Below, in pieces: positions 1-64,000 of a stretch of 64,000 nt of DNA. How positions within the stretch are numbered: position 1 is the stretch's first letter; each line of letters opens with the position of its first letter. Made by a program: the position numbers and the translations under genes. A model generated the notes under the pieces. It had not been told where the DNA came from and did no database searches. It saw nothing but the letters and a program-made list of their open reading frames with translations. The DNA comes from Antarctobacter aquimaris (GTDB lineage Bacteria; Pseudomonadota; Alphaproteobacteria; Rhodobacterales; Rhodobacteraceae). The stretch covers positions 124,001 through 188,000 of the forward strand of contig NZ_FXYF01000001.1 in NCBI RefSeq assembly GCF_900184945.1, in the 5' to 3' direction.

Positions 1-518
1 TTGGTCATCGCGCGGGCATACAGCACCTGCAACTCGAACCGGCCCATGTCATGCAGCACCGCGCGGCCGCGCAGCTCCATCAGCACCGCCAGCGCCGGGA
101 TTTCCCACATCATCACCTCGGGCCACTTGCCCTCAAAGGTCAGCTCGTACTGATCGCCCACCCGCTCCAGGTGGTAGGCGGGCAGCCGCAGCGCCTCGAA
201 CCACTCCATGAAATCCGGGCGGAACATCTGGCGCTTGCCGTAAAACGTGTTGCCGCGCAGCCAGGTGCTTTCGCCCCGCGCCAAGGACAGCGAACGGATG
301 TGGTCCAGCTGCTCGCGCAGCTCGCCCTCGTCGATCAGCTGCGCCAGTGGCACCGACTTGGTCCGGTTGATCAGCGAAAACCGCACCTCGGTGTCCGGCT
401 TGTTGCGGAACACCGACTGGCACATCAGCAACTTGTAGAAATCCGTGTCGATCAGGGACCGGACGATCGGGTCGATCTTCCACTTGTGGTTCCAGACCCG
501 GGTGGCGATATCAACCAT
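1..518 (-). CDS. pncB: Nicotinate phosphoribosyltransferase, N-terminal part (cut by window edge)
   Basis: This enzyme joins nicotinate and PRPP to make nicotinate mononucleotide in the cytoplasmic NAD salvage (Preiss-Handler) pathway. The first 172 residues are present and the rest lies beyond base 1. Reading down from ATG at 518, the protein opens MVDIATRVWNHKWKIDPIV and continues with SLIDTDFYKLLMCQ and later FEGKWPEVMMWEIPALAVL, which match the start of the PncB family. A GGAG ribosome site sits just upstream of this ATG. pncA lies 49 bases upstream on the same strand, so the two salvage genes probably form a pncA-pncB operon, pncA making the nicotinate that PncB uses. Family assignment is from recognised sequence; no truncation is seen inside the visible part. 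Confidence 0.93.
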   Translation of the reverse strand, partial: MVDIATRVWNHKWKIDPIVRSLIDTDFYKLLMCQSVFRNKPDTEVRFSLINRTKSVPLAQLIDEGELREQLDHIRSLSLARGESTWLRGNTFYGKRQMFRPDFMEWFEALRLPAYHLERVGDQYELTFEGKWPEVMMWEIPALAVLMELRGRAVLHDMGRFELQVLYARAMT

Positions 519-567
519 GGGGGTACTCCGTCCGTTCGGCAGTCAGGTGTAACCGCAGGCGTGTCGC

Positions 568-1161
568 TCAGGCAAGCGTGACGCCCGCAGCAGCCATCCC
601 GTCCCGCGCCGCCGCCAGCGAGCCGTTCAGGTCGATCGCCCGGCACAGCTCCTGCCGCACGGTCACGTTGAAGCCCAGCTTCGCCGCATCCACCGCCGAG
701 AAGTTCACGCAGTAATCCGTCGCCAGCCCCACCAGCGTCAGCCGGTCGATCCCGCGCGTGCGCAGGTAGCCCTCCAGCCCGGTCGGGGTCTGATGGTCAT
801 TCTCGAAGAAGGCGGAATAGCTGTCGATTTGCGGGCGAAAGCCCTTGCGGATGATCAGCTCGGCCCGGTCGACCTCCAGGTCGGGGTGGAATTGCGCGCC
901 CGGGGAGCCCTGCACGCAATGATCCGGCCACAGCACCTGCGGGCCATACGGCATCTCGATCAGCTCGAACGGCGCCTTGCCCGCGTGCTGCGAGGCAAAG
1001 GACGAATGCCCCGCCGGGTGCCAGTCCTGCGTCAGCACCACCGCGTCCACCTCGGCCATCAGCGCGTTGATCGGCTGGACGATCTCGTCGCCGCCCGCCA
1101 CGGCCAGCGCGCCGCCGGGGCAGAAATCGGTCTGGACATCGATCACGATGAGGGCGTGCAT
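568..1161 (-). CDS. pncA: Nicotinamidase (bifunctional nicotinamidase/pyrazinamidase type)
   Basis: Hydrolyses nicotinamide to nicotinate and ammonia in NAD salvage. The 197-residue protein has the full family length (about 190-215). The catalytic triad is visible: Asp8 in IDVQTDF, Lys106 in IIRKGF and Cys151 in LATDYCVNFSA. Metal ligands are Asp46 and His48 in TQDWHPAGH, and His81 in WPDHC. It is the first gene of a likely pncA-pncB operon and is divergent from an Hsp70-like gene across about 110 bases. No NrtR-like palindrome was noticed upstream, although NrtR regulators control such genes in other bacteria. Confidence 0.95.
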   Translation of the reverse strand: MHALIVIDVQTDFCPGGALAVAGGDEIVQPINALMAEVDAVVLTQDWHPAGHSSFASQHAGKAPFELIEMPYGPQVLWPDHCVQGSPGAQFHPDLEVDRAELIIRKGFRPQIDSYSAFFENDHQTPTGLEGYLRTRGIDRLTLVGLATDYCVNFSAVDAAKLGFNVTVRQELCRAIDLNGSLAAARDGMAAAGVTLA

Positions 1162-1271
1162 CGGTACTCTCCCTGTGGTTTGCGCCGCAGCATAGGCGCG
1201 CGATCCGGGAATTGAAATGCTGCGCTGCGGCTGCTAGGCGTCGCGGCTTTCCGGGACAGGGAGTCGCGATC

Positions 1272-2489
1272 ATGGCACGGCTTGGCGTCGATTTCGGCAC
1301 CTCCAACACGGGCGCGGCGGTCATGGCCGCCGGGCGCCCCTACGCGATCCCGCTTGAGCCGGGCATGGCCACCCTGCCCACCGCCGTCTTTGTCGATTTC
1401 GCCGAGCGGCAAACGCTCTATGGCAGCGCGGCGGCGCGGGCGATGATGGAGGGCGCCGAAGGCCGCTTCATGCGCGCGTTGAAAAGCATCCTGGGCACTC
1501 CGCTGGCCCGCGAACCGCGCCGCCTGCTGAACGAACGGCTGACCCTGATCGAGGTCATCGCCCGCTTTCTGATCGAGATCCGGGCCCGCGCCGAGGCGCA
1601 CACCGGCCTGCGATTCGACAGTGCGCTGTCCGGCCGCCCGGTGCGCTTTCATTCCGCCTCGGCCGAACGCGACGCCCAGGCGCTGGAGGACCTGGCCGAG
1701 GCCTACCGCCTCGCCGGGTTCAAAAGCGTCGATTTCCTGCCCGAGCCGGAGGCCGCGGCGTTGGCGGTCGATGGCGCGGGCCGCATGCTGATCGTCGACA
1801 TCGGCGGCGGCACCTCGGATTTCACCCTCTGTGAGCGGCAGGATGGCACCACGCAGGTGTTGGCCAGCGGCGGCATCCGGCTGGGCGGGACTGACTTCGA
1901 CAAGGCGCTGAGCCTCGCCCATGCCATGCCGCTGCTGGGCTACGGCGCGCAGATCGGCGCGGAACTGGGCTCAAAGACCCACGCCGCGCCGCGCGCCCTG
2001 TTCCACGACCTGGCCAGCTGGGAAAAGATCCCCTTCGTCTACGACGCCGCCCTGCTGCGCGAGGTGCAGCGCTGGATCCGCCTCGCGCCGCAGCCACGCC
2101 TGTTCGAACGGCTGGCCTCGGTGCTGGAATCGCACCTGGGCCACGACATCGCCTACGCGGTCGAGGCCGCCAAGATCGCCGCCAACGACGACGCGGCGGG
2201 CGAAATCGCGCTGCGCGTGGTCGAACGGGGCCTGTCCGTGCCGCTGTCCCGCGCCCTGCTGGACTCGGCACTGGACGGCTTTGGCGCCGAGATCGCGACC
2301 TGTGCGCTGGACACCGTTGCCGCCGCCGGCGTTGCCCCGGCCAGCGTCGACCAGGTGGTCTATGTCGGCGGCTCCAGCCTGCTGGGCGGGGTCCGTCAGG
2401 CGATGACCCGCGCGCTGCCGCAGGCCGCGCCGGTGGACACCGAGGTGTTTACCGCCGTGGTGCACGGCCTGGCGATTGCGGCAGAATAG
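1272..2489 (+). CDS. Hsp70 family protein (YegD-like, short DnaK relative)
   Basis: A 405-residue actin-fold ATPase of the Hsp70 superfamily. The phosphate-1 motif is near the N-terminus (VDFGTSNTGAAV), phosphate-2 near residue 178 (IVDIGGGTSDF) and the adenosine motif near residue 369 (VYVGGSSLLGG). The protein ends after the nucleotide-binding domain and lacks the DnaK peptide-binding beta domain and lid, as in YegD. Its cellular substrate is unknown. The start was placed at ATG 1272 because an AGGGAG site lies 9-10 bases upstream and family similarity begins there; an in-frame codon 60 bases earlier has no such support. It is divergent from pncA and followed 40 bases later by trhO. Confidence 0.88.
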   Translation: MARLGVDFGTSNTGAAVMAAGRPYAIPLEPGMATLPTAVFVDFAERQTLYGSAAARAMMEGAEGRFMRALKSILGTPLAREPRRLLNERLTLIEVIARFLIEIRARAEAHTGLRFDSALSGRPVRFHSASAERDAQALEDLAEAYRLAGFKSVDFLPEPEAAALAVDGAGRMLIVDIGGGTSDFTLCERQDGTTQVLASGGIRLGGTDFDKALSLAHAMPLLGYGAQIGAELGSKTHAAPRALFHDLASWEKIPFVYDAALLREVQRWIRLAPQPRLFERLASVLESHLGHDIAYAVEAAKIAANDDAAGEIALRVVERGLSVPLSRALLDSALDGFGAEIATCALDTVAAAGVAPASVDQVVYVGGSSLLGGVRQAMTRALPQAAPVDTEVFTAVVHGLAIAAE

Positions 2490-2529
2490 CAGGTTGCCCG
2501 GGGCGCGCGCGGGTCGTATCGCATCCTCC

Positions 2530-3450
2530 ATGTTCACCGTCTGCGCGCTCTACCACTTCACCCGCTTCGCCGATCCCGCCGCCCTGCGCGGGCCGCTGCT
2601 GGACCTCTGCCGGGACGAAAAGATCACCGGCACCCTGCTGCTGGCCTCTGAGGGGATCAACGGCACCGTGGCTGGCCCGGCGCCGGGCATCGACCGGCTG
2701 CTGGCGCATCTGCGCGCCCTGCCCGGCTGCGCCGATCTCGAATGGAAGCTGTCGACCGCCGCCGACCGCCCCTTTGCCCGCATGAAGGTACGGCTGAAAA
2801 AGGAGATCGTGACCATGGGTTTGCCCGACGTGGACCCGCGCGCCCGCGTCGGCCACTACGTCGCGCCGCAGGACTGGAACGCGCTGATCCGCGCGCCCGA
2901 CGTGGCGGTGATCGACACCCGCAACGACTACGAGGTCGCCATCGGCACCTTCGAGGGCGCGGTGGACCCTGGCACCGCCAGCTTTCGCGACTTTCCCGCC
3001 TGGTGGGAGGCCAACAAGGCCCGCTTTCACAACAAGCGCATCGCCATGTTCTGCACCGGCGGCATCCGCTGCGAGAAGTCGACCAACTGGCTGCTGTCGC
3101 AGGGCGTCGAAGAGGTCTACCACCTCAAGGGCGGCATCCTGAAATACCTCGAGGAAGTGCCCGAGGCGGACAGCACCTGGCAGGGCGAATGCTTTGTCTT
3201 CGACGGGCGCGTATCGGTCGGCCACGGCCTGCGAGAGGGGCCGCATGACCTCTGCCACGCCTGCCGCCGCCCGATCCTGCCCAAGGACCGCGCCCGACCG
3301 GAGTACGAACATGGCGTCTCCTGCCACCATTGCCTGACCGAGACCTCGGACGACGACAAGGCGTGCTTTCGCGAACGGCAGCGGCAGATCGCGCTGGCCC
3401 GCGCGCGCGGCGAACGCCACCTGCACGCCGACATCCTCGACGAGGATTGA
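2530..3450 (+). CDS. trhO: tRNA uridine-34 hydroxylase (TrhO/YceA, rhodanese domain)
   Basis: Family members make 5-hydroxyuridine at tRNA position 34 in an oxygen-dependent reaction. The 306-residue protein has an N-terminal acylphosphatase-like domain (about 1-95, with ASEGINGT at 39-46) and a rhodanese domain (about 112-210). The catalytic loop MFCTGGIRCEKS contains Cys175 and Cys181. A Cys-rich C-terminal segment follows (CHACRRPI, SCHHC), which is usual for the family and could bind metal. ATG 2530 is chosen because MFTVCALYHF is the conserved start. It lies between the Hsp70-like gene and galM on the same strand with short gaps. Confidence 0.92.
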   Translation: MFTVCALYHFTRFADPAALRGPLLDLCRDEKITGTLLLASEGINGTVAGPAPGIDRLLAHLRALPGCADLEWKLSTAADRPFARMKVRLKKEIVTMGLPDVDPRARVGHYVAPQDWNALIRAPDVAVIDTRNDYEVAIGTFEGAVDPGTASFRDFPAWWEANKARFHNKRIAMFCTGGIRCEKSTNWLLSQGVEEVYHLKGGILKYLEEVPEADSTWQGECFVFDGRVSVGHGLREGPHDLCHACRRPILPKDRARPEYEHGVSCHHCLTETSDDDKACFRERQRQIALARARGERHLHADILDED

Positions 3451-3508
3451 CGCTGTGTCGCCCGCGCCCGCTCTGCTAAGGATCGGGACAGTCCAGCAGG
3501 GGGCCGCC

Positions 3509-4462
3509 ATGACCGACACCATCACCTCCCACGTCCTTGCCGACGGCGACACCGCCGTCACCGTGCTGTCCCTGGGCTGCGCGGTGCAGGACTGGCAGGT
3601 GGCCGGGCGGCGCGTGGTGCTGGGCTACGATGACCCCGAGGCCTACCGCGACAACCCTCGCTCCATGGGCATCGTCGTCGGCCGCGTCGCCAATCGCACC
3701 GCGCAGGGGCGCTTCACGCTGGATGGCACGGACTGGCAATTGCCAGTCGGCCCCGGCGGGCATCACCTGCACGGGGGGCCGAACGGACTGGGCAAACGCA
3801 ACTGGGCGCTGACCCCCGACGGGCCCCGCGGCGCGGTGCTGCGTCTGTCCTCGCCGCACTTGGACCAGGGGTATCCCGGCGCGGTGGACTTTGAGGTGCG
3901 CCTCACGCTGGACGGCAGCGCCCTGACCTGGGAGATGACCGCCCGCCCCGACCGGCCGACCCCGGTGAACCTGGCGCAGCACCTCTATTTCAACCTCGCC
4001 GGGGCGGGCACGGTGCGCGATCATGTCCTGCGGCTGAACGCCTCCCGCTACACCCCCGCCGGCCCGGACCTTGTGCCCACGGGCGAGGTGCTGCCGGTGA
4101 CGGGCAGCCGCTACGATTTCCTTGCCGCGCGCTCCCTGGCCGAGGCTGACCCGCAGGGCGCCGGCTATGATCTGAACTTCGCGCTGGACGGCGGCACTGG
4201 CCCGGCCGCCGAACTGGTGGCGCCCGATGGCATGACCCTGCGCCTCTGGACCGACCAGCCCGGCCTGCAACTCTATACCTCCACGTCGCTCGCGCCGTTT
4301 GCGCAGCCCTGGCCCGGCGTGGCGCACGGCCCCTGGGGCGGCATCTGCCTCGAGGCGCAGGGCTTTCCCAACGCGTTGAACACGCCGGGCTTTCCCCCGA
4401 TCGTCGTGACGCCGGACACCCCCTACCGCCAGGTGACGACCATCGATATCGCGCCGCGCTGA
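3509..4462 (+). CDS. galM: Aldose 1-epimerase (galactose mutarotase family)
   Basis: Interconverts alpha and beta anomers of aldoses such as galactose or glucose in the cytoplasm. The 317-residue protein has the family landmarks in order: NRTAQGRF near residue 68, HLHGGPNG near 88, the catalytic-histidine region NLAQHLYFNLAG near 170 and the catalytic glutamate in ICLEAQGFPNALN near 290. The start at ATG 3509 follows a purine-rich AGGGGG stretch. It converges with the fliP operon, whose last gene ends 11 bases away, leaving no room for a long shared terminator. No other galactose genes are in the window, so the true sugar is not shown. Confidence 0.9.
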   Translation: MTDTITSHVLADGDTAVTVLSLGCAVQDWQVAGRRVVLGYDDPEAYRDNPRSMGIVVGRVANRTAQGRFTLDGTDWQLPVGPGGHHLHGGPNGLGKRNWALTPDGPRGAVLRLSSPHLDQGYPGAVDFEVRLTLDGSALTWEMTARPDRPTPVNLAQHLYFNLAGAGTVRDHVLRLNASRYTPAGPDLVPTGEVLPVTGSRYDFLAARSLAEADPQGAGYDLNFALDGGTGPAAELVAPDGMTLRLWTDQPGLQLYTSTSLAPFAQPWPGVAHGPWGGICLEAQGFPNALNTPGFPPIVVTPDTPYRQVTTIDIAPR

Positions 4463-4473
4463 GGCCGCGACGG

Positions 4474-5199
4474 TCAGAAATACCCCCGCACCAGGCTGCC
4501 GGCCAGCAGCGACCAGCCGTCAGCCACCACGAAGAACGCCAGCTTGAACGGCAATGAGACGATCGCCGGCGGCACCATCATCATGCCCATCGACATCAGG
4601 ATCGCCGCCACCACCAGGTCGATGATCAGGAACGGCAGGAAGATCAGGAATCCGACCTGGAAGGCCCGCGCGACCTCGGACAGCATGAAGCTGGGCACCA
4701 GCACCGACAGCGGCGCCTCGGGCGACAGTTCGGTTCCCGCCGCGTCGGGCCGCAGGTCGGCCATGGCGCGGTAGGTGTCCGGGTCGACCCGCCCCACCAT
4801 GAAGCCGCGGAACGGCTCGATGGTCAGCACGGCGGCTTCCTCGACCTCGATCTGCTCGTCCAGCAGCGGCTGCACGCCGTTGGTCCAGGCCTCGGTGAAC
4901 ACCGGCTCCATGACGAAGTAGGTCAGGAACAGCGCCAGGCTGACGATCAGCATGTTGGGCGGCGATTGCTGCAGGCCCACCGCCTGCCGCAGGATCGCCA
5001 GCACGGTGACCATGAAGGGAAAGCAGGTCACCATGATCGCGATGCCCGGCGCCAGGCTGAGCAGGGTGATCGCCAGGATCAGCTGGATCGAGGTGGCCGA
5101 GATCGACCCGCCCTCGCCCAGGTCGATGGCGATGGACTGCGCCGCCGCCACACCCGGCAGCAGCAGGCACAGCCCCAGCATCGTCAGGAAAAGGCGCAT
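4474..5199 (-). CDS. fliP: Flagellar type III export gate protein FliP
   Basis: FliP forms the core of the FliP-FliQ-FliR export gate in the flagellar basal body. The 241-residue product has a cleavable signal peptide (MRLFLTMLGLCLLLPGVAAAQ), the conserved block SPPNMLIVSLALFLT near residue 79, and C-terminal membrane helices with FLIIDLVVAAILMSMGMMMVPP near residue 188, a family signature. Length is normal (about 245). It is the last gene of the minus-strand cluster fliF-fliH-fliN-fliP, starting 3 bases after fliN, so it is almost certainly co-transcribed. fliQ and fliR are not adjacent. Confidence 0.97.
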   Translation of the reverse strand: MRLFLTMLGLCLLLPGVAAAQSIAIDLGEGGSISATSIQLILAITLLSLAPGIAIMVTCFPFMVTVLAILRQAVGLQQSPPNMLIVSLALFLTYFVMEPVFTEAWTNGVQPLLDEQIEVEEAAVLTIEPFRGFMVGRVDPDTYRAMADLRPDAAGTELSPEAPLSVLVPSFMLSEVARAFQVGFLIFLPFLIIDLVVAAILMSMGMMMVPPAIVSLPFKLAFFVVADGWSLLAGSLVRGYF

Positions 5200-5202
5200 C
5201 GC

Positions 5203-5490
5203 TCAGACCGGCGAACGCAGGTCGAGCACCTCGGTGATGCGCACCGCCAGCTGCCCCGATCCTTCGCCCTCGATGACCTCCAGCACGCCGATGCCGATCA
5301 GCTTTTCGCCGACGAACAGCTCGACCGGGTCGTCCAGCTGCTTGTCCAGCGCCAGAACCGAGCCTTCGCTCAGTTGCAGCAGCTCCCGCACCAGCGGGCG
5401 GGCCCGGCCGACCGAGACGGTGATCTCGATCGGGACCGAGGTGAAAGCCGTGCCCGCGTCGCCGCGGGGGGCGGATTGCGCGCTATCCAT
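5203..5490 (-). CDS. fliN: Flagellar motor switch protein FliN (SpoA domain)
   Basis: FliN is part of the cytoplasmic C-ring that controls rotation and docks export substrates. The 95-residue protein is almost only a SpoA/SurfaceAntigen-type domain (about 15-92), with PIEITVSVGRARPLVRELLQL followed by LDKQLDDPVELFVGEKLIGIGVLEVI. The short Ala/Gly-rich N-terminus lacks the longer acidic tail of enteric FliN. Its start overlaps the end of the upstream fliH-like gene by 8 bases, indicating coupled translation. Confidence 0.93.
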   Translation of the reverse strand: MDSAQSAPRGDAGTAFTSVPIEITVSVGRARPLVRELLQLSEGSVLALDKQLDDPVELFVGEKLIGIGVLEVIEGEGSGQLAVRITEVLDLRSPV

Positions 5491-6112
5491 GGGTCATCTT
5501 CCTCCGGTTGTCATGGGCAAAGCCCTCCACGGCCTCGGCCACGGAGGCGATCAGGTCGCTCAGGTCGATCTGGCGTTCGGTCTCGCCGAAACGGATGTCG
5601 GCCTGCTCCTCGGCCAGCGTGTCGTCGGGCACCAGCTGGATGGGAAAGGCGAAATCGCTCTTCAGCAGCGGCGTCACCGCCTCCACCCGGGTCGGCGCCA
5701 CGGCGATCACCACCTCCATCTGGCCGATCTCGCGGCTCATCGCCTTGAGCTGGTCGACGATGTGATGGCCCAGGGTTTCCCGCGCGAGCGCCGGCATCAG
5801 CGCGTTCACCATCTCGTTCAGCAGCGGGGTCACCGCGTTCATCACCTGGGTGTAGGCCTCGTGGTAGGTAAAGCTGAGGTCCTGCAAATGTTGACCGAAG
5901 GCGCTCGAGATCCGGGTCCGGTCGTCGGACTGCGACTTGACCGAATCGTCCCAGCCGGCGCGATAGCCCTTTTCAAAGGCTTCCAGCTTCTTGCCTTCCA
6001 GGTCGGCCTCGTTGAAGGCGGGTTGCTGCGGCGCGGCCTCGGCCCGCGTGGCAGATCCCCGGGCCAGGGGCGCGCCGCCGAAATCCTCCAGCAGGTCCTG
6101 CAGCGCGCTCAT
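5483..6112 (-). CDS. fliH: FliH-like flagellar export regulator
   Basis: A 209-residue cytoplasmic protein in the position of FliH, the dimeric stator that binds the FliI ATPase and the C-ring. Sequence conservation is modest, as usual for FliH. Visible features are an N-terminal Ala/Pro-rich part, the region FEKGYRAGWDDSVK (about 46-60), a predicted coiled-coil middle and a C-terminal domain containing LVPDDTLAEEQADIRFGETERQIDL (about 160-185) that resembles the FliH/YscL type. It overlaps fliF by 4 bases (ATGA) and fliN by 8, so all three are translationally coupled. The assignment leans on context; fliI is not in the window. Confidence 0.75.
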   Translation of the reverse strand: MSALQDLLEDFGGAPLARGSATRAEAAPQQPAFNEADLEGKKLEAFEKGYRAGWDDSVKSQSDDRTRISSAFGQHLQDLSFTYHEAYTQVMNAVTPLLNEMVNALMPALARETLGHHIVDQLKAMSREIGQMEVVIAVAPTRVEAVTPLLKSDFAFPIQLVPDDTLAEEQADIRFGETERQIDLSDLIASVAEAVEGFAHDNRRKMTHG

Positions 6113-7731
6113 CGGGCGTCTTCCTTGTCTTCCTCGAGCCAGCTGCGCAGGATCTCCACGGTCTCGGTCTTGCGCGCCTCGATCAGGTTGCGCAGCCGTT
6201 CGACCGGGTCCTCCTCGGGCGGGGCGTCGAAGTCGACCATGCCCATGCCGCCGAAATCGGCGTTGTTGGCCAGCACCGGCAGGTTGTCGAACCGGTCGTC
6301 GTCCTCGTCGATCTCGCCGTCCAGCACCGGGCCGTCCGCGCGCGGCGACGGCAGGGCGCCGGCACTGGCCAGGCTGCCGGCCGACCCGCCGCGCGCCAGG
6401 ATCGGGCGCAGCACGAACAGGCCGAGGATCAGCGCCACCACCGCCAGCACCGCCATCTGGATCAGCCGCATGGTGTCGATCGACCCGGCAAAGATCGAGG
6501 GTTCGATCGGTCCGGTGCCCAGCCCCTCGGGCCGCTCGAACGGCAGCGAGCGCAGGGTGATCTGGTCGCCGCGGGCCTCGTCGTAGCCCACCGCCGAGGC
6601 GACCAGCTCGCGCAGCGCCTCCAGCTCGGTGGCTTCGAGCGGGACGAACTGCTGGCTGCCGTCGGCCGCCGCCTGGTAGGTGCCGTTGACCAGCACTGCC
6701 ACGGTCAGCCGCTTGATCGCGCCCGGCTGGCGGGTGATCTCGCGCGTGGTCTCGGACACCTCATAGTTGACCCGCTCGCGCGTCTCGGCCTTGGCGGAGG
6801 AGGATTGGTCCGGCCCGCCGCCGGCCGCGCCATCGGGCAGGTTCGAGGCCACGGTGACATCGCCGCCGCCGCCGACATTCTCCGAGGTGTCGGTCCGTTC
6901 CTCGGTGTCGGTGGAGATCACCACGCGGCTTTCCGGGTCAAAGCTGCGTTCGCGAATCAGCTCGCTCTCGGTGACGGTGTCGACGCTGACCTCGACCACC
7001 GCGTTGCCCGCGCCGACGCGCGCCTCCATCAGGCGCTGCACCCGGTCGCGCAGAAGGGCGGCCTTGTCGTCGGCGGTGGGGCCTGCGCCGTTTTCGTCCT
7101 CGGCGCCGATCAGCCCGGCCTTGCCGTCGATCACGGCGACGTTCTCGGGCACCAGGCCCGGCACGGCGGAGGCGACGAGGTACTTCAGCGCCCGCGCCTG
7201 CACCGCGTTGATCGCGGCGCCCGTCGTGGTGATCGAGATCGAGGCGGTCGGCGTCACGTCGCGCTGAAAGGGATTCGCGCTGGAATTCGCGATGTGCACG
7301 CGGGCGCCGGTGAACTGCGGATTCGCCACGATCGTGCGCGCCAGCTCGCCCTCCTTGGCGCGCCAGTAGGCGGCGTCGAACATCTGGCTGGTGGTGCCGA
7401 ATCCCGACAGCCCGTCCAGCAGCTCGTAGCCCTGGCCGCCGTTTGCCGGCAGCCCCTCGCTGGCAAGGGTGAGTCGCAGCGTGTCGCGCTGCGCCTCGGG
7501 CACGAAGATCGCGCCGCCGCGCACGTCATAGGTGACGCCGCGCGCCTCCAGCGCCTTGACCACGTCGCCGGCGGCGCCGTTTTCCAGCCCCGCATAGAGA
7601 AGGACCTGGTTGGGGGCCGACGCAAGCCGTGTCAGGCCCAGGACGGCGAGCATGACCGCAAGGGTTGCACCGACGACGATCATCCTCTGCCGCCCGCCAA
7701 GGGCATTCCAGACCGAGAGTAGCTGCTGCAA
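6109..7731 (-). CDS. fliF: Flagellar MS-ring protein FliF
   Basis: FliF builds the membrane MS-ring, the first structure of the flagellar basal body. The 540-residue protein has a first membrane helix near residues 17-40, ring-building motifs around LYAGLENGAAGDVVKALEARG and GARVHIA, a long disordered periplasmic loop (Gly-rich near residue 290) and a second helix near 425-447, followed by the FliG-binding C-terminal tail. The start is set at TTG 7731, because it has an AGCGGAGG site 6 bases upstream and gives the usual MQQLLSVWNALGG opening; the 21-codon extension has no ribosome site. Transcription probably starts in the fliF/fliL gap, where a CtrA-like site lies at 7788. Confidence 0.96.
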   Translation of the reverse strand: MQQLLSVWNALGGRQRMIVVGATLAVMLAVLGLTRLASAPNQVLLYAGLENGAAGDVVKALEARGVTYDVRGGAIFVPEAQRDTLRLTLASEGLPANGGQGYELLDGLSGFGTTSQMFDAAYWRAKEGELARTIVANPQFTGARVHIANSSANPFQRDVTPTASISITTTGAAINAVQARALKYLVASAVPGLVPENVAVIDGKAGLIGAEDENGAGPTADDKAALLRDRVQRLMEARVGAGNAVVEVSVDTVTESELIRERSFDPESRVVISTDTEERTDTSENVGGGGDVTVASNLPDGAAGGGPDQSSSAKAETRERVNYEVSETTREITRQPGAIKRLTVAVLVNGTYQAAADGSQQFVPLEATELEALRELVASAVGYDEARGDQITLRSLPFERPEGLGTGPIEPSIFAGSIDTMRLIQMAVLAVVALILGLFVLRPILARGGSAGSLASAGALPSPRADGPVLDGEIDEDDDRFDNLPVLANNADFGGMGMVDFDAPPEEDPVERLRNLIEARKTETVEILRSWLEEDKEDAR

Positions 7732-7787
7732 GACGAACCTCCGCTCCAAACATTCTGTTCGGTTGGTCGGAGGTTGACCCAATCGCC

Positions 7788-7802
7788 TTAACAATCAGTT
7801 AG
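7788..7802. promoter_or_regulatory. CtrA-type binding site between fliF and fliL
   Basis: The sequence reads TTAA-N7-TTAG, one base from the CtrA consensus TTAA-N7-TTAA. It sits between the divergent fliF (start 7731) and fliL (start 7847) operons, where a shared site would control both. CtrA is known to control flagellar genes in Rhodobacterales. Binding is inferred, not shown. Confidence 0.55.
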
Positions 7803-7846
7803 CCCATTTTTCCTATAACGGTTTCACGTCAAGAAAGAGGTTAGGA

Positions 7847-8359
7847 ATGTCTGACACCACCGTGGATGCCGACGAACCCGCCGAAAAGAAACCGTCGAAG
7901 CTGCCTCTCGTCATCGGTCTTGTGCTGGCGCTCGCGGGCGGGGGCGGTGGATTCTACGCCGTGCAGTCCGGCCTGATCGGCGGGTCCGGGGCCGCCCCGG
8001 ACGCGGCGCAGGCGGACACCGGGCACGGCGATCCGCACGTGGCGACCAAGGCGCTGCCCGACGTGACATTCATCGAGGTGCCGCCGCTGACGATCTCGCT
8101 GGGGCCGGGCGCGCAGGCGCAACACCTGCGCTTTCGCGCCAGTCTCGAGGTGCCGTCGGAATACCAGGCAGAGGTCGAAAGGATCCTGCCGCGCATCCAG
8201 GATGTGCTCAACAGCTACCTGCGCGCGCTAGAGGCCAAGGACATCGAGGCGCAGGGCGCGCTCATCCGGCTGCGCGGGCAGATGCTGCGCCGGGTCAAGC
8301 TGGTCGCCGGAGAGGGCCGCGTGCGCGACCTCCTGGTGCTGGAATTCGTATTGAACTGA
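7847..8359 (+). CDS. fliL: Flagellar basal-body-associated protein FliL
   Basis: FliL surrounds the stator in the inner membrane and supports torque. The 170-residue protein has a short cytoplasmic N-terminus, one membrane helix at about 19-40 (LPLVIGLVLALAGGGGGFYAV) and a periplasmic FliL domain ending with the conserved VRDLLVLEFVLN. An AGAGG site precedes ATG 7847. It opens the plus-strand flagellar group and is followed within about 11 bases by an unknown small gene and then a MotE-like gene. Confidence 0.94.
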   Translation: MSDTTVDADEPAEKKPSKLPLVIGLVLALAGGGGGFYAVQSGLIGGSGAAPDAAQADTGHGDPHVATKALPDVTFIEVPPLTISLGPGAQAQHLRFRASLEVPSEYQAEVERILPRIQDVLNSYLRALEAKDIEAQGALIRLRGQMLRRVKLVAGEGRVRDLLVLEFVLN

Positions 8360-8370
8360 GGGAGATGGCA

Positions 8371-8718
8371 ATGGAGATGATCGCGGATATCCTGCTGGTG
8401 GCCGGGGCGCTGGGCGCCGGGTTCTACTGTTTCATCCTGGCGCGGCGGCTGTCGCGCTTCACCGACCTGGAGAACGGCGTCGGCGGCGCCGTGGCGGTGC
8501 TGTCCGCGCAGGTCGATGACCTGACGCGCACGCTGGCCAGCGCGCAGCAGACGGCGGGCGAATCGAACAAGTCGCTGGGCGAACTCACCGACCGGGCCGA
8601 GGACGTGGCGCGGCGGCTGGAACTACTCGTCGCCTCGATGCACGACCTGCCGCAAACCGCCGCCCCGCCCAAGCCCGAGATCAAGGACAACGTCTTCATG
8701 CGCCATCCGCGCGCCTGA
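8371..8718 (+). CDS. Unknown small membrane protein of the flagellar operon
   Basis: A 115-residue protein not assigned to a named family. It has one N-terminal membrane helix (about 3-22), then a helical stretch rich in Leu, Ala and Gln (about 30-95) that looks like a coiled coil, and a short polar C-terminus with NVFMRHPRA. The start is ATG 8371: GGGAG lies 6 bases upstream of it, whereas it directly abuts the alternative ATG at 8365. Its position between fliL and a motE-like gene suggests a stator or basal-body accessory role in motility, which is inferred from context alone. Confidence 0.8.
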   Translation: MEMIADILLVAGALGAGFYCFILARRLSRFTDLENGVGGAVAVLSAQVDDLTRTLASAQQTAGESNKSLGELTDRAEDVARRLELLVASMHDLPQTAAPPKPEIKDNVFMRHPRA

Positions 8719-8760
8719 ATCGCCTGACCGGGCAGCGCCGCCCATCATCGAGGAAACAGC

Positions 8761-9441
8761 ATGGCAAAAGCACAAGCTCCCGCACCGAAGACGCCGGCCG
8801 CCAAGCCGGCGAAGCGCAGGCCGCGCCGCAAACCGCGCGGCGCCCTGGCGGCGATCTGCGCCCTGCTGGTGACCTCCGCCCTGCTGCGCGCCGCCGTCGG
8901 CGCGAGCGAGGCGATCGCCCGCGAGGATCCCGTCGCCGCGCCCCAGGCGCCGGCGCCGGCCAAGGCAGCGGCCGCGCCGCAGGCGGCACAGGGGGCGGAT
9001 CCCGATGCGCCCGCGGCCTACATGGTCGCCGAGGCCGATCTGGCCCCGCTGATCGACGCGCTCAACGCCCGCGAAGAGCGGATTCGCAAGCGCGAGGCGG
9101 CGATCGAGGTGCGGATGCAGGCGCTCACCGTCGCCGAGCACGAGATCGACAGCAAGCTCGCCGCCCTGGCCGAGGCCGAGGACAGCCTCAAGCGGACCCT
9201 CACCCTGGCCCGCACCGCCGCCGAGGACGACATCGCCAAGCTGACCAACGTCTACGCCAGCATGAAACCGAAACAGGCGGCCGCGCTGTTCGAGGAGATG
9301 GACCCGGAATTCGCGGCCGGATTCCTGGGCCGGATGCGGCCGGATGCCGCCGCGGCGATCATGGCCGGCATGACCCCGCAGGCCGCCTACCTGACCAGCG
9401 TGATTCTCGCCGGGCGCAACGCCGACGTGCCGAAGGAGTGA
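8761..9441 (+). CDS. motE: MotE-like stator chaperone (MgtE-N-like domain)
   Basis: A 226-residue protein with a basic Pro/Ala/Lys-rich cytoplasmic N-terminus, one membrane helix (about 29-47), a long coiled coil (about 95-150) and a C-terminal domain with KPKQAAALFEEMDPEFAAGFLGRMRPDAAAAIMAGM (the run spans about 167-203) that resembles the MgtE N domain of MotE proteins. In rhizobia MotE is a periplasmic chaperone for the motor protein MotC. It ends the fliL operon in this window, consistent with a stator-related role. The precise partner here is unknown. Confidence 0.8.
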   Translation: MAKAQAPAPKTPAAKPAKRRPRRKPRGALAAICALLVTSALLRAAVGASEAIAREDPVAAPQAPAPAKAAAAPQAAQGADPDAPAAYMVAEADLAPLIDALNAREERIRKREAAIEVRMQALTVAEHEIDSKLAALAEAEDSLKRTLTLARTAAEDDIAKLTNVYASMKPKQAAALFEEMDPEFAAGFLGRMRPDAAAAIMAGMTPQAAYLTSVILAGRNADVPKE

Positions 9442-9581
9442 CAAAAGCACAACAGGCCGGCGCCACGATCGGCCGTCACACGGCAAATTGAAACCCGGGT
9501 CGGCTATGCCGCCATTGCATTTTTTCGCATCCTGAGCCACATGTCTTGCCTGAATTCGAGACCGACCGCACGAGGGCTGCC

Positions 9582-10145
9582 ATGATCACTCGCCGAAACT
9601 TCGTCACCGCTGCCGCCGCGACTGCCGCGGTCTCCGCGCTGCCCGCGCCTGCGCTGGCCTTCGCGGTCGAGCCGATCTACCTGCCGCAGACCGTGGCCAT
9701 CAAGAAGGACCTGGCGCCCAACCAGATCCTGATCCTGACCAGGGCGCATTTTCTCTACCTGGTCGAGGCGCCCGGCCAGGCCCGCCGGTACGGCGTCGGC
9801 CTCGGCAAGGCCGGTCAGGCGATATCGGGCACCTACGACGTGGGCGGCAAGAAGAAATGGCCGACCTGGCGTCCAACCGATGCGATGATCGAGCGCGAAC
9901 CCGCGGCCTACTCGAAGTTCATCGACAACGATTACGTGCAGCCGGGCGGGCCGGGCAACCCGCTGGGCGCGCGCGCGCTCTACCTCTACCGCAATGGCCG
10001 CTACACCTTCAACGCGATCCATGGCACCACCGCGCCCAAGTCGATCGGCCGGTCGGTCTCCAACGGCTGCGTCCGCATGATCAACGACCACGTGATCGAC
10101 CTGTACGAGCGCGTGCAGCCGGGAACCAAAGTCACCGTTCTGTGA
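9582..10145 (+). CDS. Exported L,D-transpeptidase (ErfK/YbiS/YcfS family)
   Basis: A periplasmic cysteine enzyme that makes 3-3 peptidoglycan crosslinks or attaches proteins to the wall. The 187-residue precursor starts MITRRNF with an Ala-rich stretch to PALAFA, a Tat-like signal. The YkuD active site is complete: HGT at 147-149 and S-NGCVRM with nucleophile Cys163. ATG 9582 follows an AGGG site. The stop overlaps the GTG start of the next gene by 4 bases, so the two are translationally coupled, although no functional link is evident. Confidence 0.93.
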   Translation: MITRRNFVTAAAATAAVSALPAPALAFAVEPIYLPQTVAIKKDLAPNQILILTRAHFLYLVEAPGQARRYGVGLGKAGQAISGTYDVGGKKKWPTWRPTDAMIEREPAAYSKFIDNDYVQPGGPGNPLGARALYLYRNGRYTFNAIHGTTAPKSIGRSVSNGCVRMINDHVIDLYERVQPGTKVTVL

Positions 10146-11308
10146 CGGGTGCCCCCGGGCGCAGGACGCGGCGCTTTGACCTGATCGTTCTCGGCGCCGG
10201 CCCCGCTGGCGCCGCAGCCGCGATGAAGGCCGCGACCGCCGGCCTGACTGTCGCGCTGGTCGACAAGGCCCTGTTTCCGCGCGACAAGCTCTGCGGCGGC
10301 GGCCTCACCGGCCGCGCCATCACCCAGTACCGGCGCTGTTTCGGCGGCGATCTGCCCCCGGTCCCGCTGGAGCGGCGATCGGATTTTGTCTTTCACGCCC
10401 ACGGGCAGGATCTCGGCCGCAGCACAGACGCGCCGCCGCTGCACCTCGGGATGCGGTTCCAGCTGGATGCCGATCTGGTGCGGCAGGCGCTGGCCCGGGG
10501 GGCGAAGGACTTCACCGGGCACAGCGGTGCGCTTGATCCCGACGCCCCGGCGCTGGACCTGCCCGACCAGCGGCTCGAGGCGCCGCTGATCATCGCCGCG
10601 GATGGGGTGAACAGCCCGACCGCGCGGGCGCTGTTCGGCGCCGCCTATGACCCGGCGCGGATCGGCTTTGCGCTGGAGGTCGAGCTTCCCGGCGCCGACC
10701 CCGACCGCCCGCTGCGGATCGACTTCGGCGCCGCCGACTGGGGCTATGGCTGGCAGTTCCCGAAACCGCAGGGCACCACCATCGGCGTCGGCGGGGTGCA
10801 CGCCCGCAATTCCGACATGAAGGCCGCGCTGCGCCGTTACCTCGCCGTCCTGGACGTGCCCGACAGGCTGAATGTCAAGGGCCAGTTCCTGCCCTTCGGC
10901 GATTTCCGCGCCGTTCCGGGCAAGGGCCGCGTCCTGCTGGCCGGGGACGCCGCCGGGCTGGTCGATCCGATCACCGGCGAGGGCATCGCCCATGCGCTGG
11001 ACAGCGGCACCTGCGCCGCCGAGGCGGCCATCGCCGCACTGGCCGCGGGCAGGCCCGACGACGCGCTGGAGCGCTACCAACAGGCGATCCGGCCGATCCA
11101 TCGCGGGCTGCGCCAGGCCCGCCTGCTGCGCAACATCATGTTCCGCGAACGCCTGCGCCCCGCCTTCATCCGCAGTTTCCGCAACTCGCGCACCCTGCGT
11201 GGCGAATACCTGCGCCTGATGGCCGGCGAGACGGAGTACGGCGCGCTGATGCGAAAGATGGCCACGCGGCTGCCCGGTTTTGCCTGGCGGGCCATCAGCG
11301 GATCGTGA
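10142..11308 (+). CDS. Geranylgeranyl-reductase-family flavoprotein
   Basis: A 388-residue FAD-dependent enzyme of the geranylgeranyl reductase/PHBH superfamily, which reduces isoprenoid double bonds or hydroxylates substrates. Visible are the dinucleotide fold GAGPAGAAAA (about 18-27), the family motif KLCGGGLTGRA (about 52-62) and the second FAD motif LLAGDAAGLVDPITGEGI (about 264-281). The start is the GTG that overlaps the stop of the L,D-transpeptidase gene (GTGA), since similarity begins there. No photosynthesis or carotenoid genes are seen nearby, so the substrate is open. Confidence 0.88.
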   Translation: MTGAPGRRTRRFDLIVLGAGPAGAAAAMKAATAGLTVALVDKALFPRDKLCGGGLTGRAITQYRRCFGGDLPPVPLERRSDFVFHAHGQDLGRSTDAPPLHLGMRFQLDADLVRQALARGAKDFTGHSGALDPDAPALDLPDQRLEAPLIIAADGVNSPTARALFGAAYDPARIGFALEVELPGADPDRPLRIDFGAADWGYGWQFPKPQGTTIGVGGVHARNSDMKAALRRYLAVLDVPDRLNVKGQFLPFGDFRAVPGKGRVLLAGDAAGLVDPITGEGIAHALDSGTCAAEAAIAALAAGRPDDALERYQQAIRPIHRGLRQARLLRNIMFRERLRPAFIRSFRNSRTLRGEYLRLMAGETEYGALMRKMATRLPGFAWRAISGS

Positions 11309-11346
11309 CAATCCGTCGAAAAATGCCCGCATGACGGGAAAGTGCT

Positions 11347-11361
11347 TTAAGCCTTTGTTAG
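11347..11361. promoter_or_regulatory. Second CtrA-type site, ahead of a small membrane-protein gene
   Basis: The sequence is TTAA-N7-TTAG, the same pattern as the site between fliF and fliL. It ends 39 bases upstream of the ATG at 11401, a usual distance for a promoter-overlapping site. Consensus match is seen; binding is inferred. Confidence 0.4.
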
Positions 11362-11400
11362 GACTTCCGGCCATATCCTTTCCCGGATACGGAGGGTGTG

Positions 11401-11589
11401 ATGGCTGTTTTCGCCTTTTTGTTCGGCAGTATCGTGGGCTTGTTCTGCGCCATCTTTGGCTGGGTCGCCTATGACATGAGCTTTCTGGCCGGGGCCGGGC
11501 TCTACTTCACGTTGAATTTCACGGTCGGGTTCTTCCTGGTCCTCGCCAACATGCCGCTGGAGACCGACACCGAGCGGGTCAAGGCCTGA
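11401..11589 (+). CDS. Unknown 62-residue membrane protein
   Basis: A short, very hydrophobic protein with two predicted membrane helices (about 3-24 and 30-50) and a charged tail (LETDTERVKA). It has no recognised family. The ATG at 11401 is supported by a GGAGG site 5 bases upstream; a GTG just before it is too close to that site. A CtrA-like site lies upstream, so it may belong to the motility/cell-cycle set. It converges with tesA, whose end is 11 bases away. Confidence 0.78.
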   Translation: MAVFAFLFGSIVGLFCAIFGWVAYDMSFLAGAGLYFTLNFTVGFFLVLANMPLETDTERVKA

Positions 11590-11599
11590 CCGCAGGCCG

Positions 11600-12271
11600 T
11601 CACGGGTCGATCCGCGCCAGCAGCGCTTCGACGTTCGGCCCGACAACCTCGACGATCCGCGCCACCCCCGCCGAGTTCGGATGAATGCCGTCCGACTGCA
11701 TGAAAGCGCCCAGCGCCGCGGGATCGGCGCCGTCCTGCATCAGCCCCGCGAAAAAGCTTTCCTGGTACAGCGTGCCATACATCTCCGCCAACTCGGGGTA
11801 CATCGCGTCGAACTGCGCCTTGTACTCGGGCCCGTAGTTGCCCGGCGCCTGCATCCCGATCAGCAGCACCTCCAGCCCGCGCGCCTCGGCCACCTTCAGG
11901 ATACCGTCGAGATTGGCGCGCGACACCGTCGGGTCGATCCCGCGCAGCAGGTCGTTGCCGCCCAGCGCCACGATCATCCCCTGGATCTCGGGCGAGAGCG
12001 ACCATTCGACCCGCGCCAGCCCGCCCGCCGTGGTATCGCCCGACACGCCGCCGTTGACGATGCGCACATCGTGGCCGCGCGCCGCCAGCCAATCGCGCAG
12101 CTGCGGCACGAATCCCTCGTGGTCGAGCAGCCCATACCCCTGCGTCAGGCTGTCGCCCAGCGCCAGAATATGCAGCCTTTCCGCCGAGGCCGAGGTCGCC
12201 AGAATCACCAGCAATGCCGCAAATGCCTTGCTGCGCAGGGATGACAGCCCATATCTGACCCAATGCATCAT
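11600..12271 (-). CDS. tesA: Arylesterase / acyl-CoA thioesterase I (SGNH hydrolase)
   Basis: A 223-residue exported GDSL/SGNH hydrolase like E. coli TesA. It has a signal peptide (about 1-30, ending ATSASA), the nucleophile block GDSLTQGYG with Ser41, the oxyanion blocks with NGGVSGDTTAGG and GGNDLLRG, and the Asp-His pair in SDGIHPN. It is divergent from ybbA; the tesA/ybbA arrangement is the same as in E. coli. Two adjacent ATG codons (12271, 12268) are possible, preceded by AAGGAG about 10 bases upstream. Confidence 0.92.
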   Translation of the reverse strand: MMHWVRYGLSSLRSKAFAALLVILATSASAERLHILALGDSLTQGYGLLDHEGFVPQLRDWLAARGHDVRIVNGGVSGDTTAGGLARVEWSLSPEIQGMIVALGGNDLLRGIDPTVSRANLDGILKVAEARGLEVLLIGMQAPGNYGPEYKAQFDAMYPELAEMYGTLYQESFFAGLMQDGADPAALGAFMQSDGIHPNSAGVARIVEVVGPNVEALLARIDP

Positions 12272-12286
12272 AATCCGGAGACTCCT

Positions 12287-12979
12287 TTGCCCGACGCCGT
12301 ATTGTCCCTCCAAGATGTCACCCTCAGCCTCAGGGGCAATGCCGGCCTTGTGGAAATCCTGCACGGAATCTCGCTCGATGTCGCGCGCGGCGAGACGCTG
12401 GGCCTGGTCGGCCCCTCCGGATCCGGCAAATCCTCGCTGCTGATGGTCATGGGCGGGCTCGAACGCGCCAGCGCCGGCCAGGTGCACGCGCTGGGCCAGG
12501 ACCTGACCGCCATGGACGAAGACGCGCTGGCGCGGTTTCGCCGCGATCACATGGGCGTGGTGTTCCAATCCTTTCACCTGATTCCCACCATGACCGCGCT
12601 GGAAAACGTCGCCACCCCGCTGGAACTGGCGGGCGACCGGCAGGCCTTCACGCGCGCCCGCGCCATGCTGGAGCGCGTCGGCCTCGGGCCGCGCGCCGAT
12701 CATTACCCGGCCCAGCTGTCGGGCGGTGAACAGCAGCGCGTCGCGCTGGCCCGCGCGCTGGCGCCCGAGCCGGACATCCTGCTGGCGGACGAACCCACCG
12801 GCAACCTCGACGGCGCCAACGGCGCCGCCATCGTCGACCTGCTGTTCGGCCTTTCGCGCGAACACGGCGCGACCTTGGTGCTGGTCACCCACGCGCCCGA
12901 CCTTGCCGCGCTCTGCGACCGCGTGGTCCACCTGCGCGACGGCCAGGTCGACGCAACGGAGCTGAGGGCCGCCGAATGA
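12287..12979 (+). CDS. ybbA: ABC transporter ATP-binding protein (YbbA/LolD type)
   Basis: A 230-residue ATPase of the MacB/LolD class that works with the FtsX-type permease encoded next. It shows Walker A GPSGSGKSS, Q-loop VVFQSFHLIPT, signature LSGGEQQRVALARAL and Walker B ILLADEPTGNLD. TTG 12287 is preferred as start because GGAG lies 6 bases upstream and it avoids overlap with the divergent tesA start; ATG 12263 would add 8 residues without a ribosome site. The stop overlaps the permease ATG by 4 bases. Confidence 0.92.
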   Translation: MPDAVLSLQDVTLSLRGNAGLVEILHGISLDVARGETLGLVGPSGSGKSSLLMVMGGLERASAGQVHALGQDLTAMDEDALARFRRDHMGVVFQSFHLIPTMTALENVATPLELAGDRQAFTRARAMLERVGLGPRADHYPAQLSGGEQQRVALARALAPEPDILLADEPTGNLDGANGAAIVDLLFGLSREHGATLVLVTHAPDLAALCDRVVHLRDGQVDATELRAAE

Positions 12980-15492
12980 GTCTTGCCACCTCGGCCCGCT
13001 TCGCGCGGCGCGAATTGCGCGGCGGCCTGCGCGGCTTTCGCATCTTCCTCGCCTGCCTCGCGCTGGGCGTCGCCGCCATCGCCGGGGTCGGCTCGGTCCG
13101 CGCGGCGATCCAGGCGGGGTTGCAGGACCAGGGCGCGGTGCTGCTGGGCGGCGACGCGCAGGTCGAATTCACCTACCGCTTTGCCACCGAGGAAGAGCGC
13201 GCCTGGCTCGACTCCATCGCCACCCGCGTGTCCGAGGTGACGGATTTCCGCTCCATGGCCACCGTCACCCGCGACGGCGACACCGAACGCGGCCTGACAC
13301 AGGTGAAATCGGTCGACGATGCCTACCCCCTGCTGGGCGACATGGTGCTCGATCCGCCCATGCCGCTGGGGCAGGCGCTGAAGGACGGCGGCGCGGTCAT
13401 GGCCCCGGTTCTGGCGGACCGGCTGGGCCTGCACCCGGGCGACAGCTTTCGCCTGGGCACCCGCGATTTCACCCTGCGCGCCACCATCCAGACCGAACCG
13501 GACGATGCCGGCGACGGTTTCGGCCTCGGCCCGCGCACCATCGTGCTGACCCGGGATCTCGCCGGGTCCGGCCTGCTCTCGCAGGGCTCGCTTTACGAGA
13601 CCGAGTATCGCCTGCTGCTGCCCCCCGGCACCGATCTCGACACCGCCCGCGCCGAGGCGCTGGCCCGCTTTGAGGCGCACGGCCTCAGCTGGCGCGACGC
13701 CCGCAACGGCGCCCCCGGCATCGCCCGCTTTGTCGAGCGGTTGGGCAATTTCCTGGTCCTTGTCGGCCTCTCCGGCCTCGCGGTGGGCGGAATCGGCGTG
13801 TCCGCCGCCGTGCGCGCCTACCTTGCGCGCAAGACCAGCGTCATCGCCACCCTGCGCACGCTGGGCGCCACCCGCGCCATCATCTTCCAGACCTATTTCC
13901 TGCAAATCGGCGCACTCAGCCTGCTGGGCATCGCGCTGGGCCTCATCCTTGGCGCGGCCATCCCGCTGCTGTTTGCGCCATTGATCACCCAGGCGCTGCC
14001 GGTCCCGGCGCTCTTCGCCCTGCACCCCGGCCCGCTGGCCGAGGCGGCGCTCTACGGCACGCTCACCGCGCTGCTCTTCACCCTCTGGCCGCTGGCCCGG
14101 GCCGAGGAGGTGCGCGCCGCGACCCTGTTCCGCGACGCGCTGGACAGCGCCCGCAGCCTGCCGGCGGCGCGCTACGTCGTCGCCACCCTGCTGCTGATCG
14201 CCCTGCTGGTCGGCTCGGCGGTGCTGTTCTCGGGCAATGCCAGGCTGACGCTCTGGACCGCGGGCGGCATCGCCGGGGCGCTGGTCACGCTGGCGCTGGC
14301 CGCCGTGCTGATCCGCTGGCTGGCCCGCCGCGCCACCCCCGCCGCGCGCGGCCGCCCGGTGCTGCGCTGGGCGCTGGGCGCCATCGGCGGGCCGCGCGAA
14401 AGCGCCGGATCGGTGGTGCTGTCGCTGGGCCTGGGCCTGACGGTCCTTGCCGCGATCGGCCAGATCGACGGCAACCTCCAGACCGCGATCCAGCGCGACC
14501 TGCCCGAGGTCGCGCCCTCCTACTTCTTCGTCGACATCCAGAAGGACCAGATGCCCGGCTACCTCGACCGGCTGGAAAGCGACCCCGCCGTCAGCCGCAT
14601 CGACAGCGCGCCGATGCTGCGCGGCATCCTGACCCGGATCAACGGCGTCCCCGCGGTCGAGGCGGTGGGCGAACACTGGGTGCTGCGCGGCGACCGGGGC
14701 GTGACCTACGCCGCGAAACCCGACAGCCGCACCACCGTGACCGAAGGCACCTGGTGGCCCGAGGATTACACCGGCCCGCCGCAGATCAGCTTTGCCGCCG
14801 AAGAGGCCGAGGAGATGGGCCTGAAACTGGGCGACGAGATCACCGTCAACGTGCTCGGCCGCGACATCGTCGCCACCATCACCTCCTTCCGCGAGGTCGA
14901 TTTTTCCACCGCCGGCATCGGCTTTGTCATGACGATGAACCCCGCCGCGCTTCAGGCTGCGCCGCACACCTTCATCTCGACCGTCTACGCCGAACCGCAG
15001 GCCGAGGCGCAGATCCTGCGCGACCTCGCCAATGCCTACCCCAACATCACCGCGATCCGCGTCCGCGACGCCATCGACCGCGTGTCCGAACTGCTGGACG
15101 GCATCGGCCAGGCGATCCGCTGGGGCGCGGCGGCGACCCTGCTGACCGGCTTTCTGGTGCTGATCGGCGCGGCGGCGGCGGGCGAAGGCGCGCGCACCTA
15201 CGAGGCGGCGGTGCTCAAGACCCTCGGCGCCAGCCGCGCCCGCATCCTGCGCAGCTTTGCCCTGCGCTCGGTCCTGCTGGGCGGCGCGGCGGGGGCCATC
15301 GCGCTGTTCGCCGGCATCGCCGGGGCCTGGGGGGTCATGACCTACGTGATGGAGACCGACTTTGCCGTGATCTGGCCCAACGCGCTGGCCATCGTCACCG
15401 GCGGCGTGCTGGCGACCCTTTTGGCCGGCCTCGCCTTTGCCTGGCGCCCGCTGGCCGCGCGCCCCGCCGGAGTGCTGCGCGCCCGCGAATGA
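12976..15492 (+). CDS. ybbP: ABC transporter permease, FtsX-like (YbbP family)
   Basis: An 838-residue inner-membrane permease. It begins with a helix around residues 20-42, a large periplasmic domain, three clustered helices (about 250-370), a middle helical part, a second periplasmic domain and a final three-helix FtsX core (about 715-830). This two-FtsX layout is typical of YbbP. With YbbA and tesA it forms the conserved tesA/ybbAP neighbourhood, thought to move lipids or hydrophobic compounds, though the substrate is unproven. It is translationally coupled to ybbA (ATGA). Confidence 0.92.
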   Translation: MSLATSARFARRELRGGLRGFRIFLACLALGVAAIAGVGSVRAAIQAGLQDQGAVLLGGDAQVEFTYRFATEEERAWLDSIATRVSEVTDFRSMATVTRDGDTERGLTQVKSVDDAYPLLGDMVLDPPMPLGQALKDGGAVMAPVLADRLGLHPGDSFRLGTRDFTLRATIQTEPDDAGDGFGLGPRTIVLTRDLAGSGLLSQGSLYETEYRLLLPPGTDLDTARAEALARFEAHGLSWRDARNGAPGIARFVERLGNFLVLVGLSGLAVGGIGVSAAVRAYLARKTSVIATLRTLGATRAIIFQTYFLQIGALSLLGIALGLILGAAIPLLFAPLITQALPVPALFALHPGPLAEAALYGTLTALLFTLWPLARAEEVRAATLFRDALDSARSLPAARYVVATLLLIALLVGSAVLFSGNARLTLWTAGGIAGALVTLALAAVLIRWLARRATPAARGRPVLRWALGAIGGPRESAGSVVLSLGLGLTVLAAIGQIDGNLQTAIQRDLPEVAPSYFFVDIQKDQMPGYLDRLESDPAVSRIDSAPMLRGILTRINGVPAVEAVGEHWVLRGDRGVTYAAKPDSRTTVTEGTWWPEDYTGPPQISFAAEEAEEMGLKLGDEITVNVLGRDIVATITSFREVDFSTAGIGFVMTMNPAALQAAPHTFISTVYAEPQAEAQILRDLANAYPNITAIRVRDAIDRVSELLDGIGQAIRWGAAATLLTGFLVLIGAAAAGEGARTYEAAVLKTLGASRARILRSFALRSVLLGGAAGAIALFAGIAGAWGVMTYVMETDFAVIWPNALAIVTGGVLATLLAGLAFAWRPLAARPAGVLRARE

Positions 15493-15580
15493 CACCGCCC
15501 CGGACAGGCTGCCGCCTTGCGCCCCGGCGCCCGGGCTGGCAACACCCTGTGACAGGTTCAGAACCCGGAAGGTGAGACCC

Positions 15581-16522
15581 ATGAGTGATTCCCTGCCGAT
15601 GCCGGTCACGGCGCCCCTCAGCCCGGCCCAGCGCATGCAGCTGTTCAACCTCGTGCGCCGCGCCGCCCGGACCGAGATCATGCCCCGCTTTCGCAAGCTC
15701 GGCACCCACCAGATCGGCGAAAAGACCGGCCCGCACGACCTGGTGACAGAGGCCGACAAGGCCTCCGAGGCGATGATCACCCGCGGCTTGCAGATCATGT
15801 TCCCGCACGCGCTGATCGTCGGCGAAGAGGCCGCCTCGGCCCACCCCGAGATGATCGACAAGATCGCCGGGGCCGAGCTGTGCTTCACCATCGACCCGAT
15901 CGACGGCACCTGGAACTACGCCAAGGGCCTGCCGCTGTTCGGCGTCATGGTCTCGGTGCTGCGCTTTGGCCGCCCGGTCCTGGGCCTGCTCTACGACCCG
16001 GTGCTGAACGACATCATCTGGGCCGACACCGACCACAGCGCCCGCATGCAGCTGCCGCAGCGCACCAGCCGCAGCGTGCTGACCGCGCATGACCAGCACC
16101 GCCCGCTGAACCAGCTGAACGGATTTGTCGCGCTGTTCCTGCTGCCGCCGGACAAACGCGCCGAGGCGGCCTCCAAGCTGCCGCTGTTCGACCGGGTCTG
16201 GTCGCTGCGCTGCGCCTGCCACGAATTCCGCACCCTCGCCCAGGGCGAGATCGACTTTGTCCTGTTCCCCAAGCTGACCGCCTGGGATCAGCCCGCCGGC
16301 GTCATCGTGACCCGGCAGGCGGGTGGCCACGTGGCGATGCTGGACGGCTCCGAATATCGCGGCGACACGAAATCCGGCTACCTTCTGGCCGCCAGCGACC
16401 AGGAAACCTGGAACCGCGTGGCCGAGGTGTTTTCCTTCCTCGTCGACACCCCGGTGAAATCGACCCCCGCGCCCGAGCGCAATGCCTTCCCCGGCGAAAC
16501 CGCCGTCGACAGCGACGCCTGA
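15581..16522 (+). CDS. Inositol-monophosphatase-family phosphatase (possible histidinol-phosphatase)
   Basis: A 313-residue Mg-dependent phosphatase. Motifs in order: LVTEADKASE (about 54-63), GEEAA (81-85), the metal site DPIDGTWNYAKG (105-116) and the second motif AWDQPAG near residue 236. These are complete, so it should be active. Family members hydrolyse inositol phosphates, histidinol phosphate or PAP; the substrate cannot be told from sequence. ATG 15581 is chosen because of a GGAAGGTGAG site and because similarity begins after it. Confidence 0.88.
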   Translation: MSDSLPMPVTAPLSPAQRMQLFNLVRRAARTEIMPRFRKLGTHQIGEKTGPHDLVTEADKASEAMITRGLQIMFPHALIVGEEAASAHPEMIDKIAGAELCFTIDPIDGTWNYAKGLPLFGVMVSVLRFGRPVLGLLYDPVLNDIIWADTDHSARMQLPQRTSRSVLTAHDQHRPLNQLNGFVALFLLPPDKRAEAASKLPLFDRVWSLRCACHEFRTLAQGEIDFVLFPKLTAWDQPAGVIVTRQAGGHVAMLDGSEYRGDTKSGYLLAASDQETWNRVAEVFSFLVDTPVKSTPAPERNAFPGETAVDSDA

Positions 16523-16743
16523 GCCGGACGCAGTCGCCGCGCGCCACGGAACGGGTGGCCTCTCCCGGTCCGTTCGTGCCGGGACAGCTCCATCCTCCCG
16601 CGTCGCGCGATGGGCCCGCTCTATGCGCCGAAGCGCTTAAAATCACATGCATTTTTGCCCGGCCTGCCGCCGGTCCGCTAACTTCGTCTCAGTCCGGACC
16701 CCGCAACCATGGTGCCAACCGGATTTCTGACAACGGCTGACCC

Positions 16744-17877
16744 ATGGCATTCGCAGTTCTGACGACCAATACCACGCTCTCCGCAACGATGGAGGACCTG
16801 TGGAGCGACCCGCCCGGAACCCATTCGTTCACCTTTTCGCCCGGCGCCGAAGAAACCTTCCGTGTCATCGACGATGACGCGGTGTTCGACGACTACAATC
16901 CCGACGACACAAACCAGGTGGTCGCCCCGCAATCGACGATTTTCACCGACAACGCGGTGGTCGCCTCGCGGCACAAGTTCGACGTGACGCCCGACAACGG
17001 CGATCCGCCGTTCACCGTCTACGTGGTGTTCGAGAAAACGACGCCAAACGACGATTTCTCGCCGATGAACACGCTGAATTACGCGCTGGTCTCGGACACC
17101 CCCATGATTCCCGGCGTCAACTACGCGATCTCCAATCAAAGCGGGGACGGCACCGTCAACTATTCCGAATTCTCGGACCTGGCCGTGTGTTACGCTCCCG
17201 GCACGCTGATCGCCACCCCCCTGGGCCCGCGCCCGGTGGAAACGCTGCACCCCGGCGATCCGGTGATGAACCTGGATCACGGACCCCAGGCGATCCGCTG
17301 GATCCACAGCGCCGACCATCCGCTGGACGATGCCGCGGCCGATGCCAGGCCGGTGCTGATCGCCGCCGGCGCGCTGGGCGACGGTGTTCCGGCGCAGGAT
17401 CTGGTGGTCTCGCCGCAGCACAGGATCCTGGTCGGCGGACACTCGCAATTGCCCGGCCTGGCGCGGACCGAATCGTTTGCCCCGGCCAAGTCACTGACCC
17501 GCCTGCCCGGCATCCGCCACATGATGGGCAAGACGGCAATCACCTGGATCCATTTCGCCTGCGACCGGCACGAGGTTGTCTTCGCCAACAGCTGCCTGTC
17601 GGAATCGCTGTTGCTGGGTCCGATGGTGGTCAAGGGCATGGCCGCGCCGCAGCGTCGCGCCGTCACCGCCCTGTTCGGCGCAGCCCCGGCGCCCGACGCC
17701 GCCCTGAACGGCCCCCCCGCCCGGGAATGCCTGGCGGTGGGCGCGGTTCGGTGGCGCGTCGAAAAGGCGCTCAGGGACAGGGGATCCCCGCTATTCGGAA
17801 CACGGGACGCCAACACGGCACCGCGGCTCCCTGGCCGGTCATTGCACCGGCCAGGGGCACGTCACCTGACGGGCTGA
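16744..17877 (+). CDS. Hint-domain (hedgehog/intein-like) protein
   Basis: A 377-residue protein with an unrecognised beta-type N-terminal region (about 1-145) followed by a Hint domain. The Hint start is Cys149 in VCYAPGTLIATPLG, then RPVETLHPGDPV, an HRILVGGH-type block near 223 and HEVVFANSCLSESL near 274. Such solitary Hint proteins are common in Rhodobacterales, often with secreted or S-layer-like N-terminal parts. The ribosome site is weak and no signal peptide is clear. Whether the domain self-cleaves is unknown. It converges with gcvP. Confidence 0.82.
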   Translation: MAFAVLTTNTTLSATMEDLWSDPPGTHSFTFSPGAEETFRVIDDDAVFDDYNPDDTNQVVAPQSTIFTDNAVVASRHKFDVTPDNGDPPFTVYVVFEKTTPNDDFSPMNTLNYALVSDTPMIPGVNYAISNQSGDGTVNYSEFSDLAVCYAPGTLIATPLGPRPVETLHPGDPVMNLDHGPQAIRWIHSADHPLDDAAADARPVLIAAGALGDGVPAQDLVVSPQHRILVGGHSQLPGLARTESFAPAKSLTRLPGIRHMMGKTAITWIHFACDRHEVVFANSCLSESLLLGPMVVKGMAAPQRRAVTALFGAAPAPDAALNGPPARECLAVGAVRWRVEKALRDRGSPLFGTRDANTAPRLPGRSLHRPGARHLTG

Positions 17878-17892
17878 CCACAGCCTGTCCGA

Positions 17893-17924
17893 ACGGTTTT
17901 GCCGGAACCGCCTGGTAAAACCGT
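17893..17924. terminator. Inverted repeat between the Hint gene and gcvP
   Basis: ACGGTTTT and AAAACCGT form an 8-base stem around a 16-base loop, centred between two converging genes. Each strand lacks a long T run after the stem, so it is a possible but not canonical intrinsic terminator for both directions. Confidence 0.4.
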
Positions 17925-17943
17925 CTCCAAGCCCCCGCCGCCG

Positions 17944-20790
<2,847 letters not shown>

Positions 20791-20820
20791 CGCACACCTC
20801 TCCGGAACACCGCGTCAGGG

Positions 20821-20893
20821 CTTCTTCTTGGTCCAAATACCTCCGGGGGAGTCCCGGACAGGGTCCGGGACGGGGGCAGCGCCCCCCCCCGCC
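20821..20893. repeat. Dispersed two-hairpin repeat, copy 1
   Basis: On the plus strand it opens with CTTCTTCTTGG, then AAATACCTCCGGGGGAG, a variable stem (GTCCCGGAC / GTCCGGGAC around AGG) and a GGGGGC-AGC-GCCCCC hairpin. The same architecture occurs at 23875 and 35684, with a divergent form at 60260. This copy lies inside the gcv operon, between gcvH and gcvP. Being intergenic and structured, it resembles a REP-type element. Confidence 0.75.
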
Positions 20894-20956
20894 GCAAGCG
20901 GCCCGCGCCACGGCCGGGCACGGGTGCCGGGCGGGTCTGCCCCGCCGCAAGGATCC

Positions 20957-21316
20957 TCAGGAAATGAAGTCCTTGTATTCCTTCTCGTCCATGTAATCGT
21001 CCAGCGCCGACAGGTCCTCGATCTTCATCTTGAAGAACCAGGCCGCCCCCTCGGGGTCCTCGTTGATCTTGCCCGGGTCCTCGACCAGCGCCGCGTTGAC
21101 CTCGACGATCTCGCCGTCCAGCGGGGCCAGGATGTCCGACGCGGCCTTGACCGATTCGATCACCACCACCTCGTCGTCCTTGGACACCTCGCGGCCCTCC
21201 TCGGGCAGTTCGACAAAGACGATGTCGCCCAGCTGCTCTGCCGCGTGGGCGGTGATGCCCACGACAACGACGTCGTCCTCGACCAGCAACCACTCATGCT
21301 CTTCGGTGAATTTCAT
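20957..21316 (-). CDS. gcvH: Glycine cleavage system H protein
   Basis: The 119-residue lipoyl carrier that shuttles the aminomethyl group between GcvP and GcvT. The lipoylation site is Lys57 in [11 protein letters not shown], within the usual hammerhead fold (EHEWLL at the start, [12 protein letters not shown] in the middle). Length is slightly below the common 125-130, mainly from a short N-terminus. It begins 15 bases after gcvT, with a GGGAG site before ATG 21316. Confidence 0.97.
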
Positions 21317-21331
21317 GCCGAACTCCCTGTC

Positions 21332-22465
21332 TCACCGTTTGAAACCCGCCGGCACGAAGGGCAGCGCCGCCACCCGCACCGGAACCCGCTTGCCGCGCAG
21401 CTCGGCCCAGAGGGTCGTGCCCTCCGTCGCCGACGCGGCCGCGACATATCCCATCGACACCGGCCCACCCACCGACGGCCCGAACCCGCCCGATGTCACC
21501 TGCCCGACCTCCGCGCCACCGGACTCGGCGTCAAACAGCACCACGCCCGCGCGCAGCGGCGCCCGGCCTTCCGGCAGCAGCCCAACGCGCCTGCGCGCCG
21601 GACCCTCCGCCAACTCGCCCAGGATCCGTTCCGCGCCCGGAAAGCCGCCCGCCCGCGCGCCGCCCGTCCGGCGCACCTTCTGGATCGCCCAGTTCAGCCC
21701 CGCCTCGATGGGCGAGATCGCCGGGTCCAGGTCCTGGCCATAGAGGCACAATCCGCCCTCCAGCCGCAGGCTGTCCCGCGCGCCCAGGCCGATCGCCTCG
21801 ACCCGCCGGTCCGACAGCAGCGATTTCGCCAGGTCCACCGCGGCCGCGTTCGGCACCGAGATCTCGAACCCGTCCTCGCCGGTGTAGCCCGAGCGCGAGA
21901 CCCAGCATTCCGCACCCGCGATCGGCAGCGTCGCAATGTCCATGAACTTCATCTCGCGCACGTCCGGGCAGTGCTCGGCCAGCACGTCCTCTGCCGCCGG
22001 CCCCTGCAGCGCGATCAGCGCGCGGCTCTCCAGCAGCTTGACGGTGATGCCCTCGGGCTCCAGCGCGGCGCGCAGCCGCGCCACATCGGCCTCCTTGCAG
22101 GCGGCGTTGACCACCAGCAGCAGGTGATCGCCGCGGTTGGCGATCATCAGGTCGTCCTCGATCCCGCCCGCCTCGTTGGTGAACAGCGCGTAGCGCTGCC
22201 GCCCCTCGGCCAGCCCGATCACGTCGACCGGCACCAGCCGCTCCAGCGCGGCGGCCACACCCGGCCCGCGCAGCACGACCTGGCCCATGTGGCTGACGTC
22301 GAACAGGCCAGCCTGCTCCCGCGTGTGCAGATGTTCCTTGAGAACGCCCAGCTTGTACTGCACCGGCATCTCGTAGCCGGCAAAGCTGACCATCTTGCCG
22401 CCCAGCGCATGATGCAGCGCGTTCAGGACGGTGGTTCTCGGCTCGGTCAGATCATCGTCCGCCAT
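21332..22465 (-). CDS. gcvT: Glycine cleavage system aminomethyltransferase, T-protein
   Basis: Transfers the methylene group from GcvH to tetrahydrofolate, releasing ammonia. The 377-residue protein has the family marks: FAGYEMPVQY near 28, GLFDVSHMGQ near 53, the folate region with GYTGEDGFEIS near 193 and a C-terminal beta barrel with GYV and VPVRVAALPFVP. ATG 22465 is chosen over 22471 because AAGGA is 5 bases from the former but touches the latter. It is the first gene after the glycine riboswitch. Confidence 0.97.
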   Translation of the reverse strand: MADDDLTEPRTTVLNALHHALGGKMVSFAGYEMPVQYKLGVLKEHLHTREQAGLFDVSHMGQVVLRGPGVAAALERLVPVDVIGLAEGRQRYALFTNEAGGIEDDLMIANRGDHLLLVVNAACKEADVARLRAALEPEGITVKLLESRALIALQGPAAEDVLAEHCPDVREMKFMDIATLPIAGAECWVSRSGYTGEDGFEISVPNAAAVDLAKSLLSDRRVEAIGLGARDSLRLEGGLCLYGQDLDPAISPIEAGLNWAIQKVRRTGGARAGGFPGAERILGELAEGPARRRVGLLPEGRAPLRAGVVLFDAESGGAEVGQVTSGGFGPSVGGPVSMGYVAAASATEGTTLWAELRGKRVPVRVAALPFVPAGFKR

Positions 22466-22506
22466 GCGCATCCTTTCCCCGACGCGCGTGGCGTTCGGAC
22501 AGCCCC

Positions 22507-22527
22507 GGCGCGGACCCGTACCGCGCC
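22507..22527 (-). promoter_or_regulatory. Hairpin in the gcv leader, possible expression platform
   Basis: GGCGCGG and CCGCGCC pair around a 7-base loop between the second glycine aptamer and the gcvT ribosome site. It has no T run, so if it acts in the switch it would do so by altering access to later leader sequence rather than as a simple terminator. This role is inferred. Confidence 0.35.
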
Positions 22528-22532
22528 TTCCC

Positions 22533-22705
22533 TGCCCCCTCTGTCCCTTGGCCTGAGATCATTATCCCTTCGGCGGACGCCCTGCGGCGCCTCTCTCCAG
22601 AGTCACATCTCCTCGCGGTCCTGTGGCCTGAGCGATTCCGGGGCGGTTGCGCCTTCGGCACCGGCCTGGGGCCAGGGCCCTGCCGGTTCTCCCGTCGAAG
22701 ATATC
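22533..22705 (-). ncRNA. Tandem glycine riboswitch upstream of gcvTHP
   Basis: Read on the minus strand, two aptamers follow each other. The first has GACGGGAGA, then GTGCCGAAGGCGCAA and CTCAGGCCACAGGACCGC. The second has CTGGAGAGA, then CGCCGAAGGGATAA and CTCAGGCCAAGGGACAG. The paired CCGAAGG and CTCAGGC-N4-GGAC blocks are the hallmark of the glycine (gcvT) riboswitch. It lies directly ahead of gcvT, so glycine should raise expression of its own cleavage enzymes. Ends are estimated from the motifs. Confidence 0.95.
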
Positions 22706-22708
22706 CCG

Positions 22709-22737
22709 ACGCTAGTTGATCGTTTCGGAATTGACAA
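22709..22737 (-). promoter_or_regulatory. Likely gcv promoter inside the 3' end of the nsrR-like gene
   Basis: On the minus strand TTGTCA (22737-22732) and TAGCGT (22714-22709) are separated by exactly 17 bases, and the riboswitch begins a few bases later. The -10 overlaps the TAG stop codon of the nsrR-like gene. Hexamer matches are moderate, but no other intergenic space exists for a promoter. Confidence 0.5.
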
Positions 22738-23200
22738 GCGGCGCCGCGGCGCTGGCGGTGCGGCAGGTTTCCGGGGCGATGATGCTCATCAACACCGGGT
22801 TGTCGCAGACCAGCGCGTCCAGCGTGATCGGGTCCAGCATGTTGTAAAACGCGTTCGCCGCATCGCTCAGCGCGGTGCGCAGCCGGCAGGCCTCGGTCAG
22901 CGGACAGGTGTTGTCCACGTCGGCGAAACACTCGGCCAGCGGCACCGGCTGCTCCAGCGCGCGGAACACGTCGCCGATGATGATCTGGTCCGCCGGACGG
23001 CCCAGCTCCAGCCCGCCGTTGCGGCCACGCTGGGTGTGCAGGAACCCCAGCTGCGCAAGCTGGTTGATGACCTGCGCCAGGTGATTCTCCGAGGCGTTGC
23101 AGCGCTGCGCGATCTCGTGCTTGGTGACCAGCCGCCCGGGATTCCCGGCGCAAAACATCAGCACGCGCATGGCGATGTTGGTTCTCTTGGTGACGCGCAT
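22712..23200 (-). CDS. nsrR: Rrf2-family iron-sulfur regulator (NsrR-like)
   Basis: A 162-residue winged-helix regulator. The N-terminal HTH (about 1-65) includes KHEIAQRCNASENHLAQVINQL, and RGRNGGLELGRP (about 58-69) is the Rrf2 wing. Three cysteines at 91, 99 and 105 (ECFADVDNTCPLTEAC) have the NsrR spacing for a cluster that senses nitric oxide. Extra cysteines near the C-terminus (132, 146) are less usual. An FNR-type box lies about 60 bases upstream of the start. Its targets are unknown; it is followed at once by the gcv promoter and riboswitch. Confidence 0.85.
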   Translation of the reverse strand: MRVTKRTNIAMRVLMFCAGNPGRLVTKHEIAQRCNASENHLAQVINQLAQLGFLHTQRGRNGGLELGRPADQIIIGDVFRALEQPVPLAECFADVDNTCPLTEACRLRTALSDAANAFYNMLDPITLDALVCDNPVLMSIIAPETCRTASAAAPLVNSETIN

Positions 23201-23259
23201 GGTAGCCTCCGGGCGGAATTCCTCTGCGATCTTGATGCCACGTTTCCGTAATCGAAAGT

Positions 23260-23273
23260 TTGACTCACATCAA
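23260..23273. promoter_or_regulatory. FNR/DNR-type box between nsrR and the GGCT gene
   Basis: TTGAC-TCAC-ATCAA differs by one base from the FNR consensus TTGAT-N4-ATCAA. It lies 60 bases upstream of the nsrR-like ATG and about 20 bases upstream of the divergent gene. Oxygen- or NO-responsive control of the NsrR-like regulator would fit. Inferred from the motif only. Confidence 0.55.
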
Positions 23274-23293
23274 TTCCGCGAGATATTTGCCAT

Positions 23294-23860
23294 ATGCAGC
23301 ATATATATTTTTTCGGCTACGGCTCGCTCGTCAACCGCACCACCCATGGGCACGCACCGGTGCACCGCGCCACGCTGCACGGCTGGCGGCGCGCCTGGCG
23401 CGCCACGCCGGACCGCGCGCTGTGCTACCTGACCGCCGTCGCCGACGCCCAGGCCAGCATCCAGGGGCTGATCGCCCCGGTCCCCGGCGACAGCTGGGCC
23501 GAGCTTGACCGCCGCGAAGCCGCCTACCGCCGCCACCCGGCCACCCACGCGCTGACCCACGCATCGGATGCGCAAGAGGTGGTGGTCTACGCCATCGACC
23601 CGGACCGCCAGTTCGACCCCGGCCCGGACAACCCGATCCTGCTCAGCTATCTCGACGTGGTGATCGCCGGTTTCCTCGCGGAATACGGCCCCGAGGGCCC
23701 GGCCGAGTTCTTCCGCACCACCACCGGCTGGCAGGCGCCCATCCTCGACGACCGCGCCGCGCCGCGCTACAGCCGCGCCCGCCCGCTGACGGACGAGATC
23801 CGCACCCTGACCGACGCCGGCCTGAGCGCCCTGGGCAGCCGCATCATCGTGGCCGCCTGA
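23294..23860 (+). CDS. Gamma-glutamylcyclotransferase-family protein
   Basis: A 188-residue protein of the GGCT/ChaC-like fold, which releases 5-oxoproline from gamma-glutamyl compounds such as glutathione or peptides. The substrate-binding loop FGYGSLVNR (7-15) is clear, and the rest (SIQGLIAPVP, DRREAAYRRH) fits the fold with Glu54-type acids. The exact substrate is unknown. Its ATG lies within an ATATGC-A-GCATAT palindrome, and no good ribosome site is seen. It converges with gltX, with repeat copy 2 in the gap. Confidence 0.82.
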   Translation: MQHIYFFGYGSLVNRTTHGHAPVHRATLHGWRRAWRATPDRALCYLTAVADAQASIQGLIAPVPGDSWAELDRREAAYRRHPATHALTHASDAQEVVVYAIDPDRQFDPGPDNPILLSYLDVVIAGFLAEYGPEGPAEFFRTTTGWQAPILDDRAAPRYSRARPLTDEIRTLTDAGLSALGSRIIVAA

Positions 23861-23874
23861 GCCGCGCCCCGGGG

Positions 23875-23943
23875 CTTCTTCTTGGTCAAAATACCTCCGG
23901 GGGAGCCCCGGACCTGGTCCGGGGCGGGGGCAGAGCCCCCGAA
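23875..23943. repeat. Dispersed two-hairpin repeat, copy 2
   Basis: Same layout as copy 1: CTTCTTCTTGG, AAAATACCTCCGGGGGAG, a stem of GCCCCGGAC / GTCCGGGGC around CTG, then GGGGGC-AGA-GCCCCC. Relative to copy 1 the stem differs by a paired change (T-A to C-G), keeping the pairing. It lies between two converging genes and could help end transcription of either. Confidence 0.78.
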
Positions 23944-23965
23944 CATCCACGCCACAGGACAGAGT

Positions 23966-25303
23966 TTACCCTGCCGGACCCGCGCCGCCCGGCTTGACCT
24001 GCAACAGCGGCATCAGGTCGCCCATCTCCGGCCCGCGCTCGCGGCCCGTCACCGCCTTGCGCAGCGGCATGAACAGCCCCTTGCCCTTGCGCCCTGTGGC
24101 CTCCTTGACCGCCGCGGTCCAGGTGCCCCAGGTCGCCGCGTCGTAGGGCGGCGCGCCCAGCAGGGCAAAGGCCTGCGCGACGAAACCCTCGTCCTCGGCG
24201 TCGACCACGGGCGCGGCACCGTCACGGCACAGCGCCCACCACTCGGCGATGTCCTTGCGCGTCACGATGTTCTCGCGCACCACGGTCCAGAACCGTTCGG
24301 CCAGCGCGTCCGGCACACCCAGCGCGCGCAGCTCTTCCGCAACCTCGGACAGCGGCAGCCCGTGCAGCTTCTTCGCGGTCAGCGGGTACAGGTCCTCGAC
24401 GTCGAACTTGGTCGGCGCCGAGCCGAAGGTCGACAGGTCGAACCCCTCGGCGATCTCCTCCAGCGACATCCGCAGTTCCACCGGCTGCGACGATCCCAGC
24501 CGCGCCATCAGCGACAGCAGCGCCTCCGGCTCGATCCCGGCGGCGCGCAGGTCGCGCAGCGACAGCGTGCCCAGCCGCTTGGACAGCGACTCGCCCTGCG
24601 GCCCGGTCAGCAGCGAATGGTGGGCAAATTCCGGCGGCTCGCCGCCCAGCGCGCGGATCATCTGGATCTGCGTCGCGGTGTTGGTGACGTGGTCGTTGCC
24701 GCGCACAACGTGGGTCACGCCCATCTCCACGTCGTCCACCACCGAGGCCAGCGTATACAGGAACTGCCCGTCCGCCCGGATCAGCACCGGGTCCGACACC
24801 GAGGCCGCGTCGATCGACACCTCGCCCAGGATGCCGTCCTGCCAGACGATCCGCTCCTGGTCCAGCTTGAACCGCCAGACCCCGTGCCCGCGCTCCTGCC
24901 GCAGCCTGGATTTCTGCTGTTCGCTCAGCGCCAGCGCGGCGCGGTCGTAGACCGGCGGCTTGCCCATGTTCAGCAGCTTCTTGCGCTTGAGGTCCAGTTC
25001 CGTGGGCGTCTCGAAGGCCTCGTAGAACCGCCCCTGCGCGCGCAGCGTGTCGGCCGCCTCGGCGTAACGGTCCAGCCGCAGCGACTGCCGCTCGACCCGA
25101 TCCCATGTCAGCCCCAGCCACTCCAGGTCCTGCTTCAGCGCGTCGACATAGGCTTCCTTCGACCGCTCCGGATCGGTGTCGTCGATGCGCAGGATGAATT
25201 GGCCGCCGGTCTTGCGGGCGATCAGGTAGTTGAACAGCGCGGTGCGCAGGTTGCCCACGTGGATATAACCGGTGGGCGAGGGCGCGAAACGGGTGACGGT
25301 CAT
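23966..25303 (-). CDS. gltX: Glutamyl-tRNA synthetase (non-discriminating-type second copy possible)
   Basis: Charges tRNA with glutamate. The 445-residue class I enzyme has the HIGH-type motif HVGN at 15-18 after FAPSPTGY, and a KMSKS-type motif SLSKR near residue 232. A C-terminal anticodon-binding region ends the protein. The length and SLSKRLG form resemble the GltX2-type copies of alphaproteobacteria, which often carry two gltX genes; whether it charges tRNA-Glu or tRNA-Gln cannot be decided here. Its ATG is at 25303. Confidence 0.95.
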   Translation of the reverse strand: MTVTRFAPSPTGYIHVGNLRTALFNYLIARKTGGQFILRIDDTDPERSKEAYVDALKQDLEWLGLTWDRVERQSLRLDRYAEAADTLRAQGRFYEAFETPTELDLKRKKLLNMGKPPVYDRAALALSEQQKSRLRQERGHGVWRFKLDQERIVWQDGILGEVSIDAASVSDPVLIRADGQFLYTLASVVDDVEMGVTHVVRGNDHVTNTATQIQMIRALGGEPPEFAHHSLLTGPQGESLSKRLGTLSLRDLRAAGIEPEALLSLMARLGSSQPVELRMSLEEIAEGFDLSTFGSAPTKFDVEDLYPLTAKKLHGLPLSEVAEELRALGVPDALAERFWTVVRENIVTRKDIAEWWALCRDGAAPVVDAEDEGFVAQAFALLGAPPYDAATWGTWTAAVKEATGRKGKGLFMPLRKAVTGRERGPEMGDLMPLLQVKPGGAGPAG

Positions 25304-25410
25304 GGATCTGGCCTCCTGTCAGGCCGCGGTGTTTTCACAGGCGGGGCGATTTGTCCAGTTCCCGGGCCGCGCGCGCACGCCATGCTGGCGCCAGAAACGG
25401 AGCGCGCCCA

Positions 25411-26352
25411 ATGACCCAGATCCTCACCGTCACCCTCAACCCGGCGCTCGACCTCGCCACCTCGTGCAAATCGGTGGTGCCGGGGCCCAAGCTGCGCTGC
25501 GGCCCGGAAACGGCCGAGCCGGGCGGCGGCGGCGTCAACGTCGCCCGCGCCATCCATCAGCTGGGCGGGCAGGCGCGCGCGTTGGTGGCGCTGGGTGGCC
25601 CCAATGGCGACACGCTTGGCCGGCTGCTGGAAGAGCGCGGCCTCGACCTCGTGCGCCATGACGCCCCCGGCGACACCCGCCACAGCTTTTCCGTCACCGA
25701 CGAGACCACCGGCCAGCAGTACCGCTTTGTCCTGTCCGGGCCACAGTGGAGCGCGGCGCAACTGGACGCCGTGCTGGATCACCTGGCGCAGGAAGCCCCC
25801 GAAGGCGCCTTCATCGTGCTTTCGGGCAGCATGCCGCCGGGCTGCGCTCCGGGCTGGATTCCACGCGCCTGCGCCCGGCTGTCCGGGCGGCGCGTGGTGG
25901 TCGATACCTCCGGCGCGCATTTGCACCATCAGGCCACCGCGCCCCAGCCCGCGCCGCACGTCCTGCGCATGGACAGCGCCGAGGCGCGCGAGCTGTCCGG
26001 CAGCGCCCTGACCACCCGCACCGACAGCGCCGATTTCGCCGAAACCCTGCGCCAGCGCGGCGCGGCCGACATGGTCATCATCGCCCGCGGCAAGGACGGC
26101 TCGGTCATCGCCACGCCGCAGGGCCGCTGGTTCGCTTCCGCCGCCAATGACACCGTGGTCAGCGCCATCGGCGCGGGCGACAGCTTTGTCGGCGGCTTCG
26201 TCATGGCGCTGGCGGCGGGGGACCCCGCCCCCGAGGCGCTGCGCAAGGGTACCGCGGCCGCGGCCGCGGCGGTCCTCAGCCCCGGCACCCAGCTCTGCCT
26301 GCCGCAGGACTACGCCGCCCTGCTGCCCCGCACCGCGCTGGAGCCGCTCTGA
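25411..26352 (+). CDS. PfkB-family sugar kinase (1-phosphofructokinase type)
   Basis: A 313-residue ribokinase-fold kinase. It opens ILTVTLNPALDLATS, has PGGGGVNVARAIHQLGG (about 31-47), and the catalytic/anion-hole block GAGDSFVGGFVMAL near residue 254. This pattern is closest to FruK, LacC and PfkB, which phosphorylate fructose-1-P, tagatose-6-P or fructose-6-P. No fructose PTS is adjacent, so the substrate is uncertain. ATG 25411 has GGAG 9 bases upstream. It is followed 2 bases later by thpR, forming an operon of unrelated functions. Confidence 0.88.
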   Translation: MTQILTVTLNPALDLATSCKSVVPGPKLRCGPETAEPGGGGVNVARAIHQLGGQARALVALGGPNGDTLGRLLEERGLDLVRHDAPGDTRHSFSVTDETTGQQYRFVLSGPQWSAAQLDAVLDHLAQEAPEGAFIVLSGSMPPGCAPGWIPRACARLSGRRVVVDTSGAHLHHQATAPQPAPHVLRMDSAEARELSGSALTTRTDSADFAETLRQRGAADMVIIARGKDGSVIATPQGRWFASAANDTVVSAIGAGDSFVGGFVMALAAGDPAPEALRKGTAAAAAAVLSPGTQLCLPQDYAALLPRTALEPL

Positions 26353-26354
26353 CC

Positions 26355-26882
26355 ATGCGCCTCTTCATCGCCCTCTGCCTGCCCGATCTCGCCCGCGACG
26401 ATCTCGAATCGCTGCAATCCCGCCTGCCGGCCGGCCGCCCGGTGCCCTGGGACAACCTGCACCTGACGCTTGCCTTTCTCGGCGACCAGACCGAATCCAC
26501 CGCCGAGGCGGTGCACGACGCGCTGGAGACCCTGCGCGCCCCGGCCTTTTCGCTGACCCTGACCCAAGGCACGGTCTACGGCGGCCGCCACGGCCAGGCC
26601 GTCGCCATCGAGGCCCCCGCCAGCGCCGAGCTGCGCGAGCTGCACGACCGCATCCACGCCCGCCTGCGCGGCGCCGGCGTGCTGCCGGACCGCCGCCGCT
26701 TTCGCCCGCATGTCACGCTGTCCCGGCTCAAGGGCCACGCCGACGCCGCGCCACTGCTGACCGCCCTGACCGGCGTCACCCTCGGCCCCTACCTCTGCAC
26801 CGATTTCGCGCTGTTCGCCTCGACCCTGCACCGCGACGGCGCGGTGCACGACGAACTCGCCCGCTATCCGCTGACCGCATGA
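26355..26882 (+). CDS. thpR: RNA 2',3'-cyclic phosphodiesterase
   Basis: A 175-residue protein of the 2H phosphoesterase family that opens 2',3'-cyclic phosphate ends of RNA. Both HxTx motifs are present: HLTLAF (His36) and HVTLSRL near residue 119. Length is typical (about 175-190). It lies 2 bases after the PfkB kinase gene and overlaps the next gene by 4 bases (ATGA), so all three genes appear co-transcribed. Confidence 0.93.
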   Translation: MRLFIALCLPDLARDDLESLQSRLPAGRPVPWDNLHLTLAFLGDQTESTAEAVHDALETLRAPAFSLTLTQGTVYGGRHGQAVAIEAPASAELRELHDRIHARLRGAGVLPDRRRFRPHVTLSRLKGHADAAPLLTALTGVTLGPYLCTDFALFASTLHRDGAVHDELARYPLTA

Positions 26883-27262
26883 AAAGCCTCGACCACTTCC
26901 ACGACGTCGCCCGCCGCACCGTCGACAGCTTCCCCGAACCGTTCCGCAAGCTGGCGCAGGCGGTGGTCCTCCAGGTGGTCGACTGGCCGCCCGACGACAT
27001 CCTCGACGAGATGGAGATCGACGACCCGCGCGATCTGACCGGGCTGTATGACGGCGTGCCGATGACGGAAAAAAGCCTGTCCGACCCGGCCCCCTGGCCC
27101 GACACCGTCTGGCTGTTCCGCAAGCCGATCCTCGACGAATGGCGCGACCGCGGCGACATCGCGCTCGACGACCTGATCGCCCATGTCACCGTCCACGAAT
27201 TCGCGCATCATTTCGGCTGGTCCGACGACGACATCGCCACGATAGACAGGTGGTGGGAATAG
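26879..27262 (+). CDS. Small zincin-like metallopeptidase (MMP/DUF1025 type)
   Basis: A 127-residue protein with the zinc-peptidase motif HEFAHHFG (His106, Glu107, His110) and a downstream acid in SDDDI, the layout of the minimal zincin family often called metallopeptidase family protein. Targets are unknown. It overlaps thpR by 4 bases. A strong hairpin (GTCGCCCGCG / CGCGGGCGAC, 27266-27291) follows the stop and may end the operon. Confidence 0.88.
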   Translation: MKSLDHFHDVARRTVDSFPEPFRKLAQAVVLQVVDWPPDDILDEMEIDDPRDLTGLYDGVPMTEKSLSDPAPWPDTVWLFRKPILDEWRDRGDIALDDLIAHVTVHEFAHHFGWSDDDIATIDRWWE

Positions 27263-27265
27263 CAG

Positions 27266-27291
27266 GTCGCCCGCGTCCCAGCGCGGGCGAC
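27266..27291 (+). terminator. Strong hairpin after the pfkB-thpR-zincin operon
   Basis: A perfect 10-base GC stem (GTCGCCCGCG with CGCGGGCGAC) around a 6-base loop, starting 4 bases after the stop codon. There is no T run. A 21-base segment of it recurs exactly at 27364. Confidence 0.5.
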
Positions 27292-27524
27292 CAGTGGGCA
27301 GGGTCATGTTTCCACAGGAAACGTGACCGCCCACACCCCTCCATCCCAGGCACAACATCACCCCGCGTCCCAGCGCGGGCGACCGGGTGAGAGCCGGTCC
27401 GCAACGCGGTGCCCCTGCCAGTGGCAGGGGCAAGGCCCGAACGGGCAGCGCCCCGGGGCAGGGTCATGTTTCCGCAGGAAAGTTCACCAGCCACACCCCT
27501 CCATCCCAGGCGCAACATCACCCC
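27273..27524. repeat. Duplicated non-coding block with direct repeats
   Basis: Two kinds of direct repeat interleave here. A 21-base piece of the hairpin at 27273-27293 recurs without change at 27364-27384. A roughly 69-base unit at 27296-27364 recurs with a few changes at 27456-27524, each containing a GTTTCC-RC-AGGAAA palindrome and CACCCCTCCATCCCAGGC. No gene is seen in this 283-base gap. It flanks the orphan tail-tube gene. Confidence 0.8.
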
Positions 27525-27545
27525 ACGCCCCGGCACAAGCTCCCG

Positions 27546-28013
27546 CTACTGCCCGTCCGCCACGCGCACCACGGTCTGATAGGCAAACTCCAGCGTCTGG
27601 ACCGCCAGCGCGTCCCCATCCCCCACCGCATCAAAGGGCGCGACTTTCCATTTGACCGGCCAGGCCCCGGTGATGACCCAGGCCATCACCGGTGTCGCCT
27701 CGGGTCCGACCAGCGAAAGCTCGAGGTCCTTGGTTTGGATCTTGCCGGAAAAACCGCTCACGAGCGTGTTCTTCAGCCACTGGCCCAGATCGCTCGTCAC
27801 GGACCCGATCAGGCCGCGCTTGCAGACAAGGTCGCGATAGCGATCGGCGGCGGGCAGCCGGTGAACATAAGCGTTTTCCCCACCTTCGCGGAACGGCACC
27901 TCGGTCAGATCGGCCTCGAGTCCCGAAACCTCCCGGAAACTCGCCATCACCCGGTCGTCACCGGACAGGCGCAGCTCGAACCGGACCGCGGGTAGTGGAC
28001 CGAAGTCATTCAT
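27546..28013 (-). CDS. Orphan phage tail-tube-type protein (gp19 / eCIS tube family)
   Basis: A 155-residue protein that resembles the T4 gp19-like tail-tube family also used in extracellular contractile injection systems. Visible family features are RFELRLSGDD at the N-terminus, FREVSGLEADLTEVPFREGG (about 26-45), VCKRGLIGSVTSDLGQWLKN (about 63-82) and a C-terminal LEFAYQTVVR. An AAGGGG site precedes ATG 28013. No sheath, baseplate, spike or other tail genes are near it, so it is either a remnant or a stand-alone use of the fold. It is bordered by structured repeats on both sides. Confidence 0.8.
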   Translation of the reverse strand: MNDFGPLPAVRFELRLSGDDRVMASFREVSGLEADLTEVPFREGGENAYVHRLPAADRYRDLVCKRGLIGSVTSDLGQWLKNTLVSGFSGKIQTKDLELSLVGPEATPVMAWVITGAWPVKWKVAPFDAVGDGDALAVQTLEFAYQTVVRVADGQ

Positions 28014-28062
28014 GGAAAACCCCTTTTGAGACCAATTAGGTATCCAACGATCCTGGCCTGTT

Positions 28063-28130
28063 GGGCCGGCGGGTGGGGCGCCTTTCGCCGCAGGCGAAAC
28101 AGCGTCCGGCCATAGGCCGGCCCACCCGCC
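28063..28130. repeat. Three-stem (cloverleaf-like) intergenic element
   Basis: An outer 10-base perfect stem (GGCGGGTGGG 28068-28077 with CCCACCCGCC 28121-28130) encloses two inner hairpins: TTTCGCC-GCA-GGCGAAA (28083-28099) and CCGGCC-ATA-GGCCGG (28106-28120). It lies 4 bases after the nadE stop and upstream of the tail-tube gene. It could end nadE transcription, or be a mobile palindromic element. Confidence 0.65.
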
Positions 28131-28133
28131 CCC

Positions 28134-29792
28134 TCAGCTGGGATCGCGCCAGCGGTTGACGATGGGATAGCGCCGGTCCAGCCAGAACGCCTTTTTCGTC
28201 AGCCGCACGCCGGGCGCGGACTGGAACCGCTTGTATTCGCTGATGTAAAGCAGGTGCTCGACCTTCTTGGCATCGGTGCGGTCATAGCCCGCCGCCACGC
28301 AGTCGGCGATGCTGCCGTCCTTGTCCACCAGGATCTCCAGGATCGCGTCCAGCACCGGGTAGTCGGGCAGCGAATCGCTGTCCTTCTGGTCGGCGCGCAG
28401 CTCGGCCGAAGGCGGCTTGGTGATGATCCGCTCGGGGATCACCGCGCCCTCCGGTCCCTTCATCCACGGCCGGTGATGCGCGTTGCGCCAGCGGCAGGTC
28501 TCGAACACCCGCATCTTGTAGAGATCCTTGATCGGGTTGTAGCCGCCCGCCATGTCGCCGTAGATCGTGGCATAGCCCACCGCCACCTCGGACTTGTTGC
28601 CGGTGGTCAGCAGCATCTCGCCGAACTTGTTCGACAGCGCCATCAGCAGCAGGCCGCGCAGCCGCGACTGGATGTTCTCCTCGGTCAGGTCCGGCTTTGT
28701 GCCTTCGAACAGCGGCGCCAGCGCCTCTGTCACCGCATCGCGCGGTCCCGAGATCGGCACATAGTCATATCGGCACCCCAAGGCCCTGGCGCAGGCCTCG
28801 GCATCCTCCAGCGAATGCCCAGAGGTGTATTCCGACGGCAGCATCACGCAGCGCACGTTCTCAGGCCCCAGCGCATCCACGGCGATGGTCGCGACCAGCG
28901 CCGAATCGATCCCGCCCGACATGCCCAGCAGCACCTTGGCAAACCCGGTCTTGCGCAGGTAGTCGCGCACCGACTCGACCATCACCCGGTAATCCTGCTC
29001 CCATTCGTCCGGATGCCTTTCGAACATCCCGTCCTCGCAGCGCCAGCCGTCCGGCCCGCGCACCATGTCCACCGGCACCACGCATTCGTCGAACACCGGC
29101 AGCTGCACGGCGATCCTGCCGCCCGGGTTCAGCACGAAGCTGCCGCCGTCGAACACCTGGTCGTCCTGCCCGCCCACCATGTTCAGGTAGATCAGTGGCA
29201 GGTCGGTCTCGACCACCCGCGCCACCATGTGGTTCAGCCGGGTTTCATACTTGTTGCGGTAGTAGGGCGACCCGTTGGGCACCAGCAGGAACTCGGCCCC
29301 CGTCTCGGCCAGCGTCTCGGCCACGTCCGGGTGCCAGGCGTCCTCGCAGATCGGTGATCCGATGCGCGTGTTGCCCACGGCATAGGGCCCGCCAATGGGA
29401 CCGCTGTCAAAGATCCGCACCTCGTCGAACACGGTCTCGTTCGGCAACTCGTGCTTCAGCACGCGGGTCACGACGCGCCCGCCGTTGCAGATGAAATAGG
29501 CGTTGAACAGCTCGGTGCCCTCGACATAGGGCCCGCCGATGGCCAGCGCCGGGCCGTCGGCGCAGTCCGCCGCCAGCCGGTCGATCACCTGCATCGCCTC
29601 AGTGTGAAAGGCATGTTTGCGCACCAGGTCCTGCGCGTTGTAACCGGCGATGAACATCTCCGGCAGCGCCACCAGGTCGGCGCCCTGGTCGCGGCCCTGC
29701 TCCCAGGCGGATTTTGCCCGGGCGGCGTTGCCCTCCAGGTCCCCCACCACGGGGTTCAGCTGTGCCAGTGTCACGCGAAACCGATCGCCCAT
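28134..29792 (-). CDS. nadE: Glutamine-dependent NAD synthetase
   Basis: Makes NAD from nicotinic acid adenine dinucleotide, ATP and glutamine. The 552-residue protein has an N-terminal nitrilase-like amidase domain with Glu45, Lys113 and Cys149 (SPICEDAWH), and a C-terminal NAD synthase domain with the ATP-pyrophosphatase loop SGGIDS (292-297). ATG 29792 is preferred over the longer frame since GDRFRVTLAQLNPVVG is the conserved start and AAGG precedes it. It is divergent from the MORN gene and fits with pncA/pncB as NAD salvage. Confidence 0.97.
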   Translation of the reverse strand: MGDRFRVTLAQLNPVVGDLEGNAARAKSAWEQGRDQGADLVALPEMFIAGYNAQDLVRKHAFHTEAMQVIDRLAADCADGPALAIGGPYVEGTELFNAYFICNGGRVVTRVLKHELPNETVFDEVRIFDSGPIGGPYAVGNTRIGSPICEDAWHPDVAETLAETGAEFLLVPNGSPYYRNKYETRLNHMVARVVETDLPLIYLNMVGGQDDQVFDGGSFVLNPGGRIAVQLPVFDECVVPVDMVRGPDGWRCEDGMFERHPDEWEQDYRVMVESVRDYLRKTGFAKVLLGMSGGIDSALVATIAVDALGPENVRCVMLPSEYTSGHSLEDAEACARALGCRYDYVPISGPRDAVTEALAPLFEGTKPDLTEENIQSRLRGLLLMALSNKFGEMLLTTGNKSEVAVGYATIYGDMAGGYNPIKDLYKMRVFETCRWRNAHHRPWMKGPEGAVIPERIITKPPSAELRADQKDSDSLPDYPVLDAILEILVDKDGSIADCVAAGYDRTDAKKVEHLLYISEYKRFQSAPGVRLTKKAFWLDRRYPIVNRWRDPS

Positions 29793-29862
29793 CGCGCTGC
29801 CCTTTCCTTCGCTTCCCCGCTGACATAGCAGACCCACGCCCGAGGGGAAGCCACAGGCCGCA

Positions 29863-29878
29863 CGGCAGGATCCTGCCG
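29863..29878. promoter_or_regulatory. Perfect 16-base palindrome between nadE and the MORN gene
   Basis: CGGCAGGATCCTGCCG is a perfect palindrome about 70 bases upstream of nadE and 93 bases upstream of the MORN gene. It could be an operator for either divergent gene. No regulator is known to match it here. Confidence 0.35.
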
Positions 29879-29971
29879 GGACCGCCCCGGCATTAGACAT
29901 TGCCCCCACGCGCCGCCTCCTTTAATTTCCCGCCAGACGGGACCCACCCAGACCAATAAACAGGCAAGCGC

Positions 29972-31423
29972 ATGAAATCCGCAGGCAGTTTCCTCCTCGT
30001 TGCGATCCTTGCCCTGGCCGGCCCCGCGCTGGCGCAGGACGAACAGGTCGTGACCAAGCAATACGACGACGGCGGCGTCTACGAGGGCACCTTCCTGAAC
30101 GGCTTGCAGCACGGCCAGGGCACCTACCGCCTGCCCAACGGCTACGAATACACCGGCGCATGGGTCGAGGGCGAAATTCGCGGCCAGGGCGTCGCGCGCT
30201 TCCCCAACGGGTCGGTCTACGAAGGCGACTTCGCCAAGGGCAAGCCCGAGGGCATGGGCCGCATCGTCTTTGCCGACGGCGGCACCTATGAGGGCCAGTG
30301 GCTGGACGGCAAGATCACCGGCACCGGCATCGCGCTCTACGCCAACGGCGTGCGCTACGAAGGCTCGTTCCGCAACGCGCTGCACCACGGCAAGGGCGTG
30401 ATGACCGCGCCCAACGGCTATGTCTACGACGGCCAGTGGGTGAACGGCGTCAAGGAAGGCACCGCCAAGATCGTCTACCCCGACAAATCGGTCTACGAGG
30501 GCCGCGTGGCGGACGGCGAACGCGACGGCAGCGGCAAGCTGACCATGCCGGACGGGCTGATCTACGAAGGCACCTGGCGCGAAGGCCAGATCGACGGCGA
30601 GGGCAAGCTGATCCAGCCCAACGGCGACGTCTACGCCGGCCAGCTGGTCGACGGCCGCCGCGAAGGCCGCGGCAAGGTCACCTACGCCAACGGCGACATC
30701 TACGAAGGCCAGTTCAACAACGACCAGCGCCATGGCCAGGGCAGCTTTGTCGGCAAGGACGGCTACCGCTACGAAGGCAATTGGGTCACCGGCCAGATCG
30801 AAGGCCAGGGCAAGGTCACCTACCCCGACGGCTCGGTCTACGAGGGCGAATTCAAGGGCGACCTCGCCAACGGCATGGGCAAGATCACCTACCCCGACGG
30901 CGCGACGTATGAGGGCGAGTGGGTCGATGGCGTGATCCAGGGCAAGGGCCGCGCCACCTATCCCAACGGCCTCGTCTACGAAGGCCAGTTCGTCAACGCC
31001 CGCAACGACGGGCTCGGCGTGATGACCTACCCCGACGGCTACCGCTACGAAGGCATGTGGCAGGACGGCCAGCGCCACGGCGAAGGCAAGGCCACCTACC
31101 CCGACGGCACCGTCTACGAGGGCCAGTTCCGCGAGGGCCAGCGCCACGGCAAGGGCACCATCGTGATGGCCTCCGGTTTCCGCTACGAAGGCGACTGGGA
31201 GCGCGGCGAGATCAACGGCCAGGGCATCGCCGTCTACGCCAACGGCGACATCTACGAAGGCACCTTCAAGGAGGGCAAGCGCCAGGGCCAGGGCACCATG
31301 CGCTATGCCTCGGGCGAAGAGGCTTCGGGCGACTGGGTCGGCGGCGCGCTGCGCTCCACCCCCGCCGCCGATCCCGCGCCGCAGCCCGAAGCCGACCCGG
31401 CCGCACCGCCGGCGGACAATTGA
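29972..31423 (+). CDS. Exported MORN-repeat protein, about 18 repeats
   Basis: A 483-residue protein with a signal peptide (about 1-21, ending PALAQ) followed by about 18 tandem 23-residue MORN repeats (about residues 37-450) of the form YEGxWxxGxxxGxGxxxYPDGxx, and a Pro/Ala/Asp-rich tail. MORN arrays form long beta sheets and act as scaffolds or membrane/ligand binders; bacterial exported forms are little studied. The stop overlaps the TTG start of the next gene, a LuxR-type membrane regulator, suggesting co-expression. The regular DNA repeat seen here is coding, not a tandem-repeat satellite. Confidence 0.93.
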   Translation: MKSAGSFLLVAILALAGPALAQDEQVVTKQYDDGGVYEGTFLNGLQHGQGTYRLPNGYEYTGAWVEGEIRGQGVARFPNGSVYEGDFAKGKPEGMGRIVFADGGTYEGQWLDGKITGTGIALYANGVRYEGSFRNALHHGKGVMTAPNGYVYDGQWVNGVKEGTAKIVYPDKSVYEGRVADGERDGSGKLTMPDGLIYEGTWREGQIDGEGKLIQPNGDVYAGQLVDGRREGRGKVTYANGDIYEGQFNNDQRHGQGSFVGKDGYRYEGNWVTGQIEGQGKVTYPDGSVYEGEFKGDLANGMGKITYPDGATYEGEWVDGVIQGKGRATYPNGLVYEGQFVNARNDGLGVMTYPDGYRYEGMWQDGQRHGEGKATYPDGTVYEGQFREGQRHGKGTIVMASGFRYEGDWERGEINGQGIAVYANGDIYEGTFKEGKRQGQGTMRYASGEEASGDWVGGALRSTPAADPAPQPEADPAAPPADN

Positions 31424-32703
31424 CCGCGCGGTCGCAGCGCTCCGATCCCGCAGACACGCGACTGACGACCCTTGCCCGCGCGGCCCTCGCCGCGCTGTGG
31501 CTGGTCCTGTTCATCCTCACCCCGCCCGCCCGCGCGCAGGAGGCAGACGGCGCCATCGTCCGCGTCGGCATCCTCGCCCATCGCGGCTGGACCGGGGCCG
31601 ACAGCCCCTGGACCGACCTCGCCGCCTACCTGCAACAGCGCCTGCCCGGCCGCACCGTGCGCTTTGTCCCGGTGACGCTGACCTCGGCCGGGTCGCTGGT
31701 GAATGTCGGCGGGCTGGAATTCCTGGTGACCAACCCGGGCCACTACATCGACCTTGCCCGCACCTACCCGCTCAGCGTGCTGGCCACGCGCAAACGCGCC
31801 CTGCCGGACGGCAGCCACACGCTGCAATTCGGCTCGGCCGTGCTGGTGCGGTCGGACAGCCGCCTGGATACCCTGTCGGACCTGCGCGGCGCGCGACTGG
31901 GCGCGGTCGATCCGCAGGCTTTCGGCGGCTTTCAGATCGCCTGGTTCGAGGCGCTCTCGCGAGGCGTCGACCTGTTCCGCGACCCCTCCGAACTGGTGTT
32001 CTACGGCTTTCCCCAGGACGCCATCGTGCAGGCGGTGCTGGACGGCCGGATCGAGGCCGGGATCGTCCGCAGCGGGTTGCTCGAACGGCTGGTGGCCGAG
32101 GGCAGCGTGCCGCCGGGGGCGCTGCGCGCGCTCAACGCCAACGTGACCTACACCCACCCCGAGGCGGTCAGCACCCGGCTTTACCCGGAATGGCCCTTCC
32201 TCGCCCTCGCCGGGACGGACCCTGACCTGCGCGACGCGGTGGCGCTGGCCCTGCTGCAAAGCGGCGACAGCGGGCTGGCGGACCTCTGGGGCGCGCCGGT
32301 CAGCTACCACGAGGCGCGCGCGCTGATCGCCGCCTTCTCGGCCCGCGAGGCGCCGCCGGGCGACACGGACGCCGCCGCCGCGCGCTTCGGCTGGCCCGTC
32401 GCGCTGGCCGTCGTGCTGCTGGCCCTGCTGGGCGCCGCGCTGGTCCTGCGGCAACGCCGCGCGCCGCCTCCGCCCCCAGACACCGCGCTGGACGACGTGC
32501 CCCTGACCCGGCGCGAAAGTCAGATCCTCGCCCAGATCGGCGCCGGACGCTCCACCAAGGAAATCGCCGCCACCCTGGGCATCAGCCCCAAGACGGTCGA
32601 ATTCCACCGCGCCAACCTGCTGCGCAAGTTCGAGGCGCGCAGTTCCGCCCAGCTGATCGCCCGCGCCGGACACCAGGTTTCCACCCCCGGACCCGAAACC
32701 TAG
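31420..32703 (+). CDS. Membrane-spanning one-component regulator: TtrS/PhnD-like sensor plus LuxR HTH
   Basis: A 427-residue protein with an N-terminal hydrophobic segment (about 18-38), a periplasmic binding-protein-like domain (about 47-305), a second helix (about 324-343) and a cytoplasmic LuxR/GerE helix-turn-helix (about 362-420, LTRRESQIL, STKEIAATLGISPKTVEFHR). The sensor starts VRVGILAHRG and has LEFLVTNPGHYIDL, strongly like the PhnD-type domain of the tetrathionate sensor TtrS. There is no kinase or receiver domain, so ligand binding would be passed straight across the membrane to DNA. Start is TTG 31420, overlapping the MORN stop (TTGA). The adjacent DsrE gene suggests a sulfur-compound signal. 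Confidence 0.88.
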   Translation: MTARSQRSDPADTRLTTLARAALAALWLVLFILTPPARAQEADGAIVRVGILAHRGWTGADSPWTDLAAYLQQRLPGRTVRFVPVTLTSAGSLVNVGGLEFLVTNPGHYIDLARTYPLSVLATRKRALPDGSHTLQFGSAVLVRSDSRLDTLSDLRGARLGAVDPQAFGGFQIAWFEALSRGVDLFRDPSELVFYGFPQDAIVQAVLDGRIEAGIVRSGLLERLVAEGSVPPGALRALNANVTYTHPEAVSTRLYPEWPFLALAGTDPDLRDAVALALLQSGDSGLADLWGAPVSYHEARALIAAFSAREAPPGDTDAAAARFGWPVALAVVLLALLGAALVLRQRRAPPPPPDTALDDVPLTRRESQILAQIGAGRSTKEIAATLGISPKTVEFHRANLLRKFEARSSAQLIARAGHQVSTPGPET

Positions 32704-32744
32704 GGTTTTCCCGGGGTCGAAACCGGCAGGAAACACATGGTTTC
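32676..32744. promoter_or_regulatory. Array of GGTTTC/GAAACC half-sites ahead of dsrE
   Basis: Six half-sites alternate in orientation: GGTTTC 32676, GAAACC 32695, GGTTTTC 32704, GAAACC 32719, GAAAC 32730 and GGTTTC 32739. They span the last codons of the LuxR-type gene and the gap before the DsrE gene. Such an array suits cooperative binding by a dimeric regulator, most simply the LuxR protein encoded next to it. Alternatively some pairs are RNA hairpins. Confidence 0.55.
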
Positions 32745-32829
32745 GCCGGGTGGGCAGACGTTCACGCGATGCGCCATGCTCAGGTCACGCAGGGGAACAC
32801 CCCGCACCCACTGGGAGGAGATCCACACA

Positions 32830-33288
32830 ATGACCCGTTTCATCCAGCTTTTCGCGCTGCTCGGCGTGGCCGTCGCCGTCCTTGCCATGCCGGGCAAGAC
32901 GCTCGCCGAAGGCTACGGCCAGCAAAAGGTCGTCTACCACATCAACTACACCGGCGGTGACGACAACAAGGCCTACACCGGCGCGATGCGCAACATCCAG
33001 AACCACATCGACGCCGTCGGCGCCGACAACATGGAGGTCCGCGTGGTCCTGCACGGCAACGGAGTCGGCCTGTTGCAGGCCGCCAAGGGCGACCCGACCA
33101 TGCAGACCGTGGTGTCGGGCCTGAAGGAACAGAAGGTCAAGTTCAACGTCTGCAACAACACCCTCACCGGCCGGAACATCGACTACTCGAACGACCTCTA
33201 CGACGTCTGGGAAGACGACATCGTCCCCTCCGGCGTGGCCGAACTGTCCAAGCTCCAGATCGAGGGCTTCACCTACATCAAGCCCTGA
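32830..33288 (+). CDS. Periplasmic DsrE-family protein
   Basis: A 152-residue precursor with a signal peptide (about 1-26, ending TLAEG) and a DsrE/DsrF-type domain. The conserved cysteine is Cys108 in VKFNVCNNTLTGR, the usual sulfur-carrying position in exported relatives. DsrE-like proteins take part in sulfur relay and sulfur oxidation, but this subfamily has no settled role. A strong GGAGGAG site precedes ATG 32830. It sits behind the half-site array and the TtrS-like regulator, which suggests it is the regulated output. Confidence 0.88.
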   Translation: MTRFIQLFALLGVAVAVLAMPGKTLAEGYGQQKVVYHINYTGGDDNKAYTGAMRNIQNHIDAVGADNMEVRVVLHGNGVGLLQAAKGDPTMQTVVSGLKEQKVKFNVCNNTLTGRNIDYSNDLYDVWEDDIVPSGVAELSKLQIEGFTYIKP

Positions 33289-33388
33289 GCGATTCCCGTC
33301 CCGGCCGCCGCGCCGGGACCTCGCCGGGGCCGCTCTGCGGACAGGAGGCCCCGGCGCCAGGGCCGGGGCGGGTCATCCCCCCGGCCAG

Positions 33389-33439
33389 TTTTGTACAAAA
33401 AGACTTTTTTCGCGTACAAGACGTACCTTTTGTACAAAA
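33389..33439. repeat. Paired TTTTGTACAAAA palindromes with four GTAC cores
   Basis: Two identical 12-base palindromes lie at 33389-33400 and 33428-33439, 39 bases apart. Two more GTAC cores sit between them at 33414 and 33423. The AT-rich patch is out of character with its GC-rich surroundings. It lies between the ends of dsrE and cryB, which converge. Function unknown. Confidence 0.7.
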
Positions 33440-33440
33440 C

Positions 33441-34964
33441 TCAGACCGCCTCGCCCGCGTCCAGCCGGGCCAGCAGGTCGCCCGCCTCGCGCAGCACCGT
33501 ATCGCGCCTGTCCGCGTCCATCCGGTCAAAGGTCCGGTACATCTGCGCCATGCGCGGGTTGCCTTCGAAACGATCGCGGTGCCGGTCCATGAAGTGCCAG
33601 TACAACAGGTTGAAAGGACAGGCTTTTTCCCCGGTCTTGGCCTTCACGTCATAGCTGCACTTCTTGCAGTGGTCCGACATCCTGTCGATGTAGTTCCCGG
33701 ACGACACATAGGGCTTGGACGCGATGATCCCGCCATCGGCAAACTGGCTCATCCCTACCGTATTTGGGGCCTCGACCCATTCAAACGCGTCTATATAGAC
33801 GCTCAAGTACCACTCATGCAGCGCATGCGGGTCGATCCCCGCCAGCAAACCAAAGTTCCCGGTCACCATCAGCCGCTGAATATGGTGGGCATAGGCCTCC
33901 TCCCGCGTCTGCGCCACGGCCTGCTCCATGCAGCGCATCCCGGTCGGGCCGCCCCAGTAGACCTCCGGCAATTTCCTGTTGTGTTTCAGTACGTTGCGCT
34001 TCGGATACTCCGGCCCTTCGCGAAAATAGATGCCGCGCACATACTCGCGCCAGCCGATGATCTGGCGGATGAATCCCTCGGCCGCGTTGATCGGCACATC
34101 GCCTTTTTCATACGCCTTTTCAACGGTTTCGCACACTTCCAACGGCGTCAGCAAGCCGATGTTCAGGTAGGCCGACAGCAGCGAGTGGTAGAGAAAGCGG
34201 TTCCCGTCCAGCATCGCATCCTGAAAATCGCCGAACTTCGGCAGCGCATGGTCGACGAAATGCGCCAGCACTTCCAGCGCCTGCCCACGCTCCGTGGCAA
34301 ATCCGAATGGCCGCAAGCTCCCGAAATTGTTGCAAAATTTCGCCTCGACCAGTGTCAGCACCTCCTCCGTCACCGCGTCCGGTTCGAACCAGAGCGGTTC
34401 ATGTGTGATCCCCTCCCTGGCCGGCTTGCGATTGTCGTGGTCATAGTTCCACTGGCCCCCCGCCGGATCGTCCCCCTCCATCAACAGCCCGGTCCTGCGC
34501 CGCATCTCGCGGTAGAAATACTCCATTCTCAAGGCCTTGCGCCCCTCGGCCCAACCGTCGAACGCGCGGTGCGAGGCGATGAAGCGGTCATCTTCCAGCA
34601 GCTTCACTTTCAGGGGGCAGTGCCGCAAAGCATTGATAAGACGCCATTCTCCGGGTTCCGTGGCGATCACCTCGGAGGCTCCCGTCTCCTCCGCCCGCCG
34701 CAACAGCTCACCGCAGATCGACCCGGCGTTTTCGGTGTCGTCCAGCTCGGCATAGCGCACGTCCCAGCCCTCGGCTCGCAGAAGCGCGGCGAACTTGCGC
34801 ATCGCCGCCAGGATCAGCGCGATCTTCTTGGGATGATGCGGGACATAGCCGGTTTCGTCTGTGACCTCGGCCATGACCACAATATCTTGTGTCTTGTCCG
34901 CCGCCTTCAGCGCCGACACCCCGTCCGATAGCTGGTCCCCCAGCACCAGCACCAGCCGGCTCAC
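33441..34964 (-). CDS. cryB: Iron-sulfur bacterial cryptochrome/photolyase (CryB/PhrB type)
   Basis: A 507-residue flavoprotein of the FeS-BCP family, which includes Rhodobacter CryB and Agrobacterium (6-4) photolyase PhrB. The N-terminal part (LVLVLGDQLS) is the family Rossmann domain that binds a lumazine-type antenna. Four cysteines fit the cluster: Cys345 (GMRCMEQ), Cys433 and Cys436 (DHCKKC), and Cys449 (KACPFN). The FAD region around 390-425 (YIDAFEWVEAPNTVGMSQFADGG, in two parts) is intact. Its start overlaps the SDR stop by 4 bases, so the two are an operon, probably light/UV-related. Confidence 0.94.
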   Translation of the reverse strand: MSRLVLVLGDQLSDGVSALKAADKTQDIVVMAEVTDETGYVPHHPKKIALILAAMRKFAALLRAEGWDVRYAELDDTENAGSICGELLRRAEETGASEVIATEPGEWRLINALRHCPLKVKLLEDDRFIASHRAFDGWAEGRKALRMEYFYREMRRRTGLLMEGDDPAGGQWNYDHDNRKPAREGITHEPLWFEPDAVTEEVLTLVEAKFCNNFGSLRPFGFATERGQALEVLAHFVDHALPKFGDFQDAMLDGNRFLYHSLLSAYLNIGLLTPLEVCETVEKAYEKGDVPINAAEGFIRQIIGWREYVRGIYFREGPEYPKRNVLKHNRKLPEVYWGGPTGMRCMEQAVAQTREEAYAHHIQRLMVTGNFGLLAGIDPHALHEWYLSVYIDAFEWVEAPNTVGMSQFADGGIIASKPYVSSGNYIDRMSDHCKKCSYDVKAKTGEKACPFNLLYWHFMDRHRDRFEGNPRMAQMYRTFDRMDADRRDTVLREAGDLLARLDAGEAV

Positions 34965-35626
34965 CAGGGAATCTCCTGCCCGGCATAGTCAAGAAACCGC
35001 CCGGTATCGCGCGCCGACAGCCCCCGCATCACCTCCACCAGCCGTGCGGCGGCTTCGTCCGCCGTCACGGTGGGATGCCGATCCGCGTACTTGCGGGTAA
35101 AGGCGGTTTCCACCGTGCCCGGATGCAGGCAGACGCAGGCCAGCTGCCGATGCGTGCGCGCCAACTCCACCGCCGCCGTGTGCAGCAGCTGGTTCACCCC
35201 CGCCTTGGCCGCGCGGTAGCTGTACCAGCCGCCCAGCCGGTTGTCCCCGATCGACCCGACCCGCGCCGACAAGGCCGCGAACACCGCCCGCCGGTCGCGC
35301 GGCAACAGCGACACGGCGTGTTTCAACACCAGCATCGGCCCCACGGCGTTCAGCAGGTACTGGTCCATCAGCGCCTGCGCGCTCAATGATTTCAACGTCT
35401 TCTCCGGTTTCGCCCCGCCAATCTCCAGCGCGCCGGTGGCGACGAAGACCAACTCATACGGCCCCTCCAGCCGCCGCAGCCCGTCGCGCACGCAGGCCTC
35501 GTCGGTCACGTCGAACCCGCCGCGCGACCGTGACAGCCCGGTCACGGCAACCCCCTGCGCCCGCAGCCGCGCGGCCAGCGCGCCGCCGATCCCGCCACTG
35601 TCCCCGATGATCAATGCCTGTTCCAT
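34961..35626 (-). CDS. SDR-family oxidoreductase linked to the photolyase gene
   Basis: A 221-residue short-chain dehydrogenase of the C-factor-like type. It has a dinucleotide loop GDSGGIGGAL (8-17), a variant of TGxxxGIG, the core NAVGPML, the Ser in ALSARVGSIGDN and the catalytic YRAAK near residue 147. Function is unknown. It precedes cryB with a 4-base overlap, an arrangement that implies a linked role such as pigment/cofactor metabolism or stress response, but that is inference. Repeat copy 3 lies upstream. Confidence 0.85.
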   Translation of the reverse strand: MEQALIIGDSGGIGGALAARLRAQGVAVTGLSRSRGGFDVTDEACVRDGLRRLEGPYELVFVATGALEIGGAKPEKTLKSLSAQALMDQYLLNAVGPMLVLKHAVSLLPRDRRAVFAALSARVGSIGDNRLGGWYSYRAAKAGVNQLLHTAAVELARTHRQLACVCLHPGTVETAFTRKYADRHPTVTADEAAARLVEVMRGLSARDTGRFLDYAGQEIPW

Positions 35627-35683
35627 GACCCGGAGCTAGCGGTGCAGCCCAAGGCTTCAAGCGGCACCACCCCGCGCCCGCAG

Positions 35684-35745
35684 CTTCTTCTTGGCCAAAA
35701 TACCTCCGGGGGAGTCTCCCGCAGGGAGACGGGGGCAGCGCCCCC
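35684..35745. repeat. Dispersed two-hairpin repeat, copy 3
   Basis: Opens CTTCTTCTTGGCC, then AAAATACCTCCGGGGGAG. The variable stem is GTCTCCC / GGGAGAC around GCA, quite unlike copies 1 and 2 yet still fully paired; the second hairpin is the invariant GGGGGC-AGC-GCCCCC. It ends 2 bases before the stop codon of the next minus-strand gene. Confidence 0.78.
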
Positions 35746-35746
35746 T

Positions 35747-36610
35747 CTACCCGAAGATCTCGCGGAACAGCCCGACGTTCTGCCGAAACCCGGCCTCGAA
35801 ATCGCCATCCCCAGGGTGATAGACGCTTTCGAACGACACCACCCCGGCATAGTCCTCCGCCCGCAGCGCCTCCGCCAGCTGCGGGTACTGGCCGGCCAGC
35901 TGCCCCTGCCCCATCGGCCGCACCTCCAGCGTGGCCTTCGGCGTGTCCACCATCACGTCCTTGATGTGGACATGACCGATGTAGCCGTCCCGGAGCACCT
36001 CGTAACCCTCTGGAAAACAAGCCTCATGGCACCAGCAGGCGTTCGCCGGATCCCACAGCACCTTCAGCACGTCCCTGGCCCCCAGGTCGTCGATCAGCCG
36101 CCGCGCCGTCCAGGCGGAATTGACCATCGTGCCGTTGCCGGTCTCCACCACCAGCGTCACGCCCTCGGCCCGCGCCAGGTCCACCGCCGGGGCGATCAGC
36201 GGCAGCATCGCGTCCCAGGCGCCGTGCGCCACGTTCCACTTTTCCGCGCCGTGCGAGCCCCAGAGGATCTGCTCCTTGCGCGGCGTCATGATCCGCACCA
36301 ACGGGGAACCGAGCACCTGCGCCATGCCGATCACCCGCTTCAGCGCCTCCATGTGCCTGACATGCAGCGCGTCGCCCGGAACATTGTCCTTGGTCATCCC
36401 GGCAAAGATGTGCCGCGACAGGCAGCACACCGGCACCCCCCGCCCGCGCAGCAGCGCGTCCATCTCGCGAACCTGCTGCGGGCTGTGGTCGCCCACCTCG
36501 GCATCCCAGACGAACTGCAACTCGGCATATGTGATGCCGAATTCATCCATGACATCAAGGGTATGCGTCAGGTCCCGGCTGATCCCGTCGCAGATGACGC
36601 CCAGTTTCAT
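35747..36610 (-). CDS. Sugar-phosphate isomerase/epimerase family protein (hydroxypyruvate-isomerase-like TIM barrel)
   Basis: A 287-residue AP-endonuclease-2-type TIM barrel. Metal-ligand-type motifs are seen in order: ETGNGTM near 155, DPANACW near 188, HVHIKDV near 218 and FESVYHPG near 254. Family members isomerise or epimerise keto-acids and sugars. It is the last gene of a three-gene set with an HpaI-type aldolase and a beta-hydroxyacid dehydrogenase, which together fit breakdown of a sugar acid (such as an erythronate or threonate type). The actual substrate is not shown. Confidence 0.82.
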   Translation of the reverse strand: MKLGVICDGISRDLTHTLDVMDEFGITYAELQFVWDAEVGDHSPQQVREMDALLRGRGVPVCCLSRHIFAGMTKDNVPGDALHVRHMEALKRVIGMAQVLGSPLVRIMTPRKEQILWGSHGAEKWNVAHGAWDAMLPLIAPAVDLARAEGVTLVVETGNGTMVNSAWTARRLIDDLGARDVLKVLWDPANACWCHEACFPEGYEVLRDGYIGHVHIKDVMVDTPKATLEVRPMGQGQLAGQYPQLAEALRAEDYAGVVSFESVYHPGDGDFEAGFRQNVGLFREIFG

Positions 36611-36622
36611 GCCGCGCGCCCC

Positions 36623-37531
36623 TCAGTCACGGCGCTTGGCCTCGGCCCGGTGCAGTTCCGCGCCGACGATCTCCTCGATGACCCTGGTGCAGATCCAGTT
36701 GTCGCCTTGCGGATACCTTGTCCGCCCGGCGGTAAAGATCTGCATCGCGGCGGCGGCGGTGTGCAGCGGCACGCCCAGTTCCTCGCCCAGGTCCATCGAG
36801 ATGGTCAGGTCCTTGTGCATGGTGTTGATGTGGCTGCCGGTGCCCTCGAAACGGCGGTCGATGATCTTTTCCAGCGCGTTGTTCACCACGCCGCAGCCGC
36901 CGGAGGAGGTCGAGAAGACGTCGAGGATCACCTGCCCCGGCACCCCCGCCTTGGCCGCCAGCGCCGCCGCCTCGAAGGTGGCCGAGAACATCGACCCCAG
37001 CAGCGATTGCAGGCAGGCCTTGACGGTCTGGCCCTCACCCGGGCGGGTGCCGACGCGGTGGATGTTGGCGCTGACCGCCTGCATCGCCGGGGCAAAGCGG
37101 TCCAGCACGTCACCCGGTGCGGCGGCCATCATAGTCAAAGTCCCGGATTGCGCGCCGGGGTAGCCGCCCGACACCGGGCTGTCGATCAGATGCACGCCGC
37201 TGCCCTCCATCGCCGCGCCGATCTCGCGCGCGTCGATCGGTTTCACCGTGGCGCTCAGGATCACGCAGCCGCCCCTGGGCAGGGTGTCGCGCAGCCCGTC
37301 AGGGCCCAGGATCACGTCCCTGGCCTCGGCCCCCGTCATCACCATGACAAAGACCACGTCGGAGGCGCGCCCGACATCGCCCCTTCCGGCCTTGGGCTGG
37401 GCGCCCATCCCGGCCAGCGAGGCCGTGCGTTGCGTGATCAGGTCATAGCCGCAGGTCTCGAACCCCGCCTTGGCCAGGTTCTTGGCCAGACCCGACCCCA
37501 TGTCGCCAATACCGATGACGCCTGCGCACAT
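36623..37531 (-). CDS. Beta-hydroxyacid dehydrogenase (3-hydroxyisobutyrate / L-threonate dehydrogenase type)
   Basis: A 302-residue NAD(P)-dependent dehydrogenase. The cofactor motif is VIGIGDMGSGLAKNLAKAG (5-23), the substrate motif DSPVSGGYPGAQSG near 116, and the catalytic lysine is in GEGQTVKACLQ near 170. It lies 12 bases upstream of the isomerase gene and 64 bases after the aldolase gene. In known pathways (LtnD/OtnI type) these enzymes oxidise four-carbon acid sugars; this role is plausible but inferred. Confidence 0.85.
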   Translation of the reverse strand: MCAGVIGIGDMGSGLAKNLAKAGFETCGYDLITQRTASLAGMGAQPKAGRGDVGRASDVVFVMVMTGAEARDVILGPDGLRDTLPRGGCVILSATVKPIDAREIGAAMEGSGVHLIDSPVSGGYPGAQSGTLTMMAAAPGDVLDRFAPAMQAVSANIHRVGTRPGEGQTVKACLQSLLGSMFSATFEAAALAAKAGVPGQVILDVFSTSSGGCGVVNNALEKIIDRRFEGTGSHINTMHKDLTISMDLGEELGVPLHTAAAAMQIFTAGRTRYPQGDNWICTRVIEEIVGAELHRAEAKRRD

Positions 37532-37595
37532 CTCCGTCTCCTCCCCTGGATTTTCGCCCAGCTTAGCGGCGGAAAAGGACGGCGCGAGGAAATTT

Positions 37596-38342
37596 TCAGC
37601 CGCGCGAGAGGCCCCGCTTCAGCGCCACGAGGTCCAGGTCCTCGGTGATGAAGCTTGCCCCGGCCTCCACCGCCCTTGCGCCAAAGTCGCGGTCCAGCGT
37701 CAGCAACCCGGCCGGAAGCCCCGCCGCGCGGATGCGGCGGATGCCGTCCAGCACGGCGGCGATCACCTCGGGGTGCGACGGCTGACCTGGATAGCCCATC
37801 GAGGCGGCAAGGTCCGCTGGCCCGATGAAGATGCCGTCGATGCCCGGCACCGCCGCCATCGCCTCCAGCCGGCCCAGCGCCTCAGCGGTCTCGGCCTGGA
37901 TGATCAGGCAAATCTCATCGCGCGCGCGGGCGTGGTAGCCTTCGATCCGGGTGAACCCGGTGGCCCGCGTCATGCCCGCCACGCCGCGGATGCCCCTTGG
38001 TGGATAGTCCACCGCCTGGGCGGCCTGGGCGGCTTCGTCCTCGTTCTGGACGTAGGGAACCACCAGCGTCTGGATGCCGATGTCCAGCAGGCGCTTGATC
38101 TCGGCCGCATTCAGGCAGGACGGCCGCGCCAGCGCGGAAACCGGATAGGGCGCCACCGCCTGCGCCAGGGGCAGCACGCGGATCGGGTCGATCGGCGAAT
38201 GCTCGCAGTCGAACAGCAACCAGTCAAAGCCGCAGCCTGCCATCATCTCGGCCGCCAGCGGATCGGACAGGCTGCACCAGATGCCGCGCTGCAACCGCCC
38301 CTCGCGAATCGCCGCCTTGAAGGCGTTCTTCTTCAGGTCCAT
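37596..38342 (-). CDS. HpcH/HpaI-family class II aldolase
   Basis: A 248-residue metal-dependent aldolase that splits or joins 2-keto-3-deoxy acids with pyruvate. His48 in FDCEHSPID is the base; the metal ligands are in IIQAETAEAL and GPADLAASMG, with VVPYVQ lining the barrel. The fold matches HpaI/RhmA/GarL. It is first in the minus-strand operon; the gene upstream (mrpA) is divergent across 505 bases. Substrate is open, but the neighbours suggest sugar-acid catabolism. Confidence 0.87.
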   Translation of the reverse strand: MDLKKNAFKAAIREGRLQRGIWCSLSDPLAAEMMAGCGFDWLLFDCEHSPIDPIRVLPLAQAVAPYPVSALARPSCLNAAEIKRLLDIGIQTLVVPYVQNEDEAAQAAQAVDYPPRGIRGVAGMTRATGFTRIEGYHARARDEICLIIQAETAEALGRLEAMAAVPGIDGIFIGPADLAASMGYPGQPSHPEVIAAVLDGIRRIRAAGLPAGLLTLDRDFGARAVEAGASFITEDLDLVALKRGLSRG

Positions 38343-38847
38343 GGATCGTCCTCCCCCGGTGTCCGCCCGGACCCTAGACGCAAGCCGGGGCCAGTGGCAA
38401 ACGCGAATGCCGTGGCGCCCGGCGCGAGGGCGTCAGGGGCACAGAACGCAGCCCGAACGGCCCTTTCCGCCCCATGTTTGGGTCATGTTGGCGCTAAACC
38501 AGTGCGAAATTATCAGGTTTGACCTTGCGGCCAGCGCCCCGCACCCCACTATTAGGGCGGAAACGCGCGGAACACCGCGCGAGGGACAGGGACACAGCCG
38601 CGTCGTGACGCATCCGACGATCATCACAAGTGGACGCGCGCAGCGCATGAACCGAACCTCGTTCGGCCTGTTCCGCTTCTGTCCCTGCGGCCTCCGCGAT
38701 CCCTGGACATCGCTGCGACGGCGTTGAATCGCCGGCATCCTGCTGTTGTGCCACCGCGCCAGACGCGCGGCCTTTGTGCAAAGCTCGTTGCAATCCGGTC
38801 CGGCTTTTCGGACAAACCCTTAATGTTTCGATCCAGCGGAGACGCGT
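38343..38847. other. 505-base gap between the HpaI aldolase and mrpA
   Basis: No convincing long gene is seen. A 26-codon reading frame (38647-38727, MNRTSFGLFRFCPCG) is Cys/Phe/Arg-rich and could be a leader peptide, but it has no clear ribosome site. A GTCCG-CTTTT-type hairpin (GTCCGGCTTTTCGGAC) lies 35-50 bases before mrpA. Weak promoter-like TTGACC and TTGCAA hexamers are present without good partners. A regulated long leader for the mrp operon is possible. Confidence 0.5.
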
Positions 38848-41712
38848 ATGACCACTGAGAGCAGTCTTCTCCCCATCATCGCGCTGCTGCCCTTCCTCGG
38901 CGCCCTTGTCCCCGGGATCATGATCCGGGCAGGACGCAACGCCACCGCCAGTTTCACCGCCGTGCCGACGGTCCTGGCGCTGGTGATGCTGGGCACGCTG
39001 ACGCCGGGGGTGATGGAGGGCACGGTCTACACCTGGTCCATGCCCTGGTTGCCGCAACTGGGGCTGGAGGCGGCGTTCTTCCTCGACGGGCTGGGTCTGA
39101 TGTTTGCCTGCATGATCCTGGGCGTCGGCCTGCTGATCACGCTCTATGCCCGCTACTACCTGTCGGGCGAGGATCCGGTGGGCCAGTTCTACACCTACCT
39201 GCTGCTGTTCCAGGGCGCGATGCTGGGCATCGTGATTTCGGACAACATCCTGCTTTTGCTGGTGTTCTGGGAACTGACCTCGCTGTCGTCCTTCCTGCTG
39301 ATCGGCTATTGGAAACACCTGCCCGAAGGCCGCCAGGGCGCGCGCATGGCGCTGACCGTGACCGGCGCCGGGGGTCTGGCGATGATCGGCGGGATGCTGA
39401 TCCTGGGCAACATCGCCGGCAGCTACAACCTGACCGACATCCTCGCCGCAGGCGACGCGATCAAGGCGTCCGAATGGTACACGCCTGCGCTGATCCTGAT
39501 CCTGCTGGGCGCCTTCACCAAGTCGGCGCAGTTCCCGTTCCACTTCTGGTTGCCGCACGCCATGGCCGCGCCCACGCCGGTGTCGGCCTACCTGCACTCG
39601 GCCACCATGGTGAAGGCGGGCGTCTTCCTGATGGCGCGCATGTGGCCCGCGCTGGCGGGCACGGACATGTGGTTCTACCTGGTGGCCACCACCGGCCTGA
39701 TCACCATGGTCATGGCGGCGATCATCGCGCTGTTCAAGGATGACCTGAAGGGCCTCTTGGCGTTTTCCACCGTGTCGCACCTGGGCCTGCTGACCATGCT
39801 GCTGGGCTTTGGCACCGAGGCGGCGGCGATCGCGGCGGTGTTTCACATCCTCAACCACCTGACCTTCAAGGCGGCGCTCTTCATGACCGCCGGCATCATC
39901 GACCACGAGGCCCACACCCGCGACATCAAGCGGCTGGGCGGGCTGGCGAAACTGATGCCCATCACGGCGGTGATCGGCGTGGTCGCGGCGCTGTCGATGG
40001 CCGGCATCCCGCTGTTCAACGGCTTCCTGTCCAAGGAATTGATGCTGGAGGAAGCGTCGCACACCGTCTGGTGGGAAAACCCCTGGATCGTGCCCGCGCT
40101 GGCGACGCTGGGCGCGGTGTTCTCGGTGGCCTACTCGTTCCGCTTCATCTTTCACGTCTTTGGCGGCCCGGTGCGTGACGACTACCCGCACAAGCCGCAC
40201 GATCCGCCCGCCGGCATGTGGCTGTCGCCCGCGTTCCTGTGCATCTTCGTGGTGCTGATCGGTGTCGCGCCCTTCCTGGCCGAGCCGGTGGTGAACATGG
40301 CGGCGACCGCCGTCACCGGGCACCAGACCCACGCGCATCTGAAGCTGTGGCACGGCCTGACGCCCGCGCTTTACATGTCCATCATCGCGGTGGTCGCCGG
40401 CGCGGTCATCCTGCTGCTGCACCGTCCGCTGGATGCCGCCTGGATCAAGGCCGGGCCGTTCTACGCCAAGACCGCCTTTGACGCGGTCATCGCCGGGGCG
40501 GTGCGCCTGTCGCGCGGCATCTCGGACACGTTGCATGATGGCGCGCTCAGCCGATACCTGGCGATCTTTGTCGCCGCGACGCTGGCGGCGGGCTTCATCG
40601 CCTTCAGCGGCGGCGAGCTGGGCCCGCAGACGCGCGAACTGACGCCGGTGCCGCCGGTGGTCTGGGTCGGCTGGGTGCTGATGCTGACCGCCACGGCGCT
40701 GGTCACCTTCCAGCATCACCAGCGCTATCGTTCGCTGGTGGTGATCGGGGTCATCGGGCTGATGGTGTCGGCCGGGTTCGTCTATATCTCGGCGCCCGAC
40801 CTGGCGCTGACGCAGATCTCGGTCGAGACGGTGACCATCATGCTGCTGCTGCTGGCGCTGCACTTCCTGCCCAAGACGACGCCGGTCGAAAGCTCGGCCG
40901 GGCGGCGCGCGCTGGACGGCGGCATCGCCATCGCCGCCGGTCTCGGCGTGGCGGCGCTGTGCTTTGCCTTCATGACGCGCGATTTCGACTCGATCTCGGG
41001 CTATCACCTGGCCAATTCCTACAAGGAAGGCGGTGGCACCAACGTGGTGAACGTGATCCTCGTCGACTTCCGGGGCTATGACACCTACGGCGAAATCATC
41101 GTGCTGGGCATCGCGGGCCTCGCCATCTTTGCCCTGATGGAGGCGCTGCTGTCCGGACCGGCCGGGGCGCGGCTGCGCAACTCCGGCTACAACTGGGACC
41201 GCTCCGCCGACCGTCATCCGCTGATGATGGTGGTGGCGACGCGGGTGATGATGCCCATCGCCATCATGGTCGGCATCTACATCTTCCTGCGCGGGCACAA
41301 CCAGCCGGGCGGCGGGTTCGTCGCAGGACTTGTGGTCTCCATCGCGTTGCTGATGCAGTACATGGCCTCGGGCTTTGCCTGGACGACGCGGCGGCAGAGG
41401 ATCGAGTATCACGCCATGATCGGCTGGGGGGTCGTCATCGCCGGGTTGACCGGCGCGGGGGCCTGGCTGTCGGGCACGCCGTTCCTGACCTCGGCCTATG
41501 GCTATGTGCACATCCCGCCGATCGAGGAATTCGAACTGGCCACCGCGGCGCTGTTCGACCTGGGCGTGTTCCTGACCGTGCTGGGCGCGGTGATGCTGAT
41601 GCTGTTCAGCCTCAGCCGCATGGCCCGCCACGCCGGAGAGACGGTGAACCCCGAACCGATGGACTACGACCCGTCGCGCCCCGCGAAACTGATCGGGAAA
41701 GGAGAGGCCTGA
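38848..41712 (+). CDS. mrpA: Mrp-type Na+/H+ antiporter subunit A (with fused B-like domain)
   Basis: The largest subunit of the Mrp multi-subunit cation/proton antiporter, related to complex I NuoL. The 954-residue protein has about 20 membrane helices. Its proton-channel core includes ELTSLSSFLLIGYW near 150 and the Lys-bearing TKSAQFPFHFWLPHAMAAPTPVSAYLHSATMVKAG region (about 228-262). The C-terminal part (about 740-940, with LRGHNQPGGGFVAGLV) is the MrpB-like segment, so no separate mrpB exists. GGAG precedes ATG 38848. It heads the operon mrpA,C,D,E,F,G. Confidence 0.95.
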   Translation: MTTESSLLPIIALLPFLGALVPGIMIRAGRNATASFTAVPTVLALVMLGTLTPGVMEGTVYTWSMPWLPQLGLEAAFFLDGLGLMFACMILGVGLLITLYARYYLSGEDPVGQFYTYLLLFQGAMLGIVISDNILLLLVFWELTSLSSFLLIGYWKHLPEGRQGARMALTVTGAGGLAMIGGMLILGNIAGSYNLTDILAAGDAIKASEWYTPALILILLGAFTKSAQFPFHFWLPHAMAAPTPVSAYLHSATMVKAGVFLMARMWPALAGTDMWFYLVATTGLITMVMAAIIALFKDDLKGLLAFSTVSHLGLLTMLLGFGTEAAAIAAVFHILNHLTFKAALFMTAGIIDHEAHTRDIKRLGGLAKLMPITAVIGVVAALSMAGIPLFNGFLSKELMLEEASHTVWWENPWIVPALATLGAVFSVAYSFRFIFHVFGGPVRDDYPHKPHDPPAGMWLSPAFLCIFVVLIGVAPFLAEPVVNMAATAVTGHQTHAHLKLWHGLTPALYMSIIAVVAGAVILLLHRPLDAAWIKAGPFYAKTAFDAVIAGAVRLSRGISDTLHDGALSRYLAIFVAATLAAGFIAFSGGELGPQTRELTPVPPVVWVGWVLMLTATALVTFQHHQRYRSLVVIGVIGLMVSAGFVYISAPDLALTQISVETVTIMLLLLALHFLPKTTPVESSAGRRALDGGIAIAAGLGVAALCFAFMTRDFDSISGYHLANSYKEGGGTNVVNVILVDFRGYDTYGEIIVLGIAGLAIFALMEALLSGPAGARLRNSGYNWDRSADRHPLMMVVATRVMMPIAIMVGIYIFLRGHNQPGGGFVAGLVVSIALLMQYMASGFAWTTRRQRIEYHAMIGWGVVIAGLTGAGAWLSGTPFLTSAYGYVHIPPIEEFELATAALFDLGVFLTVLGAVMLMLFSLSRMARHAGETVNPEPMDYDPSRPAKLIGKGEA

Positions 41713-41713
41713 G

Positions 41714-42064
41714 ATGGAATTCGTCGTCGCAAGCGCCGTCGGCGCGCTGACCGCGGGCGGGGTCTACCTGATCCTCCGCCTGCGCGCCTTCCCGGTGATC
41801 CTGGGCCTGTCGCTGCTGTCCTATGCGGTCAACGTCTTCCTGGTGTCGACCGGGCGGCTGACCGTCAACGCCCCGCCGGTGCTGAATAAATACGCCGAAG
41901 TCACTTACACCGACCCGCTGCCGCAGGCGCTGGTGCTGACCGCCATCGTGATCTCATTCGGCATGACCGCCGTGCTGGTGATGTTCGCGCTGGGGGCCTA
42001 CCTCGAGGCGGGACATGACAAGATCGACATGACCGAGACCGCAGAAAAGGACGACACGGCATGA
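41714..42064 (+). CDS. mrpC: Mrp antiporter subunit C (NuoK-like)
   Basis: A 116-residue protein with three membrane helices, related to complex I NuoK. It contains VYLILRLRAFPVILGLSLLSYAVNV (in the first two helices) and DPLPQALVLTAIVISFG, the MrpC/NuoK signature. It begins 1 base after mrpA and its end overlaps mrpD by 4 bases, so the subunits are made in step. Confidence 0.94.
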   Translation: MEFVVASAVGALTAGGVYLILRLRAFPVILGLSLLSYAVNVFLVSTGRLTVNAPPVLNKYAEVTYTDPLPQALVLTAIVISFGMTAVLVMFALGAYLEAGHDKIDMTETAEKDDTA

Positions 42065-43662
42065 ATCACTGGATCATCGCCCCCGTCGTGCTGCCCGCGC
42101 TGATGGCGCCGTTGATCGGCTACGTCATGCGCCACGACATCGTGCTGGCGCGGGTGGCCTCGGTCGCCTCCACGGTGGCTCTGACGCTGATCGCCTTCGG
42201 CCTGACCGTGCTGGCCATGGACGGCGACACCCATGTCTACCGGCTGGGCGACTGGCCGGCGCCCTTTGGCATCGTGCTGGTGCTGGACCGGCTGTCGGCC
42301 ATGATGGTGCTGCTGACCTGCGCGCTGGCGCTGATCGTGCTGTGGCACGCCATCGCCACCGGATGGGACGCGAAGGGGCGGCATTTCCACGCGCTCTACC
42401 AGTTCCAGCTGATGGGGATCTGCGGCGCCTTCCTGACCGGCGACGCCTTTAACCTGTTCGTGTTCTTCGAGGTGCTGCTGATCGCCTCCTATGGCCTGAT
42501 GGTCCATTCGGGCGGCGAACAGCGGGTGCGGGCGGGCCTGCAATACCTGGTGATGAACCTGGGCGGATCGACCCTGTTCCTGTTCGCGCTTGGCACCATG
42601 TACGCCACCACAGGCACGCTCAACATCGCCGACCTCGCGGTGAAGGTGCCGCAACTGAGTCCGGGCGATGCGGCGATGGTGCGCGTCGCCGCGGTGCTGC
42701 TGCTGATCGTCTTCATGATCAAGGCCTCGCTGTTCCCGGTGCAGTTCTGGCTGCCCGGCACCTATTCCAACGCCCCCGCGCCCGTCGCGGCGCTGTTCGC
42801 CATCATGACCAAGGTGGGCGCCTATGCGATCATCCGCGTGCACACCATCGCCTTTTCCGGCGGCGCGACCGAAGGGATGGTGTCCGAATGGCTGTTCCCG
42901 GCGGCGCTTGTCACCGTGGCGCTGGGCGCTTTCGGCGTGCTGGCGGCGCGGCGGCTGATGCCGCTGATCGCCTTTTCGGTCATCGGGTCGATGGGGACAC
43001 TGATGCTGGCCGTGGGCGCGATGGAGGCCTACGCGATGGAAACCGCGCTGTATTACCTGGTGCATTCCACCTTTTCTGCGGCGGCGCTGTTTCTGATGGC
43101 GGACCTGGTGATCACGCGGCGCGGGTCGGACGTGCTGACCGTGATGCCGCCGGTGGTGCAGAACGGGCTGTTCGCGGCGCTGTTCTTTGCCGCAGCCATC
43201 GCCATGGTGGGGATGCCGCCGCTGTCGGGCTTTCTGGGCAAGCTGCTGATCCTCGACGCGCTGCGCGACCCCGCGCTGATGCCCTGGGCCTGGAGCGGTA
43301 TCCTCGCCGGCTCGCTGGTGACCATCGTCGGCTTTTCCCGCGCGGGCAGCATCCTGTTCTGGAAAAGCACCGCCGCCGCCGTGCCCGAGGGCACCGGCCC
43401 GATCGACGCCGACCCCCTGCCGCCCAACGCCACCGGGTCCGAGATCGCGCCCAGCCTGGTGCTGGTCGCGCTGCTGGTGGCGCTGGCGGCCGCGGCCGGC
43501 CCGGTGACAGGCTACATGCGCGACGCCTCGGCCCAGCTGTTCGAACCGCAGCAATACATCGACACCGTGCTTGCCCCGGTCGAAAAGCCCAAGGACGAGC
43601 CCGAAGCCGACGCCCACGCCGACCCGCACGCGGCCGACGCCGCCAAGGACAAGGATCACTGA
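42061..43662 (+). CDS. mrpD: Mrp antiporter subunit D (NuoN/NuoM-like)
   Basis: A 533-residue membrane protein with about 14 helices, a proton-translocating homologue of complex I NuoM/NuoN. Visible is the conserved loop IKASLFPVQFWLPGTYSNAPAPV with its lysine near residue 222, the FFEVLLIASYGLM segment and MPPLSGFLGKLLILDAL near 385. The C-terminal tail is Asp/Ala/His-rich and soluble, and may be specific to this lineage. It overlaps mrpC by 4 bases. Confidence 0.95.
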   Translation: MNHWIIAPVVLPALMAPLIGYVMRHDIVLARVASVASTVALTLIAFGLTVLAMDGDTHVYRLGDWPAPFGIVLVLDRLSAMMVLLTCALALIVLWHAIATGWDAKGRHFHALYQFQLMGICGAFLTGDAFNLFVFFEVLLIASYGLMVHSGGEQRVRAGLQYLVMNLGGSTLFLFALGTMYATTGTLNIADLAVKVPQLSPGDAAMVRVAAVLLLIVFMIKASLFPVQFWLPGTYSNAPAPVAALFAIMTKVGAYAIIRVHTIAFSGGATEGMVSEWLFPAALVTVALGAFGVLAARRLMPLIAFSVIGSMGTLMLAVGAMEAYAMETALYYLVHSTFSAAALFLMADLVITRRGSDVLTVMPPVVQNGLFAALFFAAAIAMVGMPPLSGFLGKLLILDALRDPALMPWAWSGILAGSLVTIVGFSRAGSILFWKSTAAAVPEGTGPIDADPLPPNATGSEIAPSLVLVALLVALAAAAGPVTGYMRDASAQLFEPQQYIDTVLAPVEKPKDEPEADAHADPHAADAAKDKDH

Positions 43663-43665
43663 GCC

Positions 43666-44157
43666 ATGCTGAAGCGTCTCTTCGCCCATCCGCTGCTCAG
43701 CCTGACCCTGCTGGTGGTCTGGCTGATGCTGGTCAACAAGGTCACGGTCGGCAACCTTTTGCTGGGCGGCTTCCTGGCCATCCTGGTGCCGTCCCTCACC
43801 GCACCCTACTGGCCCGGGCGGCCGCAGCTGAAACGGCCGTTCCTGGCGGTGCCCTACGTGCTGCTGGTGATCTGGGACATCGTCGTGGCGAACGTGCAGG
43901 TCGCCCTGATCATCCTGTTCAAGCCGCGCGCGCAGATCCATTCGCAGTGGGTGCTGGTACCGCTGGACCTGACCTCGGCCGAGGCGATCACCGTGCTGGC
44001 CGGGACCATCACCATGACGCCGGGCACCGTTTCGGCGCTGGTCTCGGCCGATGGCACCTCGCTGCTGGTGCATTGCCTGCACACGGATGACCCCGACGGC
44101 GTCCGCGATGACATCAAGTCCCGTTACGAGGCCCGGCTCAAGGAGATTTTCGGATGA
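43666..44157 (+). CDS. mrpE: Mrp antiporter subunit E
   Basis: A 163-residue membrane protein with two N-terminal helices and the conserved C-terminal MrpE domain (VVANVQVALIILFKP, LTSAEAITVLAGTITMTPGT). MrpE has no complex I relative and is needed for assembly or activity. It lies 3 bases after mrpD and overlaps mrpF by 4 bases. Confidence 0.94.
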   Translation: MLKRLFAHPLLSLTLLVVWLMLVNKVTVGNLLLGGFLAILVPSLTAPYWPGRPQLKRPFLAVPYVLLVIWDIVVANVQVALIILFKPRAQIHSQWVLVPLDLTSAEAITVLAGTITMTPGTVSALVSADGTSLLVHCLHTDDPDGVRDDIKSRYEARLKEIFG

Positions 44158-44423
44158 TCACCTATGCGCTCTACTTTGCCTTCGGCTGCTTTGGCCTGGC
44201 GCTGCTGTTCAATCTCTGGCGGATTTACCAGGGACCGGGCCAGGCGGACCGCGTGCTCGCGCTCGACACCATGGTCATCAACGTGATCTCGCTGCTGGTC
44301 CTGTACGGCATCCTGCAAGAGACCGCGATCTACTTCGAAGCCTCCATGCTGGTCGCCATGGTCGGCTTCGTCTCCACCGTCGCCTATTGCCGCTTTCTTC
44401 TGCGCGGCGACATCATCGAGTGA
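44154..44423 (+). CDS. mrpF: Mrp antiporter subunit F
   Basis: An 89-residue three-helix protein. The family motif GPGQADRVLALDTMVINVISL (read in two parts around residues 25-45) and the acidic residue in YFEASMLVAMVGFVSTVA fit MrpF. Its start overlaps mrpE by 4 bases and mrpG follows 11 bases later. Confidence 0.93.
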   Translation: MITYALYFAFGCFGLALLFNLWRIYQGPGQADRVLALDTMVINVISLLVLYGILQETAIYFEASMLVAMVGFVSTVAYCRFLLRGDIIE

Positions 44424-44434
44424 AGGAGACACAG

Positions 44435-44818
44435 ATGCTGGCGGAAATCCTCATATCGGCCTTCCTGGTCATCGCGGGCGTGTTCGGCCTAGTCGGGTCG
44501 TTCGGCCTGCTCAAGCTTCAGGACACCATGCAGCGGCTGCACGCCCCGACCAAGGCCTCGACCCTTGGGGTCGGCGGCGTATTGATCGCCTCGATGCTCT
44601 ACTTCTACCTGGTGAAGGAAAGCTTTTCCTTCCATGAGCTGATGATCACGCTGTTCCTGTTCCTGACGGCGCCGATCACGGCCCTTTTCATAGCGCAGAC
44701 GCATATCCTGATGAACCTGCGTCGCAAGGACCTGCCGGAACCGGCGGGCGAACACGGCTGGTCGATCTACGACAAGCCGCCGGTACAGGAACCGTCCGAG
44801 GCGGCCGAAAAGGCCTGA
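44435..44818 (+). CDS. mrpG: Mrp antiporter subunit G
   Basis: A 127-residue protein with three helices and a polar C-terminal tail. The conserved GLLKLQDTMQRLHAPTKASTLG region near 30-51 and FLTAPITALFIAQ near 80 identify MrpG. A GGAG site precedes ATG 44435. It closes the operon, which ends in a strong intrinsic terminator. Confidence 0.94.
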   Translation: MLAEILISAFLVIAGVFGLVGSFGLLKLQDTMQRLHAPTKASTLGVGGVLIASMLYFYLVKESFSFHELMITLFLFLTAPITALFIAQTHILMNLRRKDLPEPAGEHGWSIYDKPPVQEPSEAAEKA

Positions 44819-44835
44819 CGCCCCGCAGCGCACAA

Positions 44836-44877
44836 CAAAAAACGCCCGCCAGGTTTCCCCGGCGGGCGTTTCCTTTT
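44836..44877. terminator. Bidirectional intrinsic terminator between mrpG and icd
   Basis: ACGCCCGCC and GGCGGGCGT form a 9-base stem around a 10-base loop. A run of A precedes it and a T-rich run follows, so it can end the mrp operon on the plus strand and icd on the minus strand. Confidence 0.93.
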
Positions 44878-44890
44878 GCAGTCCGCCAGA

Positions 44891-47092
<2,202 letters not shown>

Positions 47093-47160
47093 GGATCCAG
47101 CCTTTCTGAAATCGGGTCGCTGTTTGGCCCCTCCATAGGCCAAGCGCGCGGCCGCGTCTA

Positions 47161-47180
47161 CAGTATGCAGCAGTATACAG
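47161..47180 (-). promoter_or_regulatory. 10-base tandem repeat in the icd promoter region
   Basis: CAGTATGCAG is followed at once by CAGTATACAG. Together they also form an inverted pair GTATGC-N4-GTATAC. Read on the icd strand, TATACT could be a -10 element. The layout resembles a GntR/HutC-type operator, but the regulator is unknown. Confidence 0.4.
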
Positions 47181-47298
47181 TGTCGCATCCGGTCTTTCCG
47201 CCGTGCACCGCCGGTCGGCCCGGTTCCGTTGCGTGTCCCATGGCCTCCACGGGTGACACGCGGAAAAAATCCAGCCGGGGGTTGGCTTGGTTTCAATT

Positions 47299-47318
47299 AT
47301 ATTCCATATGCAGAATAT
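47299..47318. promoter_or_regulatory. SqrR/BigR-like operator before the rhodanese gene
   Basis: ATATTC and GAATAT flank an 8-base spacer (CATATGCA), giving the ATTC-N8-GAAT pattern bound by the sulfide-responsive ArsR-type repressors SqrR and BigR. It ends 35 bases before the rhodanese start codon. Consensus is established knowledge; binding here is inferred. Confidence 0.55.
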
Positions 47319-47353
47319 CTATAGACCCCGATTCCATGACCGAGGACCCGATG

Positions 47354-47794
47354 ATGAGCCGACGCATGCTGCTTGGCGGGCTGGCCGCCGCAACCGCCAC
47401 CTCTGCCTTTGCCTACATGACCGGCGGCGCGCGGACCAAGGCCGTGTCAGAGGCGCGCGCCTCTGCCGACCTTGCCCCGCGCGACGGGCGGCTGCTGGTG
47501 GATATCCGCGAACCGATGGAGTGGCAGCAGACCGGCGTCCTGCCCGGTGCGCGGCTGCATCCGTGGCGCTCGGCCGAAGGCTTTGCCGAGGCGTTCCGGG
47601 ACGAGATCGCCAAGGCGGACGAGATCCTGATTCTCTGCCGCTCGGGCAACCGCTCCAGCAGCGCGGCGCGGGCGCTGGCCGCCCTGCTTGACCGCGAGGT
47701 GGTGGACGTGGCCGGCGGCATGATCCGGCTGGCGCGCGAAGCCGAGGCGCAGGTCGTCGCGCCCACGCGCAGGATGGGCTGCACCGTCTGCTGA
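47354..47794 (+). CDS. Exported rhodanese-domain protein
   Basis: A 146-residue protein beginning MSRRMLLGGLAAATATSAFA, a Tat-like signal or anchor, then a rhodanese domain (about 40-135). The active loop is Cys95 in ILCRSGNRSSS, complete for sulfur transfer. It ends with GCTVC, a second cysteine pair. The start at ATG 47354 (or the adjacent ATG 47351) is favoured by GAGGA about 7 bases upstream. A SqrR/BigR-like operator lies upstream, so it is probably induced by sulfide or persulfide. It converges with a hydrolase gene. Confidence 0.9.
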   Translation: MSRRMLLGGLAAATATSAFAYMTGGARTKAVSEARASADLAPRDGRLLVDIREPMEWQQTGVLPGARLHPWRSAEGFAEAFRDEIAKADEILILCRSGNRSSSAARALAALLDREVVDVAGGMIRLAREAEAQVVAPTRRMGCTVC

Positions 47795-47808
47795 AGACTT
47801 GACCCGGC

Positions 47809-48972
47809 CTACTGTCCTTCGGCAGGCGCGTTGACGCTCGCAGCGTCCGCCAGCGCGGTTTCACCCTGCAACACGTCCTGCAACAGGATGTCCACCGCAC
47901 GGTCCGGTTCCTCGAAAAGCGGGCTGTGGGCCGAGTCGCGGAACAGGTAGAAGCCTTTCACCGGGGCCTTGATCGCGTCGAAATAGACGCGGGAGAGGTC
48001 CGCGTTGGCAGTGTAGTCGTGCGCGCCGCTGAAGAAATAGACCGGGAGCGCGAAATCGGTCAGCCGCGCGGACAGGTCGTCGCGCAGCAACTGCTCCCAA
48101 AAGAACGGCCGCGACCAGAGCTTGCCACGCCAGATATTGACCTTTTCGGCCAGGGTATAGGCGCGCACGCGCCACATCGGCAAGAAGACGCCCGTGATGA
48201 CGGAGTCCATGTCGTGCATGTGGCCCACGCCGACGCCGTGCATCGCCCGGTCGCGCAGCCGCATCCAGGCCGGTGATGTGCCCTGCTCCAGACTGACCGG
48301 CGCGGCCTCCAGCCGCCGGACCATTGCCGCGTCGCCGCGCCGCCGGTATTCGGCCAGCAGGTAATCGCGCGCCATGACCTCGGAGCGCAGCTGGTGCGCG
48401 ATCTGCGCCATGCCGACATAGGCGGTGTAGCGCCCGGGCGCCTGCGCCGCGACCTGGATGCCCAGGTAGGCACCCCAGGAATGGCCCAGCAGGACGATCC
48501 TGTCCTGGCCAAAGCGCCTGCGCAGGTAGTCGGTGACCTCGATGGTGTCGGCGATCATCTGCGCCATGGTCATCGTCTCGGGCGGAATGTCGGTGGAAAA
48601 GGACATGCCCGCGCCGCGCTGTTCCCACCAGACCACGGTGAAATGACGCGCGAGGCCAGTGGGATAGTCCTGTTCCATGAAGAATTCGACCATGCCGGGG
48701 CCGCCGTGCAGGAACAGCAGCACCGGGTTTGTCGGGTCGGCGCTCTGGATGAACATGCCCTGGGGGATGCCGCCGATCCGGAGGGTCACACGCTTGGACA
48801 GGCTGCCGGGGATCACCTTGCCCGCACCATCGCGCAGCGGTGACAGCCGGCCCGGGCTGACCAGCCAGAGCGCGCCCAGGCTCAGCATCAGAACCGCCGC
48901 GAGCAGGATAAGCGCGACCGTCATGGTGCGCCTGACCCGCCTGAGAGCGCGGGGTGTCCGGGTGCCGCCCAT
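47809..48972 (-). CDS. Alpha/beta hydrolase, proline-iminopeptidase-like
   Basis: A 387-residue hydrolase anchored by an N-terminal helix (about 17-40). It has the oxyanion motif LFLHGGPGM, the WWEQRGAG strand, and the nucleophile elbow GHSWGAY, all typical of prolyl-iminopeptidase relatives; a catalytic His lies in DSAHSPLFEEPD near the end. Substrate unknown. AAAGGAG precedes ATG 48972. It is the last gene of a five-gene minus-strand operon with an amidohydrolase, a medium-chain dehydrogenase, a second hydrolase and a CPBP protease. Confidence 0.85.
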   Translation of the reverse strand: MGGTRTPRALRRVRRTMTVALILLAAVLMLSLGALWLVSPGRLSPLRDGAGKVIPGSLSKRVTLRIGGIPQGMFIQSADPTNPVLLFLHGGPGMVEFFMEQDYPTGLARHFTVVWWEQRGAGMSFSTDIPPETMTMAQMIADTIEVTDYLRRRFGQDRIVLLGHSWGAYLGIQVAAQAPGRYTAYVGMAQIAHQLRSEVMARDYLLAEYRRRGDAAMVRRLEAAPVSLEQGTSPAWMRLRDRAMHGVGVGHMHDMDSVITGVFLPMWRVRAYTLAEKVNIWRGKLWSRPFFWEQLLRDDLSARLTDFALPVYFFSGAHDYTANADLSRVYFDAIKAPVKGFYLFRDSAHSPLFEEPDRAVDILLQDVLQGETALADAASVNAPAEGQ

Positions 48973-49003
48973 TCTGCCGCTCCTTTCTGTTTGCCAGGCA
49001 TGA

Positions 49004-50428
49004 CTACCGGCCAGCCTCCAGCAGCTGCGCCTCGATCGCGTTCAGCGCGGCGCGGTCCAGCACACGCCCCCGGATGATGACGGCCGCCGGGCGGCGCAGC
49101 GGTGCCAGCCCGTCCAGCGGGTTGGCGTCCAGCAGCACCACGTCGGCGCGGCGGCCCGGCGCGATGGTGCCGTCCTGATCCGCCAGCCCGAAGAAGCGCG
49201 GCGGCGCCACCGTCGCGGTATACAGCGCCTCACGCGGGGACAGGCCGATCTCGACATAAAGGTCGAGTTCATCCAGCAACGAAAAGCCGTGAAACAGGTA
49301 AGGGTTTGCAAAGGACGCGTCACTGGAAGCCAGGATCGGAATGCCCGCCCTGTGCGCCATCAGAAAGGTGCGCCGGTCCAGCGCGATGGTCTGCGCCGCC
49401 AGGGCGCGGACCTCGTCCGTCATGGCGTCCAGCCGGAAATCCGGCCGCCCCCAGGCCTCGCGCAGCTGCGCCGGGATCATGCGCATCCGCGGCGCATCGG
49501 GCGCGGGCCAGTTGCCGATGTAGAAATCCGCAACGACAAGGGTCGGGCTGACGTGCATCCCCGCCTGCGCCATTCGGGCCAGCACCCGGTCGCACAGCCC
49601 CGCGTCCCAGGTTTCAAGGATGATGCGGTTGCGCCCGGCCATGATCTGGAACAGGCGCGCCGTTTCGGCAGCCTCGGCCACGGCGGCGCGCAGATCCACG
49701 ATCATCTGCGCCTCGGCGGTTGAACAGGCCATGGCGACGCGGCCGAAATGCTCCATCCCGGATTGCCCGGCCGCGATGGCCGTGCCCAGCGCCACCTGTT
49801 CCGGGATGTGGCCGACCAGCGGCAGGCCCTGCGCTGTCGCGGCTTCGGCCAGGCCCAAGTAAGTCGCCTCGTCCAGCATCGAGTAGGATTTGACCGTGGC
49901 CCAGCCTTCGGCGGCCACCTGCGCCACGATGGCGCGCGCCTCCTCCGGGGTATCGGCCAGGAACATGCCGGGCCAGGACCCCGGCCGCGCGTCGACCCAG
50001 GCGCCGGACAGCACCAGGCGCGGGCCCGTGACCTCGCCGGTTTCGATCTGCGCCTGTAGCGCCTGCTGCACCGCGATGGGCCAGAGCGCGCCCATGTCGC
50101 GGATGCCGGTGATCCCGTTGATCAGGTAGAGCAGCAGCGCGGTGTCGGGTTCCTCCTGCGAGGAAAATATGTCGACATGGCTGTCCCACAGGCCCGGGAT
50201 CAGGAACCGCCCCCCGGCATCAAGGACCACGGCATCGGCTGCCGCAACGTCTGTGCCAATCTCGGCGATCACGCCGTCCCGGATCAGAAGCGATTGGCCG
50301 GGCCGCAGCGATCCGGCCTCGACATCGACAATCGTCACGTCGGTCAGCAGCGTTGTCTCGGCCCGCGCCTCCACCCCGGCGAGAAGGGTCAGCGCAAGGG
50401 CGATCATCCTCAAGACAGGCGGTTTCAT
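49004..50428 (-). CDS. Exported amidohydrolase (imidazolonepropionase-like)
   Basis: A 474-residue metal-dependent hydrolase with a signal peptide (about 1-23). It has PGLWDSHVDIF near 75, where the classical HxH is reduced to a single H preceded by D (DSHVD), a kinase-like loop, VGHIPEQVALGT and the acid SSDASFANPY near 380. The amidohydrolase barrel is recognisable but the first metal pair is unusual, so activity should be tested before assuming the standard mechanism. It overlaps the next gene upstream by 4 bases. Confidence 0.85.
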   Translation of the reverse strand: MKPPVLRMIALALTLLAGVEARAETTLLTDVTIVDVEAGSLRPGQSLLIRDGVIAEIGTDVAAADAVVLDAGGRFLIPGLWDSHVDIFSSQEEPDTALLLYLINGITGIRDMGALWPIAVQQALQAQIETGEVTGPRLVLSGAWVDARPGSWPGMFLADTPEEARAIVAQVAAEGWATVKSYSMLDEATYLGLAEAATAQGLPLVGHIPEQVALGTAIAAGQSGMEHFGRVAMACSTAEAQMIVDLRAAVAEAAETARLFQIMAGRNRIILETWDAGLCDRVLARMAQAGMHVSPTLVVADFYIGNWPAPDAPRMRMIPAQLREAWGRPDFRLDAMTDEVRALAAQTIALDRRTFLMAHRAGIPILASSDASFANPYLFHGFSLLDELDLYVEIGLSPREALYTATVAPPRFFGLADQDGTIAPGRRADVVLLDANPLDGLAPLRRPAAVIIRGRVLDRAALNAIEAQLLEAGR

Positions 50429-51456
50429 GGTGCCGTTACCCTCAGGACAAGCTTGCCGGCGGCTTCCCCGGCCTCGAGCCGCATATGGGCGCGGCGCACG
50501 TCGTCCAGCGGCATCACCTCGGCGATCACCGGCGTGATCTGCTGTTCCGCCAGCAGCGTGAAGAGATGCGCCAGGTCCTCACGGAACCATTCGGGGTGCT
50601 TTCGCCGCATCGCGCCGATGGAGTAGAAGGCGGTGGCATGGCCATTGGGCAGCCAGTCCCACAGCTTGAGCTTGACGAAATCCAGCGGGATCGACCCGCC
50701 GCGCCCCAGCACCTCGTTCTGGAAACCGAAGGCGACAAGCATCCCGCCCGGTTTCAGCGCGTGGAGCGAGCGGGACAGGCTGTCACCGCCCAGCGGGTCA
50801 AAGACGAAATCGACACCACCGCCGGTGGCCTCTTGCAGCACCTCCTCCGGTGCGTCGGCCGCAAGCGGCGTGGCGCCCAGGCTGCGGATCAGATCGTGCT
50901 TGGCCGCGACATCGGTGCCATAGGCGACGATCCCGGCGATCCGCGCCAGTTGCAGCAACGCCGTGCCGACCGCGCCGCCCGCGCCGTGGATCAGAAGCGA
51001 CTGCCCTGCCCGCGCCTTGGCCACGCGGTGCAGCATCTGCCAGGGCGTCACCGCCGACAGGATCATGCCCAGCGCGTCGACCTCGGACAGGCCGTTCGGC
51101 ACCGGGGTCAGGCGGTCCTCGGGCAGGCAGAGATACTCGGCATAGGCGCCGATGGTGGTCAGGTCCGCCACCCGGTCCCCGAGGCGAAAGCGGGACGCTT
51201 CGGGGCCGATGGCGTCCACCACGCCGACCATGTCGTAACCGGGGGTAAAGGGCGGTTTTTCCGTCACATCGGGATACAGCCCCTTGCGGATCATCACGTC
51301 GGTGAAGGCGGCGCTGGTCACCAGCACGCGGATGCGCACCTGGGTCCCCTGCGGCTGGGGCAGGGTCTGAAGCTTGGTCATCTCCAAGTTTTCCGCGCCG
51401 CCAAAGCCGGTCAGAACGATCTTTTTCCACGTCATGTCAGTGTTTTCCCTATCCAT
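50425..51456 (-). CDS. Medium-chain dehydrogenase/quinone-oxidoreductase-like protein
   Basis: A 343-residue zinc-independent MDR protein, like quinone oxidoreductases and enoyl reductases. It has FTPGYDMVGVVDAIG near 74, the nucleotide motif LIHGAGGAVGTALLQLA near 150 and a C-terminal domain with LRVTAP at the end. The start ATG 51456 overlaps the stop of the preceding hydrolase gene by 1 base (TGATG), suggesting coupled translation; a second ATG at 51435 is possible. Substrate unknown. Confidence 0.85.
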   Translation of the reverse strand: MDRENTDMTWKKIVLTGFGGAENLEMTKLQTLPQPQGTQVRIRVLVTSAAFTDVMIRKGLYPDVTEKPPFTPGYDMVGVVDAIGPEASRFRLGDRVADLTTIGAYAEYLCLPEDRLTPVPNGLSEVDALGMILSAVTPWQMLHRVAKARAGQSLLIHGAGGAVGTALLQLARIAGIVAYGTDVAAKHDLIRSLGATPLAADAPEEVLQEATGGGVDFVFDPLGGDSLSRSLHALKPGGMLVAFGFQNEVLGRGGSIPLDFVKLKLWDWLPNGHATAFYSIGAMRRKHPEWFREDLAHLFTLLAEQQITPVIAEVMPLDDVRRAHMRLEAGEAAGKLVLRVTAP

Positions 51457-52409
51457 CAGGTGCGCGCCACGAACATCCGGAACTCCCGGGCGACATCTGC
51501 GTCGTGACCCAGCCAGATGTGCCCGCCCTCGGGCCAAGTCTTGAGCACCGCACCCGGGATCCTGTCGGCCAGGCGCCGCGCGGTGTCGGCGGTGCCGAAC
51601 AGATCGTCCTCGCAGGACAGGATCAGCGTCGGCACCGTGATGTCCTGGTAGGCGGTGGGGAACGGCGTGCCGGCCCAGAAACCATCGGTCCGCAGGCCGT
51701 TCGCCTTGCGGCTGATCGGCAGGAGCCCGTCCAGGATCAACTGTGCGCGCCTCTGTTCGTCCTTTGACACCTGTGCCAACAGGGCCGGATCGGTGGCCAG
51801 CAGGGTGCGCAGCATCTGCCCCGGCGCCATCCGCGCCAGCGACCAGAAGGCAAGGTCAGACCCCAGCACCAGCCCCACGGCCATGCGCTGAAGCGCGGTG
51901 AATTCCACCGGATCCCGGCCGGTCAGGTTGGCGGCCGGCACCAGCAGGACCAGATGCGAGCATCTGTCCGGGTGCCGCAGGGCGAATTCGGCGGCGCTCA
52001 GCGCCCCTGCAGATCCGCCCACAACGGGCAGCCGGGCGATCCCCAGCTGATCAAGAAGCGCCACCAGCACGTCGGCCTGGTGCCTGGGCGAGGCATCGTC
52101 GGGAAAGGCGCTGCGCAGGTAGCCAAAGCGCGACGGCGCGACGATCCGGAACCCGGTTTCGCGGATCTGGTGGGCGAACAGCAGCCCCTGGTCAAAGCCG
52201 CCGCCGGTGCCGTGGATCATCATCAGCGGCGGGCCATCCCCGGCCACGGCGTACTCCAGCGGGCCGAATTCCGTCTCGATCAGGCTGCTGTTGCGGGCGA
52301 GGCGCGCATCGGCCGCTGCCATCGTGCTGCGGTAGGCACCCGTCGCATAGGCGCCGCCCAGCAGGGCCAGCCCGCCGAGGCCTTTCAGGACGGTGCGGCG
52401 CGCCGTCAC
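51456..52409 (-). CDS. Exported alpha/beta hydrolase
   Basis: A 317-residue hydrolase starting with a Tat-like twin-arginine segment (ARRTVLKGLGGLALLGG). The elbow VVGGSAGAL near 138 is the nucleophile region, the oxyanion strand is MMIHGTGGGFDQG near 66, an acid is in LILSCEDDLFGT and the histidine in WPEGGHIWLGH. GTG 52409 is the start, overlapping the upstream stop (GTGA). Its signal suggests that it acts outside the cytoplasm on an ester or lactone; substrate unknown. Confidence 0.85.
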   Translation of the reverse strand: MTARRTVLKGLGGLALLGGAYATGAYRSTMAAADARLARNSSLIETEFGPLEYAVAGDGPPLMMIHGTGGGFDQGLLFAHQIRETGFRIVAPSRFGYLRSAFPDDASPRHQADVLVALLDQLGIARLPVVGGSAGALSAAEFALRHPDRCSHLVLLVPAANLTGRDPVEFTALQRMAVGLVLGSDLAFWSLARMAPGQMLRTLLATDPALLAQVSKDEQRRAQLILDGLLPISRKANGLRTDGFWAGTPFPTAYQDITVPTLILSCEDDLFGTADTARRLADRIPGAVLKTWPEGGHIWLGHDADVAREFRMFVART

Positions 52410-53218
52410 CTGGCTTGCCCGTGTCGGAGGGGCGCGGGAATGACCTCGGTCACCGCGCCATCGCGGGTGAACATCGTGTCCCGGTTCCACCAGACGACGA
52501 CCAGCGCGACCCCGACGAGGATCCAGGTATCCCACGGCTGCGCATCGGGCCAGAACGGGTTGATCAGCTGCCAGTGGAACAGCATCGGCCACAGCAGGCT
52601 GCCGCCGGTCCGGTTTAGGATCGGCGTCACCAGCACGGCAAGCACCACGTTGCCCACGAAGAAGGGCAGGAAGTTCCAGCTGGCGAACACCGTCCCAGCA
52701 AGGGCAAAGGCAGGCAGGTGCCAGATCCCCCAGACCGCGCCGACCAGCAGCCCGGCCCAGACCGGCGCCACGTGGCGTTGCAGCAGCGGTTGCAGCACGC
52801 CGCGCCAGCCAAGCTCTTCCACCGGGCCGAGAAACAGCATCATGAACAGGATGGCGATCATCGGCCCCGCCCCTTCGGGGGGCAGCGGCGCCAGGAGGGG
52901 GCCGCCCTTGACCAGCGATCCGGCCATGAAGACCAGCGGCAGGACGACGAGGACAAAGACAACCCAACCCACCGGCGCGCGCCAGATCAGCAGGCGCGTC
53001 AGGAAGCGTCTCAGGCCCGCCATGCCGGCATGTGTCAGGACAAGGATCAGCGCCGCGATGGCGGGCGCCCATGTCGCGACAAAGAACAGGGGGTGCGACC
53101 CGCTGAGTTCGCCGAACCAGCCCGCCGCAAGACCGGGGGCGAGCACGTAGAGCCCGAGAACCCCCCAGCTGATCAGGAAGGTCATGATGAGAAAGGGGAC
53201 CATGGCACGTGACGGCAT
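52406..53218 (-). CDS. CPBP-family intramembrane metalloprotease
   Basis: A 270-residue membrane protein with about seven helices of the CAAX/bacteriocin-processing (CPBP) family. The catalytic EELGWRG motif (Glu134, Glu135, Arg139) is complete, with WHLP and LFHW histidines in later helices. Such proteases process prenylated or secreted peptides or act in self-protection. ATG 53218 is preferred over the longer ATG 53329 start. It heads the five-gene operon and is divergent from the NrtR-like gene across a gap with an FNR-like box. Confidence 0.88.
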   Translation of the reverse strand: MPSRAMVPFLIMTFLISWGVLGLYVLAPGLAAGWFGELSGSHPLFFVATWAPAIAALILVLTHAGMAGLRRFLTRLLIWRAPVGWVVFVLVVLPLVFMAGSLVKGGPLLAPLPPEGAGPMIAILFMMLFLGPVEELGWRGVLQPLLQRHVAPVWAGLLVGAVWGIWHLPAFALAGTVFASWNFLPFFVGNVVLAVLVTPILNRTGGSLLWPMLFHWQLINPFWPDAQPWDTWILVGVALVVVWWNRDTMFTRDGAVTEVIPAPLRHGQAR

Positions 53219-53315
53219 GCGACCTCGCTTCGCTTGAACGGGAGCATGGAGAGACGCGCACCGTGTTCCGTTTCCGATGCGCGTTTCAGCCATACGCGAT
53301 TCCGCGAGGATCGCC

Positions 53316-53329
53316 GTGATGTGCATCAA
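53316..53329. promoter_or_regulatory. FNR-like box between the CPBP operon and the NrtR-like operon
   Basis: GTGAT-GTGC-ATCAA matches TTGAT-N4-ATCAA in 9 of 10 positions. It is about 100 bases upstream of each of the two divergent starts. It could be an FNR/CRP-type site; not proven. Confidence 0.35.
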
Positions 53330-53376
53330 GTGCGACTGCTGCGCGGTGGTGATGTTGCTGCTGGGTGTGGGTGGTC

Positions 53377-53405
53377 TTGACTAATGCTCACGGCAGTAAT
53401 AACTG
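53377..53405 (+). promoter_or_regulatory. Promoter with overlapping CAGTAATAACTG palindrome
   Basis: TTGACT (53377-53382) is followed 17 bases later by TAACTG. A 12-base palindrome CAGTAATAACTG (53394-53405) covers the -10. The start of the NrtR-like gene is 22 bases downstream. Such placement suits self-repression by the Nudix-type regulator. Confidence 0.5.
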
Positions 53406-53427
53406 TTTCGATCATAAGGAGACCCCG

Positions 53428-54138
53428 ATGTCGAGATTCGCCGATTTCCCAAACCCGACCCTGGCCGTGGACATCGTGGCGCTGAGCGTCGCGGACACGC
53501 GGCTGCACTGCCTGCTGCTGCGGCGCGACGACGCCGCGCTGGTCGGCGGCGACTGGGCCTTTCCGGGCGCGGTGGTTCACCACGGCAAACCGGTCGAAGA
53601 GGCCGTCGCCCGCGCCGCGCAGATCAAGGCCGGGCTGGGCGCGCTGCACCTGGAACAGCTGGCCACCTATGGCGATCCCGCGCGCGACCCGCGCGGCCAT
53701 GTCGTGTCGGTCGCCTGGATGGCCATCGCGCCCCATGCCCTGCTGCTGGACAAGGTCACCGCGAACCCGGACCTCTGCCTGGCCCCCGTCATCGTCGACT
53801 GGCCGGGCGAAACCGGCGGACCGGCGCAGGCGCTTGGCGCCGATGGTCAGCCGCTGCGGCTTGCCTTCGATCACGCCGCGATCCTGGGTGACGCGGTCAA
53901 GCGCCTGCGCGGCAAGATCGATTACAGCCCGATCGGTTTCGGCTTTGTGCCGCCGCGATTCACCCTGCGCGCGGTGCAGGAGGTCCATGAGGCCATCCTG
54001 GGCCGTCCGCTGACCAAGCCCGCCTTCCGGCGCAAGCTGCTGGACCGGCATCCGTTGCACCCGACCGGCACGCTTGAGACGGGCGGCGCCTTTCGTCCCG
54101 CCGAACTCTACGAACGCGATCCTGCACAGGAGATGTAA
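53428..54138 (+). CDS. NrtR-like regulator: degenerate Nudix domain plus winged helix
   Basis: A 236-residue protein with an N-terminal Nudix fold (about 10-145) and a C-terminal wHTH (about 165-236, with FGFVPPRFTLRAVQEVHEAILG and PAFRRKLLDRHPL), the layout of NrtR. The Nudix box is broken: where active enzymes have REXXEEXG, it has RAAQIKAGL (about 62-70), so catalytic glutamates are missing and it should sense rather than cleave its ligand. NrtR binds ADP-ribose to control NAD genes. It opens a three-gene operon with an SPFH protein and an NAD-kinase-like protein and has a palindrome over its own promoter. AAGGAG precedes ATG 53428. Confidence 0.85.
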   Translation: MSRFADFPNPTLAVDIVALSVADTRLHCLLLRRDDAALVGGDWAFPGAVVHHGKPVEEAVARAAQIKAGLGALHLEQLATYGDPARDPRGHVVSVAWMAIAPHALLLDKVTANPDLCLAPVIVDWPGETGGPAQALGADGQPLRLAFDHAAILGDAVKRLRGKIDYSPIGFGFVPPRFTLRAVQEVHEAILGRPLTKPAFRRKLLDRHPLHPTGTLETGGAFRPAELYERDPAQEM

Positions 54139-54140
54139 CC

Positions 54141-55163
54141 ATGGCCCAGATTTCGCTTTACCCGCTCCGCCGCCACTTTCGGGCCGAGGCATCCAGCGCC
54201 GTGCGCCTGTACCGGCGCGGCACCCTGGTGCGCGAGGGGCGCGGCCTGGCCTTCTGGTTCGACCCGAACAGCGTCTCGATTGCCGAGGTGCCGCTGGCCA
54301 CGCGCGAACTGACCTTCCTCGTCAAATCGCAGACCGCCGACTTTCAGGACCTCGCGGTGCAGGGCACCGTCCTGTGGTCCGTGGCCGACGTGGCCAAGCT
54401 GGCGGACCGGGTCGATTTCGCCGTCGATCTCAAGACCGGCCTGCACCTGGGCAAACCCGATGACCGCGTCGCGACCGTGCTGAACGGGCTGGTCCGCGAA
54501 TTCGCCGACAGCTACGTCAAGCCGCTGGGCGTCCGCGCCGCGCTGGAGGCGGGGCTTGCCCCCTTGCAGGCGCGCATCATGGCCGGGCTGGCGGCCGAGC
54601 CGACGCTGGAACAGATGGGTCTTGCGGTCGTGGCGGTCCGGGTCGCAGGTCTCAGCCCCAGTTCCGAACTTGCCCGCGCGCTCCAGGCGCCGACCTTCGA
54701 AAGCCTGCAACAAAAGGCGGACGAGGCGACCTTTGCCCGCCGGGCGCTGGCCGTCGACAAGGAACGCGCCATCGCCGAGAACGAGCTGGCCAACCGCATC
54801 GAACTGGCCAGCCGCCGCGCCGATCTGATCGCCCGCGATGGCGACAACGCCCGGTCCGAGGCCGAAGCCACCGCCGCCGCCCGGCGCATCGAGGCCGAAG
54901 GCGATGCCGCGACCAAGAAGATCGCCGCCGAGGCCGAAGCCGCGCGCATCCGCGCGGTCGAGCAGGCCAGCGCCGACATGGAGGCCGCGCGCATGGCAAC
55001 CATTGCCCAGCTGGACGCGACGCAGCTGTTTGCCCTGGCCGCCCGCGATTTCGCGTCCAAGCTGGAGCGGATCGACTCGCTGACCGTCACCCCGGACATG
55101 GTCAGCGGGCTGATGCGTCAGCTTGGCCTGGCACAGGGCGTCAAACAGCTGCCCAAGGGGTGA
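54141..55163 (+). CDS. SPFH (band-7) domain protein, soluble type
   Basis: A 340-residue protein with an SPFH/band-7 domain (about 15-185) and a long Ala/Glu-rich coiled coil (about 190-290). No membrane helix or signal is seen, unlike most SPFH proteins. It starts 2 bases after the NrtR-like gene and ends 5 bases before the NAD-kinase-like gene, so the three are one operon. SPFH proteins form ring or cage scaffolds; here it may gather the regulator or kinase-like partner. Role unknown. Confidence 0.88.
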   Translation: MAQISLYPLRRHFRAEASSAVRLYRRGTLVREGRGLAFWFDPNSVSIAEVPLATRELTFLVKSQTADFQDLAVQGTVLWSVADVAKLADRVDFAVDLKTGLHLGKPDDRVATVLNGLVREFADSYVKPLGVRAALEAGLAPLQARIMAGLAAEPTLEQMGLAVVAVRVAGLSPSSELARALQAPTFESLQQKADEATFARRALAVDKERAIAENELANRIELASRRADLIARDGDNARSEAEATAAARRIEAEGDAATKKIAAEAEAARIRAVEQASADMEAARMATIAQLDATQLFALAARDFASKLERIDSLTVTPDMVSGLMRQLGLAQGVKQLPKG

Positions 55164-55168
55164 ACGCC

Positions 55169-56062
55169 ATGAGCAGCCTCAAACCCCGCGTGGTCATCGT
55201 CACGCGTGAAACCGAACTCGAAGCCCTGCTCGCGCGTCTTGGCACGCGCGGGCAGGCCGAGTTCTACCTGGCCTCGCGCGGTCAGCAAATCGCGCAGATC
55301 GAGAGCCGCGCGCAGGCCCAGCGCCGCGCCGTCGATGCGGTCAAGACCGCGGTTCCCGCCGAATGGTCGCTGGCGCAGGTGGCGCGCGGGGATCTGGACC
55401 GCTTCCTGTTCTTTCCCAACGACGTCGTCGTGGCGGTCGGGCAGGACGGGCTGGTGGCGAACCTGGCCAAGTACCTCGACGGCCAGCCGGTGATCGGGGT
55501 CACACCCGATCCCGAATCCTCCGAAGGTGTGCTGGTCCGCCATGGCGCGGCGACGCTGCCGGGGCTGTTGCCGCGGGTAGCCGCGCGCGACATGGATGGC
55601 GAACGACGCACCATGATCGAGGCGCGGGTCAATGCCGGGGGCGCGCTGCTGGGGCTCAATGACCTGTTCATCGGGCATAGGTCGCACCAGAGCGCGCGCT
55701 ACGACCTGCGCTATGGTGAGGCCGAGGAGTTCCAGTCCTCCAGCGGCGTCGTGGTGGCCACGGGCACCGGGCTATCGGGTTGGGCGCGGTCGATCATGAC
55801 GGCGACCGGGGCGGACTACGATTTTTCCGCCGTAGACCCGGCCGCCGCCTTCTTTGCGCGCGAACCCTGGCCCAGCCGGACCTCCGGGGATCGCCTGCGC
55901 AGCGGGCAGATCGGCCGGGACAAGACCGTGCAGATCCTGTCCCGCATCAACGAGGGCGGCGTGATCTTTGCCGATGGACTGGAGCAGGATTACCTGCCCT
56001 TCGACTGGGGCACGCGGGTCGAGATCGGCATTTCCGCGCGGAGCCTGCTACTGGTGGCCTAG
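55169..56062 (+). CDS. NAD-kinase-like protein with altered motifs
   Basis: A 297-residue protein with the ATP-NAD kinase fold. The GGDG motif reads VGQDGLV (about 90-96), the second acid motif NDLFIGH (about 164-170) replaces NE, and the loop SSSGVVVATGTGLSGWA (about 190-206) matches the DGLIVATPTGSTAYS region with losses. The changes at two core motifs suggest altered substrate use or loss of kinase activity. ATG 55169 is preferred (AAGGGG site). It completes the NrtR-like/SPFH operon and converges with gyrB. Confidence 0.8.
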   Translation: MSSLKPRVVIVTRETELEALLARLGTRGQAEFYLASRGQQIAQIESRAQAQRRAVDAVKTAVPAEWSLAQVARGDLDRFLFFPNDVVVAVGQDGLVANLAKYLDGQPVIGVTPDPESSEGVLVRHGAATLPGLLPRVAARDMDGERRTMIEARVNAGGALLGLNDLFIGHRSHQSARYDLRYGEAEEFQSSSGVVVATGTGLSGWARSIMTATGADYDFSAVDPAAAFFAREPWPSRTSGDRLRSGQIGRDKTVQILSRINEGGVIFADGLEQDYLPFDWGTRVEIGISARSLLLVA

Positions 56063-56121
56063 CTGCGGGGATGGATTGGCACCCCCGTTGCTGAACCCGG
56101 TCTTGATGTACCGGGAAAACC

Positions 56122-59156
<3,035 letters not shown>

Positions 59157-59164
<8 letters not shown>

Positions 59165-60254
59165 GCCGCACGACGCGGGAATCCCCGCCCTCCTCGGTGA
59201 CCTCGAAATGCTGCGCCCGCGCGCCCAGTTCGGCGAACAGCTCCGGTCCGGTGCCGGTCATCCAGGCCTGCGCGCCCAGGATGCAGATCTCGTCATAGAG
59301 CGCCGCGCGGCGACCCGCATCCAGGTGTGCCGCCACCTCGTCCAGCAGCAGGATCGGCGCCGCGCCGAAGTCCTGTGCCAGCGCCCGCGCGTTCGACAGG
59401 ATGAGCGAGATCAGCAGCGCCTTCTGCTCCCCGGTCGAACAGTCCGATGCCGGCACGCCCTTGGCCGCGAAGACGCCGTAAAGGTCGGTCCGGTGTGGCC
59501 CCACCAGCGCGCGGCCCGCCGCCATGTCGCGAAACCGGCTTTCGGCCAGCGCCGCGCGCAGGTCGGCCTCGCTCTCCGGCAAGGATCCCTCGGACTGCAC
59601 GAGATCCAGTTCGGCCACCGGAAAGGCCGTCTCCGCCGCCGCCTGCGCCGCCTGCAAGCGCGCGACCGCCTCCTGCCGGTTCGCCGTCAGCAGGGCGCCG
59701 GATTTGGCCATCTGCCCCTCCAGCGCGTGATACCAATGGGCGTCGCGGACACTGTCCTTCAGCAGGCGGTTGCGTTCGCGCATGGCCTTTTCATAGTCCA
59801 GCGCCGCCTGCGCATGATCGGGAAAGAACGACAGGGTCATCCGATCGAGAAACCGCCGCCGCCCCTCGGCCCCCTCGATCCACAGCCGGTCCATCGCCGG
59901 CACCAGCCAGACGCAGCGGGCAATGCGGCCCAGGGCAATCTGGCTGGCGGGCTTGTCGTCGATGGTGACGCTGCGCGCCGCCCCCTCCTCGGAGGCAAAG
60001 GCGATCTCGTGCGCGCCCTCCGGGCCGTCCAGATGGCCGGTAATCTTCCAGCCCAGCGCCTCGCGTCGCCGCGCCATCTCGGCCGCCGAGGCCCGCCGCA
60101 GCCCCCGCCCCGGCGAAAACAATGACACCGCCTCGATCAGGTTGGTCTTGCCGGCGCCGTTGGGGCCGAAAATGGCCACCGGGCGCGCATCGACGTCCAG
60201 CCGCGCCCGAAGGTGCGACCGGAAATGCGAAAGCGCGAGCTGCGTCAGATGCAC
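59157..60254 (-). CDS. recF: DNA replication/repair protein RecF
   Basis: An SMC-like ATPase that loads RecA at gapped DNA. The 365-residue protein has Walker A FGPNGAGKTNLIEAVSL (about 30-46), a coiled middle, the ABC-type signature region with CSTGEQKALLISLIL near 271 and Walker B ILLLDEVAAHLD near 300. It follows dnaN by 65 bases, the gap holding a divergent repeat copy, and overlaps the GNAT gene. Confidence 0.96.
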
Positions 60255-60259
60255 GACTC

Positions 60260-60320
60260 AGGCCTTCTTTTCTGCAAAAATACCCCCCGCCGGAGGCACG
60301 ATTTTTCCTGGAAAAATCGT
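60260..60320. repeat. Divergent repeat copy 4 between dnaN and recF
   Basis: Carries CCTTCTTTTCTGCAAAAATACC, so close to the core of copies 1-3 (CTTCTTCTTGG..AAAATACC), followed by a perfect 11-base stem ACGATTTTTCC / GGAAAAATCGT with a one-base centre (60298-60320). The second GGGGGC hairpin is missing. The AT stem stands out in GC-rich DNA. Confidence 0.6.
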
Positions 60321-61438
60321 CACACCCGCATCGGCATCACGACGTAGACGGCGCTCAGGTCATTGCCCTCGCGCATCAGGGTCGGGTCGCCGGACGAGTT
60401 GAACAGGAACACCGCGTTCTCGCGGTCGACCTGGCTGGCGATCTCCAGCAGGTACTTTGCGTTGAAACCGATCTCCAGCCGTTCATCGGCATAGGCCACG
60501 GCCAGCTCTTCCTCGGCGGCGCCGCTGTCGGGCGCGTTGACCGACAGGATCAGCCGATCATCGTCCATCTGCAGCTTGACCGCGCGCGAGCGTTCCGAGG
60601 ACACCGTGGCCACCCGGTCCACGGCCTTGGCAAACTCGGAGGCATCCACCTCCATCTGCCGGGTGTTCCCATGCGGGATCACGCGGGTGTAGTCCGGGAA
60701 GGTGCCGTCGATCACCTTGGAGGTCAGCGTGATGTCGGGCGTGGCAAAACGGACCTTGGTCTCGGACACCGACACGGCGATGTCCATGTCGTCCTGGTCC
60801 AAGAGCTTGCGCATCTCGCCCACGGTCTTGCGCGGGACGATCACGCCGGGCATTGTCTCGGCCCCGGGCGGCAGTGGCGCGTCGATCCGGGCCAGGCGGT
60901 GTCCGTCGGTGGCGACGCAGCGCAGCACCTTGCCGTCCTCGGCATCGGCGGTGTGCATGTAGACGCCGTTCAGGTAATAGCGGGTTTCCTCGGTCGAGAT
61001 GGCGAACTTCGATTTGTCGAAGAGGCGGCGCAGGACTTCGGCCTTGGCGGTGAAATTGCACTCGTACTCGGACGAGGCCATGACCGGGAAATCTTCCTTG
61101 GGCAGCGTGGCGAGCGAGAAGTGCGACCGCCCGGCCGAGACCGACACGCGTCCGCTGCCGGGATCGGCGGCCAGTTCCACCAGCGCGCCATCGGGCAGCT
61201 TGCGGACGATCTCGTGCAGGGTCACGGCCGAGACGGTGGTGCCGCCGGCCTTTTCGACCTGGGCCACCGCGCGGTCCAGCACCTCGATGTCGAGGTCGGT
61301 CGCGCGAAAGGTCACGGTCTCGCCCTCGGCCTCGATCAGCACGTTGGCCAGGATCGGAATGGTGTTGCGCCGCTCCACCACCGATTGCGCCTGTGCGACC
61401 GCGCGCAACAGCGCGGCCCTCTCCATGCTGAATTTCAT
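60320..61438 (-). CDS. dnaN: DNA polymerase III beta sliding clamp
   Basis: The ring-shaped clamp that tethers DNA polymerase III. The 372-residue protein has the three repeated clamp folds, with MKFSMERAALLRAVAQAQSVVERRNTIPILANVL at the N-terminus (read in parts), SSEYECNF near 120 and a C-terminal PTLMREGNDLSAVYVVMPMRV (last strand). It lies 154 bases after dnaA on the same strand in the standard dnaA-dnaN-recF order. Confidence 0.98.
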   Translation of the reverse strand: MKFSMERAALLRAVAQAQSVVERRNTIPILANVLIEAEGETVTFRATDLDIEVLDRAVAQVEKAGGTTVSAVTLHEIVRKLPDGALVELAADPGSGRVSVSAGRSHFSLATLPKEDFPVMASSEYECNFTAKAEVLRRLFDKSKFAISTEETRYYLNGVYMHTADAEDGKVLRCVATDGHRLARIDAPLPPGAETMPGVIVPRKTVGEMRKLLDQDDMDIAVSVSETKVRFATPDITLTSKVIDGTFPDYTRVIPHGNTRQMEVDASEFAKAVDRVATVSSERSRAVKLQMDDDRLILSVNAPDSGAAEEELAVAYADERLEIGFNAKYLLEIASQVDRENAVFLFNSSGDPTLMREGNDLSAVYVVMPMRV

Positions 61439-61549
61439 CGCCCTACCCTCTCCGCACTGCCGGGACGCGCAGACTAGCCCGCGCTGGTCTGTACTCCAAG
61501 CCGGTTTTTACCGATTTGTTCCGTGCTTTTTCCTAGGCGTCAAGGCGTT

Positions 61550-61575
61550 GCGGCGCGCCGTTCCCGACGCGCCGC
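61550..61575. terminator. GC hairpin in the dnaA-dnaN gap
   Basis: GCGGCGCG and CGCGCCGC pair around a 10-base loop. The T run (ATTTTTT) lies on the plus-strand side. On the minus strand, where dnaA is read, it lacks a T run, so it may pause rather than end transcription toward dnaN. Confidence 0.45.
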
Positions 61576-61578
61576 ATT

Positions 61579-61587
61579 TTTTCCACA
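61579..61587. promoter_or_regulatory. DnaA-box-like site in the dnaA-dnaN gap
   Basis: TTTTCCACA matches the relaxed DnaA box TTWTNCACA. Only one such site was found here, so it is more likely regulatory than part of an origin cluster. Confidence 0.35.
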
Positions 61588-61592
61588 GGCGC

Positions 61593-62984
61593 TCAGGCCT
61601 CCAGGGCGCGGCGCAGCATCTCGACATCCTCGTCGATCTGCCCATCCTGCTGGCGCAGTTCCTCGATGCGCTTGACGCCGTGCATCACGGTGGTGTGGTC
61701 GCGCCCGCCAAAACGGCGGCCGATCTCGGGCAGCGACCGCGAGGTCAGCTGCTTGCACAGGTACATCGCCACCTGTCGCGGCCGGGCAAAGTTGCGCACC
61801 CGCTTGGGCCCGATCATGTCCGACAGGCGGATGTTGTAGTGCTCGGCCACCTTGCGCTGGATCTCGTCGATCGAGATCTTGCGCTCGGACGCGCGCAGCA
61901 CGTCGGCCAGGCTGTCCTGCACCAGGTCCATGTTGATCGGCTTGCCCACCAGCGAGGCAAAGGCGAACAGCCGGGTCAGCGCCCCTTCGAGCACGCGGAC
62001 GTTGGTGCTGATCCGGTGGGCGAGGAATTCCAGCACGCCGTCCTCGATCACCAGATCCTTGTACTGCGCGCGGTAGCTCTCGACCTTGGTCTGAAGGATG
62101 CCCAGGCGCAGCTCGTAGTCGGTTGGATGCAGGTCCACCACGAGGCCGGATTGCAGCCGCGAACGGATGCGGTTTTCCAGGTCCTTGATCTCGTCCGGGG
62201 CACGGTCGGCCGAAATGATGATCTGCTTGTTCTGGTCCACCAGCGCGTTGAAGGTGTGAAAGAACTCTTCCTGCGTGCTGTCCTTGCCGGCGATGAACTG
62301 CACGTCGTCGACCATCAGCACGTCGACCGAGCGGAACATCTCCTTGAAATCCATCATCTTGCGTTCGCGCAGCGCCTGCACGAAGCGGTACATGAACTGT
62401 TCGGCCGACAGGTACAGCACGGCAAGGTGCGGATTGCGCTGGGTCAGTTCCCAGGCGATCGCGTGCATCAGGTGCGTCTTGCCCAGACCCACGCCGCCGT
62501 AGAGGAACAGCGGGTTGAACGACACCGGGCCGCCTTCGGCCACGCGCTTGGCGGCGGCATGGGCCAGTTCGTTCGGTTTGCCGACGACGAAGGTGTCGAA
62601 GGTAAAGCGCGCATCCAGCGGCGCGCCCGGCAGGTTGTCCCGCGGCGCGGCAGGCTGGGCCATGGGGCGATGGGTTTCCGGCGGCGGCACCGGTGCGGCG
62701 GCGGTCGCCGGGAGGGCATCGGCATCGGTCTCGGGCGCGGAGCTGGCCACACGGACATCCAGGCGGCGCACGTTGGCGGCGGTCTTGGTCAGGTGATTCA
62801 GCAGCAGGTCGCCGTAATTCTGCGTCACGTAGTTGCGAAAGAAGTTGGTCGGCGCGTGCAGAATGACCACGCCTCCGTCGCGGGTTCCCGCAAAGCGGAG
62901 AGGTTCGATCCAGATCTTGTAGTTATTCTGCCCGACGGCCTTGCAAATCTGGTCTTGCAACGCCCCCCACTGTTCTTTGGTCAT
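61593..62984 (-). CDS. dnaA: Chromosomal replication initiator DnaA
   Basis: Binds DnaA boxes and opens the origin. The 463-residue protein has domain I (EQWGALQDQICKAVGQNNYKIWIEPLRF, in part), an Ala/Pro-rich linker (about 90-125), an AAA+ domain with LFLYGGVGLGKTHLMHAIAWEL near 157, and the DNA-binding domain with GRDHTTVMHGVKRIEEL near 436. ATG 62984 has a purine-rich site and is where similarity begins. It leads the dnaA-dnaN-recF-gyrB block. Confidence 0.98.
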   Translation of the reverse strand: MTKEQWGALQDQICKAVGQNNYKIWIEPLRFAGTRDGGVVILHAPTNFFRNYVTQNYGDLLLNHLTKTAANVRRLDVRVASSAPETDADALPATAAAPVPPPETHRPMAQPAAPRDNLPGAPLDARFTFDTFVVGKPNELAHAAAKRVAEGGPVSFNPLFLYGGVGLGKTHLMHAIAWELTQRNPHLAVLYLSAEQFMYRFVQALRERKMMDFKEMFRSVDVLMVDDVQFIAGKDSTQEEFFHTFNALVDQNKQIIISADRAPDEIKDLENRIRSRLQSGLVVDLHPTDYELRLGILQTKVESYRAQYKDLVIEDGVLEFLAHRISTNVRVLEGALTRLFAFASLVGKPINMDLVQDSLADVLRASERKISIDEIQRKVAEHYNIRLSDMIGPKRVRNFARPRQVAMYLCKQLTSRSLPEIGRRFGGRDHTTVMHGVKRIEELRQQDGQIDEDVEMLRRALEA

Positions 62985-63468
62985 CTGCCGTTCTGTCCTC
63001 GTTCTCATTCCCCGTGCCGAGATGACTCTCGGCGGCGGCCACAGGTTCAGGCAAAGACAGCAGCATCGTCCCTTGCGCAGCAGCAAGAGCGAGGGAGTGA
63101 CCCCTACCGGTAAGTCGCCCAGCGCCCCGGTGTCCCGTCCGGCGCGCCGTTCTGGCGACCTGCATAATGTCTCAATGGACAGGGCCGGGGTTGATCCCCG
63201 AAGAACTCGTAATCCGCGCTTGCGCGCATGTACAAGTGATTGTCGGCGTCGTCATGAACGACACCAGCCAACCGGCAGCCTTGTCCCCCCTGCGATGTGA
63301 CTCGCTTGGTGAAATTACCAACCTTCTTGAAGAGGCGGCAACCGAAACTACTGCTTGACTCGGAGAGAATCGAAAAAGAATCCCGTGTGTGCTCAAATAG
63401 TTATAGGCGCAAAAAAGGCGCCACATAATGTAGCGCCTTTTGGCAATCACACTAGATGTAGAGAGGGG
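62985..63468. other. 484-base gap between dnaA and rpsT
   Basis: No convincing gene is seen. It contains the rpsT terminator at 63411-63441 and the promoter region of dnaA, but no clear -35/-10 pair for dnaA was found and no cluster of DnaA boxes. A 63-codon plus-strand frame (63167-63358) has no ribosome site and is not called. It is a possible but unproven place for origin-related sequence. Confidence 0.4.
63411..63441 (-). terminator. Intrinsic terminator of rpsT
   Basis: On the minus strand AAAAGGCGC and GCGCCTTTT form a stem with an inner ACAT/ATGT pair, followed by a run of six T. It ends about 28 bases after the rpsT stop. Confidence 0.9.
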
Positions 63469-63732
63469 TCAGGCCAGCGATTTGACCCGCGATGCCAGGC
63501 GCGAGATCTTCCGCGACGCGGTATTCTTGTGGAAAACGCCCTTGGTAACACCGCGCATCAGCTCGGGCTGGGCGGCTTTCAGGGCGGCGGTTGCGGCGTC
63601 CTGGTCGCCCGAGGCGATGGCCTCTTCGACCTTGCGCAGGTAGGTGCGGATGCGCGAGCGGCGTGCCTTGTTGACAGCAAAGCGCTTTTCGCTCTGACGG
63701 GCGCGTTTTTTCGACTGCGGCGTATTGGCCAT
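63469..63732 (-). CDS. rpsT: 30S ribosomal protein S20
   Basis: An 87-residue basic protein that binds 16S rRNA early in 30S assembly. It has the standard [17 protein letters not shown] start and the helical, Lys/Arg/Ala-rich body ([32 protein letters not shown]). The ATG at 63732 has AAGGA about 9 bases upstream. A DnaA-box-like TTTTCCACA (63528-63536) falls inside the coding region by chance or design. A strong terminator follows the gene. Confidence 0.97.
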
Positions 63733-63924
63733 GTGATCCGGTCCTTCTTGTGTCGTCTGCCGACGGTGTTCGTGTTCAATCGACGCGCAACGCCCTGGCA
63801 TCCCGACTCAGCTGTCCGGACCATCTCTTGCCAAGCGGGCATCACGCGCATGTATGACGGGCGCCTCTACCAGAGGTCCCGTCCCCCGGCAAGGCGTTTC
63901 TGCCCGCACCGAGGGTCTGGCGGT

Positions 63925-64000
63925 TCAGCGGTCGCGGAACTGTGCGGTCCGCTTGTCCATGAAGGCCGCCATGCCTTCCTTCTGGTCCTCGGTCGAGAAC
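63925..64000 (-). CDS. Enoyl-CoA hydratase family protein, C-terminal end (cut by window edge)
   Basis: Only the last 24 residues are inside the window. The visible peptide ends with TEDQKEGMAAFMDKRTAQF and RDR before the TGA stop, which is the typical C-terminus of enoyl-CoA hydratases of fatty-acid oxidation. Its start and active site are outside the window, so the exact member is not determined. Confidence 0.8.
   Translation of the reverse strand, partial: FSTEDQKEGMAAFMDKRTAQFRDR

Follow-up and report, generated by a model that had tools for sequence, protein, structure and literature searches.

A TtrS-related periplasmic sensor joined to a LuxR-type DNA-binding domain, paired with an exported DsrE protein across a conserved palindrome

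The window, that is the whole stretch of 64,000 nucleotides of Antarctobacter aquimaris DNA that was analysed, carries a regulator gene on its forward strand at positions 31420–32703. The open reading frame starts with TTG at 31420, encodes 427 amino acids and ends with its stop codon at 32703. Pfam identified a Phosphonate-bd domain at residues 64–283 (PF12974, E 1.5e-32) and a GerE/LuxR DNA-binding domain at residues 361–414 (PF00196, E 3.8e-19). No further Pfam family scored above cut-off, HisKA, HATPase and receiver domains included, and thus the protein has neither a kinase nor a receiver. The NCBIfam model for TtrS (NF040750) matched residues 48–305 with an E value of 1.5e-49, which covers the periplasmic part only. 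Because this match reached 169 bits against a curated cut-off of 750, and because HisKA and HATPase were missing, the regulator is not classed as a TtrS.

The AlphaFold2 model of the regulator (mean pLDDT 87.3) showed a signal-like helix at residues 10–33, a two-lobed domain at about 45–310, a helix of membrane length at 316–345 and a low-confidence segment at 346–356, followed by the helix-turn-helix. The modelled periplasmic domain superposed on the solved structures of ArrX, PtxB, HtxB, AioX and PhnD with Z scores of 20–23; among the structure matches listed there was no solved structure of TtrS or ThsS. The regulator is a membrane-anchored one-component protein in which the sensor, the membrane helix and the DNA-binding domain are in a single chain. 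The first-pass annotation had described a one-component relative of TtrS, with a PhnD/TtrS-type periplasmic domain, one membrane helix, a LuxR domain and neither kinase nor receiver, and had named structural alignment of the sensor as a check; the profile matches, the model and the superposition agree with it on each of these points. The window regulator contains no cysteine, so its ligand would be expected to be sensed non-covalently and not by thiol chemistry.

The gene downstream, at 32830–33288 on the forward strand, encodes a DsrE-family protein of 152 amino acids plus stop (PF02635, E 2.7e-10, 40.9 bits against a cut-off of 22.7), and the fold agreed with this assignment. The ATG at 32830 is more likely to be the start than position 32737, since it gives a signal-like N-terminus and is in register with the relatives. 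The protein has a single cysteine, C108, which was conserved in all 21 aligned members. These results uphold the earlier proposal of an exported DsrE beside the regulator. A minor stem-loop, present in many loci, was found just upstream of the dsrE ribosome-binding site (32789–32805, forward strand). A scan of the gap between regulator and dsrE for promoters and terminators, sigma-70-type promoters included, found none.

The fusion family comprises 48 loci in Alphaproteobacteria, the window counted, after removal of L035, which is identical to L036, before every count. The 47 other full-length members share 33–70% identity, and the 21 sensor positions checked were invariant in 33 of 33 members. 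DsrE was absent from the query, and dsrE followed the regulator in 45 of the 48 loci while the other neighbours varied. Fusions without a detected DsrE occur in L032, L033, L041 and L103, and DsrE occurred without the regulator in seven of the ten family genomes that have DsrE. The start codon of the regulator overlaps the stop codon of a MORN-repeat gene (29972–31423, forward strand; 18 repeats by Pfam), and the MORN gene was considered as part of the module. It was clustered with the regulator in 12 of the 48 loci plus the window, all of them within the 15-row section of the tree to which the window belongs; antisense open reading frames may conceal MORN in a few further loci, for example L014 and L015. 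The MORN gene is therefore a local neighbour outside the conserved unit. A genome survey for the order of MORN, regulator and DsrE had been named as a check; across the loci the regulator–DsrE part of that order held up, and the coupling to MORN did not.

A 20-bp palindrome of the form ACCTAGGG-NNNN-CCCTAGGT lies between the regulator and dsrE, at 32698–32717 in the window (ACCTAGGGTTTTCCCGGGGT), where it includes the regulator stop codon. It scored 26.9 bits, and the runner-up in the 64 kb window scored 12.6. An earlier consensus had been read by eye from the same loci, and a motif trained by clade served as the held-out test: trained on 27 loci of one clade, it had its target as the top site of the locus in all 13 loci of the other clade. 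Eight near copies were excluded from training and scored separately, with a hit in eight of eight. In front of 23 dsrE genes with no fusion, the same motif did not exceed 0.1 bits. A palindrome of at least 13 bits was present near the regulator stop in 44 of the 48 loci; in L015 it sits further on from the stop, in L033 and L044 it is absent, and the fusion locus L103 is without it (5.5 bits). The distance to the dsrE start was 100–134 nt in 33 of the 37 scored loci. One set of 35 loci omits the eight near copies and the loci below 14.5 bits. By conservation and motif score, the palindrome is a putative operator, and we regard it as the regulator's own candidate operator next to its target. 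With both the 45 of 48 pairings and this conserved element between the two genes, the regulator–dsrE link is far stronger than the single neighbourhood from which it had been proposed. Autoregulation from an upstream site was rejected, as no site within 500 bp upstream of the regulator scored above 14 out of 18, a value reached in one locus, with 10–13 in the other scored loci.

Outside the fusion family, the palindrome was found at 14 bits or more in 2 of 15 alphaproteobacterial TtrS-type loci. In L104 it lies at the stop codon of a TtrR-type regulator, before ttrB, and its 20 nt are identical to those in the window. In L124 it precedes soxC, and the run of genes in the same direction continues through soxA, soxX and soxB to a DsrE of the window family. 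No palindrome reached 14 bits in the other 13 (L105, L106, L125 and L160–L169), of which L168 and L169 have a related core only, or in any of 19 beta- and gammaproteobacterial TtrS-type loci (L055–L072 and L074). One of the motif scans excluded L001, L035, L089, L107 and L129–L159, which were own or pattern-picked loci. A wider regulon was considered and rejected. With up to two mismatches, the window genome gave 13 strand matches compared to 7 for a backwards control; the best extra site lies between genes that, from their sequences, appear to encode a YhhQ-like transporter and arfB, and the remaining extra sites fall within coding frames or where such frames begin. Among 21 of the 47 fusion genomes searched with one mismatch, 16 had a match, 15 of them at the regulator locus, and the strand matches elsewhere numbered 10 compared to 12 for the control.

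The tree required two changes of the fusion label and did not display a single origin, and the fusions may still share one. Descent of the helix-turn-helix from TtrR was also considered, but similarity did not single TtrR out: with the fusion profile, a LuxR protein elsewhere in the window genome scored 77.4 bits compared to 66.9–69.9 for the TtrR type. A profile search for the periplasmic domain in 386 genomes of the class found at least three with the domain; since no more than six candidates were scored in each genome, the result carries little information on rarity. Another search scored at most 11 candidates, and the family-sample entries G070 and G078 duplicate L016 and L018. In open-licence PMC titles and the openings of abstracts, neither the fusion nor the regulator–DsrE pair was found described.

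Genes for sox, ttr and flavocytochrome c sulfide dehydrogenase adjoin the regulator in some loci, and SoxB was above cut-off in 42 of the 48 fusion host genomes compared to 93 of 149 genomes of the family. Most of the scanned flanking genes are unrelated to sulfur, and the soxB of the window genome is on a different contig. The sox, ttr and sulfide-dehydrogenase neighbours together with the SoxB count favour a sulfur ligand. We propose, with a probability of roughly 60%, that the regulator is related to TtrSR, works as one component, detects a sulfur oxyanion (probably thiosulfate or tetrathionate) and switches the adjacent gene for a periplasmic sulfur carrier. Points against this reading are the scarcity of the palindrome among TtrS-type loci, the higher score of another LuxR protein with the fusion profile, the tree, the DsrE proteins without the regulator, the mostly sulfur-unrelated flanks, the soxB on a different contig, the lack of the palindrome in L033 and L044 and the negative scan for a sigma-70-type promoter. 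The fusion of sensor to DNA-binding domain, the adjoining exported sulfur gene and the conserved DNA switch suggest that this membrane protein probably reports external sulfur compounds directly to the gene beside it. In such a mechanism, the two-lobed domain would bind a small sulfur oxyanion, most likely thiosulfate or tetrathionate, and binding would alter how the two subunits of a dimer pack across the one membrane helix. This could position two cytoplasmic LuxR domains on the palindrome just past the regulator gene, an element recognised by its conservation and presumed to bind the protein. The LuxR domains would then switch dsrE, most probably on, and the one-cysteine periplasmic DsrE may handle sulfane sulfur beside the Sox pathway. 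A more specific version, to which we give clearly less than even odds, sees in the regulator a whole two-component system reduced to one protein, with the TtrS-type sensor and a TtrR-type operator retained. It would act in cis, from the membrane, on one target: with its operator at or close to its own stop codon, it would sense sulfur oxyanions outside the cell and switch the adjoining gene alone.

The same machine could respond to another ligand, such as phosphite, phosphonate, arsenite/arsenate or sulfite, with DsrE answering a related stress. The closest solved structures belong to proteins that bind phosphite, methylphosphonate, arsenate or arsenite, and neither TtrS nor ThsS was among the structure matches listed; however, the sequence profile that matched is TtrS, the contexts are sox, ttr and sulfide dehydrogenase, and the partner is a DsrE, so we consider another ligand unlikely. 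It is also rather improbable that the regulator represses dsrE until the ligand lifts the repression, or that the palindrome mainly controls, for example, read-through from the regulator gene. The spacing of 100–134 nt before the dsrE start would suit either sign, and no promoter was recognised between the genes, but the relative ThsR activates from a site of similar layout according to passages of PMC5408782.

Two further explanations concern the proteins themselves. DsrE might be part of the sensor, as half of a two-protein receptor, and load the periplasmic domain with a sulfur species or present one to it, which would fit the tight pairing of a cysteine-free sensor with a one-cysteine partner. 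The four fusions without a detected DsrE and the DsrE proteins without a fusion argue against such a receptor, which we find very unlikely. Finally, the lack of kinase and receiver could mark a decayed or mis-assembled TtrS without function, but this is already contradicted by the conservation of the family, with its 47 other full-length members, its invariant sensor positions and its conserved partner and palindrome, and we give it practically no weight.

According to the abstract of PMC11582611, it is poorly understood how sulfur oxidisers' regulators perceive sulfur outside the cell. The fusion family is a candidate direct periplasmic sensor of sulfur with a defined putative operator and, judging by the pattern searches, one target; thus, ligand, operator and output could be studied in one reporter strain. 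The family further lends itself to comparing a two-component system with a one-protein relative that has a DNA site in common with it, and it may provide a compact biosensor for thiosulfate or tetrathionate that is free of a phosphorelay.

CadC has a winged helix and a domain order opposite to that of the regulator. Compared to CadC/ToxR-type proteins, the regulator has a LuxR-type domain instead of the winged helix, and its periplasmic part comes first and its DNA-binding domain last. Like the regulator, these membrane one-component proteins combine a sensor, a membrane helix and a DNA-binding domain in one chain; CadC is the subject of the abstract of PMC5430869. The SoxR, SqrR and sHdrR repressors resemble the regulator, whose own response to sulfur is presumed, in giving sulfur-responsive control in Alphaproteobacteria; as described in sections of PMC10451225, they are cytoplasmic and react via two cysteines, whereas the regulator is cysteine-free and carries a periplasmic domain. 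The DsrE partner shares its fold with DsrE/DsrF-like proteins (the MTH1491, ST0148 and YchN folds) and has a cysteine conserved within its own family, but differs from them in its signal-like N-terminus. Further parallels are in the portions of PMC5408782 that describe TtrS/TtrR for tetrathionate and ThsS/ThsR for thiosulfate, which have in common with the regulator a PhnD-like periplasmic sensor, a LuxR/FixJ-type DNA-binding domain and a sulfur setting. Both are built from two chains and target a reductase operon, whereas the regulator is one chain without kinase or receiver and its target would be dsrE. The ThsR operator, TATGTGGTTTACCACAAT, was demonstrated by mutation according to the same source, and it shares with the window palindrome the layout of a GG-4 nt-CC centre.

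The regulator was encoded on the forward strand at 31420-32703 (427 residues), and its TTG start overlapped the stop codon of the upstream MORN-repeat gene (29972-31423). Two Pfam families, Phosphonate-bd at residues 64-283 (E 1.5e-32) and GerE at residues 361-414 (E 3.8e-19), passed the cut-off in this protein, and no third family did. The NCBIfam TtrS model matched residues 48-305 (E 1.5e-49) and ended ahead of the kinase part; its score of 169 bits fell short of the 750-bit cut-off. An AlphaFold2 model built on 33 aligned sequences (mean pLDDT 87.3) showed, in order, a signal-like helix, a two-lobed domain and a single long helix (316-345), which a loose linker joined to the helix-turn-helix. 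By Foldseek and by superposition, the two-lobed domain matched ArrX, PtxB, HtxB, AioX and PhnD, the superpositions giving Z scores of 20-23 at 13-20% identity. These results agreed with the first-pass annotation, which had read the protein as a TtrS/PhnD-type sensor joined to a LuxR domain without kinase or receiver, and the structure prediction that it had called for placed the periplasmic domain among PhnD-type structures. All 21 sensor positions checked, including TNPGH (104-108), FGG (168-170), GFP (196-198), R217, E222 and EW (257-258), were identical in 33 of 33 aligned sequences. The window regulator had no cysteine, and one of the 33 aligned relatives had a cysteine in the periplasmic part.

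To collect relatives, one genome per species (84,980 species) was scanned with a pattern. This gave 225 confirmed stretches, of which the best 80 were kept; among these were 48 full-length fusions, all in Alphaproteobacteria as judged from record titles, tree labels or taxonomy. One locus, L035, was identical to L036 and was dropped, and the remaining 47 together with the window gave 48 loci. In 45 of these, the window counted (its dsrE more likely starting at ATG 32830 and ending at 33288), a DsrE gene in the same orientation lay 3' of the regulator. Close homologues adjoining the regulator made up 41 of the 45, window included, and the other four were divergent (L039, L049, L053 and L054). 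No DsrE was found 3' of the regulator in L032, L033 and L041. A solute-binding-protein gene, of the SBP_bac_11 type as tested in L041, directly followed the regulator in five loci; it sat between regulator and DsrE in L049, L053 and L054, and occupied the place of DsrE in L032 and L041. The remaining neighbourhood differed from group to group. A divergent fusion in L103 (genome G151) had neither DsrE nor palindrome within 11 kb. The adjacency of DsrE proposed earlier was a conserved pair, and of the proposed MORN-regulator-DsrE order this part stood. The MORN gene was clustered in 12 of the 48 loci plus the window, so it was considered a bystander, and its membership in the unit was abandoned. 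Elsewhere in the window, a phage T4 gp19-like tail-tube protein was encoded on the reverse strand at 27546-28013 (PF06841, E 3.5e-27).

The pairing is one-sided, as DsrE often occurs without the regulator and the converse association fails. DsrE of the window's profile was present in 26 of 386 genomes of the class and in 10 of 149 genomes of the family, with the regulator beside it in three of those 10, two being the same records as L016 and L018.

Inspection of the regulator-dsrE gap revealed a recurring palindrome. A first consensus, drawn up by eye, matched at least 15 of 18 positions close to the regulator stop in 40 of the 48 loci, and 200 shuffled palindromic consensuses reached a mean of 0.31 loci and a maximum of 8 in the same test. 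Because this consensus was drawn from the same loci, a held-out test was made, in which a palindromic 20-bp motif was obtained by expectation-maximisation on 27 loci of one clade and scored on the other clade. The motif was ACCTAGGGaATtCCCTAGGT (23.7 bits), and the palindrome was the top-scoring place of the entire locus in 13/13 held-out loci, 24/27 training loci and 8/8 set-aside near copies. The window palindrome (32698-32717) scored 26.9 bits, with a runner-up of 12.6 in 64 kb. Upstream of 23 dsrE genes without a fusion, the score was at most 0.1 bits. At a 13-bit line, 44 of the 48 loci carried the site at -40 to +170 from the regulator stop; it lay farther away in L015, was weak in L036 (10.0 bits) and was missing in L033 and L044. 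The stop codon fell inside the palindrome in 18 of 48 loci, conservation dropped at its borders (35 loci), and its end was 100-134 nt upstream of the dsrE start in 33 of 37 scored loci and 74-79 nt upstream in four. The other locus sequence, 1.6 Mb in all, contained seven further places of at least 14 bits. L016 and L018 each had a second copy of their site, one place was inside the regulator-dsrE gap of L015, one was in L010 at a spot matching window 30233-30252 in the MORN gene, and the others were those of L124, L104 and its duplicate L088. Neither the window's genome nor a set of 21 fusion genomes showed an excess of extra targets over a control pattern. A stem-loop of varying sequence just 5' of the dsrE ribosome-binding site (window 32789-32805) was found in many of 40 folded loci and may protect the mRNA.

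Sulfur genes accompanied several loci. A flavocytochrome c sulfide dehydrogenase gene was divergent from the fusion in L049 and L053 and adjoined a fusion-less DsrE in L126. In L123 a fusion-less DsrE gene adjoined a SoxA/TsdA-type cytochrome, and in L117 another adjoined a SoxC-like enzyme together with a cytochrome. An ATP sulfurylase/APS kinase lay immediately 5' of the fusion in L029. Among 20 neighbour proteins scanned, four were sulfur enzymes and the rest were unrelated, unknown or cytochrome-like. Of the 48 fusion genomes, 42 had a SoxB above the cut-off, compared with 93 of the 149 genomes sampled from the window's family (Fisher's exact p 4.6e-4 with three pair-bearing genomes removed from the background, uncorrected for kinship and with fusion genomes spanning several families). 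The six fusion genomes below the cut-off were all MAGs according to their titles, one with a partial SoxB. The window strain's soxB was on a different contig from the regulator.

The palindrome also occurred in two TtrSR-type loci. In L104 (G003, window's family), a TtrS-type (353 bits) and TtrR/FixJ-type pair adjoined ttrB, ttrC and ttrA, and the palindrome (16.8 bits) spanned the TAG stop of the response regulator, preceded ttrB and had 20 nt, CCGAAACCTAGGGTTTTCCC, in common with the window. L124 (G196, same class) held a single run at 1240-12082 of a TtrS-type kinase, a LuxR-type response regulator and then, in one direction, soxC, soxA, soxX, soxB (each above its own NCBIfam cut-off), DsrE of the window's family and a gene for a YeeE-type transporter. 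Here the palindrome, at 18.5 bits, lay between response regulator and soxC. This two-component system is a candidate thiosulfate sensor for the sox genes. At 14 bits the palindrome was absent from 13 other alphaproteobacterial and 19 beta/gammaproteobacterial TtrS-type loci. On a Thioclava sp. FTW29 plasmid (L168), a perfect TTAGGGTAAACCCTAA palindrome at 4588-4607 stood ahead of a gene for a c-type cytochrome. Downstream of this gene were a TtrS-type sensor and its response regulator, and the palindrome is perhaps the operator of that system. By similarity, TtrR did not appear to be the closest match to the fusion helix-turn-helix. A tree of 70 sensor domains placed the fusions in two groups with kinases between (dividing branch 94/81), and the fusions may still have had a single origin. 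In L161-L164, TtrS-type sensor domains lay within open frames of 1089-1405 codons, so the sensor is probably joined to further outputs as well.

The component parts of the fusion are already known; for the fusion with its own palindrome and DsrE partner, no description was found among the titles and abstract starts listed from open-licence literature. In the proposed mechanism, the ligand would be a sulfur oxyanion, its binding would be relayed via a dimer across the membrane helix, and the helix-turn-helix would bind the palindrome. Since ThsR of the thiosulfate two-component system is described as activating its promoter (PMC5408782), we infer by analogy that the regulator is an activator that would switch on dsrE. 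DsrE would carry sulfane sulfur in the periplasm. SoxR and SqrR are described as sensing by two-cysteine persulfide chemistry (PMC10451225); in contrast, the window regulator is cysteine-free, and this chemistry is therefore impossible for it. The Shewanella ThsR operator, reported as defined by mutation to be TATGTGGTTTACCACAAT (PMC5408782), has, as judged by eye, the same GG-4 nt-CC layout as the window palindrome.
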